Positions 1-64,000 of a stretch of DNA of 64,000 nucleotides are shown one piece after another. Origin of the DNA: Strigamia acuminata (lineage: Eukaryota > Arthropoda > Chilopoda > Geophilomorpha > Linotaeniidae). Position 1 is the stretch's first letter, and each line of letters begins with the position of its first letter. Made by a program: the position numbers and the translations under genes. The DNA is taken from positions 15,730,517 to 15,794,516 of the forward strand of contig OX442318.1 of NCBI GenBank assembly GCA_949358305.1, in the 5' to 3' direction. The notes under the pieces are model-generated. The model was not told the origin of the DNA. It searched no databases and worked only from the letters and a program-made list of their open reading frames with translations.

Positions 1-183
1 CCCCCCCCCTCCCCCCGTCCCCAAAAAACCACGCCTCGAGGAACCCCGAGGTTCGGTTTCCGACCGGGTCGCCTCTTGATCCGACTCGGGGCGCGTCACG
101 GCGCGGTCGGAGGACGGCCCTCGCCCCCAAAAACCACACTCCGGGTCACGTGGTCTCGCACTCGACTTTTTCAGTTTTCCCGT
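1..183 (+). repeat. Foldback left arm, partial (copy 1)
   Basis: The inner half of the left arm, running from the poly-C tract to CTCGACTTTTTCAG. It reappears inverted at 2240-2440. Confidence 0.85.
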
Positions 184-2239
184 TTTCGGCCCGTTACGGC
201 CAAGGACCGTAACGGGTCGAAAACGGGCCGCAACGGGTCGAAAACGGCCGCAACGGGTCGAAAACGGCCCGCACGGGCCGTTAACGGGCCGCCGACGGTC
301 CCGTCACAATCCCGTAACGGCTCGCACGGGCCGTTAACGGGCCGCCGACGGTCCCGTCACGATCCCGTCACGGCCCGTGCGGGCCGTTAACGGGCTGCCG
401 ACGGTCCCGTCACGATCCCGTCACGGCTCGTGCGGGCCGTTAACGGGCCGCCGACGGTCCCGTCACGATCCCGTCACGGCCCGTGCGGGCCGTTAACGGG
501 CTGCCGACGGTCCCGTCACGATCCCGTCAACGGCCCGCATGGAGTCGTACGGGCCGTTAACGGGCTGCCGACGGTCCCGTCACGATCCCGTCACGGCTCG
601 TGCGGGCCGTTAACGGGCCGCCGACAGTCCCGTCACGATCCCGTCACGGCCTGTGCGGGCCGTTAACGGGCCGTTAACGGGCCGTTAACGGCCCGTTAAC
701 GGCGTAAAACCAAAAACAGGATTCGAGATTAATGTCTATGAATGTTGTACGCGTTTTCACGTACGTGTTGTCGGTTGTTGATTTTTTCGATTTACGCCGT
801 AACGGCCCGTTAACGGCCCGTTAACGGCCCGTCAACGGCCCGTCAACGGCCCGCAACGGCCCGCACGGGCCGTTAACGGGCCGTCGACGATCCCGTCACG
901 ATCCCGCAACGGCCCGCACGGGCCGTTAACGGGCCGCCGACGGTCCCGTCACGGTCCCGTCACGGCGCGTGCGGGCCGTTAACGGGCCGCCGACAGTCCC
1001 GTCACGATCCCGTCACGGCCTTCGTTCCCGGACTTCGGCTCGCCGACGGCCCGTACGACCTCACGCGGGCCGTTAACGGGCCGTTAACGGGCCGTTAACG
1101 GCCCGTTAACGGCCCGTTAACGGCGTAAAACCAAAAACAGGATTCGAGATTAATGTCTATGAATGTTGTACGCGTTTTCATGTACGTGTTGTCGGTTGTT
1201 GATTTTTTCGATTCACGCCGTAACGGCCCGTTAACGGCCCGTTAACGGCCCGTCAACGGCCCGTCAACGGCCCGCAACGGCCCGCACGGGCCGTTAACGG
1301 GCCGTCGACGATCCCGTCACGATCCCGCAACGGCCCGCACGGGCCGTTAACGGGCCGCTGACGGTCCCGTCACGATCCCGCAACGGCCCGCACGGGCCGT
1401 TAACGGGCCGTCGACGGTCCCGTCACGATCCCGCAACGGCCCGCACGGGCCGTTAACGGCCCGTTAACGGCCCGTTAACGGCCCGTTAACGGGGCAAAAC
1501 CGAAAACAGGATTCGAGATTAATGTCTATGAATGTTGTACGCGTTTTCATGTACGTGTTGTCGGTTGTTGATTTTTTCGATTCACGCCGTAACGGCCCGT
1601 TAACGGCCCGTTAACGGCCCGTCAACGGCCCGTCAACGGCCCGCAACGGCCCGCACGGGCCGTTAACGGGCCGTCGACGATCCCGTCACGATCCCGCAAC
1701 GGCCCGCACGGGCCGTTAACGGGCCGCCGACGGTCCCGTCACGGTCCCGTCACGGCGCGTGCGGGCCGTTAACGGGCCGCCGACAGTCCCGTCACGATCC
1801 CGTCACGGCCTTCGTTCCCGGACTTCGGCTCGCCGACGGCCCGTACGACCTCACGCGGGCCGTTAACGGGCCGTTAACGGGCCGTTAACGGCCCGTTAAC
1901 GGCCCGTTAACGGCGTAAAACCAAAAACAGGATTCGAGATTAATGTCTATGAATGTTGTACGCGTTTTCACGTACGTGTTGTCGGTTGTTGATTTTTTCG
2001 ATTTACGCCGTTAACGGCCCGTTAACGGCCCGTTAACGGCCCGTCAACGGCCCGCATGGAGTCGTACGGGCCGTTAACGGGCCGCCGACGGTCCCGTCAC
2101 GGTCCCGTCACGGCGCGTGCGGGCCGTTAACGGGCCGCCAACGGTCCCGTCACGATCCCGTCACGGCCCGTGCGGGCCGTTAACGGGCCGCCGACGGTCC
2201 CGTCACGATCCCGTAACGGCCCGTTACGGCCAAGGGCCG
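184..2239. repeat. Minisatellite core, copy 1
   Basis: Tandem ~54-bp motifs are built on GGGCCGTTAACGGGCC, CGACGGTCCCGTCACGATCC and simple CGGCCCGTTAA runs. CCGTTAACGG is a 10-bp palindrome containing a GTTAAC site. Four AT-richer islands of about 95 bp (around 704, 1125, 1492 and 1914) begin TAAAACC and contain CAGGATTCGAGATTAATG and GTTGATTTTTTCGATT, spaced about 370 or 420 bp apart. Islands come in two flavours, GTAAAACCAAAAACAGG and GCAAAACCGAAAACAGG. Confidence 0.92.
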
Positions 2240-2605
2240 TAACGGGATAACTGAGAGAGTCGGGTGCGAGACCACGTGACCCGGAGTGTGGTTTTTGGGG
2301 GCGAGGGCCGTCCTCCGACCGCGCCGTGACGCGCCCCGGGTCGGATCAAGAGGCGACCCGGTCGGAAACCGAACCTCGGGGTTCCTCGGGGCGTGGTTTT
2401 TTGGGGACGGGGGGAGGGGGGGATTGGGTCGCGTGCTCCGACCGCGCCGCAACGCGCCGTGGGTCGGTCACCAACCTTTGTCAATATTTTATAAATTTCC
2501 ACGGAATTTCAACAATGTTTTACATAAGTCCGTCAAATCGGGCAGAAATATCCCGTACAATGTCGCTGCAATTCTGTGGAAATTTATCAGATATTGACAA
2601 AATTC
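2240..2605 (-). repeat. Foldback right arm (copy 1)
   Basis: Inverted partner of the left arm. It starts at GGGATAACTGAGAGAG and ends at GACAAAATTC. Its AT-rich end (about 2473-2605) is also a palindrome around CGGGCAGAAATATCCC. The poly-G/C tract is much shorter than in the left arm. Confidence 0.85.
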
Positions 2606-3735
2606 GGTGACGGGCGGAAGGGCGATTCCCGGGCGGAAGAGAGAGAGAGAGAGAGAAAGGGGGGACGGCCGGCGCCTACGCCGACGGGGCGCGGAGGGCG
2701 AGTGCACTGTTCACGCATGTGGGCGCGTGTGGACGCTCGATTTACTGGCGCGTTGGACAAGTCAAAAAAAATTTCCCAATGTCTGACAAAAATTCCATCG
2801 AATCACGGCAATATTTGACAACACTTGCACAGATTTTTAGCAACATTCACCGGCGAGGTCGTTGATGAACTCGCTTTACCCCGATGAATCTCGCGCGACA
2901 ACAACCCTGCGAAAATACCAAATCTCGTACGAATAATAAACACGGCGCAAACCGCACAAAAATCCACGACATAAAATCGAATGTCGTCTATCGGCACTCT
3001 CAGCATTCCCCCGGACATTTTCCGGAAGAGTTTGGTCCGGCCGGAATCCGAGGAATAGTCACTCCCAAAGTGCGGATTTTGCGGGTGCACTCGCTTCCGA
3101 AGGATAGGCAAAGCAGGCGTGCGGACGCGACGCCCGGACGCGGCCGGACGGGGACCAGTCGGCGCTTAACCTTGGGGTATGTGTGCGGATTTTGTCGGGG
3201 GCGAAAGGGTCCCGCTTTTTAACATTACGGCGGCCTATACGTTGTTTCGTTGATCGCGACTGTGATGCGGAATTTGCGGATGTTGTTTTGGCCGAGTAGT
3301 TCGTGCGACCGAGCGCGTTTTGTTCGTTGCTTTTCGGTGTTCGGTGGGTTTTGTGACCGGTCAAGGGTTTCGCTAAAACGTGGTTTTTGTGACGGGAGGG
3401 AGGGGGGATCGGTTCATGTGCTCCGAACGCGCCGCGACGCGCCGTGACTTGGGCCAAAAACGACCCGGTCGGAAACCGGGTCCCGGGCTTCGTCGAGGCG
3501 TGGTTTTTGAGAACGGGGGGAGGGGGGGATCGGGTCGCGTGCTCCGAAAGCGCCGCGACGCGCCGTGACTTGGGCCAAAAACGACCCGGTCGGAAACCGG
3601 GTCCCGGGCTTCGTCGAGGCGTGGTCCCGATCGGGACAAACTCTTCCGGAAAATGTCCGGTGGAATGTTGAGAGTGTCGATGGACGACGTTCGAGTTTAT
3701 ATCGTAAGTAAGTAAGTATCTGACAAAACTTGCAC
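2606..3735. repeat. Spacer module, copy 1
   Basis: It lies between foldback units. Contents: a GA run (2638-2658); an inverted pair at 2971-3043 and 3627-3701 sharing GGACATTTTCCGGAAGAGTTT; two direct ~120-bp repeats starting at 3379 and 3499 that contain GTGACTTGGGCCAAAAACGA; and a (GTAA) run at 3704-3718. Open frames here (for example minus 3059-3766) match no known family. Confidence 0.85.
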
Positions 3736-4117
3736 AGAATTTTGTCAACATTTGATAAATTTCCACAGAATTTAACGTTGTTTTGCTAAAACCTGCGGAA
3801 ACGTGTCTAGTCGGGCAGAAACGTCTCGTAAAATGTTGCTGAAATTCCGTGGAAATTTGTCAAAAATTGACAAAAGTTGGTGACCGACCCACATCGCGTT
3901 GCGGCGCGGTCGGAGCACGCGACCCGATCCCCCCCCCCCCCCCTCCCCCCGTCCCCAAAAAACCACGCCTCGAGGAACCCCGAGGTTCGGTTTCCGACCG
4001 GGTCGCCTCTTGATCCGACTCGGGGCGCGTCACGGCGCGGTCGGAGGACGGCCCTCGCCCCCAAAAACCACACTCCGGGTCACGTGGTCTCGCACTCGAC
4101 TTTTTCAGTTTTCCCGT
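3736..4117 (+). repeat. Foldback left arm (copy 2)
   Basis: About 380 bp whose reverse complement closely matches 6174-6539 on the far side of the core. The outer part (3736-3890) is AT-richer and is itself an imperfect palindrome: AAATTTCCACAGAATTT faces GAAATTCCGTGGAAATTT. The inner part is GC-rich and includes the poly-C tract and CCAAAAAACCACGCC. I judge arm identity by eye at about 85-90%. Confidence 0.85.
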
Positions 4118-6173
4118 TTTCGGCCCGTTACGGCCAAGGACCGTAACGGGTCGAAAACGGGCCGCAACGGGTCGAAAACGGCCGCAACGGGTCGAAAACG
4201 GCCCGCACGGGCCGTTAACGGGCCGCCGACGGTCCCGTCACAATCCCGTAACGGCTCGCACGGGCCGTTAACGGGCCGCCGACGGTCCCGTCACGATCCC
4301 GTCACGGCCCGTGCGGGCCGTTAACGGGCTGCCGACGGTCCCGTCACGATCCCGTCACGGCTCGTGCGGGCCGTTAACGGGCCGCCGACGGTCCCGTCAC
4401 GATCCCGTCACGGCCCGTGCGGGCCGTTAACGGGCTGCCGACGGTCCCGTCACGATCCCGTCAACGGCCCGCATGGAGTCGTACGGGCCGTTAACGGGCT
4501 GCCGACGGTCCCGTCACGATCCCGTCACGGCTCGTGCGGGCCGTTAACGGGCCGCCGACAGTCCCGTCACGATCCCGTCACGGCCTGTGCGGGCCGTTAA
4601 CGGGCCGTTAACGGGCCGTTAACGGCCCGTTAACGGCGTAAAACCAAAAACAGGATTCGAGATTAATGTCTATGAATGTTGTACGCGTTTTCACGTACGT
4701 GTTGTCGGTTGTTGATTTTTTCGATTTACGCCGTAACGGCCCGTTAACGGCCCGTTAACGGCCCGTCAACGGCCCGTCAACGGCCCGCAACGGCCCGCAC
4801 GGGCCGTTAACGGGCCGTCGACGATCCCGTCACGATCCCGCAACGGCCCGCACGGGCCGTTAACGGGCCGCCGACGGTCCCGTCACGGTCCCGTCACGGC
4901 GCGTGCGGGCCGTTAACGGGCCGCCGACAGTCCCGTCACGATCCCGTCACGGCCTTCGTTCCCGGACTTCGGCTCGCCGACGGCCCGTACGACCTCACGC
5001 GGGCCGTTAACGGGCCGTTAACGGGCCGTTAACGGCCCGTTAACGGCCCGTTAACGGCGTAAAACCAAAAACAGGATTCGAGATTAATGTCTATGAATGT
5101 TGTACGCGTTTTCATGTACGTGTTGTCGGTTGTTGATTTTTTCGATTCACGCCGTAACGGCCCGTTAACGGCCCGTTAACGGCCCGTCAACGGCCCGTCA
5201 ACGGCCCGCAACGGCCCGCACGGGCCGTTAACGGGCCGTCGACGATCCCGTCACGATCCCGCAACGGCCCGCACGGGCCGTTAACGGGCCGCTGACGGTC
5301 CCGTCACGATCCCGCAACGGCCCGCACGGGCCGTTAACGGGCCGTCGACGGTCCCGTCACGATCCCGCAACGGCCCGCACGGGCCGTTAACGGCCCGTTA
5401 ACGGCCCGTTAACGGCCCGTTAACGGGGCAAAACCGAAAACAGGATTCGAGATTAATGTCTATGAATGTTGTACGCGTTTTCATGTACGTGTTGTCGGTT
5501 GTTGATTTTTTCGATTCACGCCGTAACGGCCCGTTAACGGCCCGTTAACGGCCCGTCAACGGCCCGTCAACGGCCCGCAACGGCCCGCACGGGCCGTTAA
5601 CGGGCCGTCGACGATCCCGTCACGATCCCGCAACGGCCCGCACGGGCCGTTAACGGGCCGCCGACGGTCCCGTCACGGTCCCGTCACGGCGCGTGCGGGC
5701 CGTTAACGGGCCGCCGACAGTCCCGTCACGATCCCGTCACGGCCTTCGTTCCCGGACTTCGGCTCGCCGACGGCCCGTACGACCTCACGCGGGCCGTTAA
5801 CGGGCCGTTAACGGGCCGTTAACGGCCCGTTAACGGCCCGTTAACGGCGTAAAACCAAAAACAGGATTCGAGATTAATGTCTATGAATGTTGTACGCGTT
5901 TTCACGTACGTGTTGTCGGTTGTTGATTTTTTCGATTTACGCCGTTAACGGCCCGTTAACGGCCCGTTAACGGCCCGTCAACGGCCCGCATGGAGTCGTA
6001 CGGGCCGTTAACGGGCCGCCGACGGTCCCGTCACGGTCCCGTCACGGCGCGTGCGGGCCGTTAACGGGCCGCCAACGGTCCCGTCACGATCCCGTCACGG
6101 CCCGTGCGGGCCGTTAACGGGCCGCCGACGGTCCCGTCACGATCCCGTAACGGCCCGTTACGGCCAAGGGCCG
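4118..6173. repeat. Minisatellite core, copy 2
   Basis: Same as the copy 1 core (+3934), with four islands. Confidence 0.92.
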
Positions 6174-6539
6174 TAACGGGATAACTGAGAGAGTCGGGTG
6201 CGAGACCACGTGACCCGGAGTGTGGTTTTTGGGGGCGAGGGCCGTCCTCCGACCGCGCCGTGACGCGCCCCGGGTCGGATCAAGAGGCGACCCGGTCGGA
6301 AACCGAACCTCGGGGTTCCTCGGGGCGTGGTTTTTTGGGGACGGGGGGAGGGGGGGATTGGGTCGCGTGCTCCGACCGCGCCGCAACGCGCCGTGGGTCG
6401 GTCACCAACCTTTGTCAATATTTTATAAATTTCCACGGAATTTCAACAATGTTTTACATAAGTCCGTCAAATCGGGCAGAAATATCCCGTACAATGTCGC
6501 TGCAATTCTGTGGAAATTTATCAGATATTGACAAAATTC
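6174..6539 (-). repeat. Foldback right arm (copy 2)
   Basis: Same as 2240-2605, offset +3934. Confidence 0.85.
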
Positions 6540-7669
6540 GGTGACGGGCGGAAGGGCGATTCCCGGGCGGAAGAGAGAGAGAGAGAGAGAAAGGGGGGAC
6601 GGCCGGCGCCTACGCCGACGGGGCGCGGAGGGCGAGTGCACTGTTCACGCATGTGGGCGCGTGTGGACGCTCGATTTACTGGCGCGTTGGACAAGTCAAA
6701 AAAAATTTCCCAATGTCTGACAAAAATTCCATCGAATCACGGCAATATTTGACAACACTTGCACAGATTTTTAGCAACATTCACCGGCGAGGTCGTTGAT
6801 GAACTCGCTTTACCCCGATGAATCTCGCGCGACAACAACCCTGCGAAAATACCAAATCTCGTACGAATAATAAACACGGCGCAAACCGCACAAAAATCCA
6901 CGACATAAAATCGAATGTCGTCTATCGGCACTCTCAGCATTCCCCCGGACATTTTCCGGAAGAGTTTGGTCCGGCCGGAATCCGAGGAATAGTCACTCCC
7001 AAAGTGCGGATTTTGCGGGTGCACTCGCTTCCGAAGGATAGGCAAAGCAGGCGTGCGGACGCGACGCCCGGACGCGGCCGGACGGGGACCAGTCGGCGCT
7101 TAACCTTGGGGTATGTGTGCGGATTTTGTCGGGGGCGAAAGGGTCCCGCTTTTTAACATTACGGCGGCCTATACGTTGTTTCGTTGATCGCGACTGTGAT
7201 GCGGAATTTGCGGATGTTGTTTTGGCCGAGTAGTTCGTGCGACCGAGCGCGTTTTGTTCGTTGCTTTTCGGTGTTCGGTGGGTTTTGTGACCGGTCAAGG
7301 GTTTCGCTAAAACGTGGTTTTTGTGACGGGAGGGAGGGGGGATCGGTTCATGTGCTCCGAACGCGCCGCGACGCGCCGTGACTTGGGCCAAAAACGACCC
7401 GGTCGGAAACCGGGTCCCGGGCTTCGTCGAGGCGTGGTTTTTGAGAACGGGGGGAGGGGGGGATCGGGTCGCGTGCTCCGAAAGCGCCGCGACGCGCCGT
7501 GACTTGGGCCAAAAACGACCCGGTCGGAAACCGGGTCCCGGGCTTCGTCGAGGCGTGGTCCCGATCGGGACAAACTCTTCCGGAAAATGTCCGGTGGAAT
7601 GTTGAGAGTGTCGATGGACGACGTTCGAGTTTATATCGTAAGTAAGTAAGTATCTGACAAAACTTGCAC
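6540..7669. repeat. Spacer module, copy 2
   Basis: Same as 2606-3735, offset +3934. No gene seen. Confidence 0.85.
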
Positions 7670-8051
7670 AGAATTTTGTCAACATTTGATAAATTTCCAC
7701 AGAATTTAACGTTGTTTTGCTAAAACCTGCGGAAACGTGTCTAGTCGGGCAGAAACGTCTCGTAAAATGTTGCTGAAATTCCGTGGAAATTTGTCAAAAA
7801 TTGACAAAAGTTGGTGACCGACCCACATCGCGTTGCGGCGCGGTCGGAGCACGCGACCCGATCCCCCCCCCCCCCCCTCCCCCCGTCCCCAAAAAACCAC
7901 GCCTCGAGGAACCCCGAGGTTCGGTTTCCGACCGGGTCGCCTCTTGATCCGACTCGGGGCGCGTCACGGCGCGGTCGGAGGACGGCCCTCGCCCCCAAAA
8001 ACCACACTCCGGGTCACGTGGTCTCGCACTCGACTTTTTCAGTTTTCCCGT
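7670..8051 (+). repeat. Foldback left arm (copy 3)
   Basis: Same arm as at 3736-4117, offset +3934, with a 15-C tract. Confidence 0.85.
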
Positions 8052-10270
8052 TTTCGGCCCGTTACGGCCAAGGACCGTAACGGGTCGAAAACGGGCCGCA
8101 ACGGGTCGAAAACGGCCGCAACGGGTCGAAAACGGCCCGCACGGGCCGTTAACGGGCCGCCGACGGTCCCGTCACAATCCCGTAACGGCTCGCACGGGCC
8201 GTTAACGGGCCGCCGACGGTCCCGTCACGATCCCGTCACGGCCCGTGCGGGCCGTTAACGGGCTGCCGACGGTCCCGTCACGATCCCGTCACGGCTCGTG
8301 CGGGCCGTTAACGGGCCGCCGACGGTCCCGTCACGATCCCGTCACGGCCCGTGCGGGCCGTTAACGGGCTGCCGACGGTCCCGTCACGATCCCGTCAACG
8401 GCCCGCATGGAGTCGTACGGGCCGTTAACGGGCTGCCGACGGTCCCGTCACGATCCCGTCACGGCTCGTGCGGGCCGTTAACGGGCCGCCGACAGTCCCG
8501 TCACGATCCCGTCACGGCCTGTGCGGGCCGTTAACGGGCCGTTAACGGGCCGTTAACGGCCCGTTAACGGCGTAAAACCAAAAACAGGATTCGAGATTAA
8601 TGTCTATGAATGTTGTACGCGTTTTCACGTACGTGTTGTCGGTTGTTGATTTTTTCGATTTACGCCGTAACGGCCCGTTAACGGCCCGTTAACGGCCCGT
8701 CAACGGCCCGTCAACGGCCCGCAACGGCCCGCACGGGCCGTTAACGGGCCGTCGACGATCCCGTCACGATCCCGCAACGGCCCGCACGGGCCGTTAACGG
8801 GCCGCTGACGGTCCCGTCACGATCCCGTCACGGCCTTCGTTCCCGGACTTCGGCTCGCCGACGGCCCGTACGACCTCACGCGGGCCGTTAACGGGCCGTT
8901 AACGGCCCGTTAACGGCCCGTTAACGGCGTAAAACCAAAAACAGGATTCGAGATTAATGTCTATGAATGTTGTACGCGTTTTCATGTACGTGTTGTCGGT
9001 TGTTGATTTTTTCGATTCACGCCGTAACGGCCCGTTAACGGCCCGTTAACGGCCCGTCAACGGCCCGTCAACGGCCCGCAACGGCCCGCACGGGCCGTTA
9101 ACGGGCCGTCGACGATCCCGTCACGATCCCGCAACGGCCCGCACGGGCCGTTAACGGGCCGCTGACGGTCCCGTCACGATCCCGCAACGGCCCGCACGGG
9201 CCGTTAACGGGCCGTCGACGATCCCGTCACGATCCCGCAACGGCCCGCACGGGCCGTTAACGGGCCGCTGACGGTCCCGTCACGATCCCGCAACGGCCCG
9301 CACGGGCCGTTAACGGGCCGTCGACGGTCCCGTCACGATCCCGCAACGGCCCGCACGGGCCGTTAACGGCCCGTTAACGGCCCGTTAACGGCCCGTTAAC
9401 GGGGCAAAACCGAAAACAGGATTCGAGATTAATGTCTATGAATGTTGTACGCGTTTTCATGTACGTGTTGTCGGTTGTTGATTTTTTCGATTCACGCCGT
9501 AACGGCCCGTTAACGGCCCGTTAACGGCCCGTCAACGGCCCGTCAACGGCCCGCAACGGCCCGCACGGGCCGTTAACGGGCCGTCGACGATCCCGTCACG
9601 ATCCCGCAACGGCCCGCACGGGCCGTTAACGGGCCGCCGACGGTCCCGTCACGGTCCCGTCACGGCGCGTGCGGGCCGTTAACGGGCCGCCGACAGTCCC
9701 GTCACGATCCCGTCACGGCCTTCGTTCCCGGACTTCGGCTCGCCGACGGCCCGTACGACCTCACGCGGGCCGTTAACGGGCCGTTAACGGGCCGTTAACG
9801 GCCCGTTAACGGCCCGTTAACGGCGTAAAACCAAAAACAGGATTCGAGATTAATGTCTATGAATGTTGTACGCGTTTTCATGTACGTGTTGTCGGTTGTT
9901 GATTTTTTCGATTCACGCCGTAACGGCCCGTTAACGGCCCGTTAACGGCCCGTCAACGGCCCGTCAACGGCCCGCAACGGCCCGCACGGGCCGTTAACGG
10001 GCCGTCGACGATCCCGTCACGATCCCGCAACGGCCCGCACGGGCCGTTAACGGGCCGCTGACGGTCCCGTCACGATCCCGCAACGGCCCGCACGGGCCGT
10101 TAACGGGCCGTCGACGGTCCCGTCACGATCCCGCAACGGCCCGCACGGGCCGTTAACGGCCCGTTAACGGCCCGTTAACGGCCCGTTAACGGGGCAAAAC
10201 CGAAAACAGGATTCGAGATTAATGTCTATGAATGTTGTACGCGTTTTCATGTACGTGTTGTCGGTTGTTG
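8052..10270. repeat. Minisatellite core, copy 3, first part
   Basis: Same motifs with five islands (about 8568, 8928, 9404, 9825 and 10195). The last is split by copia-1 inside GTTGATTTTTTCGATT. An extra run of alternating GTCGACGATCC and CTGACGGTCC motifs at about 9100-9350 lengthens this core relative to copies 1 and 2. Confidence 0.92.
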
Positions 10271-10275
10271 ATTTT
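10271..10275. other. Target-site duplication ATTTT (copia-1, left)
   Basis: Matches 16663-16667. The intact target GATTTTTTCG is present in the other islands, which confirms the insertion point. Confidence 0.9.
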
Positions 10276-10536
10276 TGTTGAAAGTATGGATTGATGAACA
10301 AATTCCAGGCCAAAAGTGAGTAAAAGAACAAGATTTAATCATCTCATGCAAGCATGAGAACAAGTAAAAACAACAGTTGCCAAGCAGTTAAAAAACAACT
10401 CCAACTACGGTAACCCAATTGATACATCAATGTTTACATGATAATAAACTATAAAATCATAAATAATTACAAATCAAACATGTGTAACATCAATAATCAA
10501 TTGCATATCACAAATCTCGGAGAACAAAAGCCAACA
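10276..10536 (-). repeat. Copia-1 3' LTR
   Basis: 261 bp, the downstream LTR in element orientation. It appears identical to 16402-16662. It is AT-rich, in sharp contrast to its GC-rich surroundings. TG...CA ends are present on either strand. Confidence 0.95.
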
Positions 10537-10549
10537 GAGCCCCCCATTC
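10537..10549 (-). other. Copia-1 polypurine tract
   Basis: The minus strand reads GAATGGGGGGCTC directly before the 3' LTR, the expected position for plus-strand priming. The run of six G is the likely core. Confidence 0.7.
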
Positions 10550-10603
10550 TCCGAGACATGACTCAATCATATAACAAGATATAACAAAAGTAAATGCGAA
10601 AAC
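10550..10603 (-). other. Copia-1 3' untranslated segment
   Basis: A short non-coding segment between the Gag-Pol stop and the polypurine tract. No further frame such as env is present, as usual for copia. Confidence 0.7.
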
Positions 10604-13600
10604 CTATCGCAAACTACTGTAAAAATGTTGACATAAATATCGAATGCGGGCGGGCGAGAAAAATTTTGTGAAGATGTCCGCAGGGTTTAATTCACCTGAA
10701 ACTTTCCTCAAAACAAAAACACCCTCATTTAGCCAATCCCGCAGGAAAAAGAATTTCACGTCAATGTGCTTTGTCCTCCGATTCTCTATATCGTTGCGGG
10801 TGAAAAAAATCGTCGACAGAGAATCAGAGAACATGGTTGGGGCCGGAAGTTGAAAAATCCGGGTCCGCTCAATCGCACCATGAAGCCAGACAATTTCCTT
10901 TGCACCGTCCAAAAGCGCTAGGAATTCCGCTTCCATAATGGACAAGGCGCAATAGCGTTGCTTACAGCAACCCCAGGAAATGGGAACCCCGAACACCGAA
11001 ATTGTATAACCTCCGAAGCTCTTTCTTGTATCTCGATCTGAGATCCAAGAAGCATCGGAGTGCCCCGATAGAATATCTCCAGTGACCGCGGAAAGCTGAA
11101 TTGAATATTCCCGCGTATTCTTCACATACTGGAGGATCTGTAGCAAAAGGGCCACGTGCCTTCCAGTGAAACACGTGTTATATTGCGACATAAGAATAAC
11201 TGGAAAGAGGATATCGGGACGCGTTCGAGAAGCTAGAAAGAGCAGAGACCCAATAAGAGACCGATATGGGAATTCATCATCCCTCAAAACACGTTCACCA
11301 TCTCTAGCACAATTGACCATCGTGCCTACGGCAATCGGGACTTTGCACAAATGCTCGGAGGAAATTCCGTAGTCCTCAGCAATTCTATCAATGTAATCTC
11401 GCTGATGGATGCAGATTTTACCACCATCGCGATCAAATTGAACGCCCAACAACTTTGATACCGGACCTAAATCTGTTATTGTGAAAATTGCACGAAGGGC
11501 CTTAACAGTTCGATCACGCGGATCTTGTCCTTTGGTGAAAAGTACCATGTCATCAACATAAACAAGGATGACAGCATCATAAGTGTTGGAAATAAATACG
11601 CCATTAATCCCAAGAAGCTTGTGGAAATTAATCCCTAGCAAAGCCTCAACTAGGCGGAAATTCCATTGCCGTCCGCTCTGATGAAGGCCGTAAAGGGCCT
11701 TATGAAGCCTCCATACCTTACCGGCATTCTGAGGAGTTTCCCAGCCCTTAGGAATTCTCATGAAGATAGCTTCATCTAAGTTGCCATATAAATAAGCACC
11801 CTTGACATCGAGATGTGCATCTAGCCAGCCTAAAACGACTACTAGAAGCACGAAAAACAGGCGTATAAGCACATAGTTAACCACGGGACTGAAAACCTCG
11901 GAATAGTCGACTCCGAACTTTTGGCTAAAGCCCTGGGCAACCAACATCGCTCTAAAACGGCGCACGACGCCTTCTGCATCGCGCTTGATGTAGTAAACCC
12001 ATTTATTCCCCACAATGTTCACATTAGAAGGAGGTTTCTCAACCTCTTCGTAAACACCTCGCTCACGGAAGAGTGAAAGCTCTTCCTCCATGGCTTTCTG
12101 CCAATGGACACGGTCGGGACTTGCAATAGCTTCCTTATAGGTGCGAGGAACCTGGGCAAATAAGGAGTGCGCGTACCGTGGTGTAGCAGAATAGCAATCC
12201 CCTAATGCTTCATCTTCTGAAGCCGTAGGACTAGGAAGAGGAAAAGCAGTTGGATCTGCCGGAGGGGGATCAACCGTGCAAACAGGCACGTTCCGGGTGC
12301 AAAAGTCAAAATTATCCCGGTCATATGCTAATCGATGATCTGCGCAATATTGCGCAACGTCAACATGACTCCGTAATCTGGTATGATCCGGGGGATAAAA
12401 ATACACATCAGTGTTTCCCATAGTCGCACCAGACTGCCGAATCACCTCGGAGCGAGTCCACTTGCCCCCCACAGCCGAAGTAGAAGGCTGAGGCTGATTT
12501 AGTGGCGAGGCAATAGTAGGTGGTGTAGGCAACGGATGCGCTTGCGCCGAAGGTCGAGTAACCACAGGCGGTGGAGGAGGAGGATAAGAAGGTGGAGGAG
12601 GATAAGAAAGCGGAGGAAGATTGGGGGGACGTTGAGGAGGAGGTGGAGGAAGAGGTGGATCGGAATCGAAATCCGAATCTAATGTCACCGATATAGCTCC
12701 CTCATCAGTTACCTCAGTACCCTCATAAAAACGAGGATGTCCCCACATGCAGTTTTCATCAAAACGAACATGCTTTGACTCAAACACTGCACGGCGCTTC
12801 GGGCACCACACGCGATAACCTCGCGTGCGCAAAGCATAGCCAACAACTACACCCGTCCAGGCTCGAGACTCGAATTTTGAACCACGGACCTGTTGTGGTA
12901 TGTGCACGAAACACCTTGACCCAATCACTTTTAAGTGCTTGAGTGGAACAGCCTTATTGTACCACAGACAATAGGGGATAAGGTTGTTCAGAGATTTATG
13001 TGGAAAGCGATTCTTGAGATAAATCATTGAAACCGCGAGCTCAGCCCACAATTCTCGAGGCAAAGACGTCATCAAAAACAAGGAACGCACGCCTTCAAAT
13101 AAGGTGCGGTTAAGGCGTTCCGCAACGCCATTCTGCTCAGGTGTATAAACATTCGTGCGCTGTGCCTTGATGCCACGCTGGAGCAAGAAATTTTCGAAAT
13201 TTTTAGAGCAAAATTCCATCCCGTTATCGGTTCTGACTGCTTTAATGCAGCCAGCCCCCCATAATGTTTCCATCCGAGCATGGAAAAGTTTAAAAACTTC
13301 AAAAACTTCCCCCTTCGTTTTCATAGGGACAACAAAGGAATAGCGAGAAAAGTCATCCACGATCGTTAATAAATAACGAGCGCCACCCACGGAAGTAGTT
13401 GGGGAATTTCCCCAAACGTCCATATGGATTAAATCCAAAGGCTTCTTACTGGAAATTCTATTCTTTGCACTCGGAAACGAGGCTCGGGTGGATTTAGAAC
13501 GAGCACACACGGCACATGCCGGAAATGCGGAAGTCGAAATATCGATTCCGGAAGCATTCGGAGATTTCGCTAAAAAGTGTAAACCTTCGGTATTAAAATG

Positions 13601-15085
13601 CCCAAATCTCCGGTGCCAAAGCTCTAAATCGGATAACTTCCCCTTCGGGGGTTTACAAGGAGGGGATAAAGCAGGTTCCTCGGCAAAAGTGACATGCCGA
13701 GCAGGCTTTATAGTCTGCGCAGAGAGGACCGGCTTGACCACTGAGGTGGCCGTAAGCGCAGGAAGCGGCGCAGATGTAGAATCTGCGGGCAAGACATGCT
13801 GAAGGGAATATAAATCATCCTTCAGTTTGGCATGCAAAAGAAATTGTTTGGCTTTGTCGGACGGATCAAAAATGGTCATTAAACCATTTGAAGCCACAAA
13901 ATGTAGTCCGGCGCGATCAATTTTTGACAAACTGACTAAATTACGCGAAAAAGCGGGGGCATGAAGAACATTATGCATTGTGACGGGAAATTCTCCTTTC
14001 GCGCCACCACGACCAATCCGCAAAACCACGTCACCTATACCATCAACTCGTGAACGGCCTTCACCCAAAATGATGAAATAATTCGAAACGGGCTTGTACG
14101 TCGAAAAAGAATCACGACGGCAACACACGTGATCAGATGAACCCGAATCAATTAGCCATTCCAAAGACGAAGTCGATGCGACGTTGGATTCTGACCGTGC
14201 AAAGAAACCTAAACCGGACCTTGCACTTGAAACACTTTGAGCACTCGGGGCAGGTGGTGTTGCATTACCGCGTCCACTTTTGCGGTTCCGAGACGAAGAT
14301 CGGCGACCACGATTGGTAGACGAGTTGGAAGAGGCAACGCCCTGGACTCGAGGTTTGGGGCACTTGTTCGCATAGTGTCCCATTTCCTTGCAATTAAAGC
14401 ACTGAATTTGTGACAAGGGCTTGAAAACTCTCGTCGGTGCACTCGAAGACGAACTCGCTGACTGTAAACTAGTCGATGACCCCGAATCTGCATTCTTCAT
14501 CTTCAAACGATTAAATTCGGAGAGAAGATGGTCGGAGACTCCCTTTAATGTGAAATCCGCTTTGGACCAATGGTAAATTGTTTGCACGGTCGCCTCGTAT
14601 GAATCCGGTAACAAATCCAAAAGTTGATAAGCGACATCCGAATCTGAAAATGTAACTTCCAAGTCCTTTAAAACTGCACGGGCTTTGGTGACACGGCTAA
14701 TGAAAACTGACATGTCTTCATTCGGAAGTAAACGCATCATCAGGAAATCTCGGCGGAGTTTAGCAATTCGGGCAAGAGAAGTCGGCTGAAATGTCGCTTT
14801 CAAGGCTACCCAGGCGTCACGTGCGGAGTCCGCAGCAAGAACAATGTCCTGATATTGGGACTCGACAAACAAGCCAAGCAAGGCTTTTGCACGCTTTGAA
14901 CGGTCGTCGTGAAGCTGTTTTCGAGGCTGATTCCAGGCTTCGTCTCTGACCGGAGGATTCTCTGAGATGAAATCATCTACTCCTTTTTCCAAGAGCAAAA
15001 ATTGGATATTTCGGGACCAAGATTCGTAGTTATCAGAGTTCAGTCGTGGAATTGAAAATTGGTGAGATTTGCCGGAATCCGCCAT
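10604..15085 (-). CDS. Copia-1 Gag-Pol polyprotein (1493 aa) with embedded MBD
   Basis: One frame encodes all retrotransposition functions. Residues 1-200 are a UBN2-type copia Gag. A CCHC zinc knuckle uses C229, C232, H237 and C242. Protease has D313-S-G. Integrase has the HHCC finger (H491, H496, C524, C527) and the catalytic triad D556, D620, E656 with D,D35E spacing. A proline-rich linker (about 810-860) precedes an MBD (about 872-935). Reverse transcriptase has D1093 and YVDD at 1176-1179. RNase H has D1344, E1385 and D1421, and the usual TKHID signature follows. The start has a good context (GTCATGG) and the stop is TAG. No frameshift or missing catalytic residue was seen. Gag and Pol share one frame, so any excess of Gag must arise by processing or splicing. 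Activity is inferred only. Confidence 0.96.
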   Translation of the reverse strand: MADSGKSHQFSIPRLNSDNYESWSRNIQFLLLEKGVDDFISENPPVRDEAWNQPRKQLHDDRSKRAKALLGLFVESQYQDIVLAADSARDAWVALKATFQPTSLARIAKLRRDFLMMRLLPNEDMSVFISRVTKARAVLKDLEVTFSDSDVAYQLLDLLPDSYEATVQTIYHWSKADFTLKGVSDHLLSEFNRLKMKNADSGSSTSLQSASSSSSAPTRVFKPLSQIQCFNCKEMGHYANKCPKPRVQGVASSNSSTNRGRRSSSRNRKSGRGNATPPAPSAQSVSSARSGLGFFARSESNVASTSSLEWLIDSGSSDHVCCRRDSFSTYKPVSNYFIILGEGRSRVDGIGDVVLRIGRGGAKGEFPVTMHNVLHAPAFSRNLVSLSKIDRAGLHFVASNGLMTIFDPSDKAKQFLLHAKLKDDLYSLQHVLPADSTSAPLPALTATSVVKPVLSAQTIKPARHVTFAEEPALSPPCKPPKGKLSDLELWHRRFGHFNTEGLHFLAKSPNASGIDISTSAFPACAVCARSKSTRASFPSAKNRISSKKPLDLIHMDVWGNSPTTSVGGARYLLTIVDDFSRYSFVVPMKTKGEVFEVFKLFHARMETLWGAGCIKAVRTDNGMEFCSKNFENFLLQRGIKAQRTNVYTPEQNGVAERLNRTLFEGVRSLFLMTSLPRELWAELAVSMIYLKNRFPHKSLNNLIPYCLWYNKAVPLKHLKVIGSRCFVHIPQQVRGSKFESRAWTGVVVGYALRTRGYRVWCPKRRAVFESKHVRFDENCMWGHPRFYEGTEVTDEGAISVTLDSDFDSDPPLPPPPPQRPPNLPPLSYPPPPSYPPPPPPVVTRPSAQAHPLPTPPTIASPLNQPQPSTSAVGGKWTRSEVIRQSGATMGNTDVYFYPPDHTRLRSHVDVAQYCADHRLAYDRDNFDFCTRNVPVCTVDPPPADPTAFPLPSPTASEDEALGDCYSATPRYAHSLFAQVPRTYKEAIASPDRVHWQKAMEEELSLFRERGVYEEVEKPPSNVNIVGNKWVYYIKRDAEGVVRRFRAMLVAQGFSQKFGVDYSEVFSPVVNYVLIRLFFVLLVVVLGWLDAHLDVKGAYLYGNLDEAIFMRIPKGWETPQNAGKVWRLHKALYGLHQSGRQWNFRLVEALLGINFHKLLGINGVFISNTYDAVILVYVDDMVLFTKGQDPRDRTVKALRAIFTITDLGPVSKLLGVQFDRDGGKICIHQRDYIDRIAEDYGISSEHLCKVPIAVGTMVNCARDGERVLRDDEFPYRSLIGSLLFLASRTRPDILFPVILMSQYNTCFTGRHVALLLQILQYVKNTREYSIQLSAVTGDILSGHSDASWISDRDTRKSFGGYTISVFGVPISWGCCKQRYCALSIMEAEFLALLDGAKEIVWLHGAIERTRIFQLPAPTMFSDSLSTIFFTRNDIENRRTKHIDVKFFFLRDWLNEGVFVLRKVSGELNPADIFTKFFSPARIRYLCQHFYSSLR
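12281..12472 (-). other. MBD region of the copia-1 polyprotein (residues ~872-935)
   Basis: The segment between integrase and reverse transcriptase follows the methyl-CpG-binding domain pattern W...R-x-SG...DVY...LRS...FDF. W876, R883, D893, Y895 and R905 occupy the places of MeCP2 W104, R111, D121, Y123 and R133 with exactly the same spacing (7, 10, 2 and 10 residues). These include the residues that contact methylated CpG in MeCP2. The domain is therefore likely to be able to bind methyl-CpG, although this needs a binding test. Location after integrase suits a targeting role, like the chromodomain of some Ty3/gypsy elements. Confidence 0.88.
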
Positions 15086-16389
15086 GACGATATAAGTGAG
15101 CGGTTCTGCGAAAAGTTTGGTCGAGGTGACAGGAGAACGCGCGGTATCGTTGTTCGAGGCGGAAAACCAGAATTGGACTATTCAGGTTGCTAGCCAACCC
15201 AACTAAACAGTGGCCGTTTAGGAGTTGTCGGGAAATAATGGCCCTATGGCCCCCGGATACTCCACTGTCGGGCACGGCAAATTAATACAACGGTCAAAGT
15301 GCAATGACCGAGGCAAAGATTTGTATCTGTTAGGGCAATTAAATCCACTAACAAATACAAATCCAGGATCCTACACCAGGTCCCTACCAAAAACCTTAAT
15401 CTTATACAAAGTTTCACGAAACTTAATATTTAACAAAGTTTCATGAAAAAAAATGAGGAGAATCTGGTAGAATCTCTTGGAAAACTCGATCAAAACTTCT
15501 TGAAAATCTCTGCAAATTGGTTGGCAAACTTCTGCCACTTCGTGTCTGATTTCACACGGAAATCCACGCAAAAATCGACGTAACCTGACGAAATCTGCAA
15601 AAATAAACACGAAAAAGTACATGAGAATTCAATTCAATGTTTAAAATCTTCAAAGATCTTCGAAAATCGACGACAATCTTGAAAAAAAACAGTCACAAAA
15701 TGCGTCTGCTGCTCTCGTGTTCGTAATCGACGTAACGGACACAAAAAAAATTTGAAACAAATCCCAAAGTACTCACAACACTTGTAGAAACAAGTGGAAT
15801 AATCCAGTAATCCCTGGCACAACACAGTATCGACGAAAAAGCACTAAATTCGATGAAAAGCACGTTAAAATTCGGCGAGAAGATCCTCGTGAAGCGCACG
15901 GGTATATGGCGCAAAAATAACGAAAATCGGCCCGAAAAACGTGGAAAACATGATGAAAAGTACTCACAATCGTGTGTATAAGACGTACACTGCTAAACAC
16001 AAGCAGATACTGGATGGCACAGTCAAAAACTCGATGAAATACGCGAAAATCGTCGGCGAAAATCACTCGGAATTTGGTGCATCGCGATCGGGCGAATCTG
16101 CGGCGATCATCGGCGAAAATTCACGGAAATCCATCAGGAAAAGTACCCACGATCCTTCTACAAGCTCAGGACAGTACCCACGAAAATTTGCAGCGTTCAA
16201 ATCCGTTGCAAATTGCAGAAAAAGCATCAAAATCGTCGGGTGAGCAGGCATGAAGAAACGAGGTCGGCCATTTTGCCAGGAGCGAGTAATCGATCAGCAG
16301 GATAAGATGAACGAAAATTCATGGAATTTTGACAAAAACTTGGCCAAAATTCAACATGAACAACTCACAGTGATGGAATGAACTCTAAT
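15086..16389 (-). other. Copia-1 5' leader
   Basis: About 1.3 kb between primer site and Gag start, long for a copia element. No convincing frame. It holds degenerate repeats with AGTACTCAC or AGTACCCAC on the plus strand. Read in the element's direction, three of them give GTGAGT (plus-strand positions 15771-15776, 15962-15967 and 16363-16368), resembling splice donors. It probably contains packaging signals, which I cannot place. Confidence 0.6.
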
Positions 16390-16401
16390 CCTCTGCTACC
16401 A
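16390..16401 (-). other. Copia-1 primer-binding site
   Basis: The minus strand reads TGGTAGCAGAGG immediately after the 5' LTR. It is complementary over 12 nt to the CCTCTGCTACCA end of animal initiator tRNA-Met. Plant elements usually carry TGGTATCAGAGC instead. Confidence 0.9.
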
Positions 16402-16662
16402 TGTTGAAAGTATGGATTGATGAACAAATTCCAGGCCAAAAGTGAGTAAAAGAACAAGATTTAATCATCTCATGCAAGCATGAGAACAAGTAAAAACAAC
16501 AGTTGCCAAGCAGTTAAAAAACAACTCCAACTACGGTAACCCAATTGATACATCAATGTTTACATGATAATAAACTATAAAATCATAAATAATTACAAAT
16601 CAAACATGTGTAACATCAATAATCAATTGCATATCACAAATCTCGGAGAACAAAAGCCAACA
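16402..16662 (-). repeat. Copia-1 5' LTR
   Basis: 261 bp, the upstream LTR in element orientation, directly followed by the primer-binding site. An AT-rich stretch with TTTATAG on the minus strand may serve the promoter, but I cannot place a start site. Confidence 0.95.
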
Positions 16663-16667
16663 ATTTT
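16663..16667. other. Target-site duplication ATTTT (copia-1, right)
   Basis: Second copy of the 5-bp duplication. The minisatellite resumes directly after it. Confidence 0.9.
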
Positions 16668-17331
16668 TTCGATTCACGCCGTAACGGCCCGTTAACGGCC
16701 CGTTAACGGCCCGTCAACGGCCCGTCAACGGCCCGCAACGGCCCGCACGGGCCGTTAACGGGCCGTCGACGATCCCGTCACGATCCCGCAACGGCCCGCA
16801 CGGGCCGTTAACGGGCCGCCGACGGTCCCGTCACGGTCCCGTCACGGCGCGTGCGGGCCGTTAACGGGCCGCCGACAGTCCCGTCACGATCCCGTCACGG
16901 CCTTCGTTCCCGGACTTCGGCTCGCCGACGGCCCGTACGACCTCACGCGGGCCGTTAACGGGCCGTTAACGGGCCGTTAACGGCCCGTTAACGGCCCGTT
17001 AACGGCGTAAAACCAAAAACAGGATTCGAGATTAATGTCTATGAATGTTGTACGCGTTTTCACGTACGTGTTGTCGGTTGTTGATTTTTTCGATTTACGC
17101 CGTTAACGGCCCGTTAACGGCCCGTTAACGGCCCGTCAACGGCCCGCATGGAGTCGTACGGGCCGTTAACGGGCCGCCGACGGTCCCGTCACGGTCCCGT
17201 CACGGCGCGTGCGGGCCGTTAACGGGCCGCCAACGGTCCCGTCACGATCCCGTCACGGCCCGTGCGGGCCGTTAACGGGCCGCCGACGGTCCCGTCACGA
17301 TCCCGTAACGGCCCGTTACGGCCAAGGGCCG
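16668..17331. repeat. Minisatellite core, copy 3, second part
   Basis: It resumes at TTCGATTCACGCC exactly where the island at 10195 was interrupted, and contains one more island at about 17006. Confidence 0.92.
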
Positions 17332-17697
17332 TAACGGGATAACTGAGAGAGTCGGGTGCGAGACCACGTGACCCGGAGTGTGGTTTTTGGGGGCGAGGGC
17401 CGTCCTCCGACCGCGCCGTGACGCGCCCCGGGTCGGATCAAGAGGCGACCCGGTCGGAAACCGAACCTCGGGGTTCCTCGGGGCGTGGTTTTTTGGGGAC
17501 GGGGGGAGGGGGGGATTGGGTCGCGTGCTCCGACCGCGCCGCAACGCGCCGTGGGTCGGTCACCAACCTTTGTCAATATTTTATAAATTTCCACGGAATT
17601 TCAACAATGTTTTACATAAGTCCGTCAAATCGGGCAGAAATATCCCGTACAATGTCGCTGCAATTCTGTGGAAATTTATCAGATATTGACAAAATTC
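17332..17697 (-). repeat. Foldback right arm (copy 3)
   Basis: Same as 2240-2605. It follows the second half of the core split by copia-1. Confidence 0.85.
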
Positions 17698-18827
17698 GGT
17701 GACGGGCGGAAGGGCGATTCCCGGGCGGAAGAGAGAGAGAGAGAGAGAAAGGGGGGACGGCCGGCGCCTACGCCGACGGGGCGCGGAGGGCGAGTGCACT
17801 GTTCACGCATGTGGGCGCGTGTGGACGCTCGATTTACTGGCGCGTTGGACAAGTCAAAAAAAATTTCCCAATGTCTGACAAAAATTCCATCGAATCACGG
17901 CAATATTTGACAACACTTGCACAGATTTTTAGCAACATTCACCGGCGAGGTCGTTGATGAACTCGCTTTACCCCGATGAATCTCGCGCGACAACAACCCT
18001 GCGAAAATACCAAATCTCGTACGAATAATAAACACGGCGCAAACCGCACAAAAATCCACGACATAAAATCGAATGTCGTCTATCGGCACTCTCAGCATTC
18101 CCCCGGACATTTTCCGGAAGAGTTTGGTCCGGCCGGAATCCGAGGAATAGTCACTCCCAAAGTGCGGATTTTGCGGGTGCACTCGCTTCCGAAGGATAGG
18201 CAAAGCAGGCGTGCGGACGCGACGCCCGGACGCGGCCGGACGGGGACCAGTCGGCGCTTAACCTTGGGGTATGTGTGCGGATTTTGTCGGGGGCGAAAGG
18301 GTCCCGCTTTTTAACATTACGGCGGCCTATACGTTGTTTCGTTGATCGCGACTGTGATGCGGAATTTGCGGATGTTGTTTTGGCCGAGTAGTTCGTGCGA
18401 CCGAGCGCGTTTTGTTCGTTGCTTTTCGGTGTTCGGTGGGTTTTGTGACCGGTCAAGGGTTTCGCTAAAACGTGGTTTTTGTGACGGGAGGGAGGGGGGA
18501 TCGGTTCATGTGCTCCGAACGCGCCGAGACGCGCCGTGACTTGGGCCAAAAACGACCCGGTCGGAAACCGGGTCCCGGGCTTCGTCGAGGCGTGGTTTTT
18601 GAGAACGGGGGGAGGGGGGGATCGGGTCGCGTGCTCCGAAAGCGCCGCGACGCGCCGTGACTTGGGCCAAAAACGACCCGGTCGGAAACCGGGTCCCGGG
18701 CTTCGTCGAGGCGTGGTCCCGATCGGGACAAACTCTTCCGGAAAATGTCCGGTGGAATGTTGAGAGTGTCGATGGACGACGTTCGAGTTTATATCGTAAG
18801 TAAGTAAGTATCTGACAAAACTTGCAC
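17698..18827. repeat. Spacer module, copy 3
   Basis: Same as 2606-3735 with a private C to A change near 18536. No gene seen. Confidence 0.85.
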
Positions 18828-19210
18828 AGAATTTTGTCAACATTTGATAAATTTCCACAGAATTTAACGTTGTTTTGCTAAAACCTGCGGAAACGTGTCT
18901 AGTCGGGCAGAAACGTCTCGTAAAATGTTGCTGAAATTCCGTGGAAATTTGTCAAAAATTGACAAAAGTTGGTGACCGACCCACATCGCGTTGCGGCGCG
19001 GTCGGAGCACGCGACCCGATCCCCCCCCCCCCCCCCTCCCCCCGTCCCCAAAAAACCACGCCTCGAGGAACCCCGAGGTTCGGTTTCCGACCGGGTCGCC
19101 TCTTGATCCGACTCGGGGCGCGTCACGGCGCGGTCGGAGGACGGCCCTCGCCCCCAAAAACCACACTCCGGGTCACGTGGTCTCGCACTCGACTTTTTCA
19201 GTTTTCCCGT
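18828..19210 (+). repeat. Foldback left arm (copy 4)
   Basis: Same arm as at 3736-4117 with one extra C in the poly-C tract. Confidence 0.85.
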
Positions 19211-19711
19211 TTTCGGCCCGTTACGGCCAAGGACCGTAACGGGTCGAAAACGGGCCGCAACGGGTCGAAAACGGCCGCAACGGGTCGAAAACGGCCCGCA
19301 CGGGCCGTTAACGGGCCGCCGACGGTCCCGTCACAATCCCGTAACGGCTCGCACGGGCCGTTAACGGGCCGCCGACGGTCCCGTCACGATCCCGTCACGG
19401 CCCGTGCGGGCCGTTAACGGGCTGCCGACGGTCCCGTCACGATCCCGTCACGGCTCGTGCGGGCCGTTAACGGGCCGCCGACGGTCCCGTCACGATCCCG
19501 TCACGGCCCGTGCGGGCCGTTAACGGGCCGCCGACGGTCCCGTCACGATCCCGTCAACGGCCCGCATGGAGTCGTACGGGCCGTTAACGGGCTGCCGACG
19601 GTCCCGTCACGATCCCGTCACGGCTCGTGCGGGCCGTTAACGGGCCGCCGACAGTCCCGTCACGATCCCGTCACGGCCTGTGCGGGCCGTTAACGGGCCG
19701 TTAACGGGCCG
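19211..19711. repeat. Minisatellite core, copy 4, first part
   Basis: The standard start of a core up to the copia-2 target site in GGGCCGTTAAC. No AT-richer island is reached before the insertion. Confidence 0.92.
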
Positions 19712-19716
19712 TTAAC
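19712..19716. other. Target-site duplication TTAAC (copia-2, left)
   Basis: Matches 26916-26920. Confidence 0.9.
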
Positions 19717-20252
19717 TGTTGGTCAAAAGACCATTTTGTATCGATGAATACATTTGTTATTTCCTAGTTTTCCCTTTGTGTTTAGGTATACAGCGCATCT
19801 TTGTTATTATTTAATTGATTTCGATGTTACCATTCGTTTTGCGCTGTCCCGTATGTAATTCCATACTTTTATCACTTTATGCTAGGATTTGTCCTATTAT
19901 CAAATGATTTGTTCAAACTTAATGTAAATTCCCGGCACTAGGTGCCACTACCCATTGCTTTTTCATCCAAGATGGCGTCATACACAGCCGTGTATGACTT
20001 AGCTGCTTTCCCACCTGTTTGGATACCTATTTGTAATGTATTACTATTTAATTAAACCGTTTTTATTGTTTTACTCATTGTGTTTGATTTAAAGCACCTT
20101 TAGTGCTTCTTGCTAGCGCATATAAGCGGCATTAGGCCGCGCGCATTTCCGAAACGATACGCGTCGTATCGTTAACGTCTGTGCGGGTCGCACAGCGCCA
20201 ATTCACGCTTTCAATCGGTTTACACCGATATTTTGCGCATTCTCTGCCTACA
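19717..20252 (+). repeat. Copia-2 5' LTR
   Basis: 536 bp. A 9-bp hairpin with loop AGCC lies at 19977-19998. A TATAAG box at 20121-20126 is followed about 30 bp later by a perfect 9-bp inverted repeat (20153-20173), then hairpins at 20179-20195 (7 bp, loop GGT) and 20214-20229 (6 bp). Transcription probably starts near 20150, so these hairpins would be at the 5' end of the RNA. Confidence 0.95.
20121..20126 (+). promoter_or_regulatory. Copia-2 LTR TATA-like box
   Basis: TATAAG in the 5' LTR, placed correctly for starts just before the hairpin series. Confidence 0.5.
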
Positions 20253-20253
20253 T

Positions 20254-20265
20254 TGGTAGCAGAGG
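20254..20265 (+). other. Copia-2 primer-binding site
   Basis: TGGTAGCAGAGG begins 2 bp after the LTR and is complementary to the 3' end of animal initiator tRNA-Met. CTCTGC at the LTR end can pair with GCAGAG of this site, forming a U5-PBS stem. Confidence 0.9.
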
Positions 20266-21161
20266 ATGGTTGTTGGTTAAACAACCACTCCATTCGCCTA
20301 ATTTATCGACTTTTTTTCGCGAAATTCGCGAATTTGCGCCGATATTTTTATTTTCAGATTTTCGGCGGCCATTTTGTCTCGATTTTCGTCTCGCCTGCGA
20401 CGCCGACGTTTTATCGACGTTCACAGACGACCAGGGTCGTCACTCACACCATTATTTGTCTAATTTTCTCCGAAATTCCGCGGGATTCGCGAATTTCGAG
20501 AGAAATTCTTTCTTTTTGCAGATTTCACGTCGATTTTCGCTTCGCCAACGTCGAAGCGACGTTTTTCAACGAGAAACGGATCGAATTCCGCTGTGTATAC
20601 CCCGGCGTATGCACAGTATCGTCGATCTATTATTTTCCGGACGAAGAGCCTCGATTTATCGAGAAGAAATTCGGATTTTTCAATCCGAATTTGCGCTTTT
20701 TCCAGTTTTTCGAGAAAACTGCGCCGTGCCTTCATTTGCACGAGGATCGCAACCGCGATCGATTCACCTATTTCTCCTTCTGTCGAAATACTATTGTTAA
20801 TTTTAAGATATTATTAAGGCTTTTGGGGGTTCCTTTAGAATCGTGTTTGCCCTTGGATCGAGTCCGGTCAAGCTTACACGTATTCTCCGGTTGTGCTTGT
20901 CGTGGTACAAGTGAGGTTTCCCGCGGCTCCAGGAAGCCGATCGGACCCTCTCAGACTGGCAACCGGAGGTTATTTGATTCCTTCAGAAGGAATTGCCCAA
21001 TTTGTGGTTTTTCGCCTCGAACACCGAGGGAACCGTGCAGTGAAGTGCTCCGAATTGTGAAAATTGTGAAAAGTGCTCCAATCTTGTGCGACATTTCAGC
21101 GCCTCTCTCTGAGTCAGTGTGATTTTCGCGTTGTGTTACGCTCTTCGCGAATCGATCTACG
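20266..21161 (+). other. Copia-2 5' leader with a long open frame
   Basis: About 0.9 kb before Gag. A 313-codon frame (20181-21122) begins inside the LTR and ends 39 nt before the Gag ATG. Its product is rich in Phe, Arg and Ser and resembles nothing I know. The DNA has TTTTCG- and GCGAATTT-rich repeats that avoid stops, so I favour untranslated leader over a gene. Confidence 0.55.
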
Positions 21162-24100
21162 ATGCAGAAAGCGGCCAACTCGAACAGTTTAATTCCGGTT
21201 CTCGGTGTCGACAATTATGAACAATGGCGATTGTCGATGCAGTTTCTCTTAAAATCGGAAGGGCTTTGGCGTCACGTAACGGAGGATAAGGAGGCAGAGC
21301 ACATTGCCACCCTGACGCCAAAAGAACTTGATCGCTTTATGGTGAAGAAGGACAAGGCCCTAGGCCACATATACATCCATGTGAGCCCCGCCAAGCGTAC
21401 AGTTTTGGAAACCTGTAACACGCCAAAGGAGGCGTGGGACAAGTTGGCGAAAACCTACGCACCCAGCTCTAGAGCCCGTCAAGCGGCGATGCGCTGGGAG
21501 TTTCTCAGCCTCCAACTCCAACCTGGCGAAGATATGCCGGACTTCATTGCCCGCGTCGACAATTACGTGCGGCAACTAAGCGATGTCAACGAGATTATTA
21601 GCCCGGTTCACCACGCATACCAGTATTTGAAGTGTCTGCCGCCTGAATATGCTCAGGCAACATTTGCCATATACCACTGGCCGGATCCCCAATTCACGCC
21701 GAAGGATGTCGCCGAGCAGCTGATTTCCGAGCACATGCGGCTCAAATCCATCGGGTTGCTCGGAACGAGCCAATCATCAGCTCACACGTCTATGAAGGGA
21801 CAATTCCGACCCCGAAATAAATCCGGACCTCGTGATATCTCGACAGTGAAGTGTTTTAATTGCGACCAGCTCGGACATTACGCGAACCGATGTCCACGTC
21901 CACCCCGTCAACAACAGGGACAACCTACGGTTTCACTCCAACGTAATTCTCGGAGCAAGAGTCGCCGGCGCAACAAGAACGCTGCTGCGAAGGCCAACAA
22001 CGCGCGTCCCCGAGAAAGCTCGCATCCACACCGAGAGGGGACATATTTTGTCAATGCGCCGCAGGTTATCCAACGTCCAGTCGCTCATTTTATGCAATCC
22101 AATGAGTGGATTCTGGATTGCGGCGCTACAGATCACGTATCTCACGTGCGTGCCGGTTTCACCGAGTTCACCGATGTCATTCCATTCGACATCGAGTTGG
22201 GACAGGGAAAGTCCCAAGTGACGGGAAAAGGAACGGTTCGTTTGCTAATGGCGATCGATAAGACCCGGTGCACCGTGAATTTAACAAACGTCCTTTACGC
22301 GCCGAATTTCGAGGCAAACTTGATTTCGGTTTCGAAGATAGACAAGGCGCGACATCATATCCACATTTTCAATAGTGAGATACATGTTTACGAATCGGAC
22401 ATTCGCAGCCCTCTTATTCGTGCAAAGGAGAGAGGAGGTCTTTATTATGTGGACGGTTTGTGTACAAATCCGACATTTGCGACAACGGTTTCTCCCACTG
22501 TACAACCGACTCCAACGCTACCGCCGCAAATGTACGTGACTACGGAAGAGGATTTCATTAAAATTCCCAAACCGAAAAAGGGAAAAGGACAGCAACGAGA
22601 AATTACGGATTTTCGGATTGAAATGCCGCTAGTTGAACCCGTGAAGCAAATTCCCGTCCAACAAGCTCCCATTCCAACCAATCCGATTCCTCCTCCTATC
22701 CCTACTCAAATCCACAACGATTTGACCACCCTTCCTTCCTATGCGAATGCCCTACAGTCAATCCCAACGGCAACTCCTATTGCAATTCCAAATGCAAATT
22801 CCTTTCCTCCCCTTGGCAACCCGTCTCAACCTAAAAAGAAGGTCATCGCCAATCCAGCCTCCGTCAAGGACGCCACCGGCTTATGGCATAGCCGTCTTGG
22901 CCACCTTCATACGAATGGAATGAAGCTATTGGCCGCAAACGACCAAGTTTACGGAATGTCACCAGGGGAAGTGAGCAGGGAATTGGCCTGCAACGACTGC
23001 AGAATAGCCAAATCGACAAAAGCTTCTCATAAGCCTGATCCTAATCCCTCGACTACGAAGCCTTTGGACCTTCTCCACATGGATATTTGGGGGCCAGCCC
23101 CAGTTCCATCGTTTGGAGGAGCACGTTTTGTCCTTACCGTCATCGACGACGCAACACGCTATTGCTGGATTATACCGCTAGCCCAGAAATCGCAGGTTTT
23201 CGCAACCTTTAAGGACTTCGTTGCTCGAGTTGAGAGAATCCAGGACACGCAAATAAAAGCGATTCGGACTGATCGAGGCGGAGAGTTTATGTCAAACGAG
23301 TTTCTCCGATATCTACAAGCCAAGGGCATCCAAGGTCAACGGACAAATCCGTCGTCACCACAGATGAACGGCACGGCCGAGCGCATAAACCGGACAATGG
23401 CCGACAACTTTCGTGCAGTCTTATCCGAGACTAAGTTGCCGGAGGCGCTCTGGGCCGAGCTAGCGGTCACGTTTGCCTACATCAAGAATCGGAGCCCTCA
23501 TTCTCGACTTAACAATCAAGTTCCGTATATCCTTTGGCGACAGAGAGCCCTTTCGTTACGACATCTACGAAAAGTCGGTTCCAAGTGCTGGGTGCACTAC
23601 ACCGCACCAGGACGCAAGAAGCTGGATCCGCGGGCCTGGGAGGGATATTTAGTCGGCTACGCTTCAGGGACCCGTGGATACAGAATTTGGAACCCAACTG
23701 ACAACCAAGTCTACGAATCTATTCACGTTAAGATCGATGAGCGGCAGTCGTATCGGAAATCCATCAAAATTTCGACGCAGCAGCCGCAACAATCGTTTAC
23801 TGGTCCCGGACAGCAAACCGTTACATTTGATGATAACCTACATTACCATCAGTGGCCGAAAGGATCTGATTCCGAGGCGTCAGAACATTCTGCGAACGAT
23901 TCCGAACGTGTGTCGACGGCATCCGCTTCGATGCACACGCCTCTGGCTTTTCCGCACATCCACATACCACCACCGACAACTCCGGAACGGGCATTGCTGG
24001 ATTTATGTGCGACCTTACCTCCGGGTTCTGCGTCTCTTCGACAATCCCATCATATTTCATATGAAGAGGAACGTGATACGGACCACGACATCCGAGAGAT

Positions 24101-26165
24101 GGACGAATTGTCAATTTATCCGGAAACATCCGAACACGTTGATGCGTCAGCGGAACAATCGGCACGACCATCGCCTCCGACAACTCCTCGTACATCCGCT
24201 CCGCCATCACCTCAGCGATCGGCAGCGCCTTCTCTTCCCCGTGAAACACCGGTACCGACGCCGAGATTTATTACGACGCGTCGTCAGCAACGTGTTGATG
24301 ATCAGGCTGCGCAAGGGTTGCAAATTTTCGACCCCGATCCCAATTCACCAGCGACTGCGCGCCACACTACTCATAAGTGGCGATTCGTCGGTGGAGATGG
24401 CGAGTGCCGTGAATGGGTACGCGAGGAACACCTGAGAAAGGATCAAAAACCCGGGAAGATCTTAATTGATGTCTATTATTTTCCAACTCCGAAGATCCGT
24501 CTAAGATCTTATCACGACATCGAGGAGTATTGTATGTTGAACAATATTGATTACGACCCCGGACTGTTTTTCTTCGGTAATCTCGAACACAAATTGCCAA
24601 CTCTTCCGGGCGTTCGTCATGCGGCTCATCTGTGCCGAACCGAGCCGGCTTCATTCGCCGAAATTCCCAAGTTCAACGACGCTCCGAAATGGCGTGAAGC
24701 AATCGGAGAGGAACTCGATATGTTCAAAGAGCGAGAAATCTATAAAGAAGTTCCCCGACCACCCGACACCACTATTCTTGGCTGCAAGTGGATTTTTAAA
24801 CCCAAAACCGATGCAGCCGGAACCGTCACCCGATACCGAGCACGCTTAGTAGCACAAGGTTTTTATCAAACCCTCGGAGTCGATTTTGATGAGGTGTTTA
24901 GCCCAGTCGTGAACTTCATATTGATCCGTCTGTTTTTCTGTCTTCTCGTCGTATTGCGTGGTTGGCAGGACGCCCACCTCGACGTGAAAGGTGCGTACCT
25001 GTACGGGGAATTAAAGCATAACGTATACATGAGAATCCCTGCAGGTGCCACATGCACTGATCCAAATAACGTGTGGCTTCTTCTCAAATCGCTTTACGGC
25101 CTCCACCAATCCGGGAGACAATGGTTCGAGAAACTTGACGAGACACTTCGGGCCCTCGGATTTCGAAGACTGCCAGCATGTAATTGTGTTTACGTGTTCG
25201 GGAATACAGCTGTTATGCTGGTCTACGTGGACGATATCGTCGTGTTTTACGCGTCCGACAGCGTTTTTAATCAGCTAATCCGTCTCATCTCTTCGAAATT
25301 CGATATAGTCAACCTCGGTCCAATCACGAAGTTATTAGGCGTCGAGTTTATCCGCGACGCCGGACGCACGTTCATAACGCAACGTGCTTATATCGCCAAA
25401 CTGGTTAAGAAATTCGGGGCGTCGACCAATAATCTCGTCAAGACACCAGTGACCCCGGGAACGACACTCGTTAGAGGATCGACCGAAAACTTGGAAGATT
25501 TTCCATACCGATCTCTAATCGGTTCACTTCTGTTTTTGGCATCGAGAACTCGTCCCGACATACTCTATTCCGTCATCGCTTTGGCACAGTACAACACGTG
25601 CTATAATCGAACCCACATCCGCGCCCTGTTACAGGTTCTGCAGTACGTGGCAAACACTGCGGAGCTTTGCATCGAGTTATCCGGTTGCTCTTCTAGTCAA
25701 CTATCTGCATTTACCGACGCGTCGTGGGCAAGCGATCCGGAGACATCATTGAGCTTCGGAGGATACATCGTATACGTTGGAAATGTCCCTATTGGCTGGT
25801 CCTGTCGCAAACAGTCGACCGTAGCGTGCTCAACCATGGAAGCTGAATTTATCGCCCTGGTTGAGTGCGTGAAGGAGATTTTCTGGCTCGACAGCGTGTA
25901 CACCGAATTCCCGATTCTCAATCGTCTATCCCGACCTATCGTGTATTCGGACGCCCTGGCCTCGATTCAATTCACATCTAATGATATCGAGAACGCGAAG
26001 ACGAAGCATATTCGCGTGAGGTTTCACTGGCTCAGGGAGTGGTTTACTGCGGGAGTCTTCGATCTTCGAAAGGTAGCCGGCGAAGCTAATACCGCCGACA
26101 TATTCACAAAGTGGCTATCTTCGGAACGTTTACGATCATTGATTTCGAAGATCTTCCGAGCATAA
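21162..26165 (+). CDS. Copia-2 Gag-Pol polyprotein (1667 aa) with embedded MBD-like domain
   Basis: Residues 1-200 are UBN2-type Gag. The CCHC knuckle uses C231, C234, H239 and C244. Protease has D319-C-G, an unusual variant of the D-S/T-G active site. A Pro/Gln-rich insert (about 440-560) precedes integrase: HHCC finger H576, H581, C610, C613 and catalytic D641, D704, E740 (D,D35E). A Ser/Pro-rich linker (about 870-1050) leads to an MBD-like domain (about 1070-1145). Reverse transcriptase has D1274 and YVDD at 1355-1358. RNase H has D1519, E1560 and D1597. No stop or frameshift was seen. Its size exceeds copia-1 by 174 residues, mainly in the two linkers. Apart from the protease cysteine, all catalytic residues expected for activity are present. 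Confidence 0.96.
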   Translation: MQKAANSNSLIPVLGVDNYEQWRLSMQFLLKSEGLWRHVTEDKEAEHIATLTPKELDRFMVKKDKALGHIYIHVSPAKRTVLETCNTPKEAWDKLAKTYAPSSRARQAAMRWEFLSLQLQPGEDMPDFIARVDNYVRQLSDVNEIISPVHHAYQYLKCLPPEYAQATFAIYHWPDPQFTPKDVAEQLISEHMRLKSIGLLGTSQSSAHTSMKGQFRPRNKSGPRDISTVKCFNCDQLGHYANRCPRPPRQQQGQPTVSLQRNSRSKSRRRNKNAAAKANNARPRESSHPHREGTYFVNAPQVIQRPVAHFMQSNEWILDCGATDHVSHVRAGFTEFTDVIPFDIELGQGKSQVTGKGTVRLLMAIDKTRCTVNLTNVLYAPNFEANLISVSKIDKARHHIHIFNSEIHVYESDIRSPLIRAKERGGLYYVDGLCTNPTFATTVSPTVQPTPTLPPQMYVTTEEDFIKIPKPKKGKGQQREITDFRIEMPLVEPVKQIPVQQAPIPTNPIPPPIPTQIHNDLTTLPSYANALQSIPTATPIAIPNANSFPPLGNPSQPKKKVIANPASVKDATGLWHSRLGHLHTNGMKLLAANDQVYGMSPGEVSRELACNDCRIAKSTKASHKPDPNPSTTKPLDLLHMDIWGPAPVPSFGGARFVLTVIDDATRYCWIIPLAQKSQVFATFKDFVARVERIQDTQIKAIRTDRGGEFMSNEFLRYLQAKGIQGQRTNPSSPQMNGTAERINRTMADNFRAVLSETKLPEALWAELAVTFAYIKNRSPHSRLNNQVPYILWRQRALSLRHLRKVGSKCWVHYTAPGRKKLDPRAWEGYLVGYASGTRGYRIWNPTDNQVYESIHVKIDERQSYRKSIKISTQQPQQSFTGPGQQTVTFDDNLHYHQWPKGSDSEASEHSANDSERVSTASASMHTPLAFPHIHIPPPTTPERALLDLCATLPPGSASLRQSHHISYEEERDTDHDIREMDELSIYPETSEHVDASAEQSARPSPPTTPRTSAPPSPQRSAAPSLPRETPVPTPRFITTRRQQRVDDQAAQGLQIFDPDPNSPATARHTTHKWRFVGGDGECREWVREEHLRKDQKPGKILIDVYYFPTPKIRLRSYHDIEEYCMLNNIDYDPGLFFFGNLEHKLPTLPGVRHAAHLCRTEPASFAEIPKFNDAPKWREAIGEELDMFKEREIYKEVPRPPDTTILGCKWIFKPKTDAAGTVTRYRARLVAQGFYQTLGVDFDEVFSPVVNFILIRLFFCLLVVLRGWQDAHLDVKGAYLYGELKHNVYMRIPAGATCTDPNNVWLLLKSLYGLHQSGRQWFEKLDETLRALGFRRLPACNCVYVFGNTAVMLVYVDDIVVFYASDSVFNQLIRLISSKFDIVNLGPITKLLGVEFIRDAGRTFITQRAYIAKLVKKFGASTNNLVKTPVTPGTTLVRGSTENLEDFPYRSLIGSLLFLASRTRPDILYSVIALAQYNTCYNRTHIRALLQVLQYVANTAELCIELSGCSSSQLSAFTDASWASDPETSLSFGGYIVYVGNVPIGWSCRKQSTVACSTMEAEFIALVECVKEIFWLDSVYTEFPILNRLSRPIVYSDALASIQFTSNDIENAKTKHIRVRFHWLREWFTAGVFDLRKVAGEANTADIFTKWLSSERLRSLISKIFRA
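24369..24596 (+). other. MBD-like region of the copia-2 polyprotein (residues ~1070-1145)
   Basis: W1085, R1092, D1103, Y1105 and R1115 align with MeCP2 W104, R111, D121, Y123 and R133. WVREEHLRK and IDVYYF are very close to the MBD2/3 pattern. One extra residue lies in the loop between R1092 and D1103, the loop that approaches DNA in MBD structures. The end (GLFFF in place of FDF) is more diverged than in copia-1. Likely MBD fold; affinity for methyl-CpG is less certain. Confidence 0.8.
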
Positions 26166-26367
26166 ACTTATCGTGACATTCCTAGTTTCTTTTCACCCGA
26201 CTTCGAGGATCATCGGGTTTCTGTGGGAATACCGAGCTTAGTTAAGTGATAACCACGACAGTACCCGGCCCGATGGTTCGACTTTATCATCTTTTTTTTT
26301 TTCCTCAACGATTATCAACTGTAATTCCAGTTTACGTTCATCTTGTCCCCTGATAAATATTTCCATC
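26166..26367 (+). other. Copia-2 3' untranslated segment
   Basis: About 200 bp between the Gag-Pol stop and the polypurine tract, with no frame of note. Confidence 0.7.
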
Positions 26368-26377
26368 GAAGAGGGGA
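26368..26377 (+). other. Copia-2 polypurine tract
   Basis: GAAGAGGGGA lies 2 bp before the 3' LTR, a standard plus-strand priming site. Confidence 0.8.
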
Positions 26378-26379
26378 TT

Positions 26380-26915
26380 TGTTGGTCAAAAGACCATTTT
26401 GTATCGATGAATACATTTGTTATTTCCTAGTTTTCCCTTTGTGTTTAGGTATACAGCGCATCTTTGTTATTATTTAATTGATTTCGATGTTACCATTCGT
26501 TTTGCGCTGTCCCGTATGTAATTCCATACTTTTATCACTTTATGCTAGGATTTGTCCTATTATCAAATGATTTGTTCAAACTTAATGTAAATTCCCGGCA
26601 CTAGGTGCCACTACCCATTGCTTTTTCATCCAAGATGGCGTCATACACAGCCGTGTATGACTTAGCTGCTTTCCCACCTGTTTGGATACCTATTTGTAAT
26701 GTATTACTATTTAATTAAACCGTTTTTATTGTTTTACTCATTGTGTTTGATTTAAAGCACCTTTAGTGCTTCTTGCTAGCGCATATAAGCGGCATTAGGC
26801 CGCGCGCATTTCCGAAACGATACGCGTCGTATCGTTAACGTCTGTGCGGGTCGCACAGCGCCAATTCACGCTTTCAATCGGTTTACACCGATATTTTGCG
26901 CATTCTCTGCCTACA
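26380..26915 (+). repeat. Copia-2 3' LTR
   Basis: 536 bp, apparently identical to 19717-20252, with the TATAAG box at 26784. It supplies the 3' end and polyadenylation. I see no clear AATAAA in it. Confidence 0.95.
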
Positions 26916-26920
26916 TTAAC
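26916..26920. other. Target-site duplication TTAAC (copia-2, right)
   Basis: Second copy. The minisatellite resumes with GGCCCGTTAACGG. Confidence 0.9.
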
Positions 26921-29900
26921 GGCCCGTTAACGGCGTAAAACCAAAAACAGGATTCGAGATTAATGTCTATGAATGTTGTACGCGTTTTCACGTACGTGTT
27001 GTCGGTTGTTGATTTTTTCGATTTACGCCGTAACGGCCCGTTAACGGCCCGTTAACGGCCCGTCAACGGCCCGTCAACGGCCCGCAACGGCCCGCACGGG
27101 CCGTTAACGGGCCGTCGACGATCCCGTCACGATCCCGCAACGGCCCGCACGGGCCGTTAACGGGCCGCTGACGGTCCCGTCACGATCCCGTCACGGCCTT
27201 CGTTCCCGGACTTCGGCTCGCCGACGGCCCGTACGACCTCACGCGGGCCGTTAACGGGCCGTTAACGGCCCGTTAACGGCCCGTTAACGGCGTAAAACCA
27301 AAAACAGGATTCGAGATTAATGTCTATGAATGTTGTACGCGTTTTCATGTACGTGTTGTCGGTTGTTGATTTTTTCGATTCACGCCGTAACGGCCCGTTA
27401 ACGGCCCGTTAACGGCCCGTCAACGGCCCGTCAACGGCCCGCAACGGCCCGCACGGGCCGTTAACGGGCCGTCGACGATCCCGTCACGATCCCGCAACGG
27501 CCCGCACGGGCCGTTAACGGGCCGCTGACGGTCCCGTCACGATCCCGCAACGGCCCGCACGGGCCGTTAACGGGCCGTCGACGATCCCGTCACGATCCCG
27601 CAACGGCCCGCACGGGCCGTTAACGGGCCGCTGACGGTCCCGTCACGATCCCGCAACGGCCCGCACGGGCCGTTAACGGGCCGTCGACGGTCCCGTCACG
27701 ATCCCGCAACGGCCCGCACGGGCCGTTAACGGCCCGTTAACGGCCCGTTAACGGCCCGTTAACGGGGCAAAACCGAAAACAGGATTCGAGATTAATGTCT
27801 ATGAATGTTGTACGCGTTTTCATGTACGTGTTGTCGGTTGTTGATTTTTTCGATTCACGCCGTAACGGCCCGTTAACGGCCCGTTAACGGCCCGTCAACG
27901 GCCCGTCAACGGCCCGCAACGGCCCGCACGGGCCGTTAACGGGCCGTCGACGATCCCGTCACGATCCCGCAACGGCCCGCACGGGCCGTTAACGGGCCGC
28001 CGACGGTCCCGTCACGGTCCCGTCACGGCGCGTGCGGGCCGTTAACGGGCCGCCGACAGTCCCGTCACGATCCCGTCACGGCCTTCGTTCCCGGACTTCG
28101 GCTCGCCGACGGCCCGTACGACCTCACGCGGGCCGTTAACGGCCCGTTAACGGCGTAAAACCAAAAACAGGATTCGAGATTAATGTCTATGAATGTTGTA
28201 CGCGTTTTCATGTACGTGTTGTCGGTTGTTGATTTTTTCGATTCACGCCGTAACGGCCCGTTAACGGCCCGTTAACGGCCCGTCAACGGCCCGTCAACGG
28301 CCCGCAACGGCCCGCACGGGCCGTTAACGGGCCGTCGACGATCCCGTCACGATCCCGCAACGGCCCGCACGGGCCGTTAACGGGCCGCTGACGGTCCCGT
28401 CACGATCCCGCAACGGCCCGCACGGGCCGTTAACGGGCCGTCGACGATCCCGTCACGATCCCGCAACGGCCCGCACGGGCCGTTAACGGGCCGCTGACGG
28501 TCCCGTCACGATCCCGCAACGGCCCGCACGGGCCGTTAACGGGCCGTCGACGGTCCCGTCACGATCCCGCAACGGCCCGCACGGGCCGTTAACGGCCCGT
28601 TAACGGCCCGTTAACGGCCCGTTAACGGGGCAAAACCGAAAACAGGATTCGAGATTAATGTCTATGAATGTTGTACGCGTTTTCATGTACGTGTTGTCGG
28701 TTGTTGATTTTTTCGATTCACGCCGTAACGGCCCGTTAACGGCCCGTTAACGGCCCGTCAACGGCCCGTCAACGGCCCGCAACGGCCCGCACGGGCCGTT
28801 AACGGGCCGTCGACGATCCCGTCACGATCCCGCAACGGCCCGCACGGGCCGTTAACGGGCCGCCGACGGTCCCGTCACGGTCCCGTCACGGCGCGTGCGG
28901 GCCGTTAACGGGCCGCCGACAGTCCCGTCACGATCCCGTCACGGCCTTCGTTCCCGGACTTCGGCTCGCCGACGGCCCGTACGACCTCACGCGGGCCGTT
29001 AACGGGCCGTTAACGGGCCGTTAACGGCCCGTTAACGGCCCGTTAACGGCGTAAAACCAAAAACAGGATTCGAGATTAATGTCTATGAATGTTGTACGCG
29101 TTTTCATGTACGTGTTGTCGGTTGTTGATTTTTTCGATTCACGCCGTAACGGCCCGTTAACGGCCCGTTAACGGCCCGTCAACGGCCCGTCAACGGCCCG
29201 CAACGGCCCGCACGGGCCGTTAACGGGCCGTCGACGGTCCCGTCACGATCCCGCAACGGCCCGCACGGGCCGTTAACGGCCCGTTAACGGGGCAAAACCG
29301 AAAACAGGATTCGAGATTAATGTCTATGAATGTTGTACGCGTTTTCATGTACGTGTTGTCGGTTGTTGATTTTTTCGATTCACGCCGTAACGGCCCGTTA
29401 ACGGCCCGTTAACGGCCCGTCAACGGCCCGTCAACGGCCCGCAACGGCCCGCACGGGCCGTTAACGGGCCGTCGACGATCCCGTCACGATCCCGCAACGG
29501 CCCGCACGGGCCGTTAACGGGCCGCCGACGGTCCCGTCACGGTCCCGTCACGGCGCGTGCGGGCCGTTAACGGGCCGCCGACAGTCCCGTCACGATCCCG
29601 TCACGGCCTTCGTTCCCGGACTTCGGCTCGCCGACGGCCCGTACGACCTCACGCGGGCCGTTAACGGGCCGTTAACGGGCCGTTAACGGCCCGTTAACGG
29701 CCCGTTAACGGCGTAAAACCAAAAACAGGATTCGAGATTAATGTCTATGAATGTTGTACGCGTTTTCACGTACGTGTTGTCGGTTGTTGATTTTTTCGAT
29801 TTACGCCGTTAACGGCCCGTTAACGGCCCGTTAACGGCCCGTCAACGGCCCGCATGGAGTCGTACGGGCCGTTAACGGGCCGCCGACGGTCCCGTCACGG

Positions 29901-30037
29901 TCCCGTCACGGCGCGTGCGGGCCGTTAACGGGCCGCCAACGGTCCCGTCACGATCCCGTCACGGCCCGTGCGGGCCGTTAACGGGCCGCCGACGGTCCCG
30001 TCACGATCCCGTAACGGCCCGTTACGGCCAAGGGCCG
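26921..30037. repeat. Minisatellite core, copy 4, second part
   Basis: It resumes with GGCCCGTTAACGGCGTAAAACC after copia-2, so the uninterrupted motif is restored if the element and one target copy are removed. Eight islands lie at about 26932, 27290, 27767, 28154, 28628, 29048, 29290 and 29712. One inter-island interval is only about 240 bp. Confidence 0.92.
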
Positions 30038-30403
30038 TAACGGGATAACTGAGAGAGTCGGGTGCGAGACCACGTGACCCGGAGTGTGGTTTTTGGGGGC
30101 GAGGGCCGTCCTCCGACCGCGCCGTGACGCGCCCCGGGTCGGATCAAGAGGCGACCCGGTCGGAAACCGAACCTCGGGGTTCCTCGGGGCGTGGTTTTTT
30201 GGGGACGGGGGGAGGGGGGGATTGGGTCGCGTGCTCCGACCGCGCCGCAACGCGCCGTGGGTCGGTCACCAACCTTTGTCAATATTTTATAAATTTCCAC
30301 GGAATTTCAACAATGTTTTACATAAGTCCGTCAAATCGGGCAGAAATATCCCGTACAATGTCGCTGCAATTCTGTGGAAATTTATCAGATATTGACAAAA
30401 TTC
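30038..30403 (-). repeat. Foldback right arm (copy 4)
   Basis: Same as 2240-2605. It follows the core split by copia-2. Confidence 0.85.
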
Positions 30404-31533
30404 GGTGACGGGCGGAAGGGCGATTCCCGGGCGGAAGAGAGAGAGAGAGAGAGAAAGGGGGGACGGCCGGCGCCTACGCCGACGGGGCGCGGAGGGCGAG
30501 TGCACTGTTCACGCATGTGGGCGCGTGTGGACGCTCGATTTACTGGCGCGTTGGACAAGTCAAAAAAAATTTCCCAATGTCTGACAAAAATTCCATCGAA
30601 TCACGGCAATATTTGACAACACTTGCACAGATTTTTAGCAACATTCACCGGCGAGGTCGTTGATGAACTCGCTTTACCCCGATGAATCTCGCGCGACAAC
30701 AACCCTGCGAAAATACCAAATCTCGTACGAATAATAAACACGGCGCAAACCGCACAAAAATCCACGACATAAAATCGAATGTCGTCTATCGGCACTCTCA
30801 GCATTCCCCCGGACATTTTCCGGAAGAGTTTGGTCCGGCCGGAATCCGAGGAATAGTCACTCCCAAAGTGCGGATTTTGCGGGTGCACTCGCTTCCGAAG
30901 GATAGGCAAAGCAGGCGTGCGGACGCGACGCCCGGACGCGGCCGGACGGGGACCAGTCGGCGCTTAACCTTGGGGTATGTGTGCGGATTTTGTCGGGGGC
31001 GAAAGGGTCCCGCTTTTTAACATTACGGCGGCCTATACGTTGTTTCGTTGATCGCGACTGTGATGCGGAATTTGCGGATGTTGTTTTGGCCGAGTAGTTC
31101 GTGCGACCGAGCGCGTTTTGTTCGTTGCTTTTCGGTGTTCGGTGGGTTTTGTGACCGGTCAAGGGTTTCGCTAAAACGTGGTTTTTGTGACGGGAGGGAG
31201 GGGGGATCGGTTCATGTGCTCCGAACGCGCCGCGACGCGCCGTGACTTGGGCCAAAAACGACCCGGTCGGAAACCGGGTCCCGGGCTTCGTCGAGGCGTG
31301 GTTTTTGAGAACGGGGGGAGGGGGGGATCGGGTCGCGTGCTCCGAAAGCGCCGCGACGCGCCGTGACTTGGGCCAAAAACGACCCGGTCGGAAACCGGGT
31401 CCCGGGCTTCGTCGAGGCGTGGTCCCGATCGGGACAAACTCTTCCGGAAAATGTCCGGTGGAATGTTGAGAGTGTCGATGGACGACGTTCGAGTTTATAT
31501 CGTAAGTAAGTAAGTATCTGACAAAACTTGCAC
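30404..31533. repeat. Spacer module, copy 4
   Basis: Same as 2606-3735. No gene seen. Confidence 0.85.
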
Positions 31534-31916
31534 AGAATTTTGTCAACATTTGATAAATTTCCACAGAATTTAACGTTGTTTTGCTAAAACCTGCGGAAAC
31601 GTGTCTAGTCGGGCAGAAACGTCTCGTAAAATGTTGCTGAAATTCCGTGGAAATTTGTCAAAAATTGACAAAAGTTGGTGACCGACCCACATCGCGTTGC
31701 GGCGCGGTCGGAGCACGCGACCCGATCCCCCCCCCCCCCCCCTCCCCCCGTCCCCAAAAAACCACGCCTCGAGGAACCCCGAGGTTCGGTTTCCGACCGG
31801 GTCGCCTCTTGATCCGACTCGGGGCGCGTCACGGCGCGGTCGGAGGACGGCCCTCGCCCCCAAAAACCACACTCCGGGTCACGTGGTCTCGCACTCGACT
31901 TTTTCAGTTTTCCCGT
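31534..31916 (+). repeat. Foldback left arm (copy 5)
   Basis: Same arm as at 18828-19210, including the 16-C tract. Confidence 0.85.
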
Positions 31917-34900
31917 TTTCGGCCCGTTACGGCCAAGGACCGTAACGGGTCGAAAACGGGCCGCAACGGGTCGAAAACGGCCGCAACGGGTCGAAAACGG
32001 CCCGCACGGGCCGTTAACGGGCCGCCGACGGTCCCGTCACAATCCCGTAACGGCTCGCACGGGCCGTTAACGGGCCGCCGACGGTCCCGTCACGATCCCG
32101 TCACGGCCCGTGCGGGCCGTTAACGGGCTGCCGACGGTCCCGTCACGATCCCGTCACGGCTCGTGCGGGCCGTTAACGGGCCGCCGACGGTCCCGTCACG
32201 ATCCCGTCACGGCCCGTGCGGGCCGTTAACGGGCTGCCGACGGTCCCGTCACGATCCCGTCAACGGCCCGCATGGAGTCGTACGGGCCGTTAACGGGCTG
32301 CCGACGGTCCCGTCACGATCCCGTCACGGCTCGTGCGGGCCGTTAACGGGCCGCCGACAGTCCCGTCACGATCCCGTCACGGCCTGTGCGGGCCGTTAAC
32401 GGGCCGTTAACGGGCCGTTAACGGCCCGTTAACGGCGTAAAACCAAAAACAGGATTCGAGATTAATGTCTATGAATGTTGTACGCGTTTTCACGTACGTG
32501 TTGTCGGTTGTTGATTTTTTCGATTTACGCCGTAACGGCCCGTTAACGGCCCGTTAACGGCCCGTCAACGGCCCGTCAACGGCCCGCAACGGCCCGCACG
32601 GGCCGTTAACGGGCCGTCGACGATCCCGTCACGATCCCGCAACGGCCCGCACGGGCCGTTAACGGGCCGCTGACGGTCCCGTCACGATCCCGTCACGGCC
32701 TTCGTTCCCGGACTTCGGCTCGCCGACGGCCCGTACGACCTCACGCGGGCCGTTAACGGGCCGTTAACGGCCCGTTAACGGCCCGTTAACGGCGTAAAAC
32801 CAAAAACAGGATTCGAGATTAATGTCTATGAATGTTGTACGCGTTTTCATGTACGTGTTGTCGGTTGTTGATTTTTTCGATTCACGCCGTAACGGCCCGT
32901 TAACGGCCCGTTAACGGCCCGTCAACGGCCCGTCAACGGCCCGCAACGGCCCGCACGGGCCGTTAACGGGCCGTCGACGATCCCGTCACGATCCCGCAAC
33001 GGCCCGCACGGGCCGTTAACGGGCCGCTGACGGTCCCGTCACGATCCCGCAACGGCCCGCACGGGCCGTTAACGGGCCGTCGACGATCCCGTCACGATCC
33101 CGCAACGGCCCGCACGGGCCGTTAACGGGCCGCTGACGGTCCCGTCACGATCCCGCAACGGCCCGCACGGGCCGTTAACGGGCCGTCGACGGTCCCGTCA
33201 CGATCCCGCAACGGCCCGCACGGGCCGTTAACGGCCCGTTAACGGCCCGTTAACGGCCCGTTAACGGGGCAAAACCGAAAACAGGATTCGAGATTAATGT
33301 CTATGAATGTTGTACGCGTTTTCATGTACGTGTTGTCGGTTGTTGATTTTTTCGATTCACGCCGTAACGGCCCGTTAACGGCCCGTTAACGGCCCGTCAA
33401 CGGCCCGTCAACGGCCCGCAACGGCCCGCACGGGCCGTTAACGGGCCGTCGACGATCCCGTCACGATCCCGCAACGGCCCGCACGGGCCGTTAACGGGCC
33501 GCCGACGGTCCCGTCACGGTCCCGTCACGGCGCGTGCGGGCCGTTAACGGGCCGCCGACAGTCCCGTCACGATCCCGTCACGGCCTTCGTTCCCGGACTT
33601 CGGCTCGCCGACGGCCCGTACGACCTCACGCGGGCCGTTAACGGGCCGTTAACGGGCCGTTAACGGCCCGTTAACGGCCCGTTAACGGCGTAAAACCAAA
33701 AACAGGATTCGAGATTAATGTCTATGAATGTTGTACGCGTTTTCATGTACGTGTTGTCGGTTGTTGATTTTTTCGATTCACGCCGTAACGGCCCGTTAAC
33801 GGCCCGTTAACGGCCCGTCAACGGCCCGTCAACGGCCCGCAACGGCCCGCACGGGCCGTTAACGGGCCGTCGACGATCCCGTCACGATCCCGCAACGGCC
33901 CGCACGGGCCGTTAACGGGCCGCCGACGGTCCCGTCACGGTCCCGTCACGGCGCGTGCGGGCCGTTAACGGGCCGCCGACAGTCCCGTCACGATCCCGTC
34001 ACGGCCTTCGTTCCCGGACTTCGGCTCGCCGACGGCCCGTACGACCTCACGCGGGCCGTTAACGGGCCGTTAACGGGCCGTTAACGGCCCGTTAACGGCC
34101 CGTTAACGGCGTAAAACCAAAAACAGGATTCGAGATTAATGTCTATGAATGTTGTACGCGTTTTCATGTACGTGTTGTCGGTTGTTGATTTTTTCGATTC
34201 ACGCCGTAACGGCCCGTTAACGGCCCGTTAACGGCCCGTCAACGGCCCGTCAACGGCCCGCAACGGCCCGCACGGGCCGTTAACGGGCCGTCGACGATCC
34301 CGTCACGATCCCGCAACGGCCCGCACGGGCCGTTAACGGGCCGCTGACGGTCCCGTCACGATCCCGCAACGGCCCGCACGGGCCGTTAACGGGCCGTCGA
34401 CGGTCCCGTCACGATCCCGCAACGGCCCGCACGGGCCGTTAACGGCCCGTTAACGGCCCGTTAACGGCCCGTTAACGGGGCAAAACCGAAAACAGGATTC
34501 GAGATTAATGTCTATGAATGTTGTACGCGTTTTCATGTACGTGTTGTCGGTTGTTGATTTTTTCGATTCACGCCGTAACGGCCCGTTAACGGCCCGTTAA
34601 CGGCCCGTCAACGGCCCGTCAACGGCCCGCAACGGCCCGCACGGGCCGTTAACGGGCCGTCGACGATCCCGTCACGATCCCGCAACGGCCCGCACGGGCC
34701 GTTAACGGGCCGCCGACGGTCCCGTCACGGTCCCGTCACGGCGCGTGCGGGCCGTTAACGGGCCGCCGACAGTCCCGTCACGATCCCGTCACGGCCTTCG
34801 TTCCCGGACTTCGGCTCGCCGACGGCCCGTACGACCTCACGCGGGCCGTTAACGGGCCGTTAACGGGCCGTTAACGGCCCGTTAACGGCCCGTTAACGGC

Positions 34901-35225
34901 GTAAAACCAAAAACAGGATTCGAGATTAATGTCTATGAATGTTGTACGCGTTTTCACGTACGTGTTGTCGGTTGTTGATTTTTTCGATTTACGCCGTTAA
35001 CGGCCCGTTAACGGCCCGTTAACGGCCCGTCAACGGCCCGCATGGAGTCGTACGGGCCGTTAACGGGCCGCCGACGGTCCCGTCACGGTCCCGTCACGGC
35101 GCGTGCGGGCCGTTAACGGGCCGCCAACGGTCCCGTCACGATCCCGTCACGGCCCGTGCGGGCCGTTAACGGGCCGCCGACGGTCCCGTCACGATCCCGT
35201 AACGGCCCGTTACGGCCAAGGGCCG
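31917..35225. repeat. Minisatellite core, copy 5
   Basis: The longest uninterrupted core, with seven islands at about 32437, 32796, 33268, 33690, 34110, 34480 and 34900. Inter-island segments repeat in blocks of about 360-475 bp, which suggests expansion by unequal exchange. Confidence 0.92.
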
Positions 35226-35591
35226 TAACGGGATAACTGAGAGAGTCGGGTGCGAGACCACGTGACCCGGAGTGTGGTTTTTGGGGGCGAGGGCCGTCCT
35301 CCGACCGCGCCGTGACGCGCCCCGGGTCGGATCAAGAGGCGACCCGGTCGGAAACCGAACCTCGGGGTTCCTCGGGGCGTGGTTTTTTGGGGACGGGGGG
35401 AGGGGGGGATTGGGTCGCGTGCTCCGACCGCGCCGCAACGCGCCGTGGGTCGGTCACCAACCTTTGTCAATATTTTATAAATTTCCACGGAATTTCAACA
35501 ATGTTTTACATAAGTCCGTCAAATCGGGCAGAAATATCCCGTACAATGTCGCTGCAATTCTGTGGAAATTTATCAGATATTGACAAAATTC
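35226..35591 (-). repeat. Foldback right arm (copy 5)
   Basis: Same as 2240-2605. It is the last complete arm before the array ends at 36089. Confidence 0.85.
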
Positions 35592-36089
35592 GGTGACGGG
35601 CGGAAGGGCGATTCCCGGGCGGAAGAGAGAGAGAGAGAGAGAAAGGGGGGACGGCCGGCGCCTACGCCGACGGGGCGCGGAGGGCGAGTGCACTGTTCAC
35701 GCATGTGGGCGCGTGTGGACGCTCGATTTACTGGCGCGTTGGACAAGTCAAAAAAAATTTCCCAATGTCTGACAAAAATTCCATCGAATCACGGCAATAT
35801 TTGACAACACTTGCACAGATTTTTAGCAACATTCACCGGCGAGGTCGTTGATGAACTCGCTTTACCCCGATGAATCTCGCGCGACAACAACCCTGCGAAA
35901 ATACCAAATCTCGTACGAATAATAAACACGGCGCAAACCGCACAAAAATCCACGACATAAAATCGAATGTCGTCTATCGGCACTCTCAGCATTCCCCCGG
36001 ACATTTTCCGGAAGAGTTTGGTCCGGCCGGAATCCGAGGAATAGTCACTCCCAAAGTGCGGATTTTGCGGGTGCACTCGCTTCCGAAGG
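35592..36089. repeat. Spacer module, copy 5, truncated
   Basis: Only the first ~500 bp of the module remain. It stops just after GTGCACTCGCTTCCGAAGG at the junction with the AT-rich array. Confidence 0.85.
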
Positions 36090-36149
36090 TTATACATTAA
36101 AAATGACAATTGAAGAGTTGGTAAACTCTATGCTTGTCACCGGGGAATG
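36090..36149 (+). repeat. Truncated leader of AT unit 1
   Basis: Starts at TTATACATT, so it lacks the CCTAA run and the first ~35 bp of the leader seen before blocks 2-4. It has one A for G difference from them (TTAAAAATG). Confidence 0.8.
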
Positions 36150-36445
36150 TGTGATGATTACAAATCCGTATTTATCAATGTTCACAATAGATGGCGCTGT
36201 TTATCAAACGCGCGTAATTCAAACTCGATAAAACTAAAAAGTGTGATAAATAATTATTTAGACACGGTGAATAAAATATAACTATTTTATTCGATATAAA
36301 CTAAGTATTATTTACTTGACCATGTTGATTCTATCGAATCAATATCCACATTACTTACCTGTCGAAGGGAACCAATCGGACCCTTCCGGACCCCAACTGG
36401 GCTCATCTGGACATAGTCATATATTAGGTCCGGACTAGTGACCCA

Positions 36446-36510
36446 CGAATCCGCCGATTCGTACGCTGATTGGCTGTCGCCAATCTAGTAGTTCTACAGA
36501 ACTATATAAG
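36446..36510 (+). promoter_or_regulatory. Palindrome-rich Pol II-type promoter, unit 1
   Basis: In order: CGAATC/GATTCG inverted pair (36446-36461); GATTGGC-TGTC-GCCAATC (36468-36485), which gives a CCAAT box on each strand; AGTTCT-AC-AGAACT palindrome just before the TATA; and TATATAAG (36503-36510). The start site would be near 36533. Spacing is typical of a strong RNA polymerase II promoter. Confidence 0.55.
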
Positions 36511-36532
36511 CTCCAGTTTCTCACCCGCTAAC

Positions 36533-37745
36533 CCCCCTGGCTTGATAACTGAACTTGTATATTGTCTGTAGTTGAATTGTTATTGTTTGATTTCATTATT
36601 CTCTATCGACACATCAGGCCACCTCAGCTCTCCACAGTTAGTATTCATTACTATTTGTTATTGCTGTTGTAGGGCTATTTCGGGAAGGCTAACTCCGGTA
36701 ATAGACATGCATTCGCATGAAATGGCCCCGTAACGTTAGCCAGCGGTTCTACGGGACAGTAGGATTTCGTACGGTGGCTTAATATAACGGTCGTATACAG
36801 TACGACCTTGCTAAATAAAAGTAGGTCCTTCAGCTAACTGGCCACAGTCCGCTACAGGATGGCTGTTGTAAACAGCCCACGCAGGTTCCCGTCTTTCTAC
36901 GATTGGTCCTTCCGCTCGTTAAAAGTCGGTAAAAGCCTAATATACAGGTAACACGCCGGGTTGGTAGCCCGTGAGTAATATCTTCAAGATGTTGCGATAA
37001 ATAACTACCTGGATAATGGTAATCCAACGGCAGTGGCCGATTAATATTTTACCCGGTGCTCGATCAGTGGATCCCGCCATCGTAAGGCATGCTGGCGGAT
37101 GGAGGAGTCAAATCCTCCCGCGATGGTTCTCTCGACCGTCGTGACGGTCCCCGCCCCATTGTACCCTCCGGGTTAGTAACCCGTGAACAGGAGTTGAAGA
37201 ACACTGTGCTAAACAAATTACTCGGGCATTGGTAATCCTGTATTGGCAATATCTTTTAAACCCGGTAAGTCCATAGAAATGTTTACCTGGTGGTTGGTAC
37301 CACCGATAGCGAATTAAAGCGGACAATTAAATACTCGGCGCCTGATCACGAGATCTTGTCGTCGTAAGGCATGCTGGCGGATGGAGTCTCAACAACTCCC
37401 GCGACGTTCTCTCAATTGTCGTGACGGTCCCCGCCCAATTAATATTTATACAACAATTCATTTGTTGTATTCCACTAATTACTTTACTTTTATTCATTTG
37501 AAACAATGGAATATTCTGCCGAATATTCCTATTCCTGCGAAGGACGCTTCGCATATTCAGATAATCGATACTGCGGACCAAATACGTCTCCGTAGCGATA
37601 TTTGTGACGATGCCGCAAGTCAGCCGTATCCCTCTGGCTTCGCCCGGATCCTCAACCAGTTGATGCCGCCCGTTTACACGCGTCAAGAACCCATCTTTGT
37701 TATTGTTATTATTCAGTAATAAATATGTTATGTCACACTAAAAAC
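36533..37745 (+). ncRNA. Predicted structured RNA, unit 1
   Basis: Inferred transcript from ~30 bp after the TATA box to just past AATAAA (37718-37723). Hairpins seen: 36687-36693/36735-36741 (7 bp) enclosing 36706-36710/36715-36719; 36789-36795/36801-36807 (7 bp, loop TACAG); 36861-36867/36871-36877 (7 bp, loop GTA); 36957-36962/36966-36971; 37077-37082/37121-37126 enclosing 37101-37105/37114-37118; 37134-37139/37144-37149; 37169-37174/37178-37183; 37289-37294/37299-37304; 37360-37364/37402-37406 enclosing 37383-37387/37395-37399. Two modules (about 36950-37160 and 37165-37440) are diverged duplicates with matching hairpins. No long convincing frame; a 29-codon frame (37506-37595) has a good start context (ACAATGG). 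The RNA family is unknown to me. Confidence 0.4.
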
Positions 37746-37904
37746 TGTAAGTTATTTCTGCTCAGTCATGAATTCATATTTTTACACAGACTTCTGTAAG
37801 CTTATCTCGGTTAGGTTGTTGCTACTCCTAGCAACGTCTTGTTTAAACCGATTAATTATCTATCTTAAATGGCTATTAAATCAGCCAAAAGTAGAATCGT
37901 CACA

Positions 37905-40900
37905 ATTGCTTGGATGTTGCTAAAACTTGCATTGAAGGCTTCTACTAAGGTTTAAACACTATTTCTAAACATTCAGAGACATTGGGCTTGTGGTGTTTGT
38001 GCTAAGTCAACTGTGATAAGATCAAAAGTCTATTCTCCCAAATCATTGCTTGGATGTTGCTAAAACTTACATCGAAGGCTTCTACTAAGGTTTAAACACT
38101 ATTTCTGAACTTTCAGAGAAATTTGTCTTGTGGTGTTTGTGCTAAGTGAACTGTGATGAGATCAAAAGTCTATTCTCCCAAATCATTGCTTGGATGTTGC
38201 TAAAACTTACATTGAAGGCTTCTACTAAGGTTTAAACACTATTTCTGAACATTTAGAGACATTGGTCTTGTGGTGTTTGTGCTAAGTCAACTGCGATGTG
38301 AAATGAGCTCAAAAATTTTTTTTAAAAATTTATTGCTTGAATGTTGCTAAAACATGCATTAAAGGCTTCTACCAAGGTTTAAACACTATTTCTGAACATT
38401 TAGAGACATTGGTCTTGTGGTGTTTGTGCAAAGTCAACTGTGATGAGATCAAAAGTCTATTCTCCCAAATCATTGCTTGGATGTTGCTAAAACTTGCATT
38501 GAAGGCTTCTACTAAGGTTTAAACACTATTTCTGAACATTCAGAAACATTGGTCTTGTGGTGTTTGTGCAAAGTCAACTGTGATGAGATCAAAAGTCTAT
38601 TCTCCCAAATCATTGCTTGAATGTCGCTAAAACTTGCATTGAAGGCTTCTACTAAGGTTTAAACACTATTTCTGAATATTTAGAGACATTGGTCTTGTGG
38701 TGTTTGTGCTAAGTCAACTGCGATGTAAAATGAGCTCAAAAATTTTTTTTAAAAATTTATTGCTTGGATGTTGCTAAAACTTGCATTGAAGGCTTCTACT
38801 AAGGTTTAAACACTATTTCTGAACATTCAGAGACATTGGTCTTGTGGTGTTTGTGCAAAGTCAACTGTGATAAGATCAAAAGTCTATTCTCCCAAATCAT
38901 TGCTTGGATGTTGCTAAAACTTACATCGAAGGCTTCTACTAAGGTTTAAACACTATTTCTGAACTTTAAGAGAAATTTGTCTTGTGGTGTTTGTGCTAAG
39001 TGAACTGTGATGAGATCAAAAGTCTATTCTCCCAAATCATTGCTTGGATGTTGCTAAAACTTACATTGAAGGCTTCTACTAAGGTTTAAACACTATTTCT
39101 GAACATTTAGAGACATTGGTCTTGTGGTGTTTGTGCTAAGTCAACTGCGATGTAAAATAAGCTCAAAAATTTGTTTTTCAAAATTTATTACTTGGATGTT
39201 GCTAAAACTTGCATTGAAGGCTTCTACTAAGGTTTAAACACTATTTCTGAACATTTAGAGACATTGGTCTTGTGGTGTTTGTGCTAAGTCAACTGCGATG
39301 TAAAATAAGCTCAAAAATTTGTTTTTCAAAATTTATTACTTGGATGTTGCTAAAACTTGCATTGAAGGCTTCTACTAAGGTTTAAAAACTATTTCTGAAC
39401 ATTCAGAAACATTGGTCTTTTGGTGTTTGTGCAAAGTCAACTGTGATGAGATCAAAAGTCTATTCTCCCAAATCATTGCTTGGATGTTGCTAAAACTTAC
39501 ATCGAAGGCTTCTACTAAGGTTTAAACACTATTTCTGAACTTTCAGAGAAATTTGTCTTGTGGTGTTTGTGCTAAGTGAACTGTGATGAGATCAAAAGTC
39601 TATTCTCCCAAATTATTGCTTGGATGTTGCTAAAACTTACATTGAAGGCTTCTACTAAAGTTGAAACACTATTTCTGAACATTCAGAAACATTGGTCTTG
39701 TGGTGTTTGTGCTAAGTCAACTGCGATGTAAAATAAGCTCAAAAATTTGTTTTTCAAAATTTATTACTTGGATGTTGCTAAAACTTGCATTGAAGGCTTC
39801 TACTAAGGTTTAAAAACTATTTCTGAACATTCAGAAACATTGGTCTTTTGGTGTTTGTGCAAAGTCAACTGTGATGAGATCAAAAGTCTATTCTCCCAAA
39901 TCATTGCTTGGATGTTGCTAAAACTTACATCGAAGGCTTCTACTAAGGTTTAAACACTATTTCTGAACTTTCAGAGAAATTTGTCTTGTGGTGTTTGTGC
40001 TAAGTGAACTGTGATGAGATCAAAAGTCTATTCTCCCAAATTATTGCTTGGATGTTGCTAAAACTTACATTGAAGGCTTCTACTAAAGTTGAAACACTAT
40101 TTCTGAATATTCAGAAACATTGATCTTGTGGTGTTTGTGCAAAGTCAACTGTGATGAGATCAAAAGTCTATTCTCCCAAATCATTGCTTGAATGTCGCTA
40201 AAACTTGCATTGAAGGCTTCTACTAAGGTTTAAACACTATTTCTGAACATTTAGAGACATTGGTCTTGTGGTGTTGTGCTAAGTCAACTGCGATGTGAAA
40301 TGAGCTCAAAAATTTTTTTTAAAAATTTATTGCTTGGATGTTGCTAAAACTTGCATTGAAGGCTTCTACTAAGGTTTAAACACTATTTCTGAACATTCAG
40401 AGACATTGGTCTTGTGGTGTTTGTGCAAAGTCAACTGTGATGAGATCAAAAGTCTATTCTCCCAAAAATCATTGCTTGGATGTTGCTAAAACTTGCATTG
40501 AAGGCTTCTACTAAGGTTTAAACACTATTTCTAAACATTCAGAGACATTGGGCTTGTGGTGTTTGTGCTAAGTCAACTGTGATAAGATCAAAAGTCTATT
40601 CTCCCAAATCATTGCTTGGATGTTGCTAAAACTTACATCGAAGGCTTCTACTAAGGTTTAAACACTATTTCTGAACTTTCAAAGAAATTTGTCTTGTGGT
40701 GTTTGTGCTAAGTGAACTGTGATGAGATCAAAAGTCTATTCTCCCAAATCATTGCTTGGATGTTGCTAAAACTTACATTGAAAGCTTCTACTAAAGTTTA
40801 AACACTATTTCTGAACATTCAGAAACATTGATCTTGTGGTGTTTGTGCAAAGTCAACTGTGATGAGATCAAAAGTCTATTCTCCCAAATCATTGCTTGGA

Positions 40901-42050
40901 TGTTGCTAAAACTTGCATTGAAGGCTTTTACTAAGGTTTAAACACTATTTCTGAAATTCAGAAACATTGGTCTTGTGGTGTTTGTGCAAAGTCAACTGTG
41001 ATGAGATCAACAGTCTATTCTCCCAAATCATTGCTTGAATGTTGCTAAAACTTGCATTGAAGGCTTCTACTAAGGTTTAAACACTATTTCTGAACATTTA
41101 GAGACATTGGTCTTGTGGTGTTTGTGCTAAGTCAACTGCGATGTAAAATAAACTCAAAAATTTATTTTTCAAAATTTATTACTTGGATGTTGCTAAAACT
41201 TCCATTGAAGGCTTCTACTAAGGTTTAAACACTATTTCTGAACATTCAGAAACATTGGTCTTGTGGTGTTTGTGCAAAGTCAACTGTGATGAGATCAAAA
41301 GTCTATTCTCCCTAATCATTGCTTGGATGTTGCTAAAACTTGCATTGAAGGCTTCTACTAAGATTTAAACACTATTTCTGAACTTTCAGAGAAATTTGTC
41401 TTGTGGTGTTTGTGCTAAGTGAACTGTGATGAGATCAAAAGTCTATTCTCCCAAATCATTGCTTGGATGTTGCTAAAACTTACATTGAAGGCTTCTACTA
41501 AGGTTTAAACACTATTTCTGAACATTTAGAGACATTGGTCTTGTGGTGTTTGTGCTAAGTCAACTGCGATGTAAAATAAGCTCAAAAATTTGTTTTTCAA
41601 AATTTATTACTTGGATGTTGCTAAAACTTGCATTGAAGGCTTCTACTAAGGTTTAAAAACTATTTCTGAACATTCAGAAACATTGGTCTTTTGGTGTTTG
41701 TGCAAAGTCAACTGTGATGAGATCAAAAGTCTATTCTCCCAAATCATTGCTTGGATGTTGCTAAAACTTACATCGAAGGCTTCTACTAAGGTTTAAACAC
41801 TATTTCTGAACTTTCAGAGAAATTTGTCTTGTGGTGTTTGTGCTAAGTGAACTGTGATGAGATCAAAAGTCTATTCTCCCAAATTATTGCTTGGATGTTG
41901 CTAAAACTTACATTGAAGGCTTCTACTAAAGTTGAAACACTATTTCTGAACATTCAGAAACATTGATCTTGTGGTGTTTGTGCAAAGTCAACTGTGATGA
42001 GATCAAAAGTCTATTCTCCCAAATCATTGCTTGAATGTCGCTAAAACTTG
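37905..42050. repeat. ~140-bp satellite array, unit 1 (about 29 monomers)
   Basis: Monomers start ATTGCTTGGATGTTGCTAAA and include GGCTTCTACTAAGGTTTAAA. Two tails occur. Tail A (GATGAGATCAAAAGTCTATT) gives 140 bp. Tail B (CTGCGATGTRAAATRAGCTC followed by an A/T-only palindromic stretch) gives about 147 bp. A and B monomers alternate in a fixed order that is kept between units, so this is a higher-order repeat. Short frames in it are not credible genes. Confidence 0.93.
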
Positions 42051-42079
42051 CCTAACCTAACCTAAACCTAACCTTACCC
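42051..42079. repeat. Interstitial telomere-like CCTAA run, unit 1/2 junction
   Basis: 29 bp: three CCTAA copies, one with an extra A, then CCTAA and degenerate CCTTACCC. This is the C-rich strand of the arthropod TTAGG repeat. It joins the last satellite monomer at ...AAAACTTG. Confidence 0.7.
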
Positions 42080-42174
42080 AGTGGATTAATTCGATAGAAT
42101 TAGGTGAACATTTCTTATACATTAAGAATGACAATTGAAGAGTTGGTAAACTCTATGCTTGTCACCGGGGAATG
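42080..42174 (+). repeat. 95-bp leader before block 2
   Basis: Lies between the CCTAA run and TGTGATG. It includes AATTC-GATA-GAATT and GAGTT-GGTA-AACTC hairpins. Function unknown. Confidence 0.7.
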
Positions 42175-42470
42175 TGTGATGATTACAAATCCGTATTTAT
42201 CAATGTTCACAATAGATGGCGCTGTTTATCAAACGCGCGTAATTCAAACTCGATAAAACTAAAAAGTGTGATAAATAATTATTTAGACACGGTGAATAAA
42301 ATATAACTATTTTATTCGATATAAACTAAGTATTATTTACTTGACCATGTTGATTCTATCGAATCAATATCCACATTACTTACCTGTCGAAGGGAACCAA
42401 TCGGACCCTTCCGGACCCCAACTGGGCTCATCTGGACATAGTCATATATTAGGTCCGGACTAGTGACCCA

Positions 42471-42535
42471 CGAATCCGCCGATTCGTACGCTGATTGGCT
42501 GTCGCCAATCTAGTAGTTCTACAGAACTATATAAG
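42471..42535 (+). promoter_or_regulatory. Promoter, unit 2
   Basis: Same elements as 36446-36510; TATATAAG at 42528. Confidence 0.55.
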
Positions 42536-42557
42536 CTCCAGTTTCTCACCCGCTAAC

Positions 42558-43770
42558 CCCCCTGGCTTGATAACTGAACTTGTATATTGTCTGTAGTTGA
42601 ATTGTTATTGTTTGATTTCATTATTCTCTATCGACACATCAGGCCACCTCAGCTCTCCACAGTTAGTATTCATTACTATTTGTTATTGCTGTTGTAGGGC
42701 TATTTCGGGAAGGCTAACTCCGGTAATAGACATGCATTCGCATGAAATGGCCCCGTAACGTTAGCCAGCGGTTCTACGGGACAGTAGGATTTCGTACGGT
42801 GGCTTAATATAACGGTCGTATACAGTACGACCTTGCTAAATAAAAGTAGGTCCTTCAGCTAACTGGCCACAGTCCGCTACAGGATGGCTGTTGTAAACAG
42901 CCCACGCAGGTTCCCGTCTTTCTACGATTGGTCCTTCCGCTCGTTAAAAGTCGGTAAAAGCCTAATATACAGGTAACACGCCGGGTTGGTAGCCCGTGAG
43001 TAATATCTTCAAGATGTTGCGATAAATAACTACCTGGATAATGGTAATCCAACGGCAGTGGCCGATTAATATTTTACCCGGTGCTCGATCAGTGGATCCC
43101 GCCATCGTAAGGCATGCTGGCGGATGGAGGAGTCAAATCCTCCCGCGATGGTTCTCTCGACCGTCGTGACGGTCCCCGCCCCATTGTACCCTCCGGGTTA
43201 GTAACCCGTGAACAGGAGTTGAAGAACACTGTGCTAAACAAATTACTCGGGCATTGGTAATCCTGTATTGGCAATATCTTTTAAACCCGGTAAGTCCATA
43301 GAAATGTTTACCTGGTGGTTGGTACCACCGATAGCGAATTAAAGCGGACAATTAAATACTCGGCGCCTGATCACGAGATCTTGTCGTCGTAAGGCATGCT
43401 GGCGGATGGAGTCTCAACAACTCCCGCGACGTTCTCTCAATTGTCGTGACGGTCCCCGCCCAATTAATATTTATACAACAATTCATTTGTTGTATTCCAC
43501 TAATTACTTTACTTTTATTCATTTGAAACAATGGAATATTCTGCCGAATATTCCTATTCCTGCGAAGGACGCTTCGCATATTCAGATAATCGATACTGCG
43601 GACCAAATACGTCTCCGTAGCGATATTTGTGACGATGCCGCAAGTCAGCCGTATCCCTCTGGCTTCGCCCGGATCCTCAACCAGTTGATGCCGCCCGTTT
43701 ACACGCGTCAAGAACCCATCTTTGTTATTGTTATTATTCAGTAATAAATATGTTATGTCACACTAAAAAC
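42558..43770 (+). ncRNA. Predicted structured RNA, unit 2
   Basis: Same hairpins as unit 1, offset +6025; AATAAA at 43743-43748. Confidence 0.4.
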
Positions 43771-43929
43771 TGTAAGTTATTTCTGCTCAGTCATGAATTC
43801 ATATTTTTACACAGACTTCTGTAAGCTTATCTCGGTTAGGTTGTTGCTACTCCTAGCAACGTCTTGTTTAAACCGATTAATTATCTATCTTAAATGGCTA
43901 TTAAATCAGCCAAAAGTAGAATCGTCACA

Positions 43930-46900
43930 ATTGCTTGGATGTTGCTAAAACTTGCATTGAAGGCTTCTACTAAGGTTTAAACACTATTTCTAAACATTCA
44001 GAGACATTGGGCTTGTGGTGTTTGTGCTAAGTCAACTGTGATAAGATCAAAAGTCTATTCTCCCAAATCATTGCTTGGATGTTGCTAAAACTTACATCGA
44101 AGGCTTCTACTAAGGTTTAAACACTATTTCTGAACTTTCAGAGAAATTTGTCTTGTGGTGTTTGTGCTAAGTGAACTGTGATGAGATCAAAAGTCTATTC
44201 TCCCAAATCATTGCTTGGATGTTGCTAAAACTTACATTGAAGGCTTCTACTAAGGTTTAAACACTATTTCTGAACATTTAGAGACATTGGTCTTGTGGTG
44301 TTTGTGCTAAGTCAACTGCGATGTGAAATGAGCTCAAAAATTTTTTTTAAAAATTTATTGCTTGAATGTTGCTAAAACATGCATTAAAGGCTTCTACCAA
44401 GGTTTAAACACTATTTCTGAACATTTAGAGACATTGGTCTTGTGGTGTTTGTGCAAAGTCAACTGTGATGAGATCAAAAGTCTATTCTCCCAAATCATTG
44501 CTTGGATGTTGCTAAAACTTGCATTGAAGGCTTCTACTAAGGTTTAAACACTATTTCTGAACATTCAGAAACATTGGTCTTGTGGTGTTTGTGCAAAGTC
44601 AACTGTGATGAGATCAAAAGTCTATTCTCCCAAATCATTGCTTGAATGTCGCTAAAACTTGCATTGAAGGCTTCTACTAAGGTTTAAACACTATTTCTGA
44701 ATATTTAGAGACATTGGTCTTGTGGTGTTTGTGCTAAGTCAACTGCGATGTAAAATGAGCTCAAAAATTTTTTTTAAAAATTTATTGCTTGGATGTTGCT
44801 AAAACTTGCATTGAAGGCTTCTACTAAGGTTTAAACACTATTTCTGAACATTCAGAGACATTGGTCTTGTGGTGTTTGTGCAAAGTCAACTGTGATAAGA
44901 TCAAAAGTCTATTCTCCCAAATCATTGCTTGGATGTTGCTAAAACTTACATCGAAGGCTTCTACTAAGGTTTAAACACTATTTCTGAACTTTAAGAGAAA
45001 TTTGTCTTGTGGTGTTTGTGCTAAGTGAACTGTGATGAGATCAAAAGTCTATTCTCCCAAATCATTGCTTGGATGTTGCTAAAACTTACATTGAAGGCTT
45101 CTACTAAGGTTTAAACACTATTTCTGAACATTTAGAGACATTGGTCTTGTGGTGTTTGTGCTAAGTCAACTGCGATGTAAAATAAGCTCAAAAATTTGTT
45201 TTTCAAAATTTATTACTTGGATGTTGCTAAAACTTGCATTGAAGGCTTCTACTAAGGTTTAAACACTATTTCTGAACATTTAGAGACATTGGTCTTGTGG
45301 TGTTTGTGCTAAGTCAACTGCGATGTAAAATAAGCTCAAAAATTTGTTTTTCAAAATTTATTACTTGGATGTTGCTAAAACTTGCATTGAAGGCTTCTAC
45401 TAAGGTTTAAAAACTATTTCTGAACATTCAGAAACATTGGTCTTTTGGTGTTTGTGCAAAGTCAACTGTGATGAGATCAAAAGTCTATTCTCCCAAATCA
45501 TTGCTTGGATGTTGCTAAAACTTACATCGAAGGCTTCTACTAAGGTTTAAACACTATTTCTGAACTTTCAGAGAAATTTGTCTTGTGGTGTTTGTGCTAA
45601 GTGAACTGTGATGAGATCAAAAGTCTATTCTCCCAAATTATTGCTTGGATGTTGCTAAAACTTACATTGAAGGCTTCTACTAAAGTTGAAACACTATTTC
45701 TGAACATTCAGAAACATTGGTCTTGTGGTGTTTGTGCTAAGTCAACTGCGATGTAAAATAAGCTCAAAAATTTGTTTTTCAAAATTTATTACTTGGATGT
45801 TGCTAAAACTTGCATTGAAGGCTTCTACTAAGGTTTAAAAACTATTTCTGAACATTCAGAAACATTGGTCTTTTGGTGTTTGTGCAAAGTCAACTGTGAT
45901 GAGATCAAAAGTCTATTCTCCCAAATCATTGCTTGGATGTTGCTAAAACTTACATCGAAGGCTTCTACTAAGGTTTAAACACTATTTCTGAACTTTCAGA
46001 GAAATTTGTCTTGTGGTGTTTGTGCTAAGTGGACTGTGATGAGATCAAAAGTCTATTCTCCCAAATTATTGCTTGGATGTTGCTAAAACTTACATTGAAG
46101 GCTTCTACTAAAGTTGAAACACTATTTCTGAATATTCAGAAACATTGATCTTGTGGTGTTTGTGCAAAGTCAACTGTGATGAGATCAAAAGTCTATTCTC
46201 CCAAATCATTGCTTGAATGTCGCTAAAACTTGCATTGAAGGCTTCTACTAAGGTTTAAACACTATTTCTGAACATTTAGAGACATTGGTCTTGTGGTGTT
46301 GTGCTAAGTCAACTGCGATGTGAAATGAGCTCAAAAATTTTTTTTAAAAATTTATTGCTTGGATGTTGCTAAAACTTGCATTGAAGGCTTCTACTAAGGT
46401 TTAAACACTATTTCTGAACATTCAGAGACATTGGTCTTGTGGTGTTTGTGCAAAGTCAACTGTGATGAGATCAAAAGTCTATTCTCCCAAAAATCATTGC
46501 TTGGATGTTGCTAAAACTTGCATTGAAGGCTTCTACTAAGGTTTAAACACTATTTCTAAACATTCAGAGACATTGGGCTTGTGGTGTTTGTGCTAAGTCA
46601 ACTGTGATAAGATCAAAAGTCTATTCTCCCAAATCATTGCTTGGATGTTGCTAAAACTTACATCGAAGGCTTCTACTAAGGTTTAAACACTATTTCTGAA
46701 CTTTCAAAGAAATTTGTCTTGTGGTGTTTGTGCTAAGTGAACTGTGATGAGATCAAAAGTCTATTCTCCCAAATCATTGCTTGGATGTTGCTAAAACTTA
46801 CATTGAAAGCTTCTACTAAAGTTTAAACACTATTTCTGAACATTCAGAAACATTGATCTTGTGGTGTTTGTGCAAAGTCAACTGTGATGAGATCAAAAGT

Positions 46901-48075
46901 CTATTCTCCCAAATCATTGCTTGGATGTTGCTAAAACTTGCATTGAAGGCTTTTACTAAGGTTTAAACACTATTTCTGAAATTCAGAAACATTGGTCTTG
47001 TGGTGTTTGTGCAAAGTCAACTGTGATGAGATCAACAGTCTATTCTCCCAAATCATTGCTTGAATGTTGCTAAAACTTGCATTGAAGGCTTCTACTAAGG
47101 TTTAAACACTATTTCTGAACATTTAGAGACATTGGTCTTGTGGTGTTTGTGCTAAGTCAACTGCGATGTAAAATAAACTCAAAAATTTATTTTTCAAAAT
47201 TTATTACTTGGATGTTGCTAAAACTTCCATTGAAGGCTTCTACTAAGGTTTAAACACTATTTCTGAACATTCAGAAACATTGGTCTTGTGGTGTTTGTGC
47301 AAAGTCAACTGTGATGAGATCAAAAGTCTATTCTCCCTAATCATTGCTTGGATGTTGCTAAAACTTGCATTGAAGGCTTCTACTAAGATTTAAACACTAT
47401 TTCTGAACTTTCAGAGAAATTTGTCTTGTGGTGTTTGTGCTAAGTGAACTGTGATGAGATCAAAAGTCTATTCTCCCAAATCATTGCTTGGATGTTGCTA
47501 AAACTTACATTGAAGGCTTCTACTAAGGTTTAAACACTATTTCTGAACATTTAGAGACATTGGTCTTGTGGTGTTTGTGCTAAGTCAACTGCGATGTAAA
47601 ATAAGCTCAAAAATTTGTTTTTCAAAATTTATTACTTGGATGTTGCTAAAACTTGCATTGAAGGCTTCTACTAAGGTTTAAAAACTATTTCTGAACATTC
47701 AGAAACATTGGTCTTTTGGTGTTTGTGCAAAGTCAACTGTGATGAGATCAAAAGTCTATTCTCCCAAATCATTGCTTGGATGTTGCTAAAACTTACATCG
47801 AAGGCTTCTACTAAGGTTTAAACACTATTTCTGAACTTTCAGAGAAATTTGTCTTGTGGTGTTTGTGCTAAGTGAACTGTGATGAGATCAAAAGTCTATT
47901 CTCCCAAATTATTGCTTGGATGTTGCTAAAACTTACATTGAAGGCTTCTACTAAAGTTGAAACACTATTTCTGAACATTCAGAAACATTGATCTTGTGGT
48001 GTTTGTGCAAAGTCAACTGTGATGAGATCAAAAGTCTATTCTCCCAAATCATTGCTTGAATGTCGCTAAAACTTG
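43930..48075. repeat. ~140-bp satellite array, unit 2
   Basis: Same length and monomer order as unit 1; a single A to G difference was noticed (46032). Confidence 0.93.
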
Positions 48076-48104
48076 CCTAACCTAACCTAAACCTAACCTT
48101 ACCC
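48076..48104. repeat. Interstitial telomere-like CCTAA run, unit 2/3 junction
   Basis: Same 29 bp and the same satellite breakpoint as 42051. Confidence 0.7.
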
Positions 48105-48199
48105 AGTGGATTAATTCGATAGAATTAGGTGAACATTTCTTATACATTAAGAATGACAATTGAAGAGTTGGTAAACTCTATGCTTGTCACCGGGGAATG
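48105..48199 (+). repeat. 95-bp leader before block 3
   Basis: Same as 42080-42174. Confidence 0.7.
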
Positions 48200-48495
48200 T
48201 GTGATGATTACAAATCCGTATTTATCAATGTTCACAATAGATGGCGCTGTTTATCAAACGCGCGTAATTCAAACTCGATAAAACTAAAAAGTGTGATAAA
48301 TAATTATTTAGACACGGTGAATAAAATATAACTATTTTATTCGATATAAACTAAGTATTATTTACTTGACCATGTTGATTCTATCGAATCAATATCCACA
48401 TTACTTACCTGTCGAAGGGAACCAATCGGACCCTTCCGGACCCCAACTGGGCTCATCTGGACATAGTCATATATTAGGTCCGGACTAGTGACCCA

Positions 48496-48560
48496 CGAAT
48501 CCGCCGATTCGTACGCTGATTGGCTGTCGCCAATCTAGTAGTTCTACAGAACTATATAAG
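48496..48560 (+). promoter_or_regulatory. Promoter, unit 3
   Basis: Same elements; TATATAAG at 48553. Confidence 0.55.
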
Positions 48561-48582
48561 CTCCAGTTTCTCACCCGCTAAC

Positions 48583-49795
48583 CCCCCTGGCTTGATAACT
48601 GAACTTGTATATTGTCTGTAGTTGAATTGTTATTGTTTGATTTCATTATTCTCTATCGACACATCAGGCCACCTCAGCTCTCCACAGTTAGTATTCATTA
48701 CTATTTGTTATTGCTGTTGTAGGGCTATTTCGGGAAGGCTAACTCCGGTAATAGACATGCATTCGCATGAAATGGCCCCGTAACGTTAGCCAGCGGTTCT
48801 ACGGGACAGTAGGATTTCGTACGGTGGCTTAATATAACGGTCGTATACAGTACGACCTTGCTAAATAAAAGTAGGTCCCTCAGCTAACTGGCCACAGTCC
48901 GCTACAGGATGGCTGTTGTAAACAGCCCACGCAGGTTCCCGTCTTTCTACGATTGGTCCTTCCGCTCGTTAAAAGTCGGTAAAAGCCTAATATACAGGTA
49001 ACACGCCGGGTTGGTAGCCCGTGAGTAATATCTTCAAGATGTTGCGATAAATAACTACCTGGATAATGGTAATCCAACGGCAGTGGCCGATTAATATTTT
49101 ACCCGGTGCTCGATCAGTGGATCCCGCCATCGTAAGGCATGCTGGCGGATGGAGGAGTCAAATCCTCCCGCGATGGTTCTCTCGACCGTCGTGACGGTCC
49201 CCGCCCCATTGTACCCTCCGGGTTAGTAACCCGTGAACAGGAGTTGAAGAACACTGTGCTAAACAAATTACTCGGGCATTGGTAATCCTGTATTGGCAAT
49301 ATCTTTTAAACCCGGTAAGTCCATAGAAATGTTTACCTGGTGGTTGGTACCACCGATAGCGAATTAAAGCGGACAATTAAATACTCGGCGCCTGATCACG
49401 AGATCTTGTCGTCGTAAGGCATGCTGGCGGATGGAGTCTCAACAACTCCCGCGACGTTCTCTCAATTGTCGTGACGGTCCCCGCCCAATTAATATTTATA
49501 CAACAATTCATTTGTTGTATTCCACTAATTACTTTACTTTTATTCATTTGAAACAATGGAATATTCTGCCGAATATTCCTATTCCTGCGAAGGACGCTTC
49601 GCATATTCAGATAATCGATGCTGCGGACCAAATACGTCTCCGTAGCGATATTTGTGACGATGCCGCAAGTCAGCCGTATCCCTCTGGCTTCGCCCGGATC
49701 CTCAACCAGTTGATGCCGCCCGTTTACACGCGTCAAGAACCCATCTTTGTTATTGTTATTATTCAGTAATAAATATGTTATGTCACACTAAAAAC
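48583..49795 (+). ncRNA. Predicted structured RNA, unit 3
   Basis: Same hairpins; AATAAA at 49768-49773. The A to G change near 49620 lies outside the listed stems. Confidence 0.4.
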
Positions 49796-49954
49796 TGTAA
49801 GTTATTTCTGCTCAGTCATGAATTCATATTTTTACACAGACTTCTGTAAGCTTATCTCGGTTAGGTTGTTGCTACTCCTAGCAACGTCTTGTTTAAACCG
49901 ATTAATTATCTATCTTAAATGGCTATTAAATCAGCCAAAAGTAGAATCGTCACA

Positions 49955-52900
49955 ATTGCTTGGATGTTGCTAAAACTTGCATTGAAGGCTTCTACTAAGG
50001 TTTAAACACTATTTCTAAACATTCAGAGACATTGGGCTTGTGGTGTTTGTGCTAAGTCAACTGTGATAAGATCAAAAGTCTATTCTCCCAAATCATTGCT
50101 TGGATGTTGCTAAAACTTACATCGAAGGCTTCTACTAAGGTTTAAACACTATTTCTGAACTTTCAGAGAAATTTGTCTTGTGGTGTTTGTGCTAAGTGAA
50201 CTGTGATGAGATCAAAAGTCTATTCTCCCAAATCATTGCTTGGATGTTGCTAAAACTTACATTGAAGGCTTCTACTAAGGTTTAAACACTATTTCTGAAC
50301 ATTTAGAGACATTGGTCTTGTGGTGTTTGTGCTAAGTCAACTGCGATGTGAAATGAGCTCAAAAATTTTTTTTAAAAATTTATTGCTTGAATGTTGCTAA
50401 AACATGCATTAAAGGCTTCTACCAAGGTTTAAACACTATTTCTGAACATTTAGAAACATTGGTCTTGTGGTGTTTGTGCAAAGTCAACTGTGATGAGATC
50501 AAAAGTCTATTCTCCCAAATCATTGCTTGGATGTTGCTAAAACTTGCATTGAAGGCTTCTACTAAGGTTTAAACACTATTTCTGAACATTCAGAAACATT
50601 GGTCTTGTGGTGTTTGTGCAAAGTCAACTGTGATGAGATCAAAAGTCTATTCTCCCAAATCATTGCTTGAATGTCGCTAAAACTTGCATTGAAGGCTTCT
50701 ACTAAGGTTTAAACACTATTTCTGAATATTTAGAGACATTGGTCTTGTGGTGTTTGTGCTAAGTCAACTGCGATGTGAAATGAGCTCAAAAATTTTTTTT
50801 AAAAATTTATTGCTTGGATGTTGCTAAAACTTGCATTGAAGGCTTCTACTAAGGTTTAAACACTATTTCTGAACATTCAGAGACATTGGTCTTGTGGTGT
50901 TTGTGCAAAGTCAACTGTGATAAGATCAAAAGTCTATTCTCCCAAATCATTGCTTGGATGTTGCTAAAACTTACATCGAAGGCTTCTACTAAGGTTTAAA
51001 CACTATTTCTGAACTTTAAGAGAAATTTGTCTTGTGGTGTTTGTGCTAAGTGAACTGTGATGAGATCAAAAGTCTATTCTCCCAAATCATTGCTTGGATG
51101 TTGCTAAAACTTACATTGAAGGCTTCTACTAAGGTTTAAACACTATTTCTGAACATTTAGAGACATTGGTCTTGTATTGTTTGTGCTAAGTCAACTGCGA
51201 TGTAAAATAAGCTCAAAAATTTGTTTTTCAAAATTTATTACTTGGATGTTGCTAAAACTTGCATTGAAGGCTTCTACTAAGGTTTAAACACTATTTCTGA
51301 ACATTTAGAGACATTGGTCTTGTGGTGTTTGTGCTAAGTCAACTGCGATGTAAAATAAGCTCAAAAATTTGTTTTTCAAAATTTATTACTTGGATGTTGC
51401 TAAAACTTGCATTGAAGGCTTCTACTAAGGTTTAAAAACTATTTCTGAACATTCAGAAACATTGGTCTTTTGGTGTTTGTGCAAAGTCAACTGTGATGAG
51501 ATCAAAAGTCTATTCTCCCAAATCATTGCTTGGATGTTGCTAAAACTTACATCGAAGGCTTCTACTAAGGTTTAAACACTATTTCTGAACTTTCAGAGAA
51601 ATTTGTCTTGTGGTGTTTGTGCTAAGTGAACTGTGATGAGATCAAAAGTCTATTCTCCCAAATTATTGCTTGGATGTTGCTAAAACTTACATTGAAGGCT
51701 TCTACTAAAGTTGAAACACTATTTCTGAACATTCAGAAACATTGATCTTGTGGTGTTTGTGCAAAGTCAACTGTGATGAGATCAAAAGTCTATTCTCCCA
51801 AATCATTGCTTGAATGTCGCTAAAACTTGCATTGAAGGCTTCTACTAAGGTTTAAACACTATTTCTGAACATTTAGAGACATTGGTCTTGTGGTGTTGTG
51901 CTAAGTCAACTGCGATGTGAAATGAGCTCAAAAATTTTTTTTAAAAATTTATTGCTTGGATGTTGCTAAAACTTGCATTGAAGGCTTCTACTAAGGTTTA
52001 AACACTATTTCTGAACATTCAGAGACATTGGTCTTGTGGTGTTTGTGCAAAGTCAACTGTGATGAGATCAAAAGTCTATTCTCCCAAAAATCATTGCTTG
52101 GATGTTGCTAAAACTTGCATTGAAGGCTTCTACTAAGGTTTAAACACTATTTCTAAACATTCAGAGACATTGGGCTTGTGGTGTTTGTGCTAAGTCAACT
52201 GTGATAAGATCAAAAGTCTATTCTCCCAAATCATTGCTTGGATGTTGCTAAAACTTACATCGAAGGCTTCTACTAAGGTTTAAACACTATTTCTGAACTT
52301 TCAAAGAAATTTGTCTTGTGGTGTTTGTGCTAAGTGAACTGTGATGAGATCAAAAGTCTATTCTCCCAAATCATTGCTTGGATGTTGCTAAAACTTACAT
52401 TGAAAGCTTCTACTAAAGTTTAAACACTATTTCTGAACATTCAGAAACATTGATCTTGTGGTGTTTGTGCAAAGTCAACTGTGATGAGATCAAAAGTCTA
52501 TTCTCCCAAATCATTGCTTGGATGTTGCTAAAACTTGCATTGAAGGCTTTTACTAAGGTTTAAACACTATTTCTGAAATTCAGAAACATTGGTCTTGTGG
52601 TGTTTGTGCAAAGTCAACTGTGATGAGATCAACAGTCTATTCTCCCAAATCATTGCTTGAATGTTGCTAAAACTTGCATTGAAGGCTTCTACTAAGGTTT
52701 AAACACTATTTCTGAACATTTAGAGACATTGGTCTTGTGGTGTTTGTGCTAAGTCAACTGCGATGTAAAATAAACTCAAAAATTTATTTTTCAAAATTTA
52801 TTACTTGGATGTTGCTAAAACTTGCATTGAAGGCTTCTACTAAGGTTTAAACACTATTTCTGAACATTCAGAAACATTGGTCTTGTGGTGTTTGTGCAAA

Positions 52901-53820
52901 GTCAACTGTGATGAGATCAAAAGTCTATTCTCCCTAATCATTGCTTGGATGTTGCTAAAACTTGCATTGAAGGCTTCTACTAAGATTTAAACACTATTTC
53001 TGAACTTTCAGAGAAATTTGTCTTGTGGTGTTTGTGCTAAGTGAACTGTGATGAGATCAAAAGTCTATTCTCCCAAATCATTGCTTGGATGTTGCTAAAA
53101 CTTACATTGAAGGCTTCTACTAAGGTTTAAACACTATTTCTGAACATTTAGAGACATTGGTCTTGTGGTGTTTGTGCTAAGTCAACTGCGATGTAAAATA
53201 AGCTCAAAAATTTGTTTTTCAAAATTTATTACTTGGATGTTGCTAAAACTTGCATTGAAGGCTTCTACTAAGGTTTAAACACTATTTCTGAACATTTAGA
53301 GACATTGGTCTTGTGGTGTTTGTGCTAAGTCAACTGCGATGTAAAATAAGCTCAAAAATTTGTTTTTCAAAATTTATTACTTGGATGTTGCTAAAACTTG
53401 CATTGAAGGCTTCTACTAAGGTTTAAAAACTATTTCTGAACATTCAGAAACATTGGTCTTTTGGTGTTTGTGCAAAGTCAACTGTGATGAGATCAAAAGT
53501 CTATTCTCCCAAATCATTGCTTGGATGTTGCTAAAACTTACATCGAAGGCTTCTACTAAGGTTTAAACACTATTTCTGAACTTTCAGAGAAATTTGTCTT
53601 GTGGTGTTTGTGCTAAGTGAACTGTGATGAGATCAAAAGTCTATTCTCCCAAATTATTGCTTGGATGTTGCTAAAACTTACATTGAAGGCTTCTACTAAA
53701 GTTGAAACACTATTTCTGAACATTCAGAAACATTGATCTTGTGGTGTTTGTGCAAAGTCAACTGTGATGAGATCAAAAGTCTATTCTCCCAAATCATTGC
53801 TTGAATGTCGCTAAAACTTG
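49955..53820. repeat. ~140-bp satellite array, unit 3
   Basis: A block of monomers present at 45720-46130 in unit 2 is missing near 51750, while a tail-B monomer is duplicated at about 53180-53350. Net loss is 280 bp, two monomers. Confidence 0.92.
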
Positions 53821-53849
53821 CCTAACCTAACCTAAACCTAACCTTACCC
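53821..53849. repeat. Interstitial telomere-like CCTAA run, unit 3/4 junction
   Basis: Same 29 bp and the same breakpoint. None is present before units 5 and 6. Confidence 0.7.
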
Positions 53850-53943
53850 AGTGGATTAATTCGATAGAATTAGGTGAACATTTCTTATACATTAAGAATG
53901 ACAATTGAAGAGTTGGTAAACTCTATGCTTGTCACCGGGAATG
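53850..53943 (+). repeat. 94-bp leader before block 4
   Basis: Same as 42080-42174 with one G deleted near 53938. Confidence 0.7.
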
Positions 53944-54239
53944 TGTGATGATTACAAATCCGTATTTATCAATGTTCACAATAGATGGCGCTGTTTATCA
54001 AACGCGCGTAATTCAAACTCGATAAAACTAAAAAGTGTGATAAATAATTATTTAGACACGGTGAATAAAATATAACTATTTTATTCGATATAAACTAAGT
54101 ATTATTTACTTGACCATGTTGATTCTATCGAATCAATATCCACATTACTTACCTGTCGAAGGGAACCAATCGGACCCTTCCGGACCCCAACTGGGCTCAT
54201 CTGGACATAGTCATATATTAGGTCCGGACTAGTGACCCA

Positions 54240-54304
54240 CGAATCCGCCGATTCGTACGCTGATTGGCTGTCGCCAATCTAGTAGTTCTACAGAACTATA
54301 TAAG
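54240..54304 (+). promoter_or_regulatory. Promoter, unit 4
   Basis: Same elements; TATATAAG at 54297. Confidence 0.55.
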
Positions 54305-54326
54305 CTCCAGTTTCTCACCCGCTAAC

Positions 54327-55539
54327 CCCCCTGGCTTGATAACTGAACTTGTATATTGTCTGTAGTTGAATTGTTATTGTTTGATTTCATTATTCTCTAT
54401 CGACACATCAGGCCACCTCAGCTCTCCACAGTTAGTATTCATTACTATTTGTTATTGCTGTTGTAGGGCTATTTCGGGAAGGCTAACTCCGGTAATAGAC
54501 ATGCATTCGCATGAAATGGCCCCGTAACGTTAGCCAGCGGTTCTACGGGACAGTAGGATTTCGTACGGTGGCTTAATATAACGGTCGTATACAGTACGAC
54601 CTTGCTAAATAAAAGTAGGTCCCTCAGCTAACTGGCCACAGTCCGCTACAGGATGGCTGTTGTAAACAGCCCACGCAGGTTCCCGTCTTTCTACGATTGG
54701 TCCTTCCGCTCGTTAAAAGTCGGTAAAAGCCTAATATACAGGTAACACGCCGGGTTGGTAGCCCGTGAGTAATATCTTCAAGATGTTGCGATAAATAACT
54801 ACCTGGATAATGGTAATCCAACGGCAGTGGCCGATTAATATTTTACCCGGTGCTCGATCAGTGGATCCCGCCATCGTAAGGCATGCTGGCGGATGGAGGA
54901 GTCAAATCCTCCCGCGATGGTTCTCTCGACCGTCGTGACGGTCCCCGCCCCATTGTACCCTCCGGGTTAGTAACCCGTGAACAGGAGTTGAAGAACACTG
55001 TGCTAAACAAATTACTCGGGCATTGGTAATCCTGTATTGGCAATATCTTTTAAACCCGGTAAGTCCATAGAAATGTTTACCTGGTGGTTGGTACCACCGA
55101 TAGCGAATTAAAGCGGACAATTAAATACTCGGCGCCTGATCACGAGATCTTGTCGTCGTAAGGCATGCTGGCGGATGGAGTCTCAACAACTCCCGCGACG
55201 TTCTCTCAATTGTCGTGACGGTCCCCGCCCAATTAATATTTATACAACAATTCATTTGTTGTATTCCACTAATTACTTTACTTTTATTCATTTGAAACAA
55301 TGGAATATTCTGCCGAATATTCCTATTCCTGCGAAGGACGCTTCGCATATTCAGATAATCGATGCTGCGGACCAAATACGTCTCCGTAGCGATATTTGTG
55401 ACGATGCCGCAAGTCAGCCGTATCCCTCTGGCTTCGCCCGGATCCTCAACCAGTTGATGCCGCCCGTTTACACGCGTCAAGAACCCATCTTTGTTATTGT
55501 TATTATTCAGTAATAAATATGTTATGTCACACTAAAAAC
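54327..55539 (+). ncRNA. Predicted structured RNA, unit 4
   Basis: Same hairpins; AATAAA at 55512-55517. Confidence 0.4.
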
Positions 55540-55698
55540 TGTAAGTTATTTCTGCTCAGTCATGAATTCATATTTTTACACAGACTTCTGTAAGCTTATC
55601 TCGGTTAGGTTGTTGCTACTCCTAGCAACGTCTTGTTTAAACCGATTAATTATCTATCTTAAATGGCTATTAAATCAGCCAAAAGTAGAATCGTCACA

Positions 55699-58600
55699 AT
55701 TGCTTGGATGTTGCTAAAACTTGCATTGAAGGCTTCTACTAAGGTTTAAACACTATTTCTAAACATTCAGAGACATTGGGCTTGTGGTGTTTGTGCTAAG
55801 TCAACTGTGATAAGATCAAAAGTCTATTCTCCCAAATCATTGCTTGGATGTTGCTAAAACTTACATCGAAGGCTTCTACTAAGGTTTAAACACTATTTCT
55901 GAACTTTCAGAGAAATTTGTCTTGTGGTGTTTGTGCTAAGTGAACTGTGATGAGATCAAAAGTCTATTCTCCCAAATCATTGCTTGGATGTTGCTAAAAC
56001 TTACATTGAAGGCTTCTACTAAGGTTTAAACACTATTTCTGAACATTTAGAGACATTGGTCTTGTGGTGTTTGTGCTAAGTCAACTGCGATGTGAAATGA
56101 GCTCAAAAATTTTTTTTAAAAATTTATTGCTTGAATGTTGCTAAAACATGCATTAAAGGCTTCTACCAAGGTTTAAACACTATTTCTGAACATTTAGAGA
56201 CATTGGTCTTGTGGTGTTTGTGCAAAGTCAACTGTGATGAGATCAAAAGTCTATTCTCCCAAATCATTGCTTGGATGTTGCTAAAACTTGCATTGAAGGC
56301 TTCTACTAAGGTTTAAACACTATTTCTGAACATTCAGAAACATTGGTCTTGTGGTGTTTGTGCAAAGTCAACTGTGATGAGATCAAAAGTCTATTCTCCC
56401 AAATCATTGCTTGAATGTCGCTAAAACTTGCATTGAAGGCTTCTACTAAGGTTTAAACACTATTTCTGAATATTTAGAGACATTGGTCTTGTGGTGTTTG
56501 TGCTAAGTCAACTGCGATGTGAAATGAGCTCAAAAATTTTTTTTAAAAATTTATTGCTTGGATGTTGCTAAAACTTGCATTGAAGGCTTCTACTAAGGTT
56601 TAAACACTATTTCTGAACATTCAGAGACATTGGTCTTGTGGTGTTTGTGCAAAGTCAACTGTGATAAGATCAAAAGTCTATTCTCCCAAATCATTGCTTG
56701 GATGTTGCTAAAACTTACATCGAAGGCTTCTACTAAGGTTTAAACACTATTTCTGAACTTTAAGAGAAATTTGTCTTGTGGTGTTTGTGCTAAGTGAACT
56801 GTGATGAGATCAAAAGTCTATTCTCCCAAATCATTGCTTGGATGTTGCTAAAACTTACATTGAAGGCTTCTACTAAGGTTTAAACACTATTTCTGAACAT
56901 TTAGAGACATTGGTCTTGTGGTGTTTGTGCTAAGTCAACTGCGATGTAAAATAAGCTCAAAAATTTGTTTTTCAAAATTTATTACTTGGATGTTGCTAAA
57001 ACTTGCATTGAAGGCTTCTACTAAGGTTTAAACACTATTTCTGAACATTTAGAGACATTGGTCTTGTGGTGTTTGTGCTAAGTCAACTGCGATGTAAAAT
57101 AAGCTCAAAAATTTGTTTTTCAAAATTTATTACTTGGATGTTGCTAAAACTTGCATTGAAGGCTTCTACTAAGGTTTAAAAACTATTTCTGAACATTCAG
57201 AAACATTGGTCTTTTGGTGTTTGTGCAAAGTCAACTGTGATGAGATCAAAAGTCTATTCTCCCAAATCATTGCTTGAATGTCGCTAAAACTTGCATTGAA
57301 GGCTTCTACTAAGGTTTAAACACTATTTCTGAATATTTAGAGACATTGGTCTTGTGGTGTTTGTGCTAAGTCAACTGCGATGTGAAATGAGCTCAAAAAT
57401 TTTTTTTAAAAATTTATTGCTTGGATGTTGCTAAAACTTGCATTGAAGGCTTCTACTAAGGTTTAAACACTATTTCTGAACATTCAGAGACATTGGTCTT
57501 GTGGTGTTTGTGCAAAGTCAACTGTGATAAGATCAAAAGTCTATTCTCCCAAAAATCATTGCTTGGATGTTGCTAAAACTTGCATTGAAGGCTTCTACTA
57601 AGGTTTAAACACTATTTCTAAACATTCAGAGAAATTTGTCTTGTGGTGTTTGTGCTAAGTGAACTGTGATAAGATCAAAAGTCTATTCTCCCAAATCATT
57701 GCTTGGATGTTGCTAAAACTTACATCGAAGGCTTCTACTAAGGTTTAAACACTATTTCTGAACTTTCAAAGAAATTTGTCTTGTGGTGTTTGTGCTAAGT
57801 GAACTGTGATGAGATCAAAAGTCTATTCTCCCAAATCATTGCTTGGATGTTGCTAAAACTTACATTGAAAGCTTCTACTAAAGTTTAAACACTATTTCTG
57901 AACATTCAGAAACATTGATCTTGTGGTGTTTGTGCAAAGTCAACTGTGATGAGATCAAAAGTCTATTCTCCCAAATCATTGCTTGGATGTTGCTAAAACT
58001 TGCATTGAAGGCTTTTACTAAGGCTTAAACACTATTTCTGAAATTCAGAAACATTGGTCTTGTGGTGTTTGTGCAAAGTCAACTGTGATGAGATCAACAG
58101 TCTATTCTCCCAAATCATTGCTTGAATGTTGCTAAAACTTGCATTGAAGGCTTCTACTAAGGTTTAAACACTATTTCTGAACATTTAGAGACATTGGTCT
58201 TGTGGTGTTTGTGCTAAGTCAACTGCGATGTAAAATAAACTCAAAAATTTATTTTTCAAAATTTATTACTTGGATGTTGCTAAAACTTGCATTGAAGGCT
58301 TCTACTAAGGTTTAAACACTATTTCTGAACATTCAGAAACATTGGTCTTGTGGTGTTTGTGCAAAGTCAACTGTGATGAGATCAAAAGTCTATTCTCCCT
58401 AATCATTGCTTGGATGTTGCTAAAACTTGCATTGAAGGCTTCTACTAAGATTTAAACACTATTTCTGAACTTTCAGAGAAATTTGTCTTGTGGTGTTTGT
58501 GCTAAGTGAACTGTGATGAGATCAAAAGTCTATTCTCCCAAATCATTGCTTGGATGTTGCTAAAACTTACATTGAAGGCTTCTACTAAGGTTTAAACACT

Positions 58601-58934
58601 ATTTCTGAACATTTAGAGACATTGGTCTTGTGGTGTTTGTGCTAAGTCAACTGCGATGTGAAATGAGCTCAAAAATTTTTTTTAAAAATTTATTGCTTGA
58701 ATGTTGCTAAAACATGCATTGAAGGCTTCTACCAAGGTTTAAACACTATTTCTGAACATTCAGAGACATTGGTCTTGTGGTGTTTGTGCTAAGTCAACTG
58801 TGATAAGATCAAAAGTCTATTCTCCCAAATCATTGCATGGATGTTGCTAAAACTTACATCGAAGGCTTCTACTAAGGTTTAAACACTATTTCTGAACTTT
58901 CAGAGAAATTTGTCTTGCGGTGTTTGTGCTAAGT
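55699..58934. repeat. ~140-bp satellite array, unit 4
   Basis: Shortened and rearranged relative to unit 3 (for example near 57270-57680). It ends in a partial monomer (GTGCTAAGT) fused directly to the next block. Confidence 0.92.
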
Positions 58935-59230
58935 TGTGATGATTACAAATCCGTATTTATCAATGTTCACAATAGATGGCGCTGTTTACCAAACGCGCGT
59001 AATTCAAACTCGATAAAACTAAAAAGTGTGATAAATAATTATTTAGACACGATGAATAAAATATAACTATTTTATTCGACATAAACTAAGTATTAATTAC
59101 TTGATGATGTTGATTCTGTTGAATCAATATCCACATTACTTACCTGTCGAAGGGAACCAATCGGACCCTTCCGGACCCCAACTGGGCCCATCTGGACATA
59201 GTCATATATTAGGTCCGGACTAGTGACCCA

Positions 59231-59295
59231 CGAATCCGCCGATTCGTACGCTGATTGGCTGTCGCCAATCTAGTAGTTCTACAGAACTATATAAG
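59231..59295 (+). promoter_or_regulatory. Promoter, unit 5
   Basis: Same elements, unchanged despite the divergent sequence just upstream; TATATAAG at 59288. Confidence 0.55.
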
Positions 59296-59317
59296 CTCCA
59301 GTTTCTCACCCGCTAAC

Positions 59318-60530
59318 CCCCCTGGCTTGATAACTGAACTTGTATATTGTCTGTAGTTGAATTGTTATTGTTTGATTTCATTATTCTCTATCGACACATC
59401 AGGCCACCTCAGCTCTCCACAGTTAGTATTCATTACTATTTGTTATTGCTGTTGTAGGGCTATTTCGGGAAGGCTAACTCCGGTAATAGACATGCATTCG
59501 CATGAAATGGCCCCGTAACGTTAGCCAGCGGTTCTACGGGACAGTAGGATTTCGTACGGTGGCTTAATATAACGGTCGTATACAGTACGACCTTGCTAAA
59601 TAAAAGTAGGTCCCTCAGCTAACTGGCCACAGTCCGCTACAGGATGGCTGTTGTAAACAGCCCACGCAGGTTCCCGTCTTTCTACGATTGGTCCTTCCGC
59701 TCGTTAAAAGTCGGTAAAAGCCTAATATACAGGTAACACGCCGGGTTGGTAGCCCGTGAGTAATATCTTCAAGATGTTGCGATAAATAACTACCTGGATA
59801 ATGGTAATCCAACGGCAGTGGCCGATTAATATTTTACCCGGTGCTCGATCAGTGGATCCCGCCATCGTAAGGCATGCTGGCGGATGGAGGAGTCAAATCC
59901 TCCCGCGATGGTTCTCTCGACCGTCGTGACGGTCCCCGCCCCATTGTACCCTCCGGGTTAGTAACCCGTGAACAGGAGTTGAAGAACACTGTGCTAAACA
60001 AATTACTCGGGCATTGGTAATCCTGTATTGGCAATATCTTTTAAACCCGGTAAGTCCATAGAAATGTTTACCTGGTGGTTGGTACCACCGATAGCGAATT
60101 AAAGCGGACAATTAAATACTCGGCGCCTGATCACGAGATCTTGTCGTCGTAAGGCATGCTGGCGGATGGAGTCTCAACAACTCCCGCGACGTTCTCTCAA
60201 TTGTCGTGACGGTCCCCGCCCAATTAATATTTATACAACAATTCATTTGTTGTATTCCACTAATTACTTTACTTTTATTCATTTGAAACAATGGAATATT
60301 CTGCCGAATATTCCTATTCCTGCGAAGGACGCTTCGCATATTCAGATAATCGATGCTGCGGACCAAATACGTCTCCGTAGCGATATTTGTGACGATGCCG
60401 CAAGTCAGCCGTATCCCTCTGGCTTCGCCCGGATCCTCAACCAGTTGATGCCGCCCGTTTACACGCGTCAAGAACCCATCTTTGTTATTGTTATTATTCA
60501 GTAATAAATATGTTATGTCACACTAAAAAC
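59318..60530 (+). ncRNA. Predicted structured RNA, unit 5
   Basis: Same hairpins, with no difference from unit 4 seen; AATAAA at 60503-60508. Confidence 0.4.
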
Positions 60531-60689
60531 TGTAAGTTATTTCTGCTCAGTCATGAATTCATATTTTTACACAGACTTCTGTAAGCTTATCTCGGTTAGG
60601 TTGTTGCTACTCCTAGCAACGTCTTGTTTAAACCGATTAATTATCTATCTTAAATGGCTATTAAATCAGCCAAAAGTAGAATCGTCACA

Positions 60690-63600
60690 ATTGCTTGGAT
60701 GTTGCTAAAACTTGCATTGAAGGCTTCTACTAAGGTTTAAACACTATTTCTAAACATTCAGAGACATTGGGCTTGTGGTGTTTGTGCTAAGTCAACTGTG
60801 ATAAGATCAAAAGTCTATTCTCCCAAATCATTGCTTGGATGTTGCTAAAACTTACATCGAAGGCTTCTACTAAGGTTTAAACACTATTTCTGAACTTTCA
60901 GAGAAATTTGTCTTGTGGTGTTTGTGCTAAGTGAACTGTGATGAGATCAAAAGTCTATTCTCCCAAATCATTGCTTGGATGTTGCTAAAACTTACATTGA
61001 AGGCTTCTACTAAGGTTTAAACACTATTTCTGAACATTTAGAGACATTGGTCTTGTGGTGTTTGTGCTAAGTCAACTGCGATGTGAAATGAGCTCAAAAA
61101 TTTTTTTTAAAAATTTATTGCTTGAATGTTGCTAAAACATGCATTAAAGGCTTCTACCAAGGTTTAAACACTATTTCTGAACATTTAGAGACATTGGTCT
61201 TGTGGTGTTTGTGCAAAGTCAACTGTGATGAGATCAAAAGTCTATTCTCCCAAATCATTGCTTGGATGTTGCTAAAACTTGCATTGAAGGCTTCTACTAA
61301 GGTTTAAACATTATTTCTGAACATTCAGAAACATTGGTCTTGTGGTGTTTGTGCAAAGTCAACTGTGATGAGATCAAAAGTCTATTCTCCCAAATCATTG
61401 CTTGAATGTCGCTAAAACTTGCATTGAAGGCTTCTACTAAGGTTTAAACACTATTTCTGAATATTTAGAGACATTGGTCTTGTGGTGTTTGTGCTAAGTC
61501 AACTGCGATGTGAAATGAGCTCAAAAATTTTTTTTAAAAATTTATTGCTTGGATGTTGCTAAAACTTGCATTGAAGGCTTCTACTAAGGTTTAAACACTA
61601 TTTCTGAACATTCAGAGACATTGGTCTTGTGGTGTTTGTGCAAAGTCAACTGTGATAAGATCAAAAGTCTATTCTCCCAAATCATTGCTTGGATGTTGCT
61701 AAAACTTACATCGAAGGCTTCTACTAAGGTTTAAACACTATTTCTGAACTTTAAGAGAAATTTGTCTTGTGGTGTTTGTGCTAAGTGAACTGTGATGAGA
61801 TCAAAAGTCTATTCTCCCAAATCATTGCTTGGATGTTGCTAAAACTTACATTGAAGGCTTCTACTAAGGTTTAAACACTATTTCTGAACATTTAGAGACA
61901 TTGGTCTTGTGGTGTTTGTGCTAAGTCAACTGCGATGTAAAATAAGCTCAAAAATTTGTTTTTCAAAATTTATTACTTGGATGTTGCTAAAACTTGCATT
62001 GAAGGCTTCTACTAAGGTTTAAACACTATTTCTGAACATTTAGAGACATTGGTCTTGTGGTGTTTGTGCTAAGTCAACTGCGATGTAAAATAAGCTCAAA
62101 AATTTGTTTTTCAAAATTTATTACTTGGATGTTGCTAAAACTTGCATTGAAGGCTTCTACTAAGGTTTAAAAACTATTTCTGAACATTCAGAAACATTGG
62201 TGTTTTGGTGTTTGTGCAAAGTCAACTGTGATGAGATCAAAAGTCTATTCTCCCAAATCATTGCTTGGATGTTGCTAAAACTTACATCGAAGGCTTCTAC
62301 TAAGGTTTAAACACTATTTCTGAACTTTCAGAGAAATTTGTCTTGTGGTGTTTGTGCTAAGTGAACTGTGATGAGATCAAAAGTCTATTCTCCCAAATTA
62401 TTGCTTGGATGTTGCTAAAACTTACATTGAAGGCTTCTACTAAAGTTGAAACACTATTTCTGAACATTCAGAAACATTGATCTTGTGGTGTTTGTGCAAA
62501 GTCAACTGTGATGAGATCAAAAGTCTATTCTCCCAAATCATTGCTTGAATGTCGCTAAAACTTGCATTGAAGGCTTCTACTAAGGTTTAAACACTATTTC
62601 TGAACATTTAGAGACATTGGTCTTGTGGTGTTGTGCTAAGTCAACTGCGATGTGAAATGAGCTCAAAAATTTTTTTTAAAAATTTATTGCTTGGATGTTG
62701 CTAAAACTTGCATTGAAGGCTTCTACTAAGGTTTAAACACTATTTCTGAACATTCAGAGACATTGGTCTTGTGGTGTTTGTGCAAAGTCAACTGTGATGA
62801 GATCAAAAGTCTATTCTCCCAAAAATCATTGCTTGGATGTTGCTAAAACTTGCATTGAAGGCTTCTACTAAGGTTTAAACACTATTTCTAAACATTCAGA
62901 GACATTGGGCTTGTGGTGTTTGTGCTAAGTCAACTGTGATAAGATCAAAAGTCTATTCTCCCAAATCATTGCTTGGATGTTGCTAAAACTTACATCGAAG
63001 GCTTCTACTAAGGTTTAAACACTATTTCTGAACTTTCAAAGAAATTTGTCTTGTGGTGTTTGTGCTAAGTGAACTGTGATGAGATCAAAAGTCTATTCTC
63101 CCAAATCATTGCTTGGATGTTGCTAAAACTTACATTGAAAGCTTCTACTAAAGTTTAAACACTATTTCTGAACATTCAGAAACATTGATCTTGTGGTGTT
63201 TGTGCAAAGTCAACTGTGATGAGATCAAAAGTCTATTCTCCCAAATCATTGCTTGGATGTTGCTAAAACTTGCATTGAAGGCTTTTACTAAGGTTTAAAC
63301 ACTATTTCTGAAATTCAGAAACATTGGTCTTGTGGTGTTTGTGCAAAGTCAACTGTGATGAGATCAACAGTCTATTCTCCCAAATCATTGCTTGAATGTT
63401 GCTAAAACTTGCATTGAAGGCTTCTACTAAAGTTTAAACACTATTTCTGAACATTTAGAGACATTGGTCTTGTGGTGTTTGTGCTAAGTCAACTGCGATG
63501 TAAAATAAACTCAAAAATTTATTTTTCAAAATTTATTACTTGGATGTTGCTAAAACTTGCATTGAAGGCTTCTACTAAGGTTTAAACACTATTTCTGAAC

Positions 63601-63924
63601 ATTTAGAGACATTGGTCTTGTGGTGTTTGTGCTAAGTCAACTGCGATGTGAAATGAGCTCAAAAATTTTTTTTAAAAATTTATTGCTTGAATGTTGCTAA
63701 AACATGCATTGAAGGCTTCTACCAAGGTTTAAACACTATTTCTGAACATTCAGAGACATTGGTCTTGTGGTGTTTGTGCTAAGTCAACTGTGATAAGATC
63801 AAAAGTCTATTCTCCCAAATCATTGCTTGGATGTTGCTAAAACTTACATCGAAGGCTTCTACTAAGGTTTAAACACTATTTCTGAACTTTCAGAGAAATT
63901 TGTCTTGTGGTGTTTGTGCTAAGT
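60690..63924. repeat. ~140-bp satellite array, unit 5
   Basis: Ends at the same GTGCTAAGT/TGTGATG junction as unit 4, so that junction has been copied. Confidence 0.92.
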
Positions 63925-64000
63925 TGTGATGATTACAAATCCGTATTTATCAATGTTCACAATAGATGGCGCTGTTTACCAAACGCGCGTAATTCAAACT
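63925..64000 (+). mobile_element. 1755-bp block, unit 6, start only
   Basis: Same direct satellite junction and the same TTTACCAAAC variant as unit 5. It runs off the window. Confidence 0.6.

Follow-up and report, generated by a model that had tools for sequence, protein, structure and literature searches.

A recently inserted Copia element with a methyl-CpG-binding domain in CpG-dense satellite DNA of the centipede Strigamia acuminata

Can a retrotransposon that encodes a putative reader of DNA methylation use it to choose where it lands? We asked this of a 64,000-nucleotide stretch of the Strigamia acuminata genome, hereafter the window (GenBank assembly GCA_949358305.1, contig OX442318.1, positions 15,730,517 to 15,794,516), in which a Copia element, Copia-1, lies within satellite DNA. 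A preliminary description of the window had placed a methyl-CpG-binding domain (MBD) between the integrase and the reverse transcriptase of Copia-1, had proposed that integration is guided by the epigenome, and had named a search with the Pfam MBD profile and a structure prediction as checks.

Copia-1 and its methyl-CpG-binding domain

Copia-1 is a Copia LTR element of 6387 bp on the minus strand (10276..16662), delimited by its LTR pair, target-site duplication (TSD) and open reading frame (ORF). Its 5' LTR (16402..16662) and 3' LTR (10276..10536), both 261 bp long and on the same strand, are 100% identical and have TG..CA termini, and the 5-bp TSD, ATTTT, was read directly at 10271..10275 and 16663..16667. 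Adjoining the 5' LTR is a primer-binding site read from the sequence, TGGTAGCAGAGG (16390..16401, minus strand), which we take to resemble the 3' end of initiator tRNA-Met. The gag-pol ORF (10604..15085, minus strand), taken from the ORF list, encodes 1493 aa and matches nine Pfam families, with gag (aa 28-198), Pol_BBD (310-393), the pre-integrase domain (483-532), the integrase core rve (548-649; 13139..13444), the integrase SH3-like domain (710-781; 12743..12958) and the reverse transcriptase RVT_2 (1012-1251; 11333..12052) following one another in one frame, all on the minus strand. This is the domain order of Copia LTR retrotransposons, namely gag, (protease), integrase and reverse transcriptase, and the protease DSG, integrase D-D-35-E and reverse transcriptase YVDD motifs were read directly in the ORF. 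The copy had been called intact, and its open frame, identical LTRs and 5-bp TSD agree with that description.

The MBD of Copia-1 spans aa 875-932 (12290..12463, minus strand), between the integrase SH3-like domain and the reverse transcriptase, and N-terminal to it lies a proline-rich linker, part of which is encoded by an 18-bp tandem repeat (12576..12621, minus strand) found by a repeat scan and translation. Against PF01429, we found that the segment scores 34.4 bits (E 1.7e-8), above the curated cutoff of 21; an MBD fold is predicted for it, and all five MeCP2-type contact residues are in place as W876, R883, D893, Y895 and R905. Both checks named at the outset therefore came out in favor of the domain, and its position and contact residues are as first described. 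Profile, sequence and predicted fold together rule out a chance resemblance to an MBD.

The best sequence matches are MBD1 and MBD2. The tail of the Copia MBDs is about three residues longer than that of the host MBD2/3 and of human MBD1/2, while the MeCP2 and MBD4 matches, judged by coordinates, show no such gap. Introns are absent from the Copia MBDs that were read; the host MBD2/3-like gene (L135, C5:5734321-5734579) has an intron within its MBD and carries Phe at the position of MeCP2 Tyr123, as mammalian MBD3 does. Searches for homologues in a large protein set returned five candidates, none reaching E 0.001, and 32 pattern matches in viral contigs included no relative. Two matches in phage records were weak (4e-3) and lay beneath an acyl-CoA dehydrogenase gene, and were taken as chance.

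A second element inserted in the same satellite, Copia-2 (19717..26915, plus strand), also bears a predicted MBD, a point absent from the preliminary description. Its LTRs (19717-20252 and 26380-26915) are identical, and its TSD, TTAAC, lies at 19712-19716 and 26916-26920. The domain (aa 1085-1138; 24414..24575, plus strand) is divergent and falls under the Pfam cutoff: an 83-aa cut scored 14.9 of the 21 bits (E 0.021), the whole protein gave no MBD match at 1e-3, and cuts of 94 and 157 aa, the latter spanning the whole domain, gave none up to E 10. We identify this segment as an MBD by its alignment and predicted fold; the alignments behind the fold models of both domains combine one and the same set of 11-12 Copia MBDs, so that the Copia-2 model leans on the Copia-1 family. 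The contact set of the MBD family (two Arg fingers, Asp and Tyr) is complete in both elements, with one additional residue between the contact Arg and Asp in Copia-2, and the domain sits between integrase and reverse transcriptase in both of the full polyproteins scanned.

An MBD within a Copia polyprotein, in the interval between integrase and reverse transcriptase, is what defines CopiaMBD elements, which were reportedly found in Strigamia maritima and Stegodyphus dumicola by de Mendoza, Pflueger and Lister (Genome Res 2019, 29:1277). The precedent pointed out beforehand is right. Like these elements, Copia-1 is a Copia LTR element of an arthropod whose polyprotein includes an MBD, and its young copies lie in CpG-dense regions; it also shares the genus Strigamia with one of them. 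On the other hand, it comes from another species, belongs to a set of several subfamilies with differing contact residues, one of which lies below the Pfam cutoff, and is known here from sequence and predicted fold.

MBD subfamilies in the S. acuminata genome

When the genome (237,517,015 bases, 157 contigs) was searched with the Copia-1 and Copia-2 MBDs, each returned at least 150 matches, fragments included, and many copies among the matches listed have open frames of 1500-1690 codons. We use letters of our own for the subfamilies: A (Copia-1), A2, B (Copia-2), C, D, E, E2, F, F2, G, H and I. Among 11 tabled representatives, one copy each, all five contact residues are present in A, A2, C, E, E2, F2 and I; the contact Tyr is replaced by Val in D, G and H; and in F the contact Asp has become Phe and the Tyr has become His. 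The Val was confirmed in all six D-type copies that were read (L083-L086, L138 and L140). Copies of subfamily F include L088, L089, L097 and L098, and two F copies among the matches listed have frames of 1519 and 1525 codons.

By the Nei-Gojobori method over 53 codons, dN/dS was 0.16 for A versus A2 and 0.05-0.10 among D, G and H (dS 0.63-1.48); deeper subfamily pairs were mostly saturated. These ratios indicate that the MBD is under purifying selection in A and A2, and point to very strong constraint in D, G and H despite the lost contact Tyr. In a tree of the MBD (15 rows, 53 columns), none of the 12 forks is well supported, with D, G and H grouped at 90/88, and the Tyr to Val change looks like a single event within one clade.

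CpG density at the insertion sites

Copia-1 has inserted into a CpG-dense GC satellite with units of 3934 bp, which our repeat and CpG scans place at 1..10275. By the CpG scan the same satellite separates Copia-1 from Copia-2 (16668..19716), and a third stretch with the 3934-bp unit lies at 26916-35300. Around the two elements it holds 14-16 CpG/100 bp with an observed/expected ratio (o/e) of 1.5-1.6, and the target of Copia-1, which had been called visible, is indeed CpG-dense (15 CpG/100 bp, o/e 1.58). A 1.4-kb piece of the unit recurs at 100% identity at 40 scored places of 1325 candidates, on C1, C4, C6, C10 and small contigs, and no Rfam family reached the gathering score in the window. 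Since its CpG o/e is about 1.6, the GC satellite gives no hint of long-lasting deamination in the germline; it might lack methylation, or its homogenisation might be too recent for a deamination footprint.

Another satellite in the window, which is AT-rich (37905-63924), has CpG-poor parts with an o/e of 0.07-0.3 in 1-kb windows and raised TpG/CpA. At intervals of about 6 kb they give way to some 2 kb in which CpG is normal. The CpG-poor parts resemble what methylation of CpG would leave behind, and suggest that it occurs somewhere in the S. acuminata genome. The GC satellite also houses subfamily D on another chromosome, where the flank of one copy was read (L112, C1:47114629-47115239) and a second copy (C1:47119896) falls in the same array as judged by its position.

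Copies of subfamily A are young. In the 15 copies whose LTR pairs were compared, a set without L015 and L027, whose LTRs are broken, and without three copies in which a single LTR was found, 11 pairs had no mismatch over their full length and two more were identical across the aligned part, and the remaining two had one and four mismatches. Because these pairs are near-identical, the flanks of A reflect recent insertion, albeit after selection. Both ends were set for 17 of the fetched copies, and 12 of these have a matching 5-bp TSD; L013, L015, L021, L027 and L031 had none, in some cases owing to imprecise end setting.

We then compared 500-bp flanks with random places (median 4.17 CpG/100 bp; n=20, the first 600 bp of each of the first 20 of 40 places drawn), which came from 11 large contigs with partly guessed lengths (underestimated for C3, C4 and C9) and omit the small contigs where some copies lie. 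Subfamily A was measured in 19 of 20 fetched copies, the Copia-1 copy of the window being outside this set, and its median was 8.8 CpG/100 bp on the 5' side (n=18, p 1.8e-5 versus random) and 8.4 on the 3' side (n=17, p 2.6e-5). L015, with its 5' LTR in pieces, and one side each of L017, L030 and L032 are left out of these statistics, and the 5' flank of L013 begins about 26 bp within the LTR. Medians were 7.7 for B (n=20, p 3.7e-4), 7.1 for F (n=2, p 0.098), 6.1 for C (n=16 of 20, p 0.029; L121, L131, L133 and L134 left out, their end motif not found) and 5.4 for D (n=20, p 0.056). All flank p values are uncorrected for multiple tests, and the A, B, C and D copies were hand-chosen among the matches listed, mainly with long open frames. 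The upper quartile of the random places was exceeded by 17/18 5' and 16/17 3' flanks of A, 15/20 of B, 10/20 of D, 8/16 of C and 2/2 of F. Relative to random places, subfamily A thus represents young insertions in CpG-dense DNA, as in CopiaMBD elements.

The subfamilies differed from one another (Kruskal-Wallis for A, B, C and D, 0.0072), with A denser than D (p 6e-4) and C (p 0.038) and B denser than D (p 0.031), and with p values of 0.21 for A versus B, 0.29 for B versus C and 0.67 for C versus D. We considered whether the Tyr to Val clade proves steering of insertion by the MBD and did not accept this, because C, which keeps the Tyr, does not differ from D and because the Val change is one apparent event.

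We also scanned 40 of the 67 ORFs listed in the flanks of 18 A copies and found 12 Pfam families, in one to three frames each, with at least 26 of the 40 frames having no Pfam match. Eleven of the families are of transposon type (integrase, reverse transcriptase, gag, protease, Pao peptidase, DDE transposase and others), and the twelfth is a doubtful PEX14-like match. Some A insertions, not demonstrably most, therefore appear to fall in other transposons.

Possible roles of the domain

Together, these findings make it probable that Copia-1 belongs to the CopiaMBD elements and inserted recently, and that its MBD stays with the integrase and anchors the integration complex to DNA that is both methylated and CpG-dense. 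After cleavage of the polyprotein, the MBD would remain joined to the integrase through the proline-rich linker; it would bind methylated CpG in repeats, and insertion would then occur nearby. The targets would be the homogenised GC satellite for Copia-1 and, for other copies, CpG-dense DNA that sometimes belongs to another transposon. The insertion point of Copia-1, GATTTTTTCGATT, is a short AT stretch within a CpG-dense satellite unit, which fits tethering to a neighbourhood and not cutting at CpG. Of the epigenome-guided integration proposed in the preliminary description, the CpG-dense flanks of related copies provide indirect support; that the targets are methylated and that the MBD causes the bias we infer.

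Two findings bear this tethering model out less well, and we hold it less firmly for them: the transposon content of the A flanks, and subfamily C, whose flank bias is weak and does not differ from that of D although its contact residues are kept. In addition, part of the flank bias is GC content, with o/e differing less than CpG density, and surviving insertions are observed after selection and not at integration. The high o/e of the GC satellite and the small size of the non-MBD control described below also count against the model.

A tentative extension is that the MBDs of different MBD-Copia lineages within one genome no longer read the same thing. The full-set types, exemplified by Copia-1 and Copia-2, would go to CpG-dense methylated repeats, while D, G and H, with Tyr replaced by Val, and F, with Asp and Tyr lost, would have targeting that is differently aimed or independent of methylation, D, G and H still being strongly selected. 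We consider this possible but doubtful.

It is unlikely, on balance, that the CpG density of the flanks is unrelated to the MBD, the integrase favoring GC-rich or open DNA or insertions surviving mainly in young CpG-rich transposons and satellites. Insertions of A within other transposons would fit such a bias, as would the GC content of the flanks, which is raised about as strongly as their CpG density and is also raised for B (p 1.9e-5), C (p 0.0038) and D (p 0.015), in the last case despite a changed contact residue. However, the CpG o/e, although a weaker signal, is raised for A as well (p 0.03 and 0.019; for B p 0.083, not significant), and the few flanks measured for a young Gypsy family without an MBD, too small a control, are CpG-poor. 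Of 16 3' windows of that family, 12 were still within the element, and the four short flanks that were left (171-300 bp; three trimmed of a shared part and L153, which matches no other window, kept whole) had 0.58, 2.72, 0 and 3.0 CpG/100 bp, giving p 0.0026 versus A, 0.0059 versus D and 0.16 versus random with n=4.

Least probable, and indeed rather remote, is that the MBD serves another step, with the target bias as a by-product; it might, for example, recognize methylated copies of the element itself, attract or block silencing factors, or aid nuclear entry. The strong constraint on D, G and H, whose methyl-contact Tyr is gone, and the hardly CpG-biased flanks of D would suit this, but the placement of the domain between integrase and reverse transcriptase in both polyproteins scanned and the clearly CpG-dense flanks of A speak against it.

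The tethering model has relatives among known systems. Chromoviruses are Gypsy elements with a chromodomain near the integrase that steers insertion, and they resemble Copia-1 in having a chromatin-reader domain at this place; unlike the MBD, the chromodomain reads histone methylation and not DNA methylation. The yeast elements Ty1 and Ty5 are Copia-type, like Copia-1, and their targeting segments also lie behind the integrase core; these bind proteins (a Pol III subunit, Sir4), whereas the Copia-1 segment has the predicted fold of a DNA-binding domain. Retrotransposons that captured DNA methyltransferases were described by de Mendoza and colleagues (Nat Commun 2018). There too DNA-methylation machinery was taken up, but as writers, where Copia-1 carries a predicted reader.

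The MBD-Copia kind is already known from the sister species S. maritima, and what S. acuminata adds is a set of naturally occurring variants of the MBD whose landing sites can be measured, several of these variants being young or abundant. If the integration complex carries its own reader of DNA methylation, a silencing mark of the host could serve transposons as a landing address. With many young copies and natural changes in the contact residues, the relation between reader sequence and landing site may be tested by comparison, with nothing new having to be made.
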